A stretch of 64,000 nt of DNA. Origin: Tupaia tana (lineage: Eukaryota; Chordata; Mammalia; Scandentia; Tupaiidae). The translations under genes and the position numbers were made by a program. Numbering within the stretch: the stretch's first letter is position 1; each line of letters begins with the position of its first letter. The notes under the pieces are model-generated. The model was not told where the DNA came from and did no database searches. It worked only from the letters and a program-made list of their open reading frames with translations. Shown here piece after piece: positions 1-64,000 of the stretch. The stretch spans positions 310,001 through 374,000 of the forward strand of contig JAKSZU010000032.1 in assembly GCA_026018925.1 (NCBI GenBank), written 5' to 3'.

Positions 1-131
1 TGACCCTGACGCTAACTCCAACCATAACACTGAACCGACAACTAACAGTAGCCCTAAACTTACTCCCTCAAACTAAGTTCAAACCTAACCTAACCTGAAG
101 TCTAACTCAAACCATAGACCTAACCCTAACC
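1..131 (+). repeat. Partial satellite monomer at the left edge
   Basis: The window opens at about consensus base 38 (TGACCCTGACG), so the array runs on beyond the left edge. The unit is otherwise ordinary, apart from the GACAAC form of GAAAAC and a GAAGTC form of GAAGCC. Confidence 0.95.
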
Positions 132-136
132 CTAGG
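118..136 (-). repeat. Telomere-type core at the monomer junction (first clear example)
   Basis: The stretch ACCTAACCCTAACCCTAGG spans the end of one unit and the start of the next. On the minus strand it reads as telomeric TTAGGG units and contains two overlapping YTAGGGTTR matches (TTAGGGTTA and CTAGGGTTA) and the ten-mer TTAGGGTTAG. It recurs at nearly every monomer junction across the window. Common variants are CTAACACTAACC, CTAACCCGAACC and CTAACCATAACC, each of which breaks one site. Binding by telomere proteins is known for these motifs in vertebrates; occupancy here is inference. Confidence 0.85.
131..136. other. Conserved palindrome CCTAGG at the monomer boundary (first example)
   Basis: CCTAGG is present at most monomer junctions, so AvrII-type cleavage should give a 168-bp ladder. 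A second palindrome, CTTAAG at consensus bases 13-18, occurs only in units with the ACCTTAAGCT form. Units with ACCTGAAGCT lack it. Confidence 0.8.
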
Positions 137-157
137 CGGACACCTGAAGCTCCACCC

Positions 158-166
158 CAACCCTAA
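158..166 (-). promoter_or_regulatory. Third YTAGGGTTR match inside the monomer (first example)
   Basis: CAACCCTAA at consensus bases 27-35 is TTAGGGTTG on the minus strand and fits the duplex site consensus YTAGGGTTR known for TRF1/TRF2. It recurs in most units. Units reading CCAAACCTAACC or CACCCTAATC lose it. With the two junction sites this makes three potential sites per consensus monomer. Function is inferred from motif identity only. Confidence 0.5.
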
Positions 167-1019
167 CCTGACCCTGACGCTATCTCCAACCGTAACACTG
201 AACCGAAAACTAACAGTAGCCCTAAACTTACTCCCTCAAAGTAAGTTCCATCCTAACCTAACCTGAAGTCTAACTGAAACCATAGACCTAACCCTAACCC
301 TAGGCGATCACCTTAAGCTCAACCCCAACCCTAAAATGTCCCTGACATTAACTCCAACCATAACAGTTACCCGAAAACTAACAGTAGACCTAAACTTACT
401 CCCTCAAACTAAGTTCAAACCTAACCTAACCTGAAGCCTAAATCAAACCATACACCTAACCCTAACCCTAGGCGGACACCTTAAGCTCAACCCCAACCCT
501 AACCTGACCCTCACGCTAACTCCAACCGTAACACTGAACCGAAAACTAACAGTAACCCTAAACTTACTCCCTCAAACTAAGTTCAAACCTAACATAACCT
601 GAAGCCTAACTCAAACCATAGACCTAACCCTAACCCTAGGCGGACACCTTAAGCTCAACACCAACCCTAACCTGACCCTCACGCTATCTCCAACCGTAAT
701 ACTGAACCGAAAACTAACAGTAGCCCTAAACTTACTTCCTCAAACTAAGTCAATCCTAACCTAACCTGAAGCCTAAATGAAACCATAGACCTAACACTAA
801 CCCTAGGCGGAAACCTTAAGCTTAACCCCAACCCTAACCTGACCCTCACGGTAACTCCAACCGTACCACTGAACCGAAAACTAACAGTAACCCTAAACTT
901 ACTCCCTCAAACTAAGTTCAAACCTAACCTAACCTGAAGCGTATCTCAAACCATAGACCTAACCCTAACCCTAGGCGGACACCTTAAGCTCAACCCCAAC
1001 CATAACCTGACCCTGACGC

Positions 1020-2063
1020 TAACTCCAACCATAACAGTTACCCGAAAACTAACAGTCACCCTAAACTTACTCCCTCAAACTAAGTTCAAACATAACCTAA
1101 CCTGAAGCCTAAATCAAACCATACACCTAACCCTAACCCTAGGCGGACACCTCAAGCTCAACCCCAACCCTAACCTGACCCTGACGCTATCTCCAACCGT
1201 AACACTGAACTGAAAACTAACAATAGCCCTAAACTTACTCCCTCAAACTAAGTTCAAATCTAAACTAACCTGAAGCCTAACTCAAACAATACACCTAACC
1301 CGAACCCTAGGCGGACACCTTAAGCTAAACCCTAACCCTAACCTGGACCTGAGGCTAAAACCAACCATAACACTGAACCGAAAACTAACAATAGCCCTAA
1401 ACTTACTCCCTCAAACTAAGTTCCATCCTAACCTAACCTGAAGCCTAAATGAAACCATAGACCTAACCCTAACCCTAGGCGGACACCTTATGCTTAACCC
1501 CCACCCTAATCTGACCCTGACGCTTACTCCAACCGTAACACTGAACCGAAAACAAACAGTAGCACTAAACTTACTCCCTCAAACTAAGTTCAAACCTAAC
1601 CTAACCTGAAGCCTAAGTCAAACCATACACCTCACCCTAACCCTAGGCGGACACCTGAAGCTCAACCCCAACACTAACCGGACCCTGACTCTTACTCCAA
1701 CCGTAACACTGAACCGAAAACTAACAGTAGCCATAAACTTACTCCCTCAAACTAAGTTCAATCCTCACCTAACCTGAAGCCTAACTGAAACCATAGACCT
1801 AACCCTAAGCCTAGGCGGACACCTTAAGCTCAACCACAACACTAAAATGGCCATGACGCTAACTCCCACCATAACAGTTACCCGAAAACTAACAGTAGAC
1901 CTAAACTTACTCCCTAAAACTAAGGTCAAACCTAACCTAACCTGAAGCCTAAATCAAACCATACACCTAACCCTAACCCTAGGCGGACACCTTAATCTCA
2001 ACCCCAACCCTAACCTGACCCTCACGCTAAATCCAACCGTAACACTGAACCGAAAACAAACAG
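1020..2063 (+). repeat. Block A, copy 1 (about 6 monomers)
   Basis: This block opens with the AACAGTCACCC variant (1051) followed by AAACATAACC, and includes the three-unit cassette, CCTAACCGGACCC, and GACGCTAACTCCCACC. The same ordered rare variants recur at about 6,900-7,942, 9,590-10,610, 32,590-33,680 and 41,495-42,580. The AACAGTCACC marker lies at 1,051, 6,930, 9,617, 32,621, 39,677 and 41,525. Confidence 0.8.
1139..1642 (+). repeat. Three-monomer cassette of linked subfamilies (type example)
   Basis: Three successive subfamilies occur in fixed order. Unit 1 (1139-1306) ends with AAATCTAAACTAACC and CAAACAATACACC..CCCGAACCC. Unit 2 (1307-1474) carries GGACCTGAGGCTAAAACC, then TTCCATCC and AAATGAAACC. 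Unit 3 (1475-1642) starts CACCTTATGCTTAACCCCC and has GAAAACAAACAG. The unit-2 marker GG(A/G)CCTGAGG or its GGACTTGAGG form is seen about 32 times, near kb 1.35, 2.53, 6.05, 7.23, 8.07, 8.41, 9.92, 11.43, 14.63, 17.81, 19.82, 21.17, 23.68, 24.86, 26.88, 28.73, 29.89, 31.07, 32.93, 34.94, 36.62, 38.13, 39.98, 41.83, 43.67, 48.54, 49.55, 50.89, 53.07, 55.43, 60.29 and 63.81. It is usually preceded by the unit-1 type and often followed by unit 3. This is the basic ordered module of the array. Confidence 0.85.
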
Positions 2064-5000
2064 TAGCCCTAAACTTACTCCCTCAAACTAAGTTCAAACC
2101 TAACCTAACCTGAAGCCTAACTCAAACTATATACCTAACCATAACCCTAGGCGGACACCTTAAGCTCCACCCCAACCCTATCCTGGCCCTGACGCTAACT
2201 CCAACCATAACAGTTACCCAAAAACTAACAGTAGACCTAAACTTACTCCCTCAAACTTAGTTCAAACCTAACCTAAGCTGAAGCGTATCTCAAACCATAG
2301 ACCTAACCCTAACACTTGGCGGACACCTTAAGCTCAACCCCAACCCTAACTTGACCCTGACGCTAACTCCAACCATAACAGTTACCCAAAAACTAACAGT
2401 CGCCCTAAACTTACTCCCTCAAACTAAGTGCAAATCTAAACTAACCTGAAGCCTAACTCAAACAATACACCGAACCCGAACCCTAGGCGGACACCTTAAG
2501 CTCAACCCCAACCCTAACCTGGACCTGAGGCTAAAACCAACCGTAACACTGAACCGAAAACTAACAGTAGCCCTAAACTTACTCCCTCAAACTAAGTTCC
2601 ATCCTAACCTAACCTGAAGCCTAAATGAAACCATAGACCTAACCCTAACCCTAGGCGGACACCTTATGCTTAACCCCCACCCTAACCTGACCCTGACGCT
2701 TACTCCAACCGTAACACTGAACCGAAAACAAACAGTAGCCCTAAACTTACTCCCTCAAACTAAGTTCAATCCTAACCTAACCTGAAGCCTAACTGAAACC
2801 ATAGACCTAACCCTAACCCTAGGCGGACACCTTAAGCTCAACCCCAACCCTAAAATGTCCCTGACACTAACTCCAACCATAACAGTTACCGGAAAACTAA
2901 CAGTAGACCTAAACTTATTCCCTCAAACTAAGTTCAAACCTAACCTAACCTGAAGCCTAACTCAAACCATAGACCTAACCCTAACCCGAGGCGGACACCT
3001 GAAGCTCCACCTCAACCCTAACCTGACCCTGACGCTATCTCCAACCGTAACACTGAACCGAAAACTAACAGTAGCCCTAAACTTACTCCCACAAACTAAG
3101 TTCACACCTAACCTAACCTGAAGCCTAACTCAAACCACAGACCTAACCCTAACCCTAGGCGGACACCTTAAGCTCAACCCCAATCCTAACCTGACCCTGA
3201 CGCTAACTCCAACCATAACACTGAACCGAAAAATAACAGTAGCCCTAAACTTACTTCCTCAAACTAAGTTCAATCCTAACCTAACCTGAAGCCTAAATGA
3301 AACCATAGACCTAACACTAACCATAGGCGGAAACCTTAAGCTTAACCCGAACGCTAACCTGACCCTCACGGTAACTCCAACCGTACGACTGAACCGAAAA
3401 CTAACAGTAACCCTAAACTTACTCCCTCAAACTAAGTTCAAACCTAACCTAACCTGAAGCCTAACTCAAACCATAGACCTAACCCTAACCCTAGGCGGAC
3501 ACATGAAGCTAAACCCCAACCCTAACCTGACCCTGACGCTATCTCCAACCGTAACACTGAACCGAAAACAAACAGTAGCCCTAAACTTACTCCCTCAACC
3601 TAAGTTCAAACCTAACCTAACCTGAAGCCTAACTCAAACCATAGACCTAACCCTAACCCTACGCGGACACCTGAAGCTCAACCCCAACCCTAACCTGATC
3701 CTGAATCTTACTCCAACTGTAACACTGAACCGAAAACTAACAGTAGCCCTAAACTTACTCCCTCAAACTAAGTTCAATCCTAACCTAACCTGAAGCCTAA
3801 CTGAAACCATAGACCTAACCCTAACCCTAGGCGGACACCTGAAGCTCAACTCCAACCCTAACCTGACCCTGACGCTCTCTCCAACCGTAACACTGAACCG
3901 AAAACTAACAGTAGCCCTAAACTTACTCCCTCAAACTAAGTTCAAACCTAACCTAACCTGAAGCCTAACTCAAACCATAGACCTAACCCTAACCCTAGGC
4001 GGACACCTTAAGCTCAACCCCAACCCTAACATGGCCCTGACGCTAACTCCAACCATAACAGTTACCCGAAAACTAACAGTAGCCATAAACTAACTCCCTC
4101 AAACTAAGTTCAAACCTAACCTAACCTGAAGCCTAACTCAAACCACAAACCTAACCCTAACCCTAGGCGGACACCTTAAGCTCAACCCCAAACCTAACCT
4201 GACCCTGACTCTTACTCCAACCGTAACACTGAACCAAAAACTAACAGTAGCCCTAAACTTACTCCCTCAAGCTAAGTTCAAACCTAACCTAACCTGAAGC
4301 CTAACTGAAACCATAGACCTAACCCTAACCCTAGGCGGACACCTTAAGCTCAACCCCAACCCTAACCTGACCCTGACGCTAACTCCAACCATAACACTGA
4401 ACCGACAACTAACAGTAGCCCTAAACTTACTCCCTCAAACTAAGTTTAAACCTAACCTAACCTGAAGCCTAACTCAAACCATAGACGTAACCCTAACCCT
4501 AGGCGGACACCTTAAGCTCAACCCCAACCCTAACCTGACCCTGACGCTAACTCCAACCATAACACTGAACCGACAACTAACAGTAGCCCTAAACTTACTC
4601 CCTCAAATTAAGTTCAAACCTAACCTAACCTGAAGCCTAACTCAAACCATAGACCTAACCCTAACCCTAGGCGGACACCTGAAACTCCACCCCAACCCTA
4701 ACCTGACCCTGACGCTATCTCAAACCGTAACACTGAACCGAAAACTAACAGTAGCCCTAAACTTACTCCCTCAAACTAAGTTCACACCTAACCTAACCTG
4801 AAGCCTAACTCAAACCATACACCTAACCCTAACCCTAGGCGGACACCTTAAGCTCAACCCCAAACCTAACCTGACCCTGACGCTTACTCCAACCGTAACA
4901 GTTAACTGAAAACTAACAGTAGCCCTAAACTGACTCCCTCAAACTAAGTTCAAACCTAACCTAACCTGAAGCCTAAATCAAATCATAGACCTAACCCTAA

Positions 5001-5729
5001 CCCTAGGCCGACACCTGAAGATAAACCCCAACCCTAACCTGTCCCTGACGCTATCTCCAACCGTAACACTGAACCGAAAACAAACAGTAGCCCTAAACTT
5101 ACTCCCTCAAGCTAAGTTCAAACCTAACCTAACCTGAAGCCTAACTCAAACCATAGACCTAACCCTAACCCTACGCGGACACATGAAGCTCAACCCCAAC
5201 CCTAACCTGATCCTGACTCTTACTCCAACTGTAACACTGAACCGAAAACTAACAGTACCCCTAAACTTACTCCCTCAAACTAAGTTCAATCCTAACCTAA
5301 CCTGAAGCCTAACTGAAACCATAGACCTAACCCTAACCCTAGGCGGACACCTTAAGCTCAACCCCAACCCTATAATGGCCCTGACGCTAACTCCAACCAT
5401 AACAGTTACCCGAAAACTAACAGTAGACCTAAAATTACTCCCTCAAACTAAGTTCAAACCTAACCTAACCTGAAGCCTAACTCAAACCATAGACCTAACC
5501 CTAACCCTAGGCGGACACCTGAAGCTCAACCCCAACCCTAACCTGACCCTGACGCTATCTCCAACCGTAACACTGAACCGAAAACTAACAGTAGCCCTAA
5601 ACTTACTCCCTAAAACTAAGTTCAAACCAAACCTAACCTGAAGCCTAACTCAAACCATAGACCTAACCCTAACCCTAGGCAGACACCTTAAGCTCCACCC
5701 CAAACCTAACCTGACCCTGACTCTTACTC

Positions 5730-6763
5730 CAACCGTAACACTGAACCGAAAACTAATAGTAGCCCTAAACTTACTCCCTCAAGCTAAGTTCAAACCTAAC
5801 CTAACCTGAAGCCTAACGGAAACCATAGACCTAACCCTAACCTAAGGCGGACACCTTAAGCTCAACCCCAACCCTAACCTGACCCTGACGCTAACTCCAA
5901 CCATAACACTGAACCGAAAACAAACAATAGCCCTAAACTTACTCCCTCAAACTAAGTTCAAATCTAAACTAACCTGAAACCTAACTCAAACAATACACCT
6001 AACCCGAACCCTAGGCGGACACCTTAAGCTAAACCCCAACCCTAACCTGGGCCTGAGGCTAAAACCAACCGTAACACTGAACCGAAAACTAACAGTAGCC
6101 CTAAACTTACTCCCTCAAACTAAGCTCCATCCTAACCTAACCTGAAGCCTAAATGAAACCATAGACCTAACCCTAACCCTAGGCGGACACCTTATGCTTA
6201 ACCCCCACCCTAACCTGACCCTGACGCTATCTCCAACCGTAACACTGAACCGAAAACTAACAGTAGCCCTAAACTTACTCCTTCAAACTAAGTTCAAACC
6301 TAACCTAACCTGAAGCCTAACTCAAACCATAGACCTAACCCTAACCCTAGACGGACACCTTAAACTCAACCCCAGCCCTAACGTGGCCCTGACGCTAACT
6401 CCAACCATAACACTGAACCGAAAACTAACAGTTGCCCTAAACTTACTCCCCCAAGCTAAGTTCAAACCTAACCTAACCTGAAGCCTAACTCAAACCACAG
6501 ACCTAACCCTAACCCTAGGCGGACATCTTAAGCTCAACCCCAACCCTAACCGGACCCTGACGCTAACTCCAACCATAACAGTTACCCGAAAACTAACAGT
6601 AGCCCTAAACTTACTCCCTTAAACTAAGTTCAAACATGAACTAACCTGAAGCCTAAATCAAACCATACACCTAACCCTAACCCTAGGCAGACACCTGAAG
6701 CTCAACCCCAACCCTAACCTGACCCTGACGCTATCTCCAACCGTAACACTGAACCGAAAACTA
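5730..6763 (+). repeat. Block B, copy 1 (about 6 monomers)
   Basis: Markers in order are GAAAACTAATAGTAG, CTAACGGAAACC, CCTAAGGCGG, GGGCCTGAGG, CTAGACGGACACCTTAAACTC, CCAGCCCTAACGTGGCC and CTAACCGGACCC. The same string is found at about 8,081-9,114 (offset 2,351 bp, 14 monomers minus 1) and at 11,104-12,140 (offset 3,023 bp from the second, 18 monomers minus 1). Confidence 0.82.
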
Positions 6764-6899
6764 ACAGTAGCCCTAAAATTACTCCCTCAACCTAAGTTCA
6801 CACCTAACCTAACCTGAAGCCTAACTCAAACCACAGACCTAACCCTAACCCTAGGCGGACACCTTATGCTTAACCCCACCCTAACCTGACCTTGACGCT

Positions 6900-7942
6900 A
6901 ACTCCAACCATAACAGTTACCCGAAAACTAACAGTCACCCTAAACTTACTCCCTCAAACTAAGTTCAAACATAACCTAACCTGAAGCCTAAATCAAACCA
7001 TACACCTAACCCTAACCCTAGGCGGACACCTCAAGCTCAACCCCAACCCTAACCTGACACTGACGCTATCTCCAACCGTAACACTGAACCGAAAACTAAC
7101 AATAGCCCTAAACTTACTCCCTCAAACTAAGTTCAAATCTAAACTAACCTGAAGCCTAACTCAAACAATACACCTAACCCGAACCCTAGGCGGACACCTT
7201 AAGCTAAACCCTAACCCTAACCTGGACCTGAGGCTAAAACCAACCGTAACACTGAACCGAAAACTAACAGTAGCCCTAAACTTACTCCCTCAAACTAAGT
7301 TCCATCCTAACCTAACCTGAAGCCTAAATGAAACCATAGACCTAACCCTAACCCTAGGCGGACACCTTATGCTTAACCCCCACCCTAATCTGACCCTGAC
7401 GCTTACTCCAACCGTAACACTGAACCGAAAACAAACAGTAGCCCTAAACTTACTCCCTCAAACTAAGTTCAAACCTAACCTAACCTGAAGCCTAAATCAA
7501 ACCATACACCTCACCCTAACCCTAGGCAGACACCTGAAGCTCAACCCCAACCCTAACCGGACCCTGACTCTTACTCCAACCGTAACACTGAACCGAAAAC
7601 TAACAGTAGCCCTAAACTTACTACCTCAAACTAAGTTCAATCCTCACCTAACCTGAAGCCTAACTGAAACCATAGACCTAACCCTAAGCCTAGGCGGACA
7701 CCTCAAGCTCAACCACAACCCTAAAATGGCCGTGACGCTAACTCCCACCATAACAGTTACCCGAAAACTAACAGTAGACCTAAACTTACTGCCTCAAACT
7801 AAGTTCAAACCTAACCTAACCTGAAGCCTAAATCAAACCATACACCTAACCCTAACCCTAGGCGGACACCTTAATCTCAACCCCAACCCTAACCTGACCC
7901 TCACGCTAAATCCAACCGTAACACTGAACCGAAAACAAACAA
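6900..7942 (+). repeat. Block A, copy 2
   Basis: The offset from copy 1 is 5,879 bp (35 monomers minus 1 bp). It shares CAGTCACCC, AAACATAACC, CACCCTAATCTGACC, CCTAACCGGACC and TCCCACCATAAC in the same order. Similarity to copy 1 ends within the unit carrying GAAAACAAACA(G/A)TAG. Confidence 0.8.
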
Positions 7943-8080
7943 TAGCCCTAAACTTACTCCCTCAAACTAAGTTCAAATCTAAACTAACCTGAAGCCTAAC
8001 TCAAACAATACACCTAACCCGAACCCTAGGCGGACACCTTAAGCTAAACCCCAACCCTAACCTGGGCCTGAGGCTAAAAC

Positions 8081-9418
8081 CAACCGTAACACTGAACCGA
8101 AAACTAATAGTAGCCCTAAACTTACTCCCTCAAGCTAAGTTCAAACCTAACCTAACCTGAAGCCTAACGGAAACCATAGACCTAACCCTAACCTAAGGCG
8201 GACACCTTAAGCTCAACCCCAACCCTAACCTGACCCTGACGCTAACTCCAACCATAACACTGAACCGAAAACAAACAATAGCCCTAAACTTACTCCCTCA
8301 AACTAAGTTCAAATCTAAACTAACCTGAAGCCTAACTCAAACAATACACCTAACCCGAACCCTAGGCGGACACCTTAAGCTAAACCCCAACCCTAACCTG
8401 GGCCTGAGGCTAAAACCAACCGTAACACTGAACCGAAAACTAACAGTAGCCCTAAACTTACTCCCTCAAACTAAGTTCCATCCTAACCTAACCTGAAGCC
8501 TAAATGAAACCATAGACCTAACCCTAACCCTAGGAGGACACCTTATGCTTAACCCCCACCCTAACCTGACCCTGACGCTATCTCCAACCGTAACACTGAA
8601 CCGAAAACTAACAGTAGCCCTAAACTTACTCCTTCAAACTAAGTTCAAACCTAACCTAACCTGAAGCCTAACTCAAACCATAGACCTAACCCTAACCCTA
8701 GACGGACACCTTAAACTCAACCCCAGCCCTAACGTGGCCCTGACGCTAACTCCAACCATAACACTGAACCGAAAACTAACAGTTGCCCTAAACTTACTCC
8801 CCCAAGCTAAGTTCAAACCTAACCTAACCTGAAGCCTAACTCAAACCACAGACCTAACCCTAACCCTAGGCGGACATCTTAAGCTCAACCCCAACCCTAA
8901 CCGGACCCTGACGCTAACTCCAACCATAACAGTTACCCGAAAACTAACAGTAGCCCTAAACTTACTCCCTTAAACTAAGTTCAAACATGAACTAACCTGA
9001 AGCCTAAATCAAACCATACACCTAACCCTAACCCTAGGCAGACACCTGAAGCTCAACCCCAACCCTAACCTGACCCTGACGCTATCTCCAACCGTAACAC
9101 TGAACCGAAAACTAACAATAGCCCTAAACTTACTCCCTCAAACTAAGTTCAAATCTAAACTAACCTGAAGCCTAACTCAAACAATACACCTAACCCAAAC
9201 ACTAGGCGGACACCTGAAGCTCCACCCCAACCCTAACCTGACCCTGACGCTATCTCCAACCGTAACACTGAACCGAAAACTAACAGTAGCCCTAAACTTA
9301 CTCCCTCAAACTAAGTTCACACCTAACCTAACCTGAAGCCTAACTCAAACCACAGACCTAACCCTAACCCTAGGCGGACACCTTATGCTTAACCCCACCC
9401 TAACCTGACCTTGACGCT
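8081..9418 (+). repeat. Block B, copy 2
   Basis: It shares the CTAGACGG marker (ending near 8,701) and all of block B. It continues together with copy 3 through AACACTAGGCGGACACCTG and the CTTATGCTTAACCCCACCC unit, up to about 9,418, where CTAACTCC replaces the CTTACTCC of copy 3. Confidence 0.8.
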
Positions 9419-9589
9419 AACTCCAACCATAACAGTTACCCGAAAACTAACAGTCGCCCTAAACTTACTCCCTCAAACTAAGTTCAAACCTAACCTAACC
9501 TGAAGCGTATCTCAAACCATAGACCTAACCCTAACCCTAGGCGGACACCTTAAGCTCAACCCCAACCCTAACCTGACCCTGACGCTAAC

Positions 9590-10980
9590 TGCAACCATAA
9601 CAGTTACCCGAAAACTAACAGTCACCCTAAACTTACTCCCTCAAACTAAGTTCAAACATAACCTAACCTGAAGCCTAAATCAAACCATACACCTAACCCT
9701 AACCCTAGGCGGACACCTCAAGCTCAACCCCAACCCTAACCTGACCCTGACGCTATCTCCAACCGTAACACTGAACCGAAAACTAACAATAGCCCTAAAC
9801 TTACTCCCTCAAACTAAGTTCAAATCTAAACTAACCTGAAGCCTAACTCAAACAATACACCTAACCCGAACCCTAGGCGGACACCTTAAGCTAAACCCTA
9901 ACCCTAACCTGGACCTGAGGCTAAAACCAACCGTAACACTGAACCGAAAACTAACAGTAGCCCTAAACTTACTCCCTCAAACTAAGTTCCATCCTAACCT
10001 AACCTGAAGCCTAAATGAAACCATAGACCTAACCCTAACCCTAGGCGGACACCTTATGCTTAACCCCCACCCTAATCTGACCCTGACGCTTACTCCAACC
10101 GTAACACTGAACCGAAAACAAACAGTAGCCCTAAACTTACTCCCTCAAACTAAGTTCAAACCTAACCTAACCTGAAGCCTAAATCAAACCATAAACCTCA
10201 CCCTAACCCTAGGCGGACACCTGAAGCTCAACCCCAACCCTAACCGGACCCTGACTCTTACTCCAACCGTAACACTGAACCGAAAACTAACAGTAGCCCT
10301 AAACTTACTACCTCAAACTAAGTTCAATCCTCACCTAACCTGAAGCCTAACTGAAACCATAGAGCTAACCCTAAGCCTATGCGGACACCTTAAGCTCAAC
10401 CACAACCCTAAAATGGCCGTGACGCTAACTCCCACCATAACAGTTACCCGAAAACTAACAGTAGACCTAAACTTACTGCCTCAAAATAAGTTCAAACCTA
10501 ACCTAACCTGAAGCCTAAATCAAACCATACACCTAACCCTAACCCTAGGCGGTCACCTTAATCTCAACCCCAACCCTAACCTGACCCTCACGCTAAATCC
10601 AAACGTAACACTGAACCGAAAACTAACAGTAGCCCTAAACTTACTCCCTCAAACTACATTCAAACCTAACCTAACCTGAAGCCTAACTCAAACCATAGAC
10701 CTAACCCTAACCCTAGGCGGACACCTGAAGCTCAACCCCAACCCTAACCTGACCCTGACGCTATCTCCAACCGTAACACTGAACCGAAAACTAACAGTAG
10801 CCCTAAACTTACTCCCTCAAACTAAGTCCAAACCTAACCTAACCTGAAGCCTAACTCAAACCATAGACCTAACCCTAACCCTAGGCGGACACCTTAAGCT
10901 CAACCCCAACCCTAACATGGCCCTGACGCTAACTCCAACCATAACAGTTACCCGAAAACTAACAGTAGCCCTAAACTAAC
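9590..10980 (+). repeat. Block A, copy 3, extended
   Basis: The offset from copy 2 is 2,687 bp (16 monomers minus 1 bp). Beyond about 10,610 it keeps matching the copy at 41.5-42.9 kb (shared AAACTAC(A/G)TTC, AAGTCCAAACC and CCTAACATGGCCC) and no longer matches copies 1 and 2. It is a mosaic of two block lineages 32 kb apart. Confidence 0.75.
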
Positions 10981-11103
10981 TCCCTCAAACGAAGTTCAAA
11001 CCTAACCTAACCTGAAGCCTAACTCAAACCACAAACCTCACCCTAACCCTAGGCGGACACCTGAAGCTCAACCCCAAACCTAACCTGACCCTGACTCTTA
11101 CTC

Positions 11104-12440
11104 CAACCGTAACACTGAACCGAAAACTAATAGTAGCCCTAAACTTACTCCCTCAAGCTAAGTTCAAACCTAACCTTACCTGAAGCCTAACGGAAACCAT
11201 AGACCTAACCCTAACCCAAGGCGGACACCTTAAGCTCAACCCCAACCCTAACCTGACCCTGACGCTAACTCCAACCATAACACTGAACCGAAAACAAACA
11301 ATAGCCCTAAACTTACTCCCTCAAACTAAGTTCAAATCTAAACTAACCTGAAGCCTAACTCAAACAATACACCTAACCCGAACCCTAGGCGGACACCTTA
11401 AGCTAAACCCCAACCCTAACCTGGGCCTGAGGCTAAAACCAACCGTAACACTGAACCGAAAACTAACAGTAGCCCTAAACTTACTCCCTCAAACTAAGTT
11501 CCATCCTAACCTAACCTGAAGCCTAAATGAAACCATAGACCTAACCCTAACCCTAGGCAGACACCTTATGCTTAACCCCCACCCTAACCTGACCCTGACG
11601 CTATCTCCAACCGTAACACTGAACCGAAAACTAACAGTAGCCCTAAACTTACTCCTTCAAACTAAGTTCAAACCTAACCTTACCTGAAGCCTAACTCAAA
11701 CCATAGACTTAACCCTAACCCTAGACGGACACCTTAAACTCAACCCCAGCCCTAACGTGGCCCTGACGCTAACTCCAACCATAACACTGAACCGAAAACT
11801 AACAGTTGCCCTAAACTTAATCCCCCAAGCTAAGTTCAAACCTAACCTAACCTGAAGCCTAACTCAAACCACAGACCAAACCCTAACCCTAGGCGGACAC
11901 CTTAAGCTCAACCCCAACCCTAACCGGACCCTGACGCTAACTCCAACCATAACAGTTACCCGAAAACTAACAGTAGCCCTAAACTTACTCCCTCAAACTA
12001 AGTTCAAACATGAACTAACCTGAAGCCTAAATCAAACCATACACCTAACCCTAACCCTAGGCAGACACCTGAAGCTCAACCCCAACCCTAACCTGACCCT
12101 GACGCTATCTCCAACCGTAACACTGAACCGAAAACTAACAATAGCCCTAAACTTACTCCCTCAAACTAAGTTCAAATCTAAACTAACCTGAAGCCTAACT
12201 CAAACAATACACTTAACCCAAACACTAGGCGGACACCTGAAGCTCCACCCCAACCCTAACCTGACCCTGACGCTATCTCCAACCGTAACACTGAACCGAA
12301 AACTAACAGTAGCCCTAAACTTACTCCCTCAAACTAAGTTCACACCTAACCTAACCTGAAGCCTAACTCAAACCACAGACCTAACCCTAACCCTAGGCGG
12401 ACACCTTATGCTTAACCCCACCCGAACCTGACCTTGACGC
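11104..12440 (+). repeat. Block B, copy 3
   Basis: The offset to copy 2 is 3,023 bp. Private changes include CCCAAGGCGG for CCTAAGGCGG and CCTTACC for CCTAACC. Its right part lies inside the first half of the 19-monomer tandem duplication, so block B was already present when that duplication formed. Confidence 0.8.
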
Positions 12441-14727
12441 TTACTCCAACCGTAACAGTTAAACGAAAACTAACAGTAGCCCTAAATTTACTCCCTCAAA
12501 CTAAATTCAAACCTAACCTAACCTGAAGCCTAACTCAAACCATAGACCTAACCCTAACCCTAGGTGGAAACCTTAAGCTCAACCCCAACCCTAAAATGAC
12601 CCTGACGCTAACTCCAAAAATAACAGTTACCCAAAAACTAACAGTAGACCTAAAATTACTCCCTCAAACTAAGTTCAAACCTAACCTAACCTGAAGCCTA
12701 AATCAAACCATACACCTAACCCTAACCCTAGGCGGACACCTGAAGCTCAACCCCAACCCTAACCTGACCCTGACGCTATCTCCAACCGTAACACTGAACC
12801 GAAAACTAACAGTAGCCCTAAACTTACTCCCTCAAACTAAGTTCAAACCTAACCTAACCTGAAGCCTAACTCAAACCATAGACCTAACCCTAACCCTAGG
12901 CGGACACCTTAAGCTCCACCCCAACCCTAACCTGGCCCTGACGCTAACTCCAACCATAACAGTTACCCGAAAACTAACAGTCGCCCTAAACTTACTCCCT
13001 CAAACTAAGTTCAAACCTAAACTAACCTGAAGCGTATCTCAAACCATAGACCTAACCCTAACCCTAGGCGGACACCTGAAGCTAAACCCCAACTAAAACC
13101 TGACCCTGACGCTATCTCCAACCGTAACACTGAACCGAAAACAAACAGTAGCCCTAAACTTACTCCCTCAAGCTAAGTTCAAACCTAACCTAACCTGAAG
13201 CCTAACTCAAACCATAGACCTAACCCTAACCCTACGCGGACACCTGAAGCTCAACCCCAACCCTAACCTGACCCTGACTCTTACTCCAACTGTAACACTG
13301 AATCGAAAACTAACAGTAGCCCTAAACTTACTCCCTCAAACTAAGTTCAATCCTAACCTAACCTGAAGCCTAACTGAAACCATAGACCTAACCCTAACCC
13401 TAGGCGGACACCTTAAGCTCAACCCCAACCCTAAAATGTCACTGACGCTAACTCCAACCATAACAGTTACCCGAAAACTAACAGTAGACCTAAAATTACT
13501 CCCTCAAACTAAGTTCAAACCTAACCTAACCTGAAGCCTAAATCAAACCATACACCTAACCCTAACCCTAGGCGGACACCTTAAGCTCAACCCCAAACCT
13601 AACCTGACCCTTATGCTAAATCCAACCGTAACACTGAACCGAAAACTAACAGTAGCCCTAAACTTACTCCCTCAAACTAAGTTCAAACCTAACCTAACCT
13701 GAAGCCTAACTCAAACCATAGACCTAATCCTAACCCTAGGCGGACACCTGAAGCTCAACCCCAAACCTAACCTGACCCTGACGCTATCTCCCACCGTAAC
13801 ACTGAACCGAAAACTAACAGTAGCCCTAAACTTACTCCCTCAAACTAACTTCAAACCTAACCTAACCTGAAGCCTAACTGAAACCATAGACCTAACCCTA
13901 ACCCTAGGAGGACACCTTAAGCTCAACCCCAACCCTAAAATGTCCCTGACGCTAACTCCAACCATAACAGTTACCCAAAAACTAACAGTAGACCTAAACT
14001 TACTCCCTCAAGCTAAGTTCAAACCTAACCTAACCTGAAGCCTAACTGAAATCATAGACCTAACCCTAACCCAAGGAGGACACCTTAAGCTCAACCCCAA
14101 CCCTACCCTGACCCTGACGCTAACTCCAACCATAACACTGAACCGACAACTAACAGTAGCCCTAAACTTACTCCCTCAAACTAAGTTCAAACCTAACCTA
14201 ACCTGAAGCCTAACTCAAACTATATACCTAACCCTAACCCTGGGCGGACACCTTAAGCTCCACCCCAACCCTAACCTGGCCCGGACGCTAACTTCAACCA
14301 TAACAGTTACCCGAAAACTAACAGTAGACCTAAACTTACTCCCTCAAGCTAAGTTCAAACCTAACCTAACCTGAAGCGTATCTCAAACCATAGACCTAAC
14401 CCTAACCCTAGGCGGACACCTTAAGCTCAACCCCAAACCTAACCTGACCCTGACGCTAACTCCAACCATAACAGTACCCGAAAACTAACAGTCGCCCTAA
14501 ACTTACTCCCTCAAACTAAGTTCAAATCTAAACTAACATGAAGCCTAACTCAAACAATACACCGAACCCGAACAATAGGCAGACACCTTAAGCTCAACCC
14601 CAAACCTAACCTGGACCTGAGGCTAAAACCAACCTTAACACTGAACCGAAAACTAACAGTAGCCCTAAACTTACTCCCTCAAACTAAGTTCCGTCCTAAC
14701 CTAACCTGAAGCCTAACTGAAACCATA
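11530..14727 (+). repeat. 19-monomer higher-order unit, tandem copy 1
   Basis: Every position compared matches the sequence 3,190 bp downstream (19 x 168 minus 2). Reading both copies line by line I found about eight base differences, for example near 11,709, 12,505, 12,697, 12,896, 13,847, 14,283 and 14,573. This implies about 99.7% identity and a recent event. The unit contains the subfamily markers CTAGACGG, AACACTAGG, TAGGTGGAAACC, CTAAAATGTCACTG, CTTATGCTAAATCC, GGAGGACACC and CAGTACCCG. Confidence 0.92.
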
Positions 14728-17700
14728 GACCTAACCCTAACCCTAGGCAGACACCTTATGCTTAACCCCCACCCTAACCTGACCCTGACGCTATCTCCAA
14801 CCGTAACACTGAACCGAAAACTAACAGTAGCCCTAAACTTACTCCTTCAAACTAAGTTCAAACCTAACCTTACCTGAAGCCTAACTCAAACCATAGACCT
14901 AACCCTAACCCTAGACGGACACCTTAAACTCAACCCCAGCCCTAACGTGGCCCTGACGCTAACTCCAACCATAACACTGAACCGAAAACTAACAGTTGCC
15001 CTAAACTTAATCCCCCAAGCTAAGTTCAAACCTAACCTAACCTGAAGCCTAACTCAAACCACAGACCAAACCCTAACCCTAGGCGGACACCTTAAGCTCA
15101 ACCCCAACCCTAACCGGACCCTGACGCTAACTCCAACCATAACAGTTACCCGAAAACTAACAGTAGCCCTAAACTTACTCCCTCAAACTAAGTTCAAACA
15201 TGAACTAACCTGAAGCCTAAATCAAACCATACACCTAACCCTAACCCTAGGCAGACACCTGAAGCTCAACCCCAACCCTAACCTGACCCTGACGCTATCT
15301 CCAACCGTAACACTGAACCGAAAACTAACAATAGCCCTAAACTTACTCCCTCAAACTAAGTTCAAATCTAAACTAACCTGAAGCCTAACTCAAACAATAC
15401 ACTTAACCCAAACACTAGGCGGACACCTGAAGCTCCACCCCAACCCTAACCTGACCCTGACGCTATCTCCAACCGTAACACTGAACCGAAAACTAACAGT
15501 AGCCCTAAACTTACTCCCTCAAACTAAGTTCACACCTAACCTAACCTGAAGCCTAACTCAAACCACAGACCTAACCCTAACCCTAGGCGGACACCTTATG
15601 CTTAACCCCACCCGAACCTGACCTTGACGCTTACTCCAACCGTAACAGTTAAACGAAAACTAACAGTAGCCCTAAATTTACTCCCTCAAACTAAGTTCAA
15701 ACCTAACCTAACCTGAAGCCTAACTCAAACCATAGACCTAACCCTAACCCTAGGTGGAAACCTTAAGCTCAACCCCAACCCTAAAATGACCCTGACGCTA
15801 ACTCCAAAAATAACAGTTACCCAAAAACTAACAGTAGACCTAAAATTACTCCCTCAAACTAAGTTCAAACCTAACCTAACCTGAAGTCTAAATCAAACCA
15901 TACACCTAACCCTAACCCTAGGCGGACACCTGAAGCTCAACCCCAACCCTAACCTGACCCTGACGCTATCTCCAACCGTAACACTGAACCGAAAACTAAC
16001 AGTAGCCCTAAACTTACTCCCTCAAACTAAGTTCAAACCTAACCTAACCTGAAGCCTAACTCAAACCATAGACCTAACCCTAACCATAGGCGGACACCTT
16101 AAGCTCCACCCCAACCCTAACCTGGCCCTGACGCTAACTCCAACCATAACAGTTACCCGAAAACTAACAGTCGCCCTAAACTTACTCCCTCAAACTAAGT
16201 TCAAACCTAAACTAACCTGAAGCGTATCTCAAACCATAGACCTAACCCTAACCCTAGGCGGACACCTGAAGCTAAACCCCAACTAAAACCTGACCCTGAC
16301 GCTATCTCCAACCGTAACACTGAACCGAAAACAAACAGTAGCCCTAAACTTACTCCCTCAAGCTAAGTTCAAACCTAACCTAACCTGAAGCCTAACTCAA
16401 ACCATAGACCTAACCCTAACCCTACGCGGACACCTGAAGCTCAACCCCAACCCTAACCTGACCCTGACTCTTACTCCAACTGTAACACTGAATCGAAAAC
16501 TAACAGTAGCCCTAAACTTACTCCCTCAAACTAAGTTCAATCCTAACCTAACCTGAAGCCTAACTGAAACCATAGACCTAACCCTAACCCTAGGCGGACA
16601 CCTTAAGCTCAACCCCAACCCTAAAATGTCACTGACGCTAACTCCAACCATAACAGTTACCCGAAAACTAACAGTAGACCTAAAATTACTCCCTCAAACT
16701 AAGTTCAAACCTAACCTAACCTGAAGCCTAAATCAAACCATACACCTAACCCTAACCCTAGGCGGACACCTTAAGCTCAACCCCAAACCTAACCTGACCC
16801 TTATGCTAAATCCAACCGTAACACTGAACCGAAAACTAACAGTAGCCCTAAACTTACTCCCTCAAACTAAGTTCAAACCTAACCTAACCTGAAGCCTAAC
16901 TCAAACCATAGACCTAATCCTAACCCTAGGCGGACACCTGAAGCTCAACCCCAAACCTAACCTGACCCTGACGCTATCTCCCACCGTAACACTGAACCGA
17001 AAACTAACAGTAGCCCTAAACTTACTCCCTCAAACGAACTTCAAACCTAACCTAACCTGAAGCCTAACTGAAACCATAGACCTAACCCTAACCCTAGGAG
17101 GACACCTTAAGCTCAACCCCAACCCTAAAATGTCCCTGACGCTAACTCCAACCATAACAGTTACCCAAAAACTAACAGTAGACCTAAACTTACTCCCTCA
17201 AGCTAAGTTCAAACCTAACCTAACCTGAAGCCTAACTGAAATCATAGACCTAACCCTAACCCAAGGAGGACACCTTAAGCTCAACCCCAACCCTACCCTG
17301 ACCCTGACGCTAACTCCAACCATAACACTGAACCGACAACTAACAGTAGCCCTAAACTTACTCCCTCAAACTAAGTTCAAACCTAACCTAACCTGAAGCC
17401 TAACTCAAACTATATACCTAACCCTAACCCTGGGCGGACACCTTAAGCTCCACCCCAACCCTAACCTGGCCCTGACGCTAACTTCAACCATAACAGTTAC
17501 CCGAAAACTAACAGTAGACCTAAACTTACTCCCTCAAGCTAAGTTCAAACCTAACCTAACCTGAAGCGTATCTCAAACCATAGACCTAACCCTAACCCTA
17601 GGCGGACACCTTAAGCTCAACCCCAAACCTAACCTGACCCTGACGCTAACTCCAACCATAACAGTACCCGAAAACTAACAGTCGCCCTAAACTTACTCCC

Positions 17701-17928
17701 TCAAACTAAGTTCAAATCTAAACTAACATGAAGCCTAACTCAAACAATACACCGAACCCGAACCCTAGGCAGACACCTTAAGCTCAACCCCAAACCTAAC
17801 CTGGACCTGAGGCTAAAACCAACCTTAACACTGAACCGAAAACTAACAGTAGCCCTAAACTTACTCCCTCAAACTAAGTTCCGTCCTAACCTAACCTGAA
17901 GCCTAACTGAAACCATAGACCTAACCCT
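14728..17928 (+). repeat. 19-monomer higher-order unit, tandem copy 2
   Basis: This is the direct neighbour of copy 1. At the right border the expected CTAGGCAGACACCTTATGC is replaced near 17,928 by CTAGGCGGACACCTTAAGC, and the match to copy 1 stops. The CAGTACCCG deletion marker is at about 14,471 in copy 1 and 17,661 in copy 2. Confidence 0.92.
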
Positions 17929-18785
17929 AACCCTAGGCGGACACCTTAAGCTCAACCCCAACCCTAAAATGTCCCTGACACTAACTCCAAACATAACAGT
18001 TACCCGAAAACTAACAGTAGACCTAAACTTACTCCCTCAAACTAAGTTCAAACCTAACCTAACCTGAAGCCTAAATCAAACCATACACCTAACCCTAACC
18101 CTAGGCGAACACCTTAAGCTCAACCCCAACCCTAACCTGACCCTCACGGTAACTCCAACCGTACCACTGAACCGAAAACTAACAGTAGCCCTAAACTTAC
18201 GCCCTCAAACTAAGTCGACACCTAACCTAACCTGAAGCCTAACTCAAACCATAGAACTAACCCTAACCCTAGGCGGACACATGAAGCTAAACCCAACCCT
18301 AACCTGTCCCTGACGCTATCTCCAACCGTAACACTGAACCGAAAACAAACAGTAGCCCTAAACTTACTCCCTCAAGCTAAGTTCAAACCTAACCTAACCT
18401 GAAGCCTAACTCAAACCATAGACCTAACCCTAACCCTACGCGGACAACTGAAGCTCAACCCCAACCCTAACCTGATCCTGACTCTTACTCCAACTGTAAC
18501 ACTGAACCGAAAACTAACAGTACCCCTAAACTTACTCCCTCAAACTAAGTTCAATCCTAACCTAACCTGAAGCCTAACTGAAACCATAGACCTAACCCTA
18601 ACCTTAGGCGGACACCTTAAGCTCAACCCCAACCCTAAAATGGCCCTGACGCTAACTCCAACCATAACAGTTACCCGAAAACTAACAGTAGACCTAAAAT
18701 TACTCCCTCAAACTAAGTTCAAACCTAACCTAACCTGAAGCCTAACTCAAACCATAGACCTAACCCTAACCCTAGGCGGACACCT
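17550..18785 (+). repeat. Block C, copy 1 (about 7 monomers)
   Basis: It holds CAGTACCCG, CTAACATGAAGCC, GGCAGACACC, TTCCGTCC, CTAGGCGAACACC, TTACGCCCTC and TAAGTCGACACC. The whole series recurs 4,699 bp downstream (28 monomers minus 5 bp). The left part belongs to the second 19-mer copy, so the block crosses the border of that duplication. Confidence 0.82.
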
Positions 18786-18824
18786 TAAGCTCAACCCCAA
18801 CCCTAACATGGCCCTGACGCTATC

Positions 18825-20035
18825 TCCAACCATAACAGTTACCGGAAAACTAACAGTAGCCCTAAACTTACTCCCTCAAACTAAGTTCAAACCTAACCTA
18901 CCTGAAGCCTAACTCAAACCACAAAACTAACCCTAACCCTAGGCGGACACCTGAAGCTCAACCCCAACCCTAACCTGACCCTGACTCTTACTCCAACCGT
19001 AACACTGAACCGAAAACTAACAGTAGCCCTAAACTTACTCCCTCAAACTAAGTTCAAACCTAACCTAACATGAAGCCTAACTCAAACCATAGACCTAACC
19101 CTAACCCTAGGCGGACACATGAAGCTAAACCCCAATCCTAACCTGACCCTGACGCAATCTCCAACAGTAACACTGAACTGAAAACAAACAGTAGCCCTAA
19201 ACTTACTCCCTCAAGCTAAGTTCAAACTTAACCTAACCTGAAGCCTAACTCAAACCATAGACCTAACCTTAACCCTACGCGGACACCTGAAGCTCAACCG
19301 CAACCCTAACCTGATCCTGACTCTTACTCCAACTGTAACACTGAACCGAAAACTAACAGTAGCCCTAAACTTACTCCCTCAAACTAAGTTCAAACCTAAC
19401 CTAACCTGAAGCCTAACTCAAACTATATACCTAACCCAACCCTGGGCGGACACCTTAAGCTCCACCCCAACCCTAACCTGGCCCTGACGCTAACTCCAAC
19501 CATAACAGTTACCCGAAAACTAACAGTAGACCTAAACTTAAACCCTCAAGCTAAGTTCAAACCTAACCTAACCTGAAGCGTATCTCAAACCATAGACCTA
19601 ACCCTAACCATAGGCGGACACCTTAAGCTCAACCCCAAACCTAACCTGACCCTGACGCTAACTCCAACCATAACAGTTACCCGAAAACTAACAGTCGCCC
19701 TAAACTTACTCCCTCAAACTAAGTTCAAATCTAAACTAACCTGAAGCCTAACTCAAAGAATACAATGAACCCGAACCCTAGGCGGACACCTTAAGCTCAA
19801 CCCGAAACCTAACCTGGACCTGAGGCTAAAACCAACCTTAACACTGAACCGAAAACTAACAGTAGCCCTAAACTTACTCCCTCAAACTAAGTTCCATCCT
19901 AACCTAACCTGAAGCCTAACTGAAACCATAGACCTAACCCTAACCCTAGGCGGACACCTTAAGCTCAACCCCAACCCTAAAATGTCCCTGACACTAACTC
20001 CAACCATAACAGTTACCGGAAAACTAACAGTAGCC
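18825..20035 (+). repeat. 7-monomer duplication, copy 1
   Basis: Markers are CAGTTACCGG, CCTACCTGAAGC (4-bp shortened), GACGCAATCTCC, CTGAACTGAAAAC, CAACCGCAACCC, AACTATATACC and CAAAGAATACAATG. They recur in order from about 20,010 at an offset of 1,174 bp. The offset rises to 1,342-1,343 bp after an extra monomer near 20,615-20,780. Confidence 0.8.
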
Positions 20036-21370
20036 CTAAACTTACTCCCTCAAACTAAGTTCAAACCTAACCTACCTGAAGCCTAACTCAAACCACAAAC
20101 CTAACCCTAACCCTAGGCGGACACCTGAAGCTCAACCCCAACCCTAACCTGACCCTGACTCTTACTCCAACCGTAACACTGAACCGAAAACTAACAGTAG
20201 CCCTACACTTACTCCCTCAAACTAAGTTCAAACCTAACCTAACCTGAAGCCTAACTCAAACCATAGACCTAACCCTAACCCTAGGCGGACACATGAAGCT
20301 AAACCCCAACCCTAACCTGACCCTGACGCAATCTCCAACCGTAACACTGAACTGAAAACAAACAGTAGCCCTAAACTTACTCCCTCAAGCTAAGTTCAAA
20401 CTTAACCTAACCTGAAGCCTAACTCAAACCATAGACGTAACCCTAACCCTACGCGGACACCTGAAGCTCAACCGCAACCCTAACCTGATCCTGACTCTTA
20501 CTCCAACTGTAACACTGAACCGAAAACTAACAGTAGCCCTAAACTTACTCCCTCAAACTAAGTTCAAACCTAACCTAACTTGAAGCCTAACTCAAACCAT
20601 AGACCTAACCCTAACCCTAGGCGGACATCTGAAGCTCAACCCCAACCCTAACCTGACCCTGACTTTATCTCCAAACGTAACACTGAACCGAAAACTAACA
20701 GTAGCCCTAAACTTACTCCCTCAAACTAATTTCAAACCTAACCTAACCTGAAGCCTAACTCAAACTATATACCTAACCCTAACCCTGGGCGGACACCTTA
20801 AGCTCCACCCCAACCCTAACCTGGCCCTGACGCTGACTCCAACCATAACAGTTACCCGAAAACTAACAGTAGACCTAAACTTAATCCCTCAAGCTAAGTT
20901 CAAACCTAACCTAACCTGAAGCGTATCTCAAACCATAGACCTAACCCTAACCATAGGCGGACACCTTAAGCTCAACCCCAAACCTAACCTGACCCTGACG
21001 CTAACTCCAACCATAACAGTTACCCGAAAACTAACAGTCGCCCTAAACTTACTCCCTCAAACTAAGTTCAAATCTAAACTAACCTGAAGCCTAACTCAAA
21101 GAATACAATGAACCCGAACCCTAGGCGGACACCTTAAGCTCAACCCGAAACCTAACCTGGACTTGAGGCTAAAACCAACCTTAACACTGAACCGAAAACT
21201 AACAGTAGCCCTAAACTTACTCCCTCAAACTAAGTTCCATCCTAACCTAACCTGAAGCCTAACTGAAACCATAGACCTATCCCTAACCCAAGGCGGACAC
21301 CTTAAGCTCAACCCCAACCCTAAAATGTCCCTGACACTAACTCCAACCATAACAGTTACCGGAAAACTAA
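20010..21370 (+). repeat. 7+1-monomer duplication, copy 2
   Basis: It repeats the marker series of 18,825-20,035. One additional monomer (with CTAGGCGGACATCTG and GACTTTATCTCC) sits between the AACTGTAAC unit and the AACTATATACC unit. Such a one-unit difference between duplicates is typical of unequal exchange or conversion in register. Confidence 0.78.
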
Positions 21371-22248
21371 CAGTAGACCTAAACTTACTCCCTCAAACTA
21401 AGTTCAAACCTAACCTAACCTGAAGCCTAAATCAAACCATACACCTAACCCTAACCCTAGGCGGACACCTTAAGCTCAACCCCAACCCTAACCTGACCCT
21501 CACGCTAACTACAACCATAACACTGAACCGAAAACTAACAGTAGCCCTAAACTTACTCCCTCAAGCTAAGTTCAAACCTAACCTAACCTGAAGCCTAACT
21601 CAAACCATAGACCTAACCCTAACCCTAGGCGGACACCTTAAGCTCAACCCCAACCCTAACCTGACCCTCACGCTATCTCCAACCGTAATACTGAACCGAA
21701 AACTAACAGTAGCCCTAAACTTACTTCCTCAAACTAAGTTCAATCCTAACCTAACCTGAAGCCTAAATGAAACCATAGACCTAACACTAACCCTACGCGG
21801 ACACCTGAAGCTCAACCCCAACCCTAACCTGATCCTGACTCTTACTCCAACTGTAACACTGAACCGAAAAATAACAGTAGCCCTAAACTTACTACCTCAA
21901 ACTAAATTCAAACCTAACCTAACATGAAGCCTAACTCAAACCATAGACCTAACCCTAACCCTAGGCGGACATCTGAAGCTCAACCCCAACCCTAACCTGA
22001 CCCTGACTTTATCTCCAAACGTAACACTGAACCGAAAACTAACAGTAGCCCTAAACTTACTCCCTCAAACTACGTTCAAACCTAACCTAACCTGAAGACT
22101 AACTCAAACTATATACCTAACCCTAACCCTGGGCGGACACCTTAAGCTCCACCCCAACCCTAACCTGGCCCTGACGCTAACTCCAACCATAACAGTTACC
22201 CGAAAACTAACAGTAGACCTAAACTTAATCCCTCAAGCTAAGTTCAAA

Positions 22249-23480
22249 CCTAACCTAACCTGAAGCGTATCTCAAACCATAGACCTAACCCTAACCCTAG
22301 GCGGACACCTTAAGCTCAACCCCAAACCTAACCTGACCCTGACGCTAACTCCAACCATAACAGTACCCGAAAACTAACAGTCGCCCTAAACTTACTCCCT
22401 CAAACTAAGTTCAAATCTAAACTAACATGAAGCCTAACTCAAACAATACACCGAACCCGAACCCTAGGCAGACACCTTAAGCTCAACCCCAAACCTAACC
22501 TGGACCTGAGGCTAAAACCAACCTTAACACTGAACCGAAAACTAACAGTAGCCCTAAACTTACTCCCTCAAACTAAGTTCCGTCATAACCTAACCTGAAG
22601 CCTAACTGAAACCATAGACCTAACCCTAACCCTAGGCGGACACCTTAAGCTCAACCCCAACCCTAAAATGTCCCTGACACTAACTCCAAACATAACAGTT
22701 ACCCGAAAACTAACAGTAGACCTAAACTTACTCCCTCAAACTAAGTTCAAACCTAACCTAACCTGAAGCCTAAATCAAACCATACACCTAACCCTAACCC
22801 TAGGCGAACACCTTAAGCTCAACCCCAACCCTAACCTGACCCTCACGGTAACTCCAACCGTACCACTGAACCGAAAACTAACAGTAGCCCTAAACTTACG
22901 CCCTCAAACTAAGTCGACACCTAACCTAACCTGAAGCCTAACTCAAACCATAGACCTAACCCTAACCCTAGGCGGACACATGAAGCTAAACCCAACCCTA
23001 ACCTGTCCCTGACGCTATCTCCAACCGTAACACTGAACCGAAAACAAACAGTAGCCCTAAACTTACTCCCTCAAGCTAAGTTCAAACCTAACCTAACCTG
23101 AAGCCTAACTCAAACCATAGACCTAACCCTAACCCTACGCGGACAACTGAAGCTCAACCCCAACCCTAACCTGATCCTGACTCTTACTCCAACTGTAACA
23201 CTGAACTGAAAACTAACAGTACCCCTAAACTTACTCCCTCAAACTAAGTTCAATCCTAACCTAACCTGAAGCCTAACTGAAACCATAGACCTAACCCTAA
23301 CCTTAGGCGGACACCTTAAGCTCAACCCCAACTCTAAAATGGCCCTGACGCTAACTCCAACCATAACAGTTACCCGAAAACTAACAGTAGACCTAAAATT
23401 ACTCCCTCAAACTAAGTTCAAACCTAACCTAACCTGAAGCCTAACTCAAACCATAGACCTAACCCTAACCCTAGGCGGAC
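22249..23480 (+). repeat. Block C, copy 2
   Basis: CAGTACCCG at 22,360 and TAAGTCGACA at 22,910 correspond to 17,661 and 18,211. Both pairs give an offset of 4,699 bp. Only a few substitutions were seen, such as TTCCGTCATAACC for TTCCGTCCTAACC and CCCAACTCTAAAATGG for CCCAACCCTAAAATGG. Confidence 0.82.
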
Positions 23481-26400
23481 ACCTGAAGCTCAACCCCAAC
23501 CTTAACCTGACCCTGACGCTATCTCCAACCGTAACACTGAACCGAAAACTAACAATAGCCCTAAACTTACTCCCTCAAACTAAGTTCAAATCTAAACTAA
23601 CCTGAAGCCTAACTCAAACAATACACCTAACCCGAACCCTAGGTGGACACCTTAAGCTCAACCCCAACCCTAACCTGGACCTGAGGCTAAAACCAACCGT
23701 AACACTGAACCGAAAACTAAAAGTAGCCCTAAACTTACTCCCTCAAACTAAGTTCAATCCTAACCTAACCTGAAGCCTAAATGAAACCATAGACCTAACC
23801 CTAACCCTAGGCTGACACCTTATGCTTAACCCCCACCCTAACCTGACCCTGACGCTTACTCCAACCGTAACACTGAACCGAAAACAAACAGTAGCCCTAA
23901 ACTTACTCCCTCAAACTAAGTTCAAACCTAACCTAACCTGAAGCGTATCTCAAACCATAGACCTAACCCTAACCCTAGGCGGACACCTTAAGCTCAACCC
24001 CAACCCTAACCTGACCCTGACGCTAACTCCAACCATAGCACTGAACCGACAACTAACAGTAGCCCTAAACTTACACCCTCAAGCTAAGTTCAAACCTAAC
24101 CTCACCTGAAGCCTAACTCAAACCACAGACCTAACCCTAACCCTAGTCGGACACCTTAAACTCAATCCCAATCCTAACCTCACCCTGACGCTAACTCCAA
24201 CCATAACACTGAACCGAAAACTAACAGTAGACCTAAACTTACTCCCTCAAACTAAGTTCAAACCTAACCTAACCTGAAGCCTAACTCAAACCATAGACCT
24301 AACCCTAACCCTAGGCGGACACCTTAAGCTCAACCCCAACCCTAACCTGACCCTCACGCTATCTCCAACCGTAATACTGAACCGAAAACTAACAGTAGCC
24401 CTAAACTTACTTCCTCAAACTAAGTTCAATCCTAACCTAACCTGAAGCCTAAATGAAACCATAGACCTAACACTAACCCTAGGCAGAAACCTTAAGCTTA
24501 ACCCAAACCCTAACCTCACCCTCACAGTAACTCCAACCGTACCACTGAACCGAAAACTAACAGTAGCCCTAAACTTACTCCCTCAAGCTAAGTTCAAGCC
24601 TAACCTAACGTGAAGCCTAACTCAAACCATAGACCTAATCCTAACCCTATGCGGACACCTGAAGCTCAACCCCAACCCTAACCTGACCCTGACTCTTACT
24701 CCAACCGTAACACTGAACCGAAAACTAACAATAGCCCTAAACTTACTCCCTCAAACTAAGTTCAAATCTAAACTAACCTGAAGCCTAACTCAAACAATAC
24801 ACCTATCCCGAACCCTAGGTGGACACCTTAAGCTAAACCCCAACCCTAACCTGGACCTGAGGCTAAAACCAACCGTAACTCTGAACCGAAAACTAACAGT
24901 AGCCCTAAACTTACTCCCTCAAACTAAGTTCCATCCAAACCTAACCTGAAGCCTAAATGAAACCATAGACCTAACCATAACCCTAGGCGGACACCTTATG
25001 CTTAACCCCCACCCTAATCTGACCCTGACGCTTACTCCAACCGTAACACTGAACCGAAAACAAACAGTAGCCCTAAACTTACTCCCTCAAACTAAGTTCA
25101 AACCTAACCTAACCTGAAGCCTAAATCAAACCATACACCTCACCCTAACCCTAGGCGGACACCTGAAGCTCAACCCCAACCCTAACCGGACCCTGACTCT
25201 TACTCCAACCGTAACACTGAACCGAAACTAACAGTAGCCCTAAACATACTCCCTCAAACTAAGTTCAATCCTCACCTAACCTGAAGCCTAACTGAAACCA
25301 TAGACCTAACCCTAACCGTAGGCGGACACCTTAAGCTCAACCACAACCCTAAAATGGCCGTGACGCTAAATCCAACCATAACAGTTACCTGAAAACTAAC
25401 AGTAGACCTAAACTTACTCCCTCAAACTAAGTTCAAACCTAACCTAACCTGAAGCCTAAATCAAACCATACACCTAACCCTAACCCTAGGCGGACACCTT
25501 AAGCTCAACCACAACCCTAACCTAACCCTCACGCTAAATCCAACCATAACACTGAACCGACAACTAACAGTAGCCCTAAACTTACTCCCTCAAACTAAGT
25601 TCAAACCTAACCTAACCTGAAGCCTAACTCAAACCACAGACCGAACCCTAACCCTAGGCGGACACCTGAAGCTCAACCCAAACCCTAACCTGACCCTGAC
25701 GCTATCTCCAACCATAACACTGAACCGAAAACTAACAGTTGCCCTAAACTTACTCCCTCAAACTAAGTTCAAACCTAACCTAACCTGAAGCCTAACTCAA
25801 ACCATAGACCTAACCCTAACCCTAGGCGGACACCTTAAGCTCAACCCCAATCCTAACCTGACCCTGACGCAATCTACAACCGTAACACTGAACTGAAAAC
25901 AAACAGTAGCCCTAAACTTACTCCCTCAAGCTAAGTTCAAACTTAACCTAACCTGAAGCCTAACTCAAACCATAGACCTAACCCTAACCCTACGCGGACA
26001 CCTGAAGCTCAACCGCAACCCTAACCTGATCCTGACTCTTACTCCAACTGTAACACTGAACCGAAAACTAACAGTAGCTCTAAACTTACTCCCTCAAACT
26101 AAGTTCAATCCTAATCTAACCTGAAGCCTAAATGAAACCATAGACCTAACACTAACCCTACGCGGACACCTGAAGCTCAACCCCAACCCTAACCTGATCC
26201 TGACTCTTACTCCAACTGTAACACTGAACCGAAAACTAACAGTAGCCCTAAACTTACTACCTCAAACTAAATTCAAACCTAACCTAACATGAAGCCTAAC
26301 TCAAACCATAGACCTAACTCTAAACCTAGGCGGACATCTGAAGCTCAACCCCAACCCTAACCTGACCCTGACTTTATCTCCAAACGTAACACTGAACCGA

Positions 26401-27900
26401 AAACTAACAGTAGCCCTAAACTTACTCCCTCAAACTAAGTTCAAACCTAACCTAACCTGAAGACTAACTCAAACTATATACCTAACCCTAACCCTGGGCG
26501 GACACCTTAAGCTCCACCCCAACCCTAACCTGGCCCTGACGCTAACTCCAACCATAACAGTTACCCGAAAACTAACAGTAGACCTAAACTTAATCCCTCA
26601 AGCTAAGTTCAAACCTAACCTAACCTGAAGCGTATCTCAAACCATAGACCTCACCCTAACCCTAGGCGGACACCTTAAGCTCAACCCCAAACCTAACCTG
26701 ACCCTGACGCTAACTCCAACCATAACAGTTACCCGAAAACTAACAGTCGCCCTAAACTTACTCCCTCAAACTAAGTTCAAATCTAAACTAACCTGAAGCC
26801 TAACTCAAACAATACACCGAACCCGAACCCTAGGCGGACACCTTAAGCTCAACCCCAACCCTAACCTGGACCTGAGGCTAAAACCAACCTTAACACTGAA
26901 CCGAAAACTAACAGTAGCCCTAAACTTACTCCCTCAAACTAAGTTCCATCCTAACCTAACCTGAAGCCTAACTGAAACCATACACCTAACCCTAACCCTA
27001 GGCGGACACCTTAAGCTCAACCCCAACCCTAAAATGTCCCTGACACTAACTCCAACCATAACAGTTACCCGAAAACAAACAGTAGACCTAAACTTACTCC
27101 CTCAAACTAAGTTCAAACCTAACCTAACCTGAAGCCTAAATCAAACCATACACCTAACCCTAACCCTAGGCGGACACCTTAAGCTCAACCCCAACCCTAA
27201 CCTGACCCTCACGCTAACTCCAACCGTAACACTGAACCGAAAACTAACAGTAACCCTAAACTTACTCCCTCAAACTAAGTTCAAACCTAACCTAACCTGA
27301 AGCCTAACTCAAACCACAGACCTAACCCTAACCCTAGGCGGACACCTTAAGCTGAACCCCAACCCTAACCTGACCCTCACGCTATCTCCAACCGTAATAC
27401 TGAACCGAAAACTAACAGTAGCCCTAAACTTACTTCCTCAAACTAAGTCAATCCTAACCTAACCTGAAGCCTAAATGAAACCATAGACCTAACACTAACC
27501 CTAGGCGGAAACCTTAAGCTTAACCCCAACCCTAACCAGACCCTCACGGTAACTCAAACCGTACCACTGAACCGAAAACTAACAGTAACCCTAAACTTAC
27601 TCCCTCAAACTAAGTTCAAACCTAACCTAACCTGAAGCCTAACTGAAACCATAGACCTAACCCTAACCCTAGGCGGACACCTTAAGCTCAACCCCAACCC
27701 TAAAATGTCCCTGACCCTAACTCCAACCATAACAGTTACCCGAAAACAAACAGTAGACCTAAACTTACTCCCTCAAACTAAGTTCAAACCTAACCTATCC
27801 TGAAGCCTAAATCAAACCATACACCTAACCCTAACCCTAGGCGGACACCTTAAGCTCAACCCCAACCCTAACCTGACTCTCACGCTAACTCCAACCGTAA
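23480..27900 (+). repeat. Mixed satellite stretch without one dominant higher-order unit
   Basis: These are 168-bp monomers of the same subfamilies as elsewhere, including GTAATACTG, GACTTTATCTCCAAACG, AACTATATACC and the GGACCTGAGG cassette near 23.68, 24.86 and 26.88 kb. A segment around 25.85-27.0 kb shares marker order with 20.3-22.3 kb (CAACCGCAACC, CTACGCGGACACC, GGACATCTG), but with several breaks. No gene or foreign sequence is seen. Confidence 0.8.
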
Positions 27901-29840
27901 CACTGAACCGAAAACTAACAGTAACCCTAAACTTACTCCCTCAAACTAAGTTCAAACCTAACCTAACCTGAAGCCTAACTCAAACCATAGACCTAACCCT
28001 AACCCTAGGCGGACACATGAAGCTAAACCCCAACCCTAACCTGTCCCTGACGCTATCTCCAACCGTAACACTGAACCGAAAACAAACAGTAGCCCTAAAC
28101 TTACTCCCTCAAGCTAAGTTCAATCCTAACCTAACCTGAAGCCTAACTCAAACCATAGACCTAACCCTAACCCTACGCGGACACCTGAAGCTCAACCCCA
28201 ACCCAAACCTGATCCTGACTCTTACTCCAACTGTAACACTGAACCGAAAACTAACAGTACCCCTAAACTTACTCCCTCAAACTAAGTTCAATCCTAACCT
28301 AACCTGAAGCCTAACTGAAACCATACACCTAACCCTAACCCTAGGCGGACACCTTAAGCTCAACCCCAACCCTAAAATGGCCCTGACGCTAACTCCAACC
28401 ATAACAGTTACCCGAAAACTAACAGTAGACCTAAAATTACTCCCTCAAACTAAGTTCAAACCTAACCTAACCTGAAGCCTAACTCAAACCATAGATCTAA
28501 CCCTAACCCTAGGCGGACACCTGAAGCTCAACCCGAACCCTAACCTGACCCTGACGCTAACTCCAACCATAACAGTTACCCGAAAACTAACATTCGCCCT
28601 AAACTTACTCCCTCAAACTAAGTTCAAATCTAAACTAACCTGAAGCCTAACTCAAACAATACACCGAACCCGAACCCTAGGCGGACACCTTAAGCTCAAC
28701 CCCAACCCTAACCTGGACCTGAGGCTAAAACCAACCGTAACACTGAACCGAAAACTAACAGTATCCCTAAACTTACTCCCTCAAACTAAGTTCCATCCTA
28801 ACTTAACCTGAAGCCTAAATGAAACCATAGACCTAACCCTAACCCTAGGCGGACACCTTATGCTTAACCCCCACCCTAACCTGACCCTGACGCTTACTCC
28901 AACCGTAACACTGAACCGAAAACAAACAGTAGCCCTAAACTTACTCCCTCAAACTAAGTTCAATCCTCACCTAACCTGAAGCCTAACTGAAACCATAGAC
29001 CTAACCATAACCCTAGGCGGACACCTTAAGCTCAACCCCAATCCTAAAATGTCCCTGACACTATCTCCAACCATAACAGTTACCCGAAAACTAACAGTAG
29101 ACCTAGACTTACTCCCTCAAACTAAGTTCAAACCTAATCTAACCTGAAGCCTAACTCAAACCATAGACCTAACCCTAACCCGAGGCGGACACCTGAAGTT
29201 CCACCCCAACCCTAACCTGACCCTGACGCTATCTCCAACCGTAACACTGAACCGAAAACTAACAGTAGCCCTAAACTTACTCCCTCAAACTAAGTTCACA
29301 CCTAACCTAACCTGAAGCCTAACTCAAACCACAGACATAACCCTAACCCTAGGCGGACACCTTAAGCTCAACCCCAATCCTAACCTGACCCTGACGCTAA
29401 CTCCAACCATAACACTGAACCGAAAACTAACAGTAGCCCTAAACTTACTTCCTCAAACTAAGTTCAATCCTAACCTAACCTGAAGCCTAAATGAAACCAT
29501 AGACCTAACACTAACCATAGGCGGAAACCTTAAGCTTAACCCCAACCCTAACCTGACCCTCACGGTAACTCCAACCGTACCACTGAACCGAAAACTAACA
29601 GTAAACCTAAACTTACTCCCTCATACTAAGTTCAAACCTAACCTAACCTGAAGCCTAACTCAAACCATAGACCTAACCCTAACCCTAGGCGGACACATGA
29701 AGCTAAACCCCAACCCTAACCTGACCCTGACGCTATCTCCAACCGTAACACTGAACCGAAAACAAACAGTAGCCCTAAACTTACTCCCTCAAGCTAAGTT
29801 CAAACCTAACCTAACCTGAAGCCTAACTCAAACCATAGAC
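27900..29840 (+). repeat. Higher-order segment D, copy 1
   Basis: From 27.9 to 28.55 kb it matches 33.8-34.43 kb at an offset of 5,880 bp (35 monomers; CTACGCGG landmarks at 28,177 and 34,057). From 28.55 to 29.83 kb it matches 34.77-36.0 kb at 6,216 bp (37 monomers; CATTCGCC at 28,591 and 34,807). The two extra units in the second copy lie at about 34,430-34,770. Shared rarities include CCCGAGGCGG, CACAGACATAACC and CCCTCATACTAAG. Confidence 0.8.
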
Positions 29841-30335
29841 CTAACCCGAACCCTAGGCGGACACCTTAAGCTCAACCCCAACCCTAACCTGGACCTGAGG
29901 CTAAAACCAACCGTAACACTGAACCGAAAACTAACAGTAGCCCTAAACTTACTTCCTCAAACTAAGTTCCATCCTAACCTAACCTGAAGCCTAAATGAAA
30001 CCATAGACCTAACCCTAACCCTAGGCGGACACCTTATGCTTAACCCCCACGCTAACCTGACCCTGACGCTTACTCCAACCGTAACACTGAACCGAAAACA
30101 AACAGTAGCCCTAAACTTACTCCCTCAAACTAAGTTCAAACCTAACATAACCTGAAGCCTAACTCAAACAACAAACCTAACCCTAACCCTAGGCGGACAC
30201 CTGAAGCTCAACCTCAACCCTAACCTGACCCTGACTCTTACTCCAACTGTAACACTGAACCGAAAACTAACAGTAGCCCTAAATTTACTCCCTCAAACTA
30301 AGTTCAAACCTAACCTAACCTGAAGCCTAACTCAA
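29840..30335 (+). repeat. Link segment matching 36,560-37,055 at 40 monomers
   Basis: Shared markers are CCCACGCTAACC, CCTAACATAACC, CAAACAACAAACC, CTCAACCTCAACCC and CTAAATTTACTCC at an offset of 6,720 bp. After about 30,335 the register shifts to 42 monomers because the later copy has two extra monomers at about 37,060-37,395. Confidence 0.78.
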
Positions 30336-30339
30336 ACCA

Positions 30340-33300
30340 TACACCTAACCCTAACCCTAGGCGGACAACTTAAGCTCAACCCCTACCCTAACCTGACCCT
30401 CACGCTAACTCCAACCGAAACACTGAAGCGAAAACTAACAGTAGCCCTAAACTTACTCCCTCAAACTAAGTTCAAACCTAACCTAACCTGAAGCCTAACT
30501 CAAACCATAGATCTAACCCTAACCCTAGGCGGACACCTGAAGCTCAACCCGAACCCTAACCTGACCCTGACTCTATCTCCAACCGTAACACTGAACCGAA
30601 AACTAACAGTAGCCCTAAACTTACTCCCTCAAACTAAGTTCAAACCTAACCTAACCTGAAGCCTAACTCAAACTATATACCTAACCATAACCCCAGGCGG
30701 ACACCTTAAGCTCCACCCCAACCCTAACCTGGCCCTCACGCTAACTCCAACCATAACAGTTACCCAAAAACTAACAGTAGACCTAAACTTACTCCCTCAA
30801 TCTAAGTTCAAACCTAACCTAACCTGAAGCGTATCTGAAACCATAGACCTAACCCTAACCCTAGGCGGCCACCTTAAGCTCAACCCCAACCCTAACCTGA
30901 CCCTGACGCTAACTCCAACCATAACAGTTACCCGAAAACTAACATTCGCCTTAAACTTACTCCCTCGAACTAAGTTCAAATCTAAACTAACCTGAAGCCT
31001 AACTCAAACAATACACCGAACCCGAACCCTAGGCGGACACCTTAAGCTCAACCCCAACCCTAACCTGGACCTGAGGCTAAAACCAACCGTAACACTGAAC
31101 CGAAAACTAACAGTAGCCCTAAACTTACTCCCTCAAACTAAGTTCCATCCTAACCTAACCTGAAGCCTAAATGAAACCATAGATCTAACCCTAACCCTAG
31201 GCGGACACCTTATGCTTAACCCACACCCTAACCTGACCCTGACGCTTACTCCAACCGTAACACTGAACCGAAAACAAACAGTAGCCCTAAACTTACTCCC
31301 TCAAACTAAGTTCAATCCTCACCTAACCTGAAGCCTAACTGAAACCATAGACCTAACCTTAACCCTAGGCAGACACCTTAAGCTCAACCCCAACCCTAAA
31401 ATGTCCCTGACACTAACTCCAACCATAACAGTTACCCGAAAACTAACAGTAGACCTAAACTTACTCCCTCAAACTAAGTTCAAACCTAATCTAACCTGAA
31501 GCCTAACTCAAACCATAGACCTAACCCTAACCCTAGGCGGACACCTGAAGCTCCACCCCAACCCTAACCTGACCCTGACGCTATCTCCAACCGTAACACT
31601 GAACCGAAAACTAACAGTAGCCCTAAACTTACTCCCTCAAACTAAGTTCACACCTAACCTAACTTGAAGCCTAACTCAAACCACAGACATAACCCTAACC
31701 CTAGGCGGACACCTTAAGCTCAACCCCAATCCTAACCTGACCCTGACGCTAACTCCAACCATAACACTGAACCGAAAACTAACAGTAGCCCTAAACTTAC
31801 TCCCTCAAGCTAAGTTCAAACCTAACCTAACCTGAAGCCTAACTGAAACCATAGACCTAACCCTAACCCTAGGCGGACACCTTAAGCTCAACCCCAACCC
31901 TAACCTGACCCTGACGCTAACTCCAACCATAACACTGAACCGACAACTAACAGTAGCCCTAAACTTACTCCCTCAAACTAAGTTCAAACCTAACCTAACC
32001 TGAAGCCTAACTCAAACCATAGACGTAACCCTAACCCTAGGCGGACACCTTAAGCTCAACCCCAACCCTAACCTGACCCTGACGCTAACTCCAACCATAA
32101 CACTGAACCGACAACTAACAGTAGCCCTAAACTTACTCCCTCAAACTAAGTTCAAACCTAACCTAACCTGAAGCCTAACTCAAACCATAGACCTAACCCT
32201 AACCCTAGGCGGACACCTGAAGCTCCACCCCAAACCTAACCTGACCCTGACGCTATCTCCAAGCGTAACACTGAACCGAAAACTAACAGTAGCCCTAAAC
32301 TTACTCCCTCAAACTAAGTTCAAACCTAACCTAACCTGAAGCCTAACTCAAACCATAGACCTAACCCTAACCCTAGGCAGACACCTTAAGCTCCACCCCA
32401 ACCCTATCCTGGCCCTGACGCTAACTCCAACCATAACAGTTACCCGAAAACTAACAGTCGCCCTAAACTTACTCCCTCAAACTAAGTTCAAACCTAACCT
32501 AACCTGAAGCGTATCTCAAACCATAGACCTAACCCTAACCCTAGGCGGACACCTTAAGCTCAACCCCAACCCTAACCTGACCCTGACGCTAACTCCAACC
32601 ATAACAGTTACCCGAAAACTAACAGTCACCCTAAACTTACTCCCTCAAACTAAGTTCAAACATAACCTAACCTGAAGCCTAAATCAAACAATACACCTAA
32701 CCCTAAACCTAGGCGGACACCTCAAGCTCAACCCCAACCCTAACCTGACCCTGATGCTATCTCCAACCGTAACACTGAACCGAAAACTAACAATAGCCCT
32801 AAACTTACTCCCTCAAACTATGTTCAAATCTAAACAAACCTGAAGCCTAACTCAAACAATACACCTAACCCGAACCCTAGGCGGACACCTTAAGCTGAAC
32901 CCTAACCCTAACCTGGACCTGAGGCTAAAACCAACCGTAACACTGAACCGAAAACTAACAGTAGCCCTAAACTTACTCCCTCAAACTAAGTTCCATCCTA
33001 ACCTAACCTGAAGCCTACATGAAACCATAGACCTAACCCTAACCCTAGGCGGACACCTTATGCTTAACCCCCACCCTAATCTTACCCTGACGCTTACTCC
33101 AACCGTAACACTGAACCGAAAACAAACAGTAGCCCTAAACTTACTCCCTCAAACTAAGTTCAAACCTAACCTAACCTGAAGCCTAAATCAAACCATACAC
33201 CTCACCCTAACCCTAGGCGGACACCTGAAGCTCAACCCCAACCCTAACCGGACCCTGACTCTTACTCCAACCGTAACACTGAACCGAAAACTAACAGTAG

Positions 33301-33715
33301 CCCTAAACTTACTCCCTCAAACTAAGTTGAATCCTCACCTAACCTGAAGCCTAACTGAAACCATAGACCTAACCCTAAGCCTAGGCGGACACCTTAAGCT
33401 CAACCACAACCCTAAAATGGCCGTGACGCTAACTCCCACCATAAAAGTTACCCGAAAACTAACAGTAGACCTAAACTTACTCCCTCAAACTAAGTTCAAA
33501 CCTAACCTAACCTGAAGCCTAAATCAAACCATACACCTAACCCTAACCCTAGGCGGACACCTTAATCTCAACCCCAACCCTAACCTGACCCTCACGCTAA
33601 ATCCAACCGTAACACTGAACCGAAAACTAACAGTAGCCCTAAACTTACTCCCTCAAACTACGTTCAAACCTAACCTAACCTGAAGCCTAACTCAAACCAT
33701 AGACCTAACACTAAC
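30340..33715 (+). repeat. 42-monomer higher-order repeat, copy 1
   Basis: GCGGACAACTTAAG at 30,361 recurs at 37,417, an offset of exactly 7,056 bp (42 x 168). The match holds through the CATTCGCC unit, the GGACCTGAGG cassette, CCTAAAATGTCCC, CACAGACATAACC, the two CCGACAACTAAC units, CACCC, and AAACTATGTTC. Past about 32,860 the matching copy lies 8,904 bp away (53 monomers), because copy 2 contains an 11-monomer tandem duplication. The block ends near 33,715 (CTAACCATAGG here, CTAACCCTAGG at 42,619). Confidence 0.88.
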
Positions 33716-33719
33716 CATA

Positions 33720-36040
33720 GGCGGAAACCTTAAGCTTAACCCCAACCCTAACCTGACCCTCACGGTAACTCCAACCGTACCACTGAACCGAAAACTAACA
33801 GTAAACCTAAACTTACTCCCTCATACTAAGTTCAAACCTAACCTAACCTGAAGCCTAACTCAAACCATAGACCTAACCCTAACCCTAGGCGGACACATGA
33901 AGCTAAACCCCAACCCTAACCTGACCCTGACGCTATCTCCAACCGTAACACTGAACCGAAAACAAACAGTAGCCCTAAACTTACTCCCTCAAGCTAAGTT
34001 CAAACCTAACCTAACCTGAAGCCTAACTCAAACCATAGACCTAACCCTAACCCTACGCGGACACCTGAAGCTCAACCCCAACCCTAACCTGATCCTGACT
34101 CTTACTCCAACTGTAACACTGAACCGAAAACTAACAGTACCCCTAAACTTACTCCCTCAAACTAAGTTCAATCCTAACCTAACCTGAAGCCTAACTGAAA
34201 CCATACACCTAACCCTAACCCTAGGCGGACACCTTAAGCTCAACCCCAACCCTAAAATGGCCCTGACGCTAACTCCAACCATAACAGTTACCCGAAAACT
34301 AACAGTAGACCTAAAATTACTCCCTCAAACTAAGTTCAAACCTAACCTAACCTGAAGCCTAACTCAAACCATAGATCTAACCCTAACCCTAGGCGGACAC
34401 CTGAAGCTCAACCCGAACCCTAACCTGACCCTGACCCTATCTCCAACCGTAACACTGAACCGAAAACTAACAGTAGCCCTAAACTTACTCCCTCAAACTA
34501 AGTTCAAACCTAACCTAACCTGAAGCCTAACTCAAACTATATACCTAACCATAACCCCAGGAGGACACCTTAAGCTCCACCCCAACCCTAACCTGGCCCT
34601 GACGCTAACTCCAACCATAACAGTTACCCAAAAACTAACAGTAGACCTAAACTTACTCCCTCAAACTAAGTTCAAACCTAATCTAACCTGAAGCGTATCT
34701 CAAAACATAGACCTAACCCTAACCCTAGGCGGACACCTTAAGCTCAACCCCAACCCTAACCTGACCCTGACGCTAACTCCAACCATAACAGTTACCCGAA
34801 AACTAACATTCGCCCTAAACTTACTCCCTCAAACTAAGTTCAAATCTAAACTAACCTGAAGCCTAACTCAAACAATACACCGAACCCGAACCCTAGGCGG
34901 ACACCTTAAGCTCAACCCCAACCCTAACCTGGACCTGAGGCTAAAACCAACCGTAACACTGAACCGAAAACTAACAGTAGCCCTAAACTTACTCCCTCAA
35001 ACTAAGTTCCATCCTAACCTAACCTGAAGCCTAAATGAAACCATAGACCTAACCGTAACCCTAGGCGGACACCTTATGCTTAACCCCCACCCTAACCTGA
35101 CCCTGACGCTTACTCCAACCGTAACACTGAACCGAAAACAAACAGTAGCCCTAAACTTACTCCCTCAAACTAAGTTCAATCCTCACCTAACCTGAAGCCT
35201 AACTGAAACCATAGACCTAACCATAACCCTAGGCGGACACCTTAAGCTCAACCCCAATCCTAAAATGTCCCTGACACTATCTCCAACCATAACAGTTACC
35301 CGAAAACTAACAGTAGACCTAAACTTACTCCCTCAAACTAAGTTCAAACCTAATCTAACCTGAAGCCTAACTCAAACCATAGACCTAACCCTAACCCGAG
35401 GCGGACACCTGAAGCTCCACCCCAACCCTAACCTGACCCTGACGCTATCTCCAACCGTAACACTGAACCGAAAACTAACAGTAGCCCTAAACTTACTCCC
35501 TCAAACTAAGTTCACACCTAACCTAACCTGAAGCCTAACTCAAACCACAGACATAACCCTAACCCTAGGCGGACACCTTAAGCTCAACCCCAATCCTAAC
35601 CTGACCCTGACGCTAACTCCAACCATAACACTGAACCGAAAACTAACAGTAGCCCTAAACTTACTTCCTCAAACTAAGTTCAATCCTAACCTAACCTGAA
35701 GCCTAAATGAAACCATAGACCTAACACTAACCATAGGCGGAAACCTTAAGCTTAACCCCAACCCTAACCTGACCCTCACGGTAACTCCAACCGTACCACT
35801 GAACCGAAAACTAACAGTAACCCTAAACTTACTCTCTCATACTAAGTTCAAACCTAACCTAACCTGAAGCCTAACTCAAACCATAGACCTAACCCTAACC
35901 CTAGGCGGACACATGAAGCTAAACCCCAACCCTAACCTGACCCTGACGCTATCTCCAACCGTAACACTCAACCGAAAACAAACAGTAGCCCTAAACTTAC
36001 TCACTCAAGCTAAGTTCAAACCTAACCTAACCTGAAGCGT
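33720..36040 (+). repeat. Higher-order segment D, copy 2
   Basis: This is the counterpart of 27.9-29.84 kb, with a two-monomer insertion. Its first two units (33,720-34,050) also match 29,520-29,850 at 25 monomers, so the join near 33,715 is a recombination border between segment families. Confidence 0.78.
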
Positions 36041-38088
36041 ATCTCAAACCATAGACCTAACCCTAACCCTAGGCGGACACCTTAAGCTCAACCCCAACCC
36101 TAACCTGACCCTGACGCTAACTCCCACCATAACACTGAACCGACAACTAACAGTAGCCCTAAACTTACTCCCTCAAACTAAGTTCAAACCTAACCTAACC
36201 TGAAGCCTAACTCAAACTATATACCTAACCATAATCCTAGGCGGACACCTTAAACTCCACCCCAACCCTAACCAGGCCCTGACGCTAACTCCAACCATAA
36301 CAGTTACCCGAAAACTAACAGTAGACCTAAACTTACTCCCTCAAACTAAGTTCAAACCTAACCTATCCTGAAGCCTAACTCAAACCATAGACCTAACCCT
36401 CACCCTAGGCGGACACCTTAAGCTCAACCCCAACCCTAACCTGACCCTGACGCTAACTCCAACCATAACAGTTACCCGAAAACTAACAGTCGCACTAAAC
36501 TTACTCCCTCAAACTAAGTTCAAATCTAAACTAACCTGAAGCCTAACTCAAACAATACACCGAACCCGAACCCTAGGCGGACACCTTAAGCTCAACCCCA
36601 ACCCTAACCTGGACCTGAGGCTAAAACCAACCGTAACACTGAACCGAAAACTAACAGTAGCCCTAAACTTACTCCCTCAAACTAAGTTCCATCCTAACCT
36701 AACCTGAAGCCTAAATGAAACCATAGACCAAACCCTAACCCTAGGCGGACTCCTTATGCTTAACCCCCACGCTAACCTGACCCTGACGCTTACTCCAACC
36801 GTAACACTGAACCGAAAACAAACAGTAGCCCTAAACTTACTCCCTCAAACTAAGTTCAAACCTAACATAACCTGAAGCCTAACTCAAACAACAAACCTAA
36901 CCCTAACCCTAGGCGGACACCTGAAGCTCAACCTCAACCCTAACCTGACCCTGACTCTTACTCCAACTGCAACACTGAACCGAAAACTAACAGTAGCCCT
37001 AAATTTACTCCCTCAAGCTAAGTTCAAACCTAACCTAACCTGAAGCCTAACTCAAACAATAGACCTAACCCTAACCCTAGGCGGACACCTTAAGCTCAAC
37101 CCCAACCCTAACCTGACCCTCACGCTATCTCCAACCGTAATACTGAACCGAAAACTAACAGTAGCCCTAAACTTACTTCCTCAAACTAAGTTCAACCCTA
37201 ACCTAACCTGAAGCCTAAATGAAACCATAGACCTAACACTAACCCTAGGCGGAAACCTTAAGCTTAACCCCAACCCTAACCTGACCCTCACGGTAACTCC
37301 AACCGTACCACTGAACCGAAAACTAACAGTAACCCTAAACTTACTCCCTCAAACTAAGTTCAAACCTAACCTAACCTGAAGCCTAACTCAAACCATACAC
37401 CTAACCCTAACCCTAGGCGGACAACTTAAGCTCAACCCCTACCCTAACCTGACCCTCACGCTAACTCCAACCGAAACACTGAAGCGAAAACTAACAGTAG
37501 CCCTAAACTTACTCCCTCAAACTAAGTTCAAACCTAACCTAACCTGAAGCCTAACTCAAACCATAGATCTAACCCTAACCCTAGGCGGACACCTGAAGCT
37601 CAACCCGAACCCTAACCTGACCCTGACTCTATCTCCAACCGTAACACTGAACCGAAAACTAACAGTAGCCCTAAACTTACTCCCTCAAACTAAGTTCAAA
37701 CCTAACCTAACCTGAAGCCTAACTCAAACTATATACCTAACCATAACCCCAGGCGGACACCTTAAGCTCCACCCCAACCCTAACCTGGCCCTGACGCTAA
37801 CTCCAACCATAACAGTTACCCAAAAACTAACAGTAGACCTAAACTTACTCCCTCAATCTAAGTTCAAACCTAACCTAACCTGAAGCGTATCTCAAACCAT
37901 AGACCTAACCCTAACCCTAGGCGGCCACCTTAAGCTCAACCCCAACCCTAACCTGACCCTGACGCTAACTCCAACCATAACAGTTACCCGAAAACTAACA
38001 TTCGCCCTAAACTTACTCCCTCAAACTAAGTTCAAATCTAAACTAACCTGAAGCCTAACTCAAACAATACACCGAACCCGAACCCTAG

Positions 38089-39936
38089 GCGGACACCTTA
38101 AGCTCAACCCCAACCCTAACCTGGACCTGAGGCTAAAACCAACCGTAACACTGAACCGAAAACTAACAGTAGCCCTAAACTTACTCCCTCAAACTAAGTT
38201 CCATCCTAACCTAACCTGAAGCCTAAATGAAACCATAGATCTAACCCTAACCATAGGCGGACACCTTATGCTTAACCCCCACCCTAACCTGACCCTGACG
38301 CTTACTCCAACCGTAACACTGAACCGAAAACAAACAGTAGCCCTAAACTTACTCCCTCAAACTAAGTTCAATCCTCACCTAACCTGAAGCCTAACTGAAA
38401 CCATAGACCTAACCATAACCCTAGGCAGACACCTTAAGCTCAACCCCAACCCTAAAATGTCCCTGACACTAACTCCAACCATAACAGTTACCCGAAAACT
38501 AACAGTAGACCTAAACTTACTCCCTCAAACTAAGTTCAAACCTAATCTAACCTGAAGCCTAACTCAAACCATAGACCTAACCCTAACCCTAGGCGGACAC
38601 CTGAAGCTCCACCCCAACCCTAACCTGACCCTGACGCTATCTCCAACCGTAACACTGAACCGAAAACTAACAGTAGCCCTAAACTTACTCCCTCAAACTA
38701 AGTTCACACCTAACCTAACCTGAAGCCTAACTCAAACCACAGACATAACCCTAACCCTAGGCGGACACCTTAAGCTCAACCCCAATCCTAACCTGACCCT
38801 GACGCTAACTCCAACCATAACACTGAACCGAAAACTAACAGTAGCCCTAAACTTACTCCCTCAAGCTAAGTTCAAACCTAACCTAACCTGAAGCCTAACT
38901 GAAACCATAGACCTAACCCTAACCCTAGGCGGACACCTTAAGCTCAACCCCAACCCTAACCTGACCCTGACGCTAACTCCAACCATAACACTGAACCGAC
39001 AACTAACAGTAGCCCTAAACTTACTCCCTCAAACTAAGTTCAAACCTAACCTAACCTGAAGCCTAACTCAAACCATAGACGTAACCCTAACCCTAGGCGG
39101 ACACCTTAAGCTCAACCCCAACCCTAACCTGACCCTGACGCTAACTCCAACCATAACACTGAACCGACAACTAACAGTAGCCCTAAACTTACTCCCTCAA
39201 ACTAAGTTCAAACCTAACCTAACCTGAAGCCTAACTCAAACCACAGACCGAACCCTAACCCTAGGCGGACACCTGAAGCTCCACCCCAAACCTAACCTGA
39301 CCCTGACGCTATCTCCAACCGTAACACTGAACCGAAAACTAACAGTAGCCCTAAACTTACTCCCTCAAACTAAGTTCAAACCTAACCTAACCTGAAGCCT
39401 AACTCAAACCATAGACCTAACCCTAACCCTAGGCAGACACCTTAAGCTCCACCCCAACCCTATCCTGGCCCTGACGCTAACTCCAACCATAACAGTTACC
39501 CGAAAACTAACAGTCGCCCTAAACTTACTCCCTCAAACTAAGTTCAAACCTAACCTAACCTGAAGCGTATCTCAAACCATAGACCTAACCCTAACCCTAG
39601 GCGGACACCTTAAGCTCAACCCCAACCCTAACCTGACCCTGACGCTAACTCCAACCATAACAGTTACCCGAAAACTAACAGTCACCCTAAACTTACTCCC
39701 TCAAACTAAGTTCAAACATAACCTAACCTGAAGCCTAAATCAAACAATACACCTAACCCTAAACCTAGGCGGACACCTCAAGCTCAACCCCAACCCTAAC
39801 CTGACCCTGATGCTATCTCCAACCGTAACACTGAACCGAAAACTAACAATAGCCCTAAACTTACTCCCTCAAACTATGTTCAAATCTAAACAAACCTGAA
39901 GCCTAACTCAAACAATTCACCGAACCCGAACCCTAG
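38089..39936 (+). repeat. 11-monomer tandem duplication, copy 1 (1,848 bp)
   Basis: It starts at the GCGGACACC landmark after CACCGAACCCGAACC. The following copy begins at the equivalent landmark at 39,937. CATAGATC, CCCTAACCATAGG, CACAGACATAACC, CAGACCGAACCC, and GATGCTATC all repeat at +1,848. Confidence 0.9.
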
Positions 39937-41784
39937 GCGGACACCTTAAGCTCAACCCCAACCCTAACCTGGACCTGAGGCTAAAACCAACCGTAACACT
40001 GAACCGAAAACTAACAGTAGCCCTAAACTTACTCCCTCAAACTAAGTTCCATCCTAACCTAACCTGAAGCCTAAATGAAACCATAGATCTAACCCTAACC
40101 ATAGGCGGACACCTTATGCTTAACCCCCACCCTAACCTGACCCTGACGCTTACTCCAACCGTAACACAGAACCGAAAACAAACAGTAGCCCTAAACTTAC
40201 TCCCTCAAACTAAGTTCAATCCTCACCTAACCTGAAGCCTAACTGAAACCATAGACCTAACCATAACCCTAGGCAGACACCTTAAGCTCAACCCCAACCC
40301 TAAAATGTCCCTGACACTAACTCCAACCATAACAGTTACCCGAAAACTAACAGTAGACCTAAACTTACTCCCTCAAACTAAGTTCAAACCTAATCTAACC
40401 TGAAGCCTAACTCAAACCATAGACCTAACCCTAACCCTAGGCGGACACCTGAAGCTCCACCCCAACCCTAACCTGACCCTGACGCTATCTCCAACCGTAA
40501 CACTGAACCGAAAACTAACAGTAGCCCTAAACTTACTCCCTCAAACTAAGTTCACACCTAACCTAACCTGAAGCCTAACTCAAACCACAGACATAACCCT
40601 AACCCTAGGCGGACACCTTAAGCTCAACCCCAATCCTAACCTGACCCTGACGCTAACTCCAACCATAACACTGAACCGAAAACTAACAGTAGCCCTAAAC
40701 TTACTCCCTCAAGCTAAGTTCAAACCTAACCTAACCTGAAGCCTAACTGAAACCATAGACCTAACCCTAACCCTAGGCGGACACCTTAAGCTCAACCCCA
40801 ACCCTAACCTGACCCTGACGCTAACTCCAACCATAACACTGAACCGACAACTAACAGTAGCCCTAAACTTACTCCCTCAAACTAAGTTCAAACCTAACCT
40901 AACCTGAAGCCTAACTCAAACCATAGACGTAACCCTAACCCTAGGCGGACACCTTAAGCTCAACCCCAACCCTAACCTGACCCTGACGCTAACTCCAACC
41001 ATAACACTGAACCGACAACTAACAGTAGCCCTAAACTTACTCCCTCAAACTAAGTTCAAACCTAACCTAACCTGAAGCCTAACTCAAACCACAGACCGAA
41101 CCCTAACCCTAGGCGGACACCTGAAGCTCCACCCCAAACCTAACCTGACCCTGACGCTATCTCCAACCGTAACACTGAACCGAAAACTAACAGTAGCCCT
41201 AAACTTACTCCCTCAAACTAAGTTCAAACCTAACCTAACCTGAAGCCTAACTCAAACCATAGACCTAACCCTAACCCTAGGCAGACACCTTAAGCTCCAC
41301 CCCAACCCTATCCTGGCCCTGACGCTAACTCCAACCATAACAGTTACCCGAAAACTAACAGTCGCCCTAAACTTACTCCCTCAAACTAAGTTCAAACCTA
41401 ACCTAACCTGAAGCGTATCTCAAACCATAGACCTAACCCTAACCCTAGGCGGACACCTTAAGCTCAACCCCAACCCTAACCTGACCCTGACGCTAACTCC
41501 AACCATAACAGTTACCCGAAAACTAACAGTCACCCTAAACTTACTCCCTCAAACTAAGTTCAAACATAACCTAACCTGAAGCCTAAATCAAACAATACAC
41601 CTAACCCTAAACCTAGGCGGACACCTCAAGCTCAACCCCAACCCTAACCTGACCCTGATGCTATCTCCAACCGTAACACTGAACCGAAAACTAACAATAG
41701 CCCTAAACTTACTCCCTCAAACTATGTTCAAATCTAAACAAACCTGAAGCCTAACTCAAACAATACACCTAACCCGAACCCTAG
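39937..41784 (+). repeat. 11-monomer tandem duplication, copy 2 (1,848 bp)
   Basis: It is almost identical to copy 1. The differences I noticed are few, such as A for T at 40,168 (CACAGAACC for CACTGAACC). The join near 39,916 fuses AAACAAACCTGAAGCC, normally followed by CAATACACCTAACCC, to CAATTCACCGAACCC. The near-identity makes it one of the youngest events in the window. Confidence 0.9.
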
Positions 41785-42619
41785 GCGGACACCTTAAGCT
41801 GAACCCTAACCCTAACCTGGACCTGAGGCTAAAACCAACCGTAACACTGAACCGAAAACTAACAGTAGCCCTAAACTTACTCCCTCAAACTAAGTTCCAT
41901 CCTAACCTAACCTGAAGCCTACATGAAACCATAGACCTAACCCTAACCCTAGGCGGACACCTTATGCTTAACCCCCACCCTAATCTTACCCTGACGCTTA
42001 CTCCAACCGTAACACTGAACCGAAAACAAACAGTAGCCCTAAACTTACTCCCTCAAACTAAGTTCAAACCTAACCTAACCTGAAGCCTAAATCAAACCAT
42101 ACACCTCACCCTAACCCTAGGCGGACACCTGAAGCTCAACCCCAACCCTAACCGGACCCTGACTCTTACTCCAACCGTAACACTGAACCGAAAACTAACA
42201 GTAGCCCTAAACTTACTCCCTCAAACTAAGTTGAATCCTCACCTAACCTGAAGCCTAACTGAAACCATAGACCTAACCCTAAGCCTAGGCGGACACCTTA
42301 AGCTCAACCACAACCCTAAAATGGCCGTGACGCTAACTCCCACCATAAAAGTTACCCGAAAACTAACAGTAGACCTAAACTTACTCCCTCAAACTAAGTT
42401 CAAACCTAACCTAACCTGAAGCCTAAATCAAACCATACACCTAACCCTAACCCTAGGCGGACACCTTAATCTCAACCCCAACCCTAACCTGACCCTCACG
42501 CTAAATCCAACCGTAACACTGAACCGAAAACTAACAGTAGCCCTAAACTTACTCCCTCAAACTACGTTCAAACCTAACCTAACCTGAAGCCTAACTCAAA
42601 CCATAGACCTAACACTAAC

Positions 42620-44600
42620 CCTAGGCGGACACCTTAAGCTCAACCCCAACCCTAACCTGACCCTGACGCTATCTCCAACCGTAACACTGAAACGAAAACT
42701 AACAGTAGCCCTAAACTTACTCCCTCAAACTAAGTCCAAACCTAACCTAACCTGAAGCCTAACTCAAACCATAGACCTAACCCTAACCCTAGGCGGACAC
42801 CTTAAGCTCAACCCCAACCCTAACATGGCCCTGACGCTAACTCCAACCATAACAGTTACCCGAAAACTAACAGTAGCCCTAAACTTACACCCTCAAACTA
42901 AGTTCAAACCTAACCTAACCTGAAGCCTAAATCAAACCATACACCTAACCCTAACCCTAGGCGGACAACTTAAGCTCAACCCCTACCCTAACCTGACCCT
43001 CATGCTAACTCCAACCGAAACACTGAAGCGAAAACTAACAGTAGCCCTAAACTTACTCCCTCAAACTAAGTTCAAACCTAACCTAACCTGAAGCCTAACT
43101 CTAACCATAGACCTAACCCTAACCCTAGGCGGACATCTGAAGCTCAACCCGAACCCTAACCTGACCCTGACACTATCTCCAACCGTAACACTGAACCGAA
43201 AACTAACAGTAGCCCTAAACTTACTCCCTCAAACTAAGTTCAAACCTAACCTAACCTGAAGCCTAACTCAAACTATATACCTAACCATAACCCTAGGCGG
43301 ACACCTTAAACTCCACCCCAACCCTAACCAGGCCCTGACGCTAACTCCAACCATAACAGTTACCCGAAAATTAACAGTAGACCTAAACTTACTCCCTCAA
43401 ACTAAGTTCAAACCTAACCTAACCTGAAGCCTAACTCAAACCATAGACCTAACCCTCACCCTAGGCGGACACCTTAAGCTCAACCCCAACCCTAACATGG
43501 CCCTGACGCTAACTCCAACCATAACAGTTACCCGAAAACTAACAGTCGCCCTAAACTTACTCCCTCAAACTAAGTTCAAATCTAAACTAACCTGAAGCCT
43601 AACTCAAACAATACACCGAACCCGAACCCTAGGCGGACACCTTAAGCTCAACCCTAACCCTAACCTGGACCTGAGGCTAAAACCAACCGTAACACTGAAC
43701 CGAAAACTAACAGTAGCCCTAAACTTACTCCCTCAAACTAAGTTCCATCCTAACCTAACCTGAAGCCTAAATGAAACCATAGACCTAACCCTAACCCTAG
43801 GCGGACACCTTAAGCTCAACCCCAACCCTAAAATGTCCCTGACACTAACTCCAACCATAACAGTTACCCGAAAACTAACAGTAGACCTAAACTTACTCCC
43901 TCAAACTAAGTTCAAACCTAACCTAACCTGAAGCCTAAATCAAACCATACACCTAACCCTAACCCTAGGCGGACACCTTAAGCTCAACCCCAACCCTAAC
44001 CTGACCCTCACGCTAACTACAACCATAACACTGAACCGAAAACTAACAGTAACCCTAAACTTACTCCCTCAAACTAAGTTCAAACCTAACCTAACATGAA
44101 GCCTAACTCAAACCATAGACCTAACCCTAACCCTAGGCGGACACCTAAAGCTCAACCCCAACCCTAACCTGACCCTGACTCTTACTCCAACCGTAACACT
44201 GAACCGAAAACTAACAGTAGCCCTAAACTTACTCCCTCAAGCTAAGATCAAACCTAACCTAACCTGAAGCCTAACTCAAACCATAGACCTAACCCTAACC
44301 CTAGGCGGACACCTTAAGCTCAACCCCAACCCTAACCTGACCCTCACGCTATCTCCAACCGTAATACTGAACCGAAAACTAAAAGTAGCCCTAAACTTAC
44401 CTCCTCAAACTAAGTTCAATCCTAACCTAACCTGAAGCCTAAATGAAACCATAGACCTAACACTAACCCTAGGCGGAAACCTTAAGCTTAACCCCAACCC
44501 TAACCTGACCCTCACGGTAACTCCAACCGTACCACTGAACCGAAAACTAACAGTAACCCTAAACTTACTCCCTCAAATTAAGTTCAAACCTAACCTAACC
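42620..44600 (+). repeat. Mixed satellite stretch with copies of upstream segments
   Basis: Units around 42.96 kb repeat the GCGGACAACTTAAG unit (33 monomers from 37,417). CCTAACCAGGCCC at 43,327 matches 36,271 at exactly 7,056 bp. The remainder holds the GGACCTGAGG cassette near 43.67 kb, a CTAAAATGTCCC unit and a GTAATACTG unit. No non-satellite sequence is seen. Confidence 0.78.
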
Positions 44601-44609
44601 TGAAGCCTA

Positions 44610-45330
44610 ACTAAAACCATAGACCTAACCCGAACCCTAGGCGGACACGTGAAGCTAAACCCCAACCCTAACCTGACCCTGACGCTATCTCCAACCGTAA
44701 CACTCAACCGAAAACAAACAGTAGCCCTAAACTTACTCCATCAAGCTAAGTTCAAACTTAACCTAACCTGAAGCCTAACTCAAACCATAGACCTAACCCT
44801 AACCCTACGCGGACACCTGAAGCTCAACCCCAACCCTAACCTGATCCTGACTCTTACTCCAACTGTAACACTGAACCGAAAACTAACAGTAGCCCTAAAC
44901 TTACTCCCTCAAACTAAGTTCAAACCTAACCTAACCTGAAGCCTAACTCAAACCATAGACCTAACCCTAACCCTAGGCGGACACCTGAAGCTCAACCCCA
45001 ACCCTAACCTGACCCTGACTTTATCTCCAAACGTAACACTGAACCGAAAACTAACAGTAGCCCTAAACTTACTCCCTCAAACTAAGTTCAAACCTAACCT
45101 AACCTGAAGCCTAACTCAAACTTTATACCTAACCCTAACCCTGGGCGGACATCTTAAGCTCCACCCCAGCCCTAACCTGGCCCTGACGCTAACTCCAACC
45201 ATAACAGTTACCCGAAAACTAACAGTAGACCTAAACTTATTCCCTCAAGCTAAGTTCAAACCTAACCTAACCTGAAGCGTATCTCAAACCATAGACCTAA
45301 CCCTAACCCTAGGCGGACACCTTACGCTCA
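44610..45330 (+). repeat. 18-monomer offset block, copy 1
   Basis: It matches 47,632-48,350 at an offset of 3,022 bp (18 monomers minus 2), and 52.17-52.88 kb further on. Shared markers are CTAACCCGAACCC, GTAACACTCAACC, CAAACTTAACC, CTACGCGG, GACTTTATCTCC, and CACCCCAGCCC. Confidence 0.78.
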
Positions 45331-46819
45331 ACCCCAAAACTAACCTGACCCTCACGCTAACTCCAACCGTAACACTGAACCGAAAACTAACAGTAACCCT
45401 AAACTTACTCCCTCAAACTAAGTTCAAACCTAACCTAACCTGAAGCCTAACTCAAACCATAGACCTAACCCTAACCCTAGGCGGACACCTTAAGCTCAAC
45501 CCCAACCCTAACCTGACCCTCACGCTATCTCCAACCGTAATACTGAACCGAAAACTAACAGTAGCCCTAAACTTACTTCCTCAAACTAAGTCAATCCTAA
45601 CCTAACCTGAAGCCTAAATGAAACCATAGACCTAACACTAACCCTAGGCGGAAACCTTAAGCTTAACCCCAACGCGAACCTGACCCTCACGGTAAATCCA
45701 ACCGTACCACTGAACCGAAAACTAACAGTAACCCTAAACTTACTCCCTCAAACTAAGTTCAAACCTAACCTAACCTGAAGCCTAACTCAAACCATAGACC
45801 TAACCCTAACCCTAGGCGGACACATGAAGCTAAACCCCAACCCTAACCTGTCCCTGACGCTATCTCCAACCGTAACACTGAACCGAAAACAAACAGTAGC
45901 CCTAAACTTACTCCCTCAAGCTAAGTTCAAACCTAAGCTAACCTGAAGCCTAACTCAAACCATAGACCTAACCCTAACCCTAGGCGGACACCTGAAGCTC
46001 AACCCCAACCCTAACCTGATCCTGACTCTTACTCCAACTGTAACACTGAACCGAAAACTAACAGTACCCCTCAACTTACTCCCTCAAACTAAGTTCAATC
46101 CTAACCTAACCTGAAGCCTAACTGAAACCATAGACCTAACCCTAACCCTAGGCGGACACCTTAAGCTCAACCCCTACCCTAACCTGACCCTCACGCTAAC
46201 TCCAACCGAAACACTGAACCGAAAACTAACAGTAGCCCTAAACTTACTCCCTCAAACTAAGTTCAAACCTAACCTAACCTGAAGCCTAACTCAAACCATA
46301 GACCTAACCCTAACCCTAGGCGGACACCTGAAGCTCAACCCGAACCCTAACCTGACCCTGACTCTATCTCCAACCGTAACACTGAACCGAAAACTAACAG
46401 TAGCCCTAAACTTACGCCCTCAAACTAAGTTCAAACCTAACCTAACCTGAAGCCTAACTCAAACTATATACCTAACCATAACCCTAGGCAGACACCTTAA
46501 ACTCCACCTCAACCCTAACCTGGCCCTGATGCTAACTCCAACCATAACAGTTACCCGAAAACTAACAGTAGACCTAAACTTACTCCCTCAAACTAAGTTC
46601 AAACCTAACCTAACCTGAAGCCTAACTCAAACCATAGACCTAACCCTAACCCTAGGCGGACACCTTAAGCTCAACCCCAACCCTAACATGGCCCTGACGC
46701 TAACTCCAACCATAACAGTTACCCGAAAACTAACAGTCGCCCTAAACTTACTCCCTCAAACTAAGTTCAAATCTAAACTAACCTGAAGCCTAACTCAAAC
46801 AATACACCGAACCCGAACC

Positions 46820-48680
46820 CTAGGCGGACACCTTAAGCTCAACCCCAATCCTAACCTGACCCTGACGCTAACTCCAACCGTAACACTGAACCGAAAACAG
46901 ACAGTAGCCCTAAACTTACTCCCTTAAACTAAGTTCAAACCTAACATAACCTGAAGCCTAACTCAAACCATAGACCTAACCCTAACCCTAGGCGGACACC
47001 TGAAGCTCAACCCCAACCCTAACCTGACCCTGACGCTATCTCCAACCGTAACACTGAACCAAAACTAACAGTAGCCCTAAACTTACTCCCTCAAACTATG
47101 TTCAAACCTAACCTAACCTGAAGCCTAAATCAAACCATACACCTAACCCTAACCCTAGGCGGACAGCTTAAGCTCAACCCCAAACCTAACCTGACCCTGA
47201 CGCTTACTCCAACCCTAACAGTTAACCGAAAACTAACAGTAGCCCTAAACTTACTCCCTCAAACTAAATTCTATCCTAACCTTACCTGAAGCGATAATCA
47301 AACCATACACCTAACCCTAACCCTAGGCGGACACCTGAAGCTCAACCCCAACCCTAACCTGACCCTCACGCTAACTCCAACCGTAACACTGAACCGAAAA
47401 CTAACAGTAGCCCTGAACTTACTCCCTCAAAATAAGTTCAATCCTTACCTAAACTGAAGCCTAAGTGAAACCATAGACCTAACCCTAACCCTAGTCTGAC
47501 ACCTTATGCTTAACCCCCACCTTAACCTGACCCTGACGCTTACTCCAACCGTAACACTGAACCGAAAACAAACAGTAGCCCTAAACTTACTCCCTCAAAC
47601 TAAGTTCAAACCTAACCTAACCTGAAGCCTAACTCAAACCATAGACCTAACCCGAACCCTAGGCGGACACATGAAGCTAAACCCCAACCCTAACCTGACC
47701 CTGACGCTATCTCCAACCGTAACACTCAACCGAAAACAAACAGTAGCCCTAAACTTACTCCCTCAAGCTAAGTTCAAACTTAACCTAACCTGAAGCCTAA
47801 CGCAAACCATAGACCTAACCCTAACCCTACGCGGACACCTGAAGCTCAACCCCAACCCTAACCTGATCCTGACTCTTACTCCAACTGTAACACTGAACCG
47901 AAAACTAACAGTAGCCCTAAACTTACTCCCTCAAACTAAGTTCAAACCTAACCTAACCTGAAGCCTAACTCAAACCATAGACCTAACCCTAACCCTAGGC
48001 GGACACCTGAAGCTCAACCCCAACCCTAACCTGACCCTGACTTTATCTCCAAACGTAACACTGAACCGAAAACTAACAGTAGCCCTAAACTTACTCCCTC
48101 AAACTAAGTTCAAACCTAACCTAACCTGAAGCCTAACTCAAACTATATACCTAACCCTAACCCTGGGCGGACACCTTAAGCTCCACCCCAGCCCTAACCT
48201 GGCCCTGACGCTAACTCCAACCATAACAGTTACCCGAAAACTAACAGTAGACCTAAACTTACTCCCTCAAGCTAAGTTCAAACCTAACCTAACCTGAAGC
48301 GTATCTCAAACCATAGACCTAACCCTAACCCTAGGCGGACACCTTAAGCTCAACCCCAAACCTAACCTGACCCTGACGCTAACTCCAACCATAACAGTTA
48401 CCCGAAAACTAACAGTCGCCCTAAACTTACTCCCTCAAACTAAGTTCAAATCTAAACTAACCTGAAGCCTAACTCAAACAATACACCGAACCCGAACCCT
48501 AGGCGGACACCTTAAGCTCAACCCCAACCCTAACCTGGACCTGAGGCTAAAACCAACCTTAACACTGAACAAAAAACTAACAGTAGCCCTAAACTTACTC
48601 CCTCAAACTAAGTTCCATCCTAACCTAACCTGAAGCCTAACTGAAACCATAGACCTAACCCTAACCCTAGGCGGACACCT
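46820..48680 (+). repeat. 27-monomer offset block, copy 1 (11 monomers)
   Basis: GAAAACAGACAG at about 46,898 recurs at 51,431, an offset of 4,533 bp (27 x 168 minus 3). The 3-bp deficit is explained by loss of ATA near 49,826 (AACCAGACC for AACCATAGACC). Shared rarities are CTCCCTTAAAC, CTGAACCAAAACTAAC, GGACAGCTTAAG, AAGCGATAATC, CCCTCAAAATAAG, and CCCTAGTCTGACACC. Confidence 0.85.
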
Positions 48681-50289
48681 TAAGCTCATCCCCAAACCTA
48701 ACCTGACCCTGACGCTATCTCCAACCGTAACACTGAACCGAAAACTAACAGTAGCCCTAAACTTACTCCCTCAAACTAAGTCCAAACCTAACCTAACCTG
48801 AAGCCTAACTCAAACCATAGACCTAACCCTAACCCTAGGGGGACACCTCAAGCTCAACCCCAACCCTAACATGGCCCTGACGCTAACTCCAACCATAACA
48901 GTTACCCGAAAACTAACAGTAGCCCTAAACTTACACCCTCAAACTAAGTTCAAACCTAACCTAACCTGAAGCCTAAATCAAACCATACACCTAACCCTAA
49001 CCCTAGGCGGACAACTTAAGTTCAACCCCTACCCTAACCTGACCCTCACGCTAACTCCAACCGAAACACTGAACCGAAAACTAACAGTAGCCCTAAACTT
49101 ACTCCCTCAAACTAAGTTCAAACCTAACCTAACCTGAAGCCTAACTCAAACCATAGATCTAACCCTAACCCTAGGCGGACACCTGAAGCTCAACCCGAAC
49201 CCTAACCTGACCCTGACTCTATCTCCAACCGTAACACTGAACCGAAAACTAACAGTAGCCCTAAACTTACTCCCTCAAACTAAGTTCAAACCTAACCTAA
49301 CCTGAAGCCTAACTCAAACTATATACCTAACCATAACCCTAGGCAGACACCTTAAACTCCACCTCAATCCTAACCTGGCCCTGATGCTAACCCCAACCAT
49401 AACAGTTACCCAAAAACTAACAGTCGCCCTAAACTTACTCCCTCAAACTAAGTTCAAATCTAAACTAACCTGAAGCCTAACTCAAACAATACACCGAACC
49501 CGAACCCAAGGCGGACACCTTAAGCTCAACCCCAACCCTAACCTGGACCTGAGGCTAAAACCAACCGTAACACTGAACCGAAAACTAACAGTAGCCCTAA
49601 ACTTACTCCCTCAAACTAAGTTCCATCCTAACCTAACCTGAAGCCTAAATGAAACCATAGACCTCACCCTAACCCTGGGCGGACACCTTATGCTTAACCC
49701 CCACCCTAACCTGACCCTGACGCTTACTCCAACCGTAACACTGAACCGAAAACAAACAGTAGCCCTAAACTTACTCCCTCAAGCTAAGTTCAAACCTAAC
49801 CTATCCTGAAGCCTAACTCAAACCAGACCTAACCCTAACCCTAGGCGGACACCTTAAGCTCAACCCCAACCCTAACCTGACCCTCAAGCTATCTACAACC
49901 GTAATACTGAACCGAAAACTAACAGTAGCCCTAAACTTACTCCCTCAAACTAAGTTCAATCCTAACCTAACCTGAAGCCTAAATGAAACCATAGACCTAA
50001 CACTAACCCTAGGCGGAAACCTTAAGCTTAACCCCAACCCTAACCTGACCCTCACGGTAACTCCAACCGTATCACAGAACCGAAAACTAACAGTAACCCT
50101 AAACTTACTCCCTCAAACTAAGTTCAAACCTAACCTAACCTGAAGCCTAACTCAAACCATAGACCTAACCCTAACCCTAGGCGGACACATGAAGCTAAAC
50201 CCCAACCCTAACCTGACCCTGACGCAATCTCCAACCGTAACACTGAACCGAAAACAAACAGTAGCCCTAAACTTACTCCCTCAAGCTAA

Positions 50290-51354
50290 GTTCAAACTTA
50301 ACCTAACCTGAAGCCTAACTCAAACCATAGACCTAACCCTAAACCTACGCGGACACCTGAAGCTCAACCCCAACCCTAACCTGACCCTGACTTTATCTCC
50401 AAACGTAACACTGAACCGAAAACTAACAGTAGCCCTAAACTTACTCCCTCAAACTAAGTTCAAACCTAACCTAACCTGAAGCCTAACTCAAACTATATAC
50501 CTAACCCTAACCCTGGGCGGACACCTTAAGCTCAACCCCAACCCTAACCTGGCCCTGACGCTAACTCCAACCATAACAGTTACCCGAAAACTAACAGTAG
50601 ACCTAAACTTACTCCCTCAAGCTAAGTTCAAACCTAACCTAACCTGAAGCGTATCTCAAACCATAGACCTAACCCTAACCCTAGGCGGACACCTTAAGCT
50701 CAACCCCAAACCTAACCTGACCCTGACGCTAACTCCAACCATAACAGTTACCCGAAAACTAACAGTCGCCCTAAACTTACTCCCTCAAACTAAGTTCAAA
50801 TCTAAACTAACCTGAAGCCTAACTCAAACAATACAACGAACCCGAACCCTAGGCGGACACCTTATGCTCAACCCGAACCCTAACCTGGACCTGAGGCTAA
50901 AACCAACCTTAACACTGAACCGAAAACTAACAGTAGCCCTAAACTTACTCCCTCAAACTAAGTTCCATCCTAACCAAACCTGAAGTCTAACTGAAACCAT
51001 AGACCTAACCCTAACCCTAGGCGGACACCTTAAGCTCAACCCCAACCCTAAAATGTCCCTGACACTAACTCCAACCATAACAGTTACCCGAAAACTAACA
51101 GTAGACCTAAACTTACTCCCTCAAACTAAGTTCCAACCTAACCTAACCTGAAGCCTAAATCAAACCATACACCTAACCCTAACCCTAGGCGGACACCTTA
51201 AGTTCAACCCCAACCCTAACCTGACCCTCACGCTAACTACAACCATAACACTGAACCGAAAATTAACAGTAACCCTAAACTTACTCCCTCAAACTAAGTT
51301 CAAACCTAACCTAACATGAAGCCTGTCTCAAACCATAGACATAACCCGAACCCT
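50290..51354 (+). repeat. 13-monomer offset block, copy 1
   Basis: ATACAACGAACCCG at about 50,831 recurs at 53,014, 2,183 bp away (13 x 168 minus 1). The missing base is the G lost in CTGAACCAAAACTAAC near 51,591. The block includes CCTAACCAAACCTGAAGTC, TTCCAACCTAACC, and CATGAAGCCTGTCTC, all repeated in 52,473-53,536. Confidence 0.82.
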
Positions 51355-53215
51355 AGGCGGACACCTTAAGCTCAACCCCAATCCTAACCTGACCCTGACG
51401 CTAACTCCAACCGTAACACTGAACCGAAAACAGACAGTAGCCCTAAACTTACTCCCTTAAACTAAGTTCAAACCTAACATAACCTGAAGCCTAACTCAAA
51501 CCATAGACCTAACCCTAACCCTAGGCGGACACCTGAAGCTCAACCCCAACCCTAACCTGACCCTGACGCTATCTCCAACCGTAACACTGAACCAAAACTA
51601 ACAGTAGCCCTAAACTTACTCCCTCAAACTATGTTCAAACCTAACCTAACCTGAAGCCTAAATCAAACCATTCACCTAACCCTAACCCTAGGCGGACAGC
51701 TTAAGCTCAACCCCAAACCTAACCTGACCCTGACGCTTACTCCAACCCTAACAGTTAACCGAAAACTAACAGTAGCCCTAAACTTACTCCCTCAAACTAA
51801 AATCTATCCTAACCTTACCTGAAGCGATAATCAAACCATACACCTAACCCTAACCCTAGGCGGACACCTGAAGCTCAACCCCAACCCTAACCTGACCCTC
51901 ACGCTAACTCCAACCGTAACACTGAACCGAAAACTAACAGTAGCCCTGAACTTACTCCCTCAAAATAAGTTCAATCCTTACCTAACCTGAAGCCGAAGTG
52001 AAACCATAGACCTAACCCTAACCCTAGTCTGACACCTTATGCTTAACCCCCACCTTAACCTGACCCTGACGCTTACTCCAACCGTAACACTGAACCGAAA
52101 ACAAACAGTAGCCCTAAACTTACTCCCTCAAACTAAGTTCAAACCTAACCTAACCTGAAGCCTAACTCAAACCATAGACCTAACCCGAACCCTAGGCGGA
52201 CACATGAAGCTAAACCCCAACCCTAACCTGACCCTGACGCTATCTCCAACCGTAACACTCAACCGAAAACAAACAGTAGCCCTAAACTTACTCCCTCAAG
52301 CTAAGTTCAAACTTAACCTAACCTGAAGCCTAACTCAAACCATAGACCTAACCCTAACCCTACGCGGACACCTGAAGCTCAACCCCAACCCTAACCTGAT
52401 CCTGACTCTTACTCCAACTGTAACACTGAACCGAAAACTAACAGTAGCCCTAAACTTACTCCCTCAAACTAAGTTCAAACCTAACATAACCTGAAGCCTA
52501 ACTCAAACCATAGACCTAACCCTAACCCTAGGCGGACACCTGAAGCTCAACCCCAACCCTAACCTGACCCTGACTTTATCTCCAAACGTAACACTGAACC
52601 GAAAACTAACAGTAGCCCTAAACTTACTCCCTCAAACTAAGTTCAAACCTAACCTAACCTGAAGCCTAACTCAAACTATATACCTAACCCTAACCCTGGG
52701 CGGACACCTTAAGCTCCACCCCAGCCCTAACCTGGCCCTGACGCTAACTCCAACCATAACAGTTACCCGAAAACTAACAGTAGACCTAAACTTACTCCCT
52801 CAATCTAAGTTCAAACCTAACCTAACCTGAAGCGTATCTCAAACCATAGACCTAACCCTAACCCTAGGCGGACACCTTAAGCTCAACCCCAAACCTAACC
52901 TGACCCTGACGCTAACTCCAACCATAACAGTTACCCGAAAACTAACAGTCGCCCTAAACTTACTCCCTCAAACTAAGTTCAAATCTAAACTAACCTGAAG
53001 CCTAACTCAAACAATACAACGAACCCGAACCCTAGGCGGACACCTTAAGCTCAACCCGAACCCTAACCTGGACCTGAGGCTAAAACCAACCTTAACACTG
53101 AACCGAAAACTAACAGTAGCCCTAAACTTACTCCCTCAAACTAAGTTCCATCCTAACCAAACCTGAAGTCTAACTGAAACCATAGACCTAACCCTAACCC
53201 TAGGCGGACACCTTA
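51355..53215 (+). repeat. 27-monomer offset block, copy 2
   Basis: It repeats 46,820-48,680 with few changes, such as CCCTCAATCTAAG near 52,800 and ATACAACG near 53,014. Its last part is shared instead with 50.3-51.3 kb (offset 2,183 bp), so the copy is a patchwork of two donors. Confidence 0.83.
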
Positions 53216-53535
53216 AGCTCAACCCCAACCCTAAAATGTCCCTGACACTAACTCCAACCATAACAGTTACCCGAAAACTAACAGTAGACCTAAACTTACT
53301 CCCTCAAACTAAGTTCCAACCTAACCTAACCTGAAGCCTAAATCAAACCATACACCTAACCCTAACCCTAGGCGGACACCTTAAGTTCAACCCCAACCCT
53401 AACCTGACCCTCACGCTAACTACAACCATAACACTGAACCGAAAACTAACAGTAACCCTAAACTTACTCCCTCAAACTAAGTTCAAACCTAACCTAACAT
53501 GAAGCCTGTCTCAAACCATAGACATAACCCGAACC

Positions 53536-55450
53536 CTAGGCGGACACCTGAAGATCAACCCCAACCCGAACCTGACCCTGACTCTTACTCCGACCGTAAC
53601 ACTGAACCGAAACTAACAGTAGCCCTAAACTTACTCCCTCAAACTAAGTTCAATTATAACCTAACCTGAAGCATAACTGAAACCATAGACCTAACCCTAA
53701 CCCTAGGCGGACACCTCAAGCCCAACCACAACCCTAAAATGGCCGTGACGCTAACTCCAACCATAACAGTTACCCGAAAACTAACAGTAGACCTAAACTT
53801 ACTACCTCAAACTAAGTTCAAACCTAACCTAACCTGAAGCCTAAATCAAACCATACACCTAACCCTAACCCTAGGCGGACACCTTAAGCTCAACCCCAAA
53901 CCTAACCTGACCCTCACGCTAAATCCAACCGTAACACTGAACCAAAAACTAACAGTAGCCCTAAACTTACTCCCTCAAACTAAGTTCAAACCTAACCTAA
54001 CCTGAAGCCTAACTCAAACCATAGACCTAACCCTAACCCTAGGCGGACACCTGAAGCTCAACCCCAACCCTAACCTGACCCTGACTCTTACTCCAACCGT
54101 AACACTGAACCGAAAACTAACAGTAGCCCTAAACGTACTCCCTCAAACTAAGTTCAAACCTAACCTAACCTGAAGCCTAACTCAAACCATAGACCTAACC
54201 CTAACCCTAGGCGGACACCTTAAGCTCAACCCCAACCCTAACATGGCTCTGACGCTAACACCAACCATAACAGTTACCCGAAAACTAACAGTAGCCCTAA
54301 ACTAACTCCCACAAACTAAGTTCAAACCTAACCTAACCTGAAGCCTAACTCAAACCACAAACCTAACCCTAACCCTAGGCGGACACCTGAAGCTCAACCC
54401 CAACCCTAACCTGACCCTGACTCTTACTCCAACCGTAACACTGAACCGAAAACTAACAGTAGCCCTAAACTTACTCCCTCAAGCTAAGTTCAAACCTAAC
54501 CTCACCTGAAGCCTAACTCAAACCACAGACCTAACCCTAACCCTAGGCGGACACCTTAAGCTCAACCCCAACCCTATCCTGACCCTGACGCTAACTCCAA
54601 CCATAACACTGAACCGACAACTAACACTATCCCTAAACTTACTCCCTCAAACTAAGTTGACACCTAACCTAACCTGAAGCCTAACTCAAACCACAGACCT
54701 AACCCTAACCCTAGGCGGACACCTTATGCTTAAACCCACCTAACCTGACCCTGACGCTTACTCCAACCGTAACAGTTAAACGAAAACTAACAGTAGCACT
54801 AAATTTACTCCCTCAAACTAAGTTCAAACCTAACCTAACCTGAAGCCTAACTCAAACCATAGACCTAACCCTAACCCTAGGCGGACACCTGAAGCTCAAC
54901 TCAAACCTAACCTGGCACGTAAGCTAACTCCAACAATAGCAGCTACCAGAAAACTAACAGTCGCCCTAAACTTACTCCCTCAAACTAAGTTCTAACCTAA
55001 CCTTACCTGAAGCGATAATCAAACCATACACCTAACCGTAACCCTAGGCGTACACCTTAAGCTCAACCCCAACCCTAACCTGACCCTCACGCTAACTCCA
55101 ACCGTAACACTGAACCGAAAACTAACAGTAGCCCTAAACTTACTCCCTCAAACTAATTTCAAACCTAACCTAACCTGAAGCTTAACTCAAACCATAGACC
55201 TAACCCTAACCCTAGGCGGACACCTGAAGCTCAACCCCAACCCTAACCTGACTGTGACGCTATCTCCAACCGGAACACTGAACCGAAAACTAACAATAGC
55301 CCTAAACTTACTCCCTCAAACTATGTTCAAATCTAAACTAACCTGAAGCCTAACTCAAACAATACACCTAACCCGAACCCTAGGCGGACACCTTAAGCTC
55401 AACCCCAACCCTAACCTGGACCTGAGGCTAAAACCAACCGTAACACTGAA
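53536..55450 (+). repeat. Satellite stretch related to the right-end repeat
   Basis: It shares GAACCGAAACTAAC, CTCAAGCCCAACCAC, CATGGCTCTGACGCTAACACC and CTGGCACGTAAGC with 58.2-60.4 kb and 61.6-64 kb. CATGGCTCTG lies at 54,241, 58,769 and 62,293, and CTGGCACGTA-type sequence at 54,912, 59,777 and 63,301. Offsets vary between markers, so monomers were gained or lost between copies. Confidence 0.8.
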
Positions 55451-55469
55451 CCGAAAACTAACAGTAGCC

Positions 55470-56865
55470 CAAAACTTACTCCCTCAAACTAAGTTCAATC
55501 CTAACCTAACCTGAAGCCTAAATGAAACCATAGACCTAACCCTAACCCTAGGCTGACACCTTATGCTTAACCCCCACCCTAATCTGACCCTGACGCTTAC
55601 TCCAACCGTAACACTGAACCGAAAACAAACAGTAGCCCTAAACTTACTCCCTCAAACTAAGTTCAAACCTAACCTAACCTGAAGCCTAACTCAAACCATA
55701 GACCTAACCCTAACCCTAGGCGGACACCTTAAGCTCAACCACAACCCTAAAATGGCCGTGACGCTAACTCCAACCATAACAGTTACCCGAAAACTAACAG
55801 TAGACCTAAACTTACTCCCTCAAACTAAGTTCAAATCTAACCTAACCTGAAGCCTAAATCAAACCATACACCTAACCCTAACCCTAGGCGTACACCTTAA
55901 TCTCAACCCCAACCCTAACCTGACCCTCATCTAAATCCAACCGTAACACTGAACCGACAACTAACAGTAGCCCTAAACTTACTCCCTCAAACTAAGGTCA
56001 AACCTAACCTAACCTGAAGCCTAACTCAAACCACAGACCGAACCCTAACCCTAGGCGGATACCTGAAGCTCAACGCCAACCCTATCCTGACCCTGACGCT
56101 ATCTCCAACCGTAACACTGAACCGAAAACAGACAGTAGCCCTAAACTTACTCCCTTAAACTAAGTTCAAACCTAACATAACCTGAAGCCTAACTCAAACC
56201 ATAGACCTAACCCTAACCCTAGGCGGACACCTGAAGCTCAACCCCAACCCTAACCTGACCCTGACGCTATCTCCAACCGTAACACTGAACCAAAACTAAC
56301 AGTAGCCCTAAACTTACTCCCTCAAACTATGTTCAAACCTAACCTAACCTGAAGCCTAAATCAAACCATACACCTAACCCTAACCCTAGGCGGACACCTT
56401 AAGCTCAACCCCAAACCTAACCTGACCCTGACGCTTACTCCAACCCTAACAGTTAACCGAAAACTAACAGTAGCCCTAAACTTACTCCCTCAAACTAAGT
56501 TCTATCCTAACCTTACCTGAAGCGATAATCAAACCATACACCTAACCCTAACCCTAGGCGGACACCTTAAGCTCAACCCCAACCGTAACCTGACCCTCAC
56601 GCTAACTCCAACCGTAACACTGAACCGAAAACTAACAGTAGCCCTGAACTTACTCCCTCAAAATAAGTTCAATCCTTACCTAACCTGAAGCCTAAATGAA
56701 ACCATAGACCTAACCCTAACCCTAGTCTGACACCTTATGCCTAACCCCCACCTTAACCTGACCCTGACGCTTACTCCAACCGTAACACTGAACCGAAAAC
56801 AAACAGTAGCCCTAAACTTACTCCCTCAAACTAAGTTCAAACCTAACCTAACCTGAAGCCTAACT
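55470..56865 (+). repeat. 8-monomer duplication, copy 1
   Basis: AATGGCCGTGACG, AACTAAGGTCAAACC, CAGACCGAACCC, GAAAACAGACAG, CTGAACCAAAAC, AAGCGATAATC and CCCTAGTCTGACACC recur 1,342 bp later (8 x 168 minus 2). Part of the series recurs a third time at 60.79-61.55 kb. Landmark CAGACAG is at 56,129, 57,471 and 60,827. Confidence 0.82.
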
Positions 56866-58205
56866 CAAACCATGGACCTAACCCTAACCCTAGGCGGACA
56901 CCTGAAGCTCAACCCCAACCCTAACCTGACCCTGACTCTTATTCCAACCGTAACACTGAAACGAAACTAACAGTAGCCCTAAACTTACTCCCTCAAACTA
57001 AGTTCAATCCTAACCTAACCTGAAGCCTAACTGAAACCATAGACCTAACCCTAACCCTAGGCGGACACCTCAAGCCCAACCACAACCCTAAAATGGCCGT
57101 GACGCTAACTCCAACCATAACTGTTACCCGAAAACTAACAGTAGACCTAAACTTACTCCCTCAAACTAAGTTCAAACCTAACCTAACCTGAAGCCTAAAT
57201 CAAACCATAAACCTAACCCTAACCCTAGGCGGACACCTTAAGCTCAACCCCAACCCTAACCTGACCCTCGCGCTAAATCCAACCGTAACACTGAACCGAC
57301 AACTAACAGTAGCCCTAAACTTACTCCCTCAGACTAAGGTCAAACCTAACCTAACCTGAAGCCTAACTCAAACCACAGACCGAACCCTAACCCTAGGCGG
57401 ACACCTGAAGCTCAACCCCAACCCTAACCTGACCCTGACGCTATCTCCAACCGTAACACTGAACCGAAAACAGACAGTAGCCCTAAACTTACTCCCTTAA
57501 ACTAAGTTCAAACCTAACATAACCTGAAGCCTAACTCAAACCATAGACCTAACCCTAACCCTAGGCGGACACCTGAAGCTCAACCCCAACCCTAACCTGA
57601 CCCTGACGCTATCTCCAACCGTAACACTGAACCAAAACTAACAGTACCCCTAAACTTACTCCCTCAAACTATGTTCAAACCTAACCTAACCTGAAGCCTA
57701 AATCAAACCATACACCTAACCCTAACCCTAGGCGGACACCTTAAGCTCAACCCCAAACCTAACCTGACCCTGACACTTACTCCAACCCTAACAGTTAACC
57801 GAAAACTAACAGTAGCCCTAAACTTACTCCCTCAAACTAAGTTCTATCCTAACCTTACCTGAAGCGATAATCAAACCATACACCTAACCCTAACCCTAGG
57901 CGGACACCTGAAGCTCAACCCCAACCCTAACCTGACCCTCACGCTAACTCCAACCGTAACACTAAACCGAAAACTAACAGTAGCCCTGAACTTACTCCCT
58001 CAAAATAAGTTCAATCCTTCCCAACCTGAAGCCTAAGTGAAACCATAGACCTAACCCTAACCCTAGTCTGACACCTTATGCTTAACCCCCACCTTAACCT
58101 GACCCTGACGCTTACTCCAACCGTAACACTGAACCGAAAACAAACAGTAGCCCTAAACTTACTCCCTCAAACTAAGTTCAAAACTAACCTAACCTGAAGC
58201 CTAAC
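56866..58205 (+). repeat. 8-monomer duplication, copy 2
   Basis: It is the tandem neighbour of copy 1 with the same marker order. Private changes include CTCAGACTAAGG, CTGACACTTACTCC, and a shortened CAATCCTTCCCAACC near 58,015. Confidence 0.8.
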
Positions 58206-58229
58206 TCAAAACATAGACCTAACCCTAAC

Positions 58230-60476
58230 CCTAGGCGGACACCTTAAGCTCAACCACAACCCTAAAATGGCCGTGATGCTAACTCCAACCATAACAGTTA
58301 CCCGAAAAATAACAGTAGACCTAAACTTACTCCCTCAAACTAAGTTCAAACCTAACCTAACCTGAAGCCTAAATCAAACCATACACCTAACCCTAACCCT
58401 AGGCGGACACCTTAATCTCAACCCCAACCCTAACCTGACCCTCACGCTAAATCCAACCATAACACTGAACCGACAACTAACAGTAGCCCTAAACTTACTC
58501 CCTCAAACTAAGTTCAAACCTAACCTACCCTGAAGCCTAACTCAAACCATAGACCTAACCCTAACCCTAGGCGGACACCTGAAGCTCAACCCCAACCCTA
58601 ACCTGACCCTGATGCTATCTCCAACCGTAACACTGAACCGAAAACTAACAGTAGCCCTAAACTTACTCCCTCAAACTAAGTTCAAACCTAACCTAACCTG
58701 AAGCCTAACTCAAACCATAGACCTAACCCTAACCCTAGGCGGACACCTTAAGCTCAACCCCAACCCTAACATGGCTCTGACGCTAACACCAACCATAACA
58801 GTTACCCGAAAACTAACAGTGGCCCTAAACTAACTCCCTCAAACTAAGTTCAAACCTAACCTAACCTGAAGCCTAACTCAAACCACAAACCTAACCCTAA
58901 CCATAGGCGGACACCTGAATCTCAACCCCAACCCTAACCTGACCCTGACTCTTACTCCAACCGTAACACTGAACCGAAAACTAACAGTTGCCCTAAACTT
59001 ACTCCCTCAAGCTAAGTTCAAACCTAACCTCACCTGAAGCCTAACTCAAACCACATCCCTAACCCTAACCCTAGGCGGACACCTTAAGCTCAACCCCAAC
59101 CCTAACCTGACCCTGACGCTAACTCCAACCATAACACTGAACCGACAACTAACAGTAGCCCTAAACTTACTCCCTCAAACTAAGTTCAAGCCTAACCTAA
59201 CCTGAAGCCTAACTCAAACCATAGACCTAACCCTAACCCTAGGCGGACACCATAAGCTCAACCCCAAACCTAACCTGACCCTGACGCTAACTCCAACCAT
59301 AACACTGAACCGACAACTAACAGTAGCCCTAAACTTACTCCCTCAAACTAAGTTCAAACATAACCTAACCTGAAGCCTAACTCAAACCATAGACCTAACC
59401 CTAACCCTAGGCGGACACCTGAAGCTCCACCCCAACCCTAACCTGACCCTGACGCTATCTCCAACCGTAACACTGAACCAAAAACTAACAGTAGCCCTAA
59501 ACTTACTCCCTCAAACTAAGTTCACACCTAACCTAACCTGAAGCCTAACTCAAACCACAGACCTAACCCTAACCCTAGGCGGACACCTTATGCTTAACCC
59601 CACCTAACCTGACCCTGACGCTTACTCCAACCGTAACAGTTAAACGAAAACTAACAGTAGCCCTAAATTTACTCCCTCAAACTAAGTTCAAACCTAACCT
59701 AACCTGAAGCCTAACTCAAACCATAGACCTAACCCTAACCCTAGGCGGACACCAGAAGCTCAACTCCAAACCTAACCTGGCACGTAAACTAACTCCAACA
59801 ATAGCAGCTACCCGAAAACTAACAGTCGCCCTAAACTTACTCCCTCAAACTAAGTTCTAACCTAACCTTACCTGAAGCGATAATCAAACCATACACCTAA
59901 CCCTAACCCTAGGCGGACACCTTAAGCTCAACCCCAACCCTAACCTGACCCTCATGCTAACTCCAACCGTAACACTGAACCGAAAACTAACAGTAGCCCT
60001 AAACTTACTCCGTCAAACTAATTTCAAACCTAACCTAACCTGAAGCCTAACTCAAACCATAGACCTAACCCTAACCCTAGGCGGACACCTGAAGCTCAAC
60101 CCCAACCCTAACCTGACTGTGACGCTATCTCCAACCGTAACACTGAACCGAAAACTAACAATAGCCCTAAACTTACTCCCTCAAACTAAGTTCAAATCTA
60201 AACTAACCTGAAGCCTAACTCAAACAATACACCTAACCCGAACCCTAGGCGGACAGGTTAAGCTCAACCCCAACACTAACCTGGACCTGAGGCTAAAACC
60301 AACCGTAACACTGAACCGAAAACTAACAGTAGCCCAAAACTTACTCCCTCAAACTAAGTTCAATCCTAACCTAACCTGAAGCCTAAATGAAACCATAGAC
60401 CTAACCCTAACCCTAGGCTGACACCTTATGCTTAACCCCCACCCTAATTTGACCCTGACGCTTACTCCAACCGTAA
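58230..60476 (+). repeat. 21-monomer tandem unit, copy 1
   Basis: Markers at 58,769 (CATGGCTCTG) and 59,777 (CTGGCACGTA) recur at 62,293 and 63,301, both 3,524 bp on (21 x 168 minus 4). Both copies share the short CCCCACCTAACC unit, CTAAATTTACTCC, GCGATAATC, CTGACTGTGACGC, and CAGTAGCCCAAAAC. Confidence 0.85.
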
Positions 60477-60789
60477 CACTGAACCGAAAACAAACAGTAG
60501 CCCTAAACTTACTCCCTCAAACTAAGTTCAAACCTAACCTAACCTGAAGCCTAACTCAAACCATAGACCTAACCCTAACCCTAGGCGGACACCTTAAGCT
60601 CAACCACAACACTAAAATGGCCGTGACGCTAACTCCAACCATAACAGTTACCCGAAAACTAACAATAGACCTAAACTTACTCCCTCAAACTAAGTTCAAA
60701 CCTAACCTAACCTGAAGCCTAAATCAAACCATACACCTAACCCTAACCCTAGGCGTACACCTGAAGCTCAACCCCAACCCTAACCTGAC

Positions 60790-61555
60790 CCTGACGCTAT
60801 CTCCAACCGTAACACTGAACCGAAAACAGACAGTAGCCCTAAACTTACTCCCTTAAACTAAGTTCAAACCTAACATAACCTGAAGCCTAACTCAAACCAT
60901 AGACCTAACCCTAACCCTAGGCGGACACCTGAAGCTCAACCCCAACCCTAACCTGACCCTGACGCTATCTCCAACCGTAACACTGAACCAAAACTAACAG
61001 TTTCCCTAAACTTACTCCCTCAAACAATGTTCAAACCTAACCTAACCTGAAGCCTAAATCAAACCATACACCTAACCCTAACCCTAGGCGGACACCTTAA
61101 GCTTAACCCCAAACCTAACCTGACCCTCACACTTACTCCAACCCTAACAGTTAAACGAAAACTAACAGTAGCCCTAAACTTACTCCCTCAAACTAAGTTC
61201 TATCCTAACCTTACCTGAAGCGATAATCAAACCATACACCTAACCCTAACCCTAGGCGGACACCTGAAGCTCAACCCCAACCCTAACCTGACCCTCACGC
61301 TAACTCCAACCGTAACACTAAACCGAAAACTAACAGTAGCCCTGAACTTACTCCCTCAAAATAAGTTCAATCCTTACCTAACCTGAAGCCTAAGTGAAAC
61401 CATAGACCTAACCCTAACCCTAGTCTGACACCTTATGCTTAACCCCCACTTTAACCTGACCCTGACGCTTACTCCAACCGTAACACTGAACCGAAAACAA
61501 ACAGTAGCCCTAAACTTACTCCCTCAAACTAAGTTCAAACCTAACCTAACCTGAA
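60790..61555 (+). repeat. Third copy of the GATAATC-type block
   Basis: It follows the series GAAAACAGACAG, CTGAACCAAAAC, AAGCGATAATC, and CCCTAGTCTGACACC known from 56.1-56.8 and 57.4-58.2 kb, 20 monomers minus 4 bp from the second copy. It carries private changes such as CAGTTTCCC and CAAACAATGTTC. Confidence 0.8.
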
Positions 61556-61753
61556 GCCTAACTCAAACCATAGACCTAACCCTAACCCTAGGCTGACACC
61601 TGAAGCTCAACCCCAACCCTAACCTGACCCTGACTCTTACTCCAACCGTAACACTGAACCGAAACTAACAGTAGCCCTAAACTTACTCCCTCAAACTAAG
61701 TTCAATCCTAACCTAACCTGAAGCCTAACTGAAACCATAGACCTAACCCTAAC

Positions 61754-64000
61754 CCTAGGCGGACACCTCAAGCCCAACCACAACCCTAAAATGGCCGTGA
61801 CGCTAACTCCAACCATAACAGTTACCCGAAAACTAACAGTAGACCTAAACTTACTACCTCAAACTAAGTTCAAACCTAACCTAACCTGAAGCCTAAATCA
61901 AACCATACACCTAACCCTAACCCTAGGCGCACACCTTAAGCTCAACCCCAAACCTAACCTGACCCTCACGCTAAATCCAACCGTAACACTGAACCAAAAA
62001 CTAACAGTAGCCCTAAACTTACTCCCTCAAACTAAGTTCAAACCTAACCTAACCTGAAGCCTAACTCAAACCATAGACCTAACCCTAACCCTAGGCGGAC
62101 ACCTGAAGCTCAACCCCAACCCTAACCTGACCCTGACTCTTACTCCAACCGTAACACTGAACCGAAAACTAACAGTAGCCCTAAACTTACTCCCTCAAAC
62201 TAAGTTCAAACCTAACCTAACCTGAAGCCTAACTCAAACCATAGACCTAACCCTAACCGTAGGCGGACACCATAAGCTCAACCCCAACCCTAACATGGCT
62301 CTGACGCTAACACCAACCATAAAAGTTACCCGAAAACTAACAGTAGCCCTAAACTAACTCCCACAAACTAAGTTCAAACCTAACCTAACCTGAAGCCTAA
62401 CTCAAACCACAAACCTAACCCTAACCCTAGGCGGACACCTGAAGCTCAACCCCAACCCTAACCTGACCCTGACTCTTACTCCAACCGTAACACTGAACCG
62501 AAAACTAACAGTAGCCCTAAACTTACTCCCTCAAGCTAAGTTCAAACCTCACCTCACCTGAAGCCTAACTCAAACCACAGACCTAACCCTAACCCTAGGC
62601 GGACACCTTAAGCTCAACCCCAACTCTAACCTGACCCTGATGCTAACTCCAACCATAACACTGAACCGACAACTAACACTAGCCCTAAACTTACTCCCTC
62701 AAACTAAGTTCACACCTAACCTAACCTGAAGCCTAACTCAAACTATAGACCTAACCCTAACCCTAGGCGGACACCTTAAGCCCAACCCCAAACCTAACCT
62801 GACCCTGACGCTAACTCGAACCATAACACTGAACCGACAACTAACAGTAGCCCTAAACTTACTCCGTCAAACTAAGTTCAAACCTAACCTAACCTGAAGC
62901 CTAACTCAAACCATAGACCTAACCCTAACCCTAGGCGGACACCTTAAGCTCCACCCCAAACCTAACCTGACCCTGACGCTATCTTCAACCGTAACACTGA
63001 ACCAAAAACTAACAGTAGCCCTAAACTTACTCCCTCAAACTAAGTTCACACCTAACCTAACCTAAAGCCTAACTCAAACCACAGACCTAACCCTAACCCT
63101 AGGCGGACACCTTATGCTTAACCCCACCTAACCTGACCCTGACGCTTACTCCAACCGTAACAGTTAAACGAAAACTAACAGTAGCCCTAAATTTACTCCC
63201 TCAAACTAAGTTCAAACCTAACCTAACCTGAAGCCTAACTCAAACCATAGACCTAACCCTAACCCTAGGCGGACACCTGAAGCTCAACTCCAAACCTAAC
63301 CTGGCACGTAAGCTAACTCCAACAATAGCAGCTACCCGAAAACTAACAGTCGCCCTAAACTTACTCCCTCAAACTAAGTTCTAACCTAACCTTACCTGAA
63401 GCGATAATCAAACCATACACATAACCCTAACCCTAGGCGGACACCTTAAGCTCAACCCCAACCCTACCCTGACCCTCACGCTAACTCCAACCGTAACACT
63501 GAACCGAAAACTAACAGTAGCCCTAAACTTACTCCCTCAAACTAATTTCAAACCTAACCTAACCTGAAGCCTAACTCAAACCATAGACCTAACCCTAACC
63601 CTAGGCGGACACCTGAAGCTCAACCCCAACCCTAACCTGACTGTGACGCTATCTCCAACCGGAACACTGAACCGAAAACTAACAATAGCCCTAAACTTAC
63701 TCCCTCAAACTAAGTTCAAATCTAAACTAACCTGAAGCCTAACTCAAACAATACACCTAACCCGAACCCTAGGCGGACACCTTAAGCTCAACCCCAACCC
63801 TAACCTGGACCTGAGGCTAAAACCAACCGTAACACTGAACCGAAAACTAACAGTAGCCCAAAACTTACTCCCTCAAACTAAGTTCAATCCTAACCTAACC
63901 TGAAGCCTAAATGAAACCATAGACCTAACCCTAACCCTAGGCTGACACCTTATGCTTAACCCCCACCCTAATCTGACCCTGACGCTTACTCCAACCGTAA
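61754..64000 (+). repeat. 21-monomer tandem unit, copy 2 (runs off the right edge)
   Basis: It matches 58,230-60,476 at 3,524 bp through to the last base visible. The first few units are more diverged and lie closer to 53.7-54.2 kb (GAACCAAAAACTAAC), so the left end of the copy is a mosaic. Confidence 0.82.
63937..64000 (+). repeat. Partial satellite monomer at the right edge
   Basis: The first 64 bases of a TTATGCTTAAC-subfamily monomer are cut by the window end. It also carries the GGCTGACACC form of the landmark. The array therefore continues to the right. Confidence 0.95.

Follow-up and report, generated by a model that had tools for sequence, protein, structure and literature searches.

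FA-SAT of the cat was considered for a presumed TAACCC origin, of which the text passages on it make no mention, and it is not used as a comparison here. Mammalian satellites with the telomere hexamer as their basic unit are known, according to the passage of PMC9498494 that cites Fry and Salser 1977. In the plant Prospero autumnale, the sections of PMC4273535 on the satellite PaB6 describe a 249-bp monomer with seven intact TTAGGG hexamers among other sequence, a GC content of 44% and a very high copy number, and its authors state there that the origin of PaB6 could not be established unambiguously. Vertebrate heterochromatic ITS (het-ITS) are large telomere-like blocks, chiefly centromeric or pericentromeric, in the relevant part of PMC6410037, and degenerate TTAGGG stretches divide the subtelomere domains of several human chromosome arms in the corresponding part of PMC8122249.

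Here we analyse a 168-bp satellite that occupies a stretch of 64,000 bp (hereafter the window; C453:310001-374000 of a mammal assembly of 2.948 Gb in 1198 contigs). Like the mammalian hexamer satellites of the passage in PMC9498494, it has the telomere hexamer as its basic unit; unlike them, as far as that passage describes them, its hexamers are frozen in a 168-bp monomer, 27-36% changed and arranged in two related halves. With PaB6, to which we liken it on the basis of the sections named, it shares the tandem array, the vertebrate-type TTAGGG within the monomer and a sub-repeat structure, whereas the present monomer is telomere-like in every window and seams to telomere tracts were found. 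Het-ITS, as characterised in that part of PMC6410037, are blocks of telomeric repeats, while here the tract spans no more than 0.46-1.9 kb at the edges examined, the 168-bp satellite making up the bulk. As in the human subtelomeres of the PMC8122249 account, a decayed telomere tract lies between other DNA and a further block in two homologous regions of this genome (on contigs C275 and C553); unlike the human stretches described there, the tract runs straight into the satellite at the satellite's own telomeric core. The 168-bp satellite therefore belongs with the known telomere-hexamer satellites, and differs in being of nucleosome length, telomeric in every part and still linked to a telomere tract.

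Results

The array and its monomers

Tandem Repeats Finder counts 381.2 copies of 168 bp from position 1 to position 64000 of the window (Table 1). Cyclic alignment to an iterated consensus, with the two partial end monomers left out, yields 380 full monomers, 318 of which are distinct. Identity to the consensus averages 94.4% (range 84.5-98.8%), and the 380 monomers together carry no insertion and 35 deleted bases relative to it. The GC content of the window is 45-47%, with a GC skew of about -0.55 all along. Pairwise monomer divergence averages 9.5% (about 4000 random pairs) and stays roughly constant with distance, up to 79 monomers apart. Seventy pairs of monomers are identical and 41 of these are spaced 11, 19, 42 or 53 monomers apart, which reveals that multi-monomer blocks were copied. 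The array is satellite DNA in the usual sense, long, head-to-tail and non-coding with a monomer above 60 bp, and its homogenised monomers and spaced identical pairs are those of a family in concerted evolution.

The 64-kb window holds no open reading frame of at least 200 aa; a coding role for the array was therefore dropped, and no coded product is apparent for the satellite. G-quadruplex-type runs, only six in the 64 kb, were also dropped as a feature. A single exact pattern searched in prokaryote genomes, and another in viral contigs, gave no match to the satellite, and neither did blastn of three monomers against plasmids and phages. A prior description of it was sought by six monomer pieces of 16-17 letters, which had no match in the full-text literature.

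Table 1. Features of the satellite in the 64-kb window
Feature	Window position	Strand	Description
168-bp satellite array	1..64000	+ (C-rich strand)	Head-to-tail, single orientation, whole window; 380 full monomers
Reference monomer, as named in the preliminary description	132..299	+	28 hexamers counted from CTAGG; monomer position p is obtained by subtracting 131 from the window position
Slipped stretch 1	141..167 (monomer about 10-36)	+	One base off the main hexamer phase
Slipped stretch 2	231..257 (monomer about 100-126)	+	Same slip pair, 90 bp further; supports the 78 + 90 bp reading
Second telomere-like stretch	252..263	+	Hexamers 21-22 (CCTAAC CTAACC); hexamer phase slips back here
Intact telomeric core	288..302	+	Hexamers 27 + 28 (CTAACC CTAACC) into CTA of the next monomer

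The six-base signal of the consensus

All copies descend from one unit, and the shuffle tests were therefore run on the single consensus and not on the 380 copies. In the CTAGGC frame, the columns of its 28 hexamers count C 20, T 18, A 17, A 22, A 13 or C 12, and C 18, exactly as a preliminary description drawn from the letters of the window had claimed; the three exact, in-phase CTAACC of that description were recovered at hexamers 22, 27 and 28, and its T share of 17% corresponds to 29 of the 168 bases. The six-base signal reported there also withstands shuffling. At lag 6, the consensus has an identity of 53.0%, compared with 29.9% for dinucleotide shuffles (0/5000 as high) and 33.0% for trinucleotide shuffles (0/500). 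In its best fixed phase it matches CTAACC at 63.7%, compared with 38.5% for dinucleotide shuffles (maximum 54.8%; 0/5000 reach it). Period words of 4, 5, 7 and 8 bases were rejected for their poor fixed-phase fit; with slips permitted, the best 5-mer scores 31 and the best 7-mer 27, the latter among only seven chosen words.

The hexamers had further been described as standing in perfect phase, which is correct only net over the monomer. Within it, the consensus alignment slips by +1 at monomer position 10, -1 at 36, +1 at 100 and -1 at 126. These form two slip pairs, each 26 bp long and of net zero, that lie 90 bp apart. At a lag of 78 bp (168 - 90), identity is 57.1%, compared with 47.2% (s.d. 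2.8) in hexamer-permuted monomers, a value reached by 1/5000 for that lag; taken as the highest of 14 lags, the half-repeat is equalled by 90/5000 permuted monomers, and a freer alignment of both halves by 2/60. The spacing of the slip pairs together with the lag-78 identity leads us to conclude, with moderate confidence, that the monomer is built of two halves related to each other, one of 13 and one of 15 hexamers (78 + 90 bp). The fixed unit of 28 hexamers proposed earlier holds for the 168-bp monomer, but is qualified by its two related halves and by the length variants in hexamer steps described below.

Array edges and their seams to decayed telomere tracts

We read five array edges, two of them on C453 (near 3.417 Mb and at 4,177.98 kb) and one each on C275, C397 and C553. 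Three of the five are seams to decayed telomere tracts of 0.46 to 1.9 kb, and all three leave the satellite register at the intact CTAACC core, so that a physical link to a telomere tract exists on C453, on C275 and on C553. At the C453 seam near 3.417 Mb, the C-rich strand reads ...AAACCTTACAC-CTAACC-CTAACC, followed, where CTAGGC is expected, by about 0.46 kb of CCCTAA, CCCTAG and CCCTGA and then by other DNA (LINE-like by eye). At 85,789.4 kb on C275, the satellite exits at hexamers 27/28 into 1.87 kb of CCCTAA, CCGTAC, CCATA and CCCTAAA, beyond which lies unrelated, tandem-looking DNA. Matches common to the flanks of these two seams are at most 12 bp long, the level of chance. On C553, a tract with its exit at hexamers 27/28 was predicted before that edge was read, and the edge proved to have one, 1.9 kb long. 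This seam is not independent of the one on C275, because the two lie in homologous blocks (C275 85785201-85799000 and C553 1911501-1919800; a likeness of 89.5% across 8.3 kb) that are either paralogues or alleles and hold unrelated DNA, the decayed telomere tract and the satellite. The unrelated DNA of these blocks consists of GCTGAGTCAAAGCTC-like units, tandem by eye.

The other two edges are without a tract: at 4,177.98 kb on C453 the satellite ends at hexamer 27 against other DNA, and on C397, at about 730.4 kb and on the opposite side of the array, it breaks near hexamer 16. A sixth edge, at 1,763.6 kb on C453, ends in 100 N.

All three tract seams pass from unrelated DNA through the tract into the satellite, and the TTAGGG strand leads away from the unrelated DNA, the direction that it has at a real chromosome end. 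The seam profiles are sharp, the telomere score falling from 0.7 to 0.3 and the satellite score rising from 0.3 to 0.85-0.9 over just one or two windows. No graded intermediates appear beside the seam in the profiles of C275 and C553, and the monomers next to the tract are ordinary. A 168-bp period already present in the C275 decayed tract was considered and dropped, the strongest lags there being those of the hexamer. The seam alone is neutral on which side, tract or satellite, came first.

Length variants of the core

Within the window, no run exceeds two CTAACC. Genome-wide, a pattern for cores extended beyond the normal two units finds 10 places, and its reversed control none; the list is incomplete because the pattern misses the C453 and C553 seams, which have other letters. 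Nine of the 10 places lie inside arrays and carry 4-7 CTAACC, and the remaining one is the C275 seam. Array monomers with four consecutive CTAACC occur on C33, C251, C464 and C608, and near the one on C464 the satellite score falls to 0.49 and 0.61. A single hybrid monomer recurs at three places on C337 and two on C708; 6 or 7 CTAACC take the place of its hexamers 27-28 and 1-7, and from hexamer 8 onwards it is back in register. It is located at 264419, 266753 and 269087 on C337 and at 521720 and 524054 on C708, and this spacing of 2334 bp, equal to about 14 monomers, makes it a local higher-order repeat. The variants with 4-7 CTAACC reveal that the core changes by whole hexamers.

These variants bear on the direction of descent at the seams. 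The satellite core might have expanded at array edges, by slippage or telomerase, and the product then decayed, so that the tract grew out of the satellite. Core runs of 4-7 units inside arrays, where two are usual, would agree with such growth, as would the position of all three tract seams at the core and the lack of graded intermediates. However, the longest in-array core run seen is seven units, and the tracts of 0.46 and 1.87 kb are independent of one another, with different flanks and different variant hexamers (CCCTAG/CCCTGA vs CCGTAC/CCATA). We regard growth of the tract from the satellite as a serious, if rather unlikely, explanation of the seams; it is compatible with an earlier telomeric ancestry of the satellite itself.

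Alternative sources of the hexamer signal

An unrelated satellite might instead have caught a short telomere core, through recombination or telomerase repair, and be merely C- and A-rich over the rest of its monomer. The same genome does hold a 208-227-bp repeat in which unrelated, GC-rich DNA surrounds blocks of (CTAACC)5-8, and PaB6 carries TTAGGG scattered among other sequences in the sections cited (PMC4273535). In the present monomer, however, telomere hexamers exceed chance along the full length. All 28 of 28 overlapping 42-bp windows lie above the 95th percentile of shuffled 42-mers and 23/28 lie above all 2000 shuffles, the weakest falling in monomer 79-138. When hexamers 27, 28 and 1 are removed, the CTAACC match still amounts to 60.7%, against 38% in mononucleotide shuffles (0/5000), and the remainder without hexamers 21, 22, 26-28 and 1 still has a score of 45, whereas none of 2000 shuffles exceeds 8. 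The telomere-like windows and the score of this remainder both argue against capture of a core by an unrelated satellite, which we consider improbable.

Descent from a different hexamer, (CTAAAC)n, or from a mixed microsatellite is also conceivable. With the phase fixed, CTAAAC agrees with the consensus at 108/168 bases and CTAACC at 107/168 (next word 97), and the earlier reading of the telomeric word as the column consensus falls short there by one base. It holds once slips are permitted: in a wrap-around alignment of all hexamer necklaces, CTAACC comes first with a score of 68 and 123/168 bases matched, while CTAAAC reaches 55. Both the seam tracts and the hexamers that are exact belong likewise to the CTAACC type, and an ancestor other than the telomere word seems very improbable. 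Chance periodicity in a low-complexity, C/A-rich sequence, inflated by 380 copies, can be dismissed nearly outright, since for all the skewed composition (GC skew as above) and the fact that the copies amount to one observation, the signal of the single consensus is reached by 0/5000 mononucleotide, 0/5000 dinucleotide and 0/500 trinucleotide shuffles.

The intact core and variation within the array

The 64 kb contain 820 YTAGGGTTR sites on the minus strand, about two per monomer, and none on the plus strand; we take this motif to be the TRF1/TRF2 site. It is possible, judging from these letters, that the core could recruit telomere-binding proteins. (TTAGGG)3 was found on neither strand at the 28 loci examined, 26 of which are satellite, and the satellite does not form a large block of telomere hexamers as such, as heterochromatic ITS do. 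A CENP-B box in the monomer was rejected, the best match to what we presume to be the form of this motif having four mismatches.

Among the minor alleles at non-telomeric sites of the array, the telomeric base is not enriched. It accounts for 268/1446 of them (18.5%), compared with 33.6% when permuted among sites of the same consensus base (4884/5000 permutations as high or higher), and counted by site for 6/33, compared with 37.7% (4991/5000). Telomeric states thus do not appear to segregate still in the array, a result that we count against descent from a telomere tract; either the decay is older than the present arrays, or the rare variants have other causes. Conservation is 94.8% at telomeric sites and 93.8% at other sites, which gives little sign of selection on the telomeric motif as a whole.

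Distribution in the genome

Scoring of the best 40 among 787 candidates gives the satellite at least 119 matches genome-wide, spread over many contigs. On C453 (4.19 Mb), it was present in 30 of 42 sampled stretches, in two of the 30 only partly; the other 12 hold unrelated DNA (3.20-3.412, 4.177 and 1.764-1.770 Mb) or N (1.785 Mb). Samples carry it on C397 (28.6 Mb) between the contig start and about 730.4 kb, and on C275 (86.1 Mb) between 85.789 Mb and the contig end. It was also sampled where C642, C420 and C297 begin, and on C642 onwards to 1.0 Mb. Of 19 contig ends sampled, four are satellite and none is telomere. C608 has the satellite at 1.497 Mb and a perfect TTAGGG tract from 1,710,001 (read to 1,710,500), with N directly before it; the contig ends at 1,715,603. 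As far as sequence positions can indicate, the arrays would fit large heterochromatic blocks, centromeric or terminal, at which the assembly stops.

Between 1.70 and 1.80 Mb, C453 switches orientation. The switch spans N runs and other DNA, with the N runs at about 1,763.6 kb and 1,785 kb separating plus- from minus-oriented satellite; it may be a product of scaffolding and plays no part in the argument.

Several further loci were noted in the course of the analysis. At C508:10001-12500, between N runs, lies another satellite, of 208-227-bp GC-rich units with TTTGACC repeats, whose (CTAACC)5-8 block varies by whole hexamers among copies. The pattern (CCCTAA)6 occurs genome-wide 56 times in forward and 947 times in reverse orientation, many of the first 100 listed lying inside large contigs, and C486 (L076, near 727-768) has seven CTAACC in non-satellite DNA. 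An element of about 250 bp, SINE-like by eye, is found at L077 2436-2700, with copies in L028, L037, L049, L058, L064, L065, L076 and others; ten mammal SINE consensus sequences had no match in the sampled loci, a set that does not include L077. The element could reveal the lineage of the host. A contig of 16,812 bases encodes a COX1 with 9 differences from its best PDB match among 447 positions, counted on the alignment; the best matches are those of pig, sheep and cattle, on which basis we take the host to be a mammal. A colugo was considered as the host and not adopted, the text passages on it containing nothing about telomeric repeats. Finally, C531 (229.8 Mb) contains a full-length COX1 at 156655777-156657117 that scores equal to the mitochondrial contig C1198; it may have been copied into the nucleus very recently, or the assembly may have joined it there.

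Discussion

In sum, the column profile, the shuffles, CTAACC as best necklace, the telomere-like windows, the half-repeat, the seams, the core variants and the order of divergence lead us to conclude that, very probably, this non-coding satellite descended along its full length from a (CCCTAA)n telomere tract by the course proposed below. The telomeric ancestry of the whole monomer, which the preliminary description had suggested, is well supported, every part of the unit being telomere-like. Its statement that the tract decayed and was then amplified is borne out by order of magnitude: the consensus differs by 27-36% from the telomere word, and the monomers by 9.5% from one another.

The proposed course would begin with a telomere tract, located either at the end of a chromosome or where a break had healed, which may have lost its upkeep by telomerase and decayed by base changes and one-base slips. 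A piece of 13-15 hexamers would then have doubled to give the 78 + 90 = 168-bp unit, a step for which the evidence of the two halves is moderate. This unit of nucleosome length would have been multiplied and block-homogenised into long arrays, in keeping with the block copies observed, and unequal exchange, circles or similar recombination may have driven their growth. The surviving CTAACC core is a site both of whole-hexamer gain and of joining to decayed telomere tracts, two features seen directly in the variants and seams. Given the size of the arrays and the position of some of them at contig ends, constitutive heterochromatin, either centromeric or at the ends of chromosomes, is the most likely product.

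A fuller version of this descent can be offered only tentatively, and we hold it to be unlikely in its entirety. Here the satellite would be a centromeric or terminal family born from a worn chromosome-end telomere, doubled to nucleosome size and grown into megabase heterochromatin that shelterin could bind. If true, the parent tract would still be joined to its descendant at array edges, and about two candidate TRF-type sites would have been kept in every unit.

The origins of satellite families are seldom visible, since their parents are lost, while in this family the ancestry is legible base by base. The decayed tract, joined at a constant point in those seams that have one, and the variants in hexamer steps together make the path from telomere to satellite testable, both in this mammal and in species related to it, and they raise the question of whether such heterochromatin binds telomere proteins.
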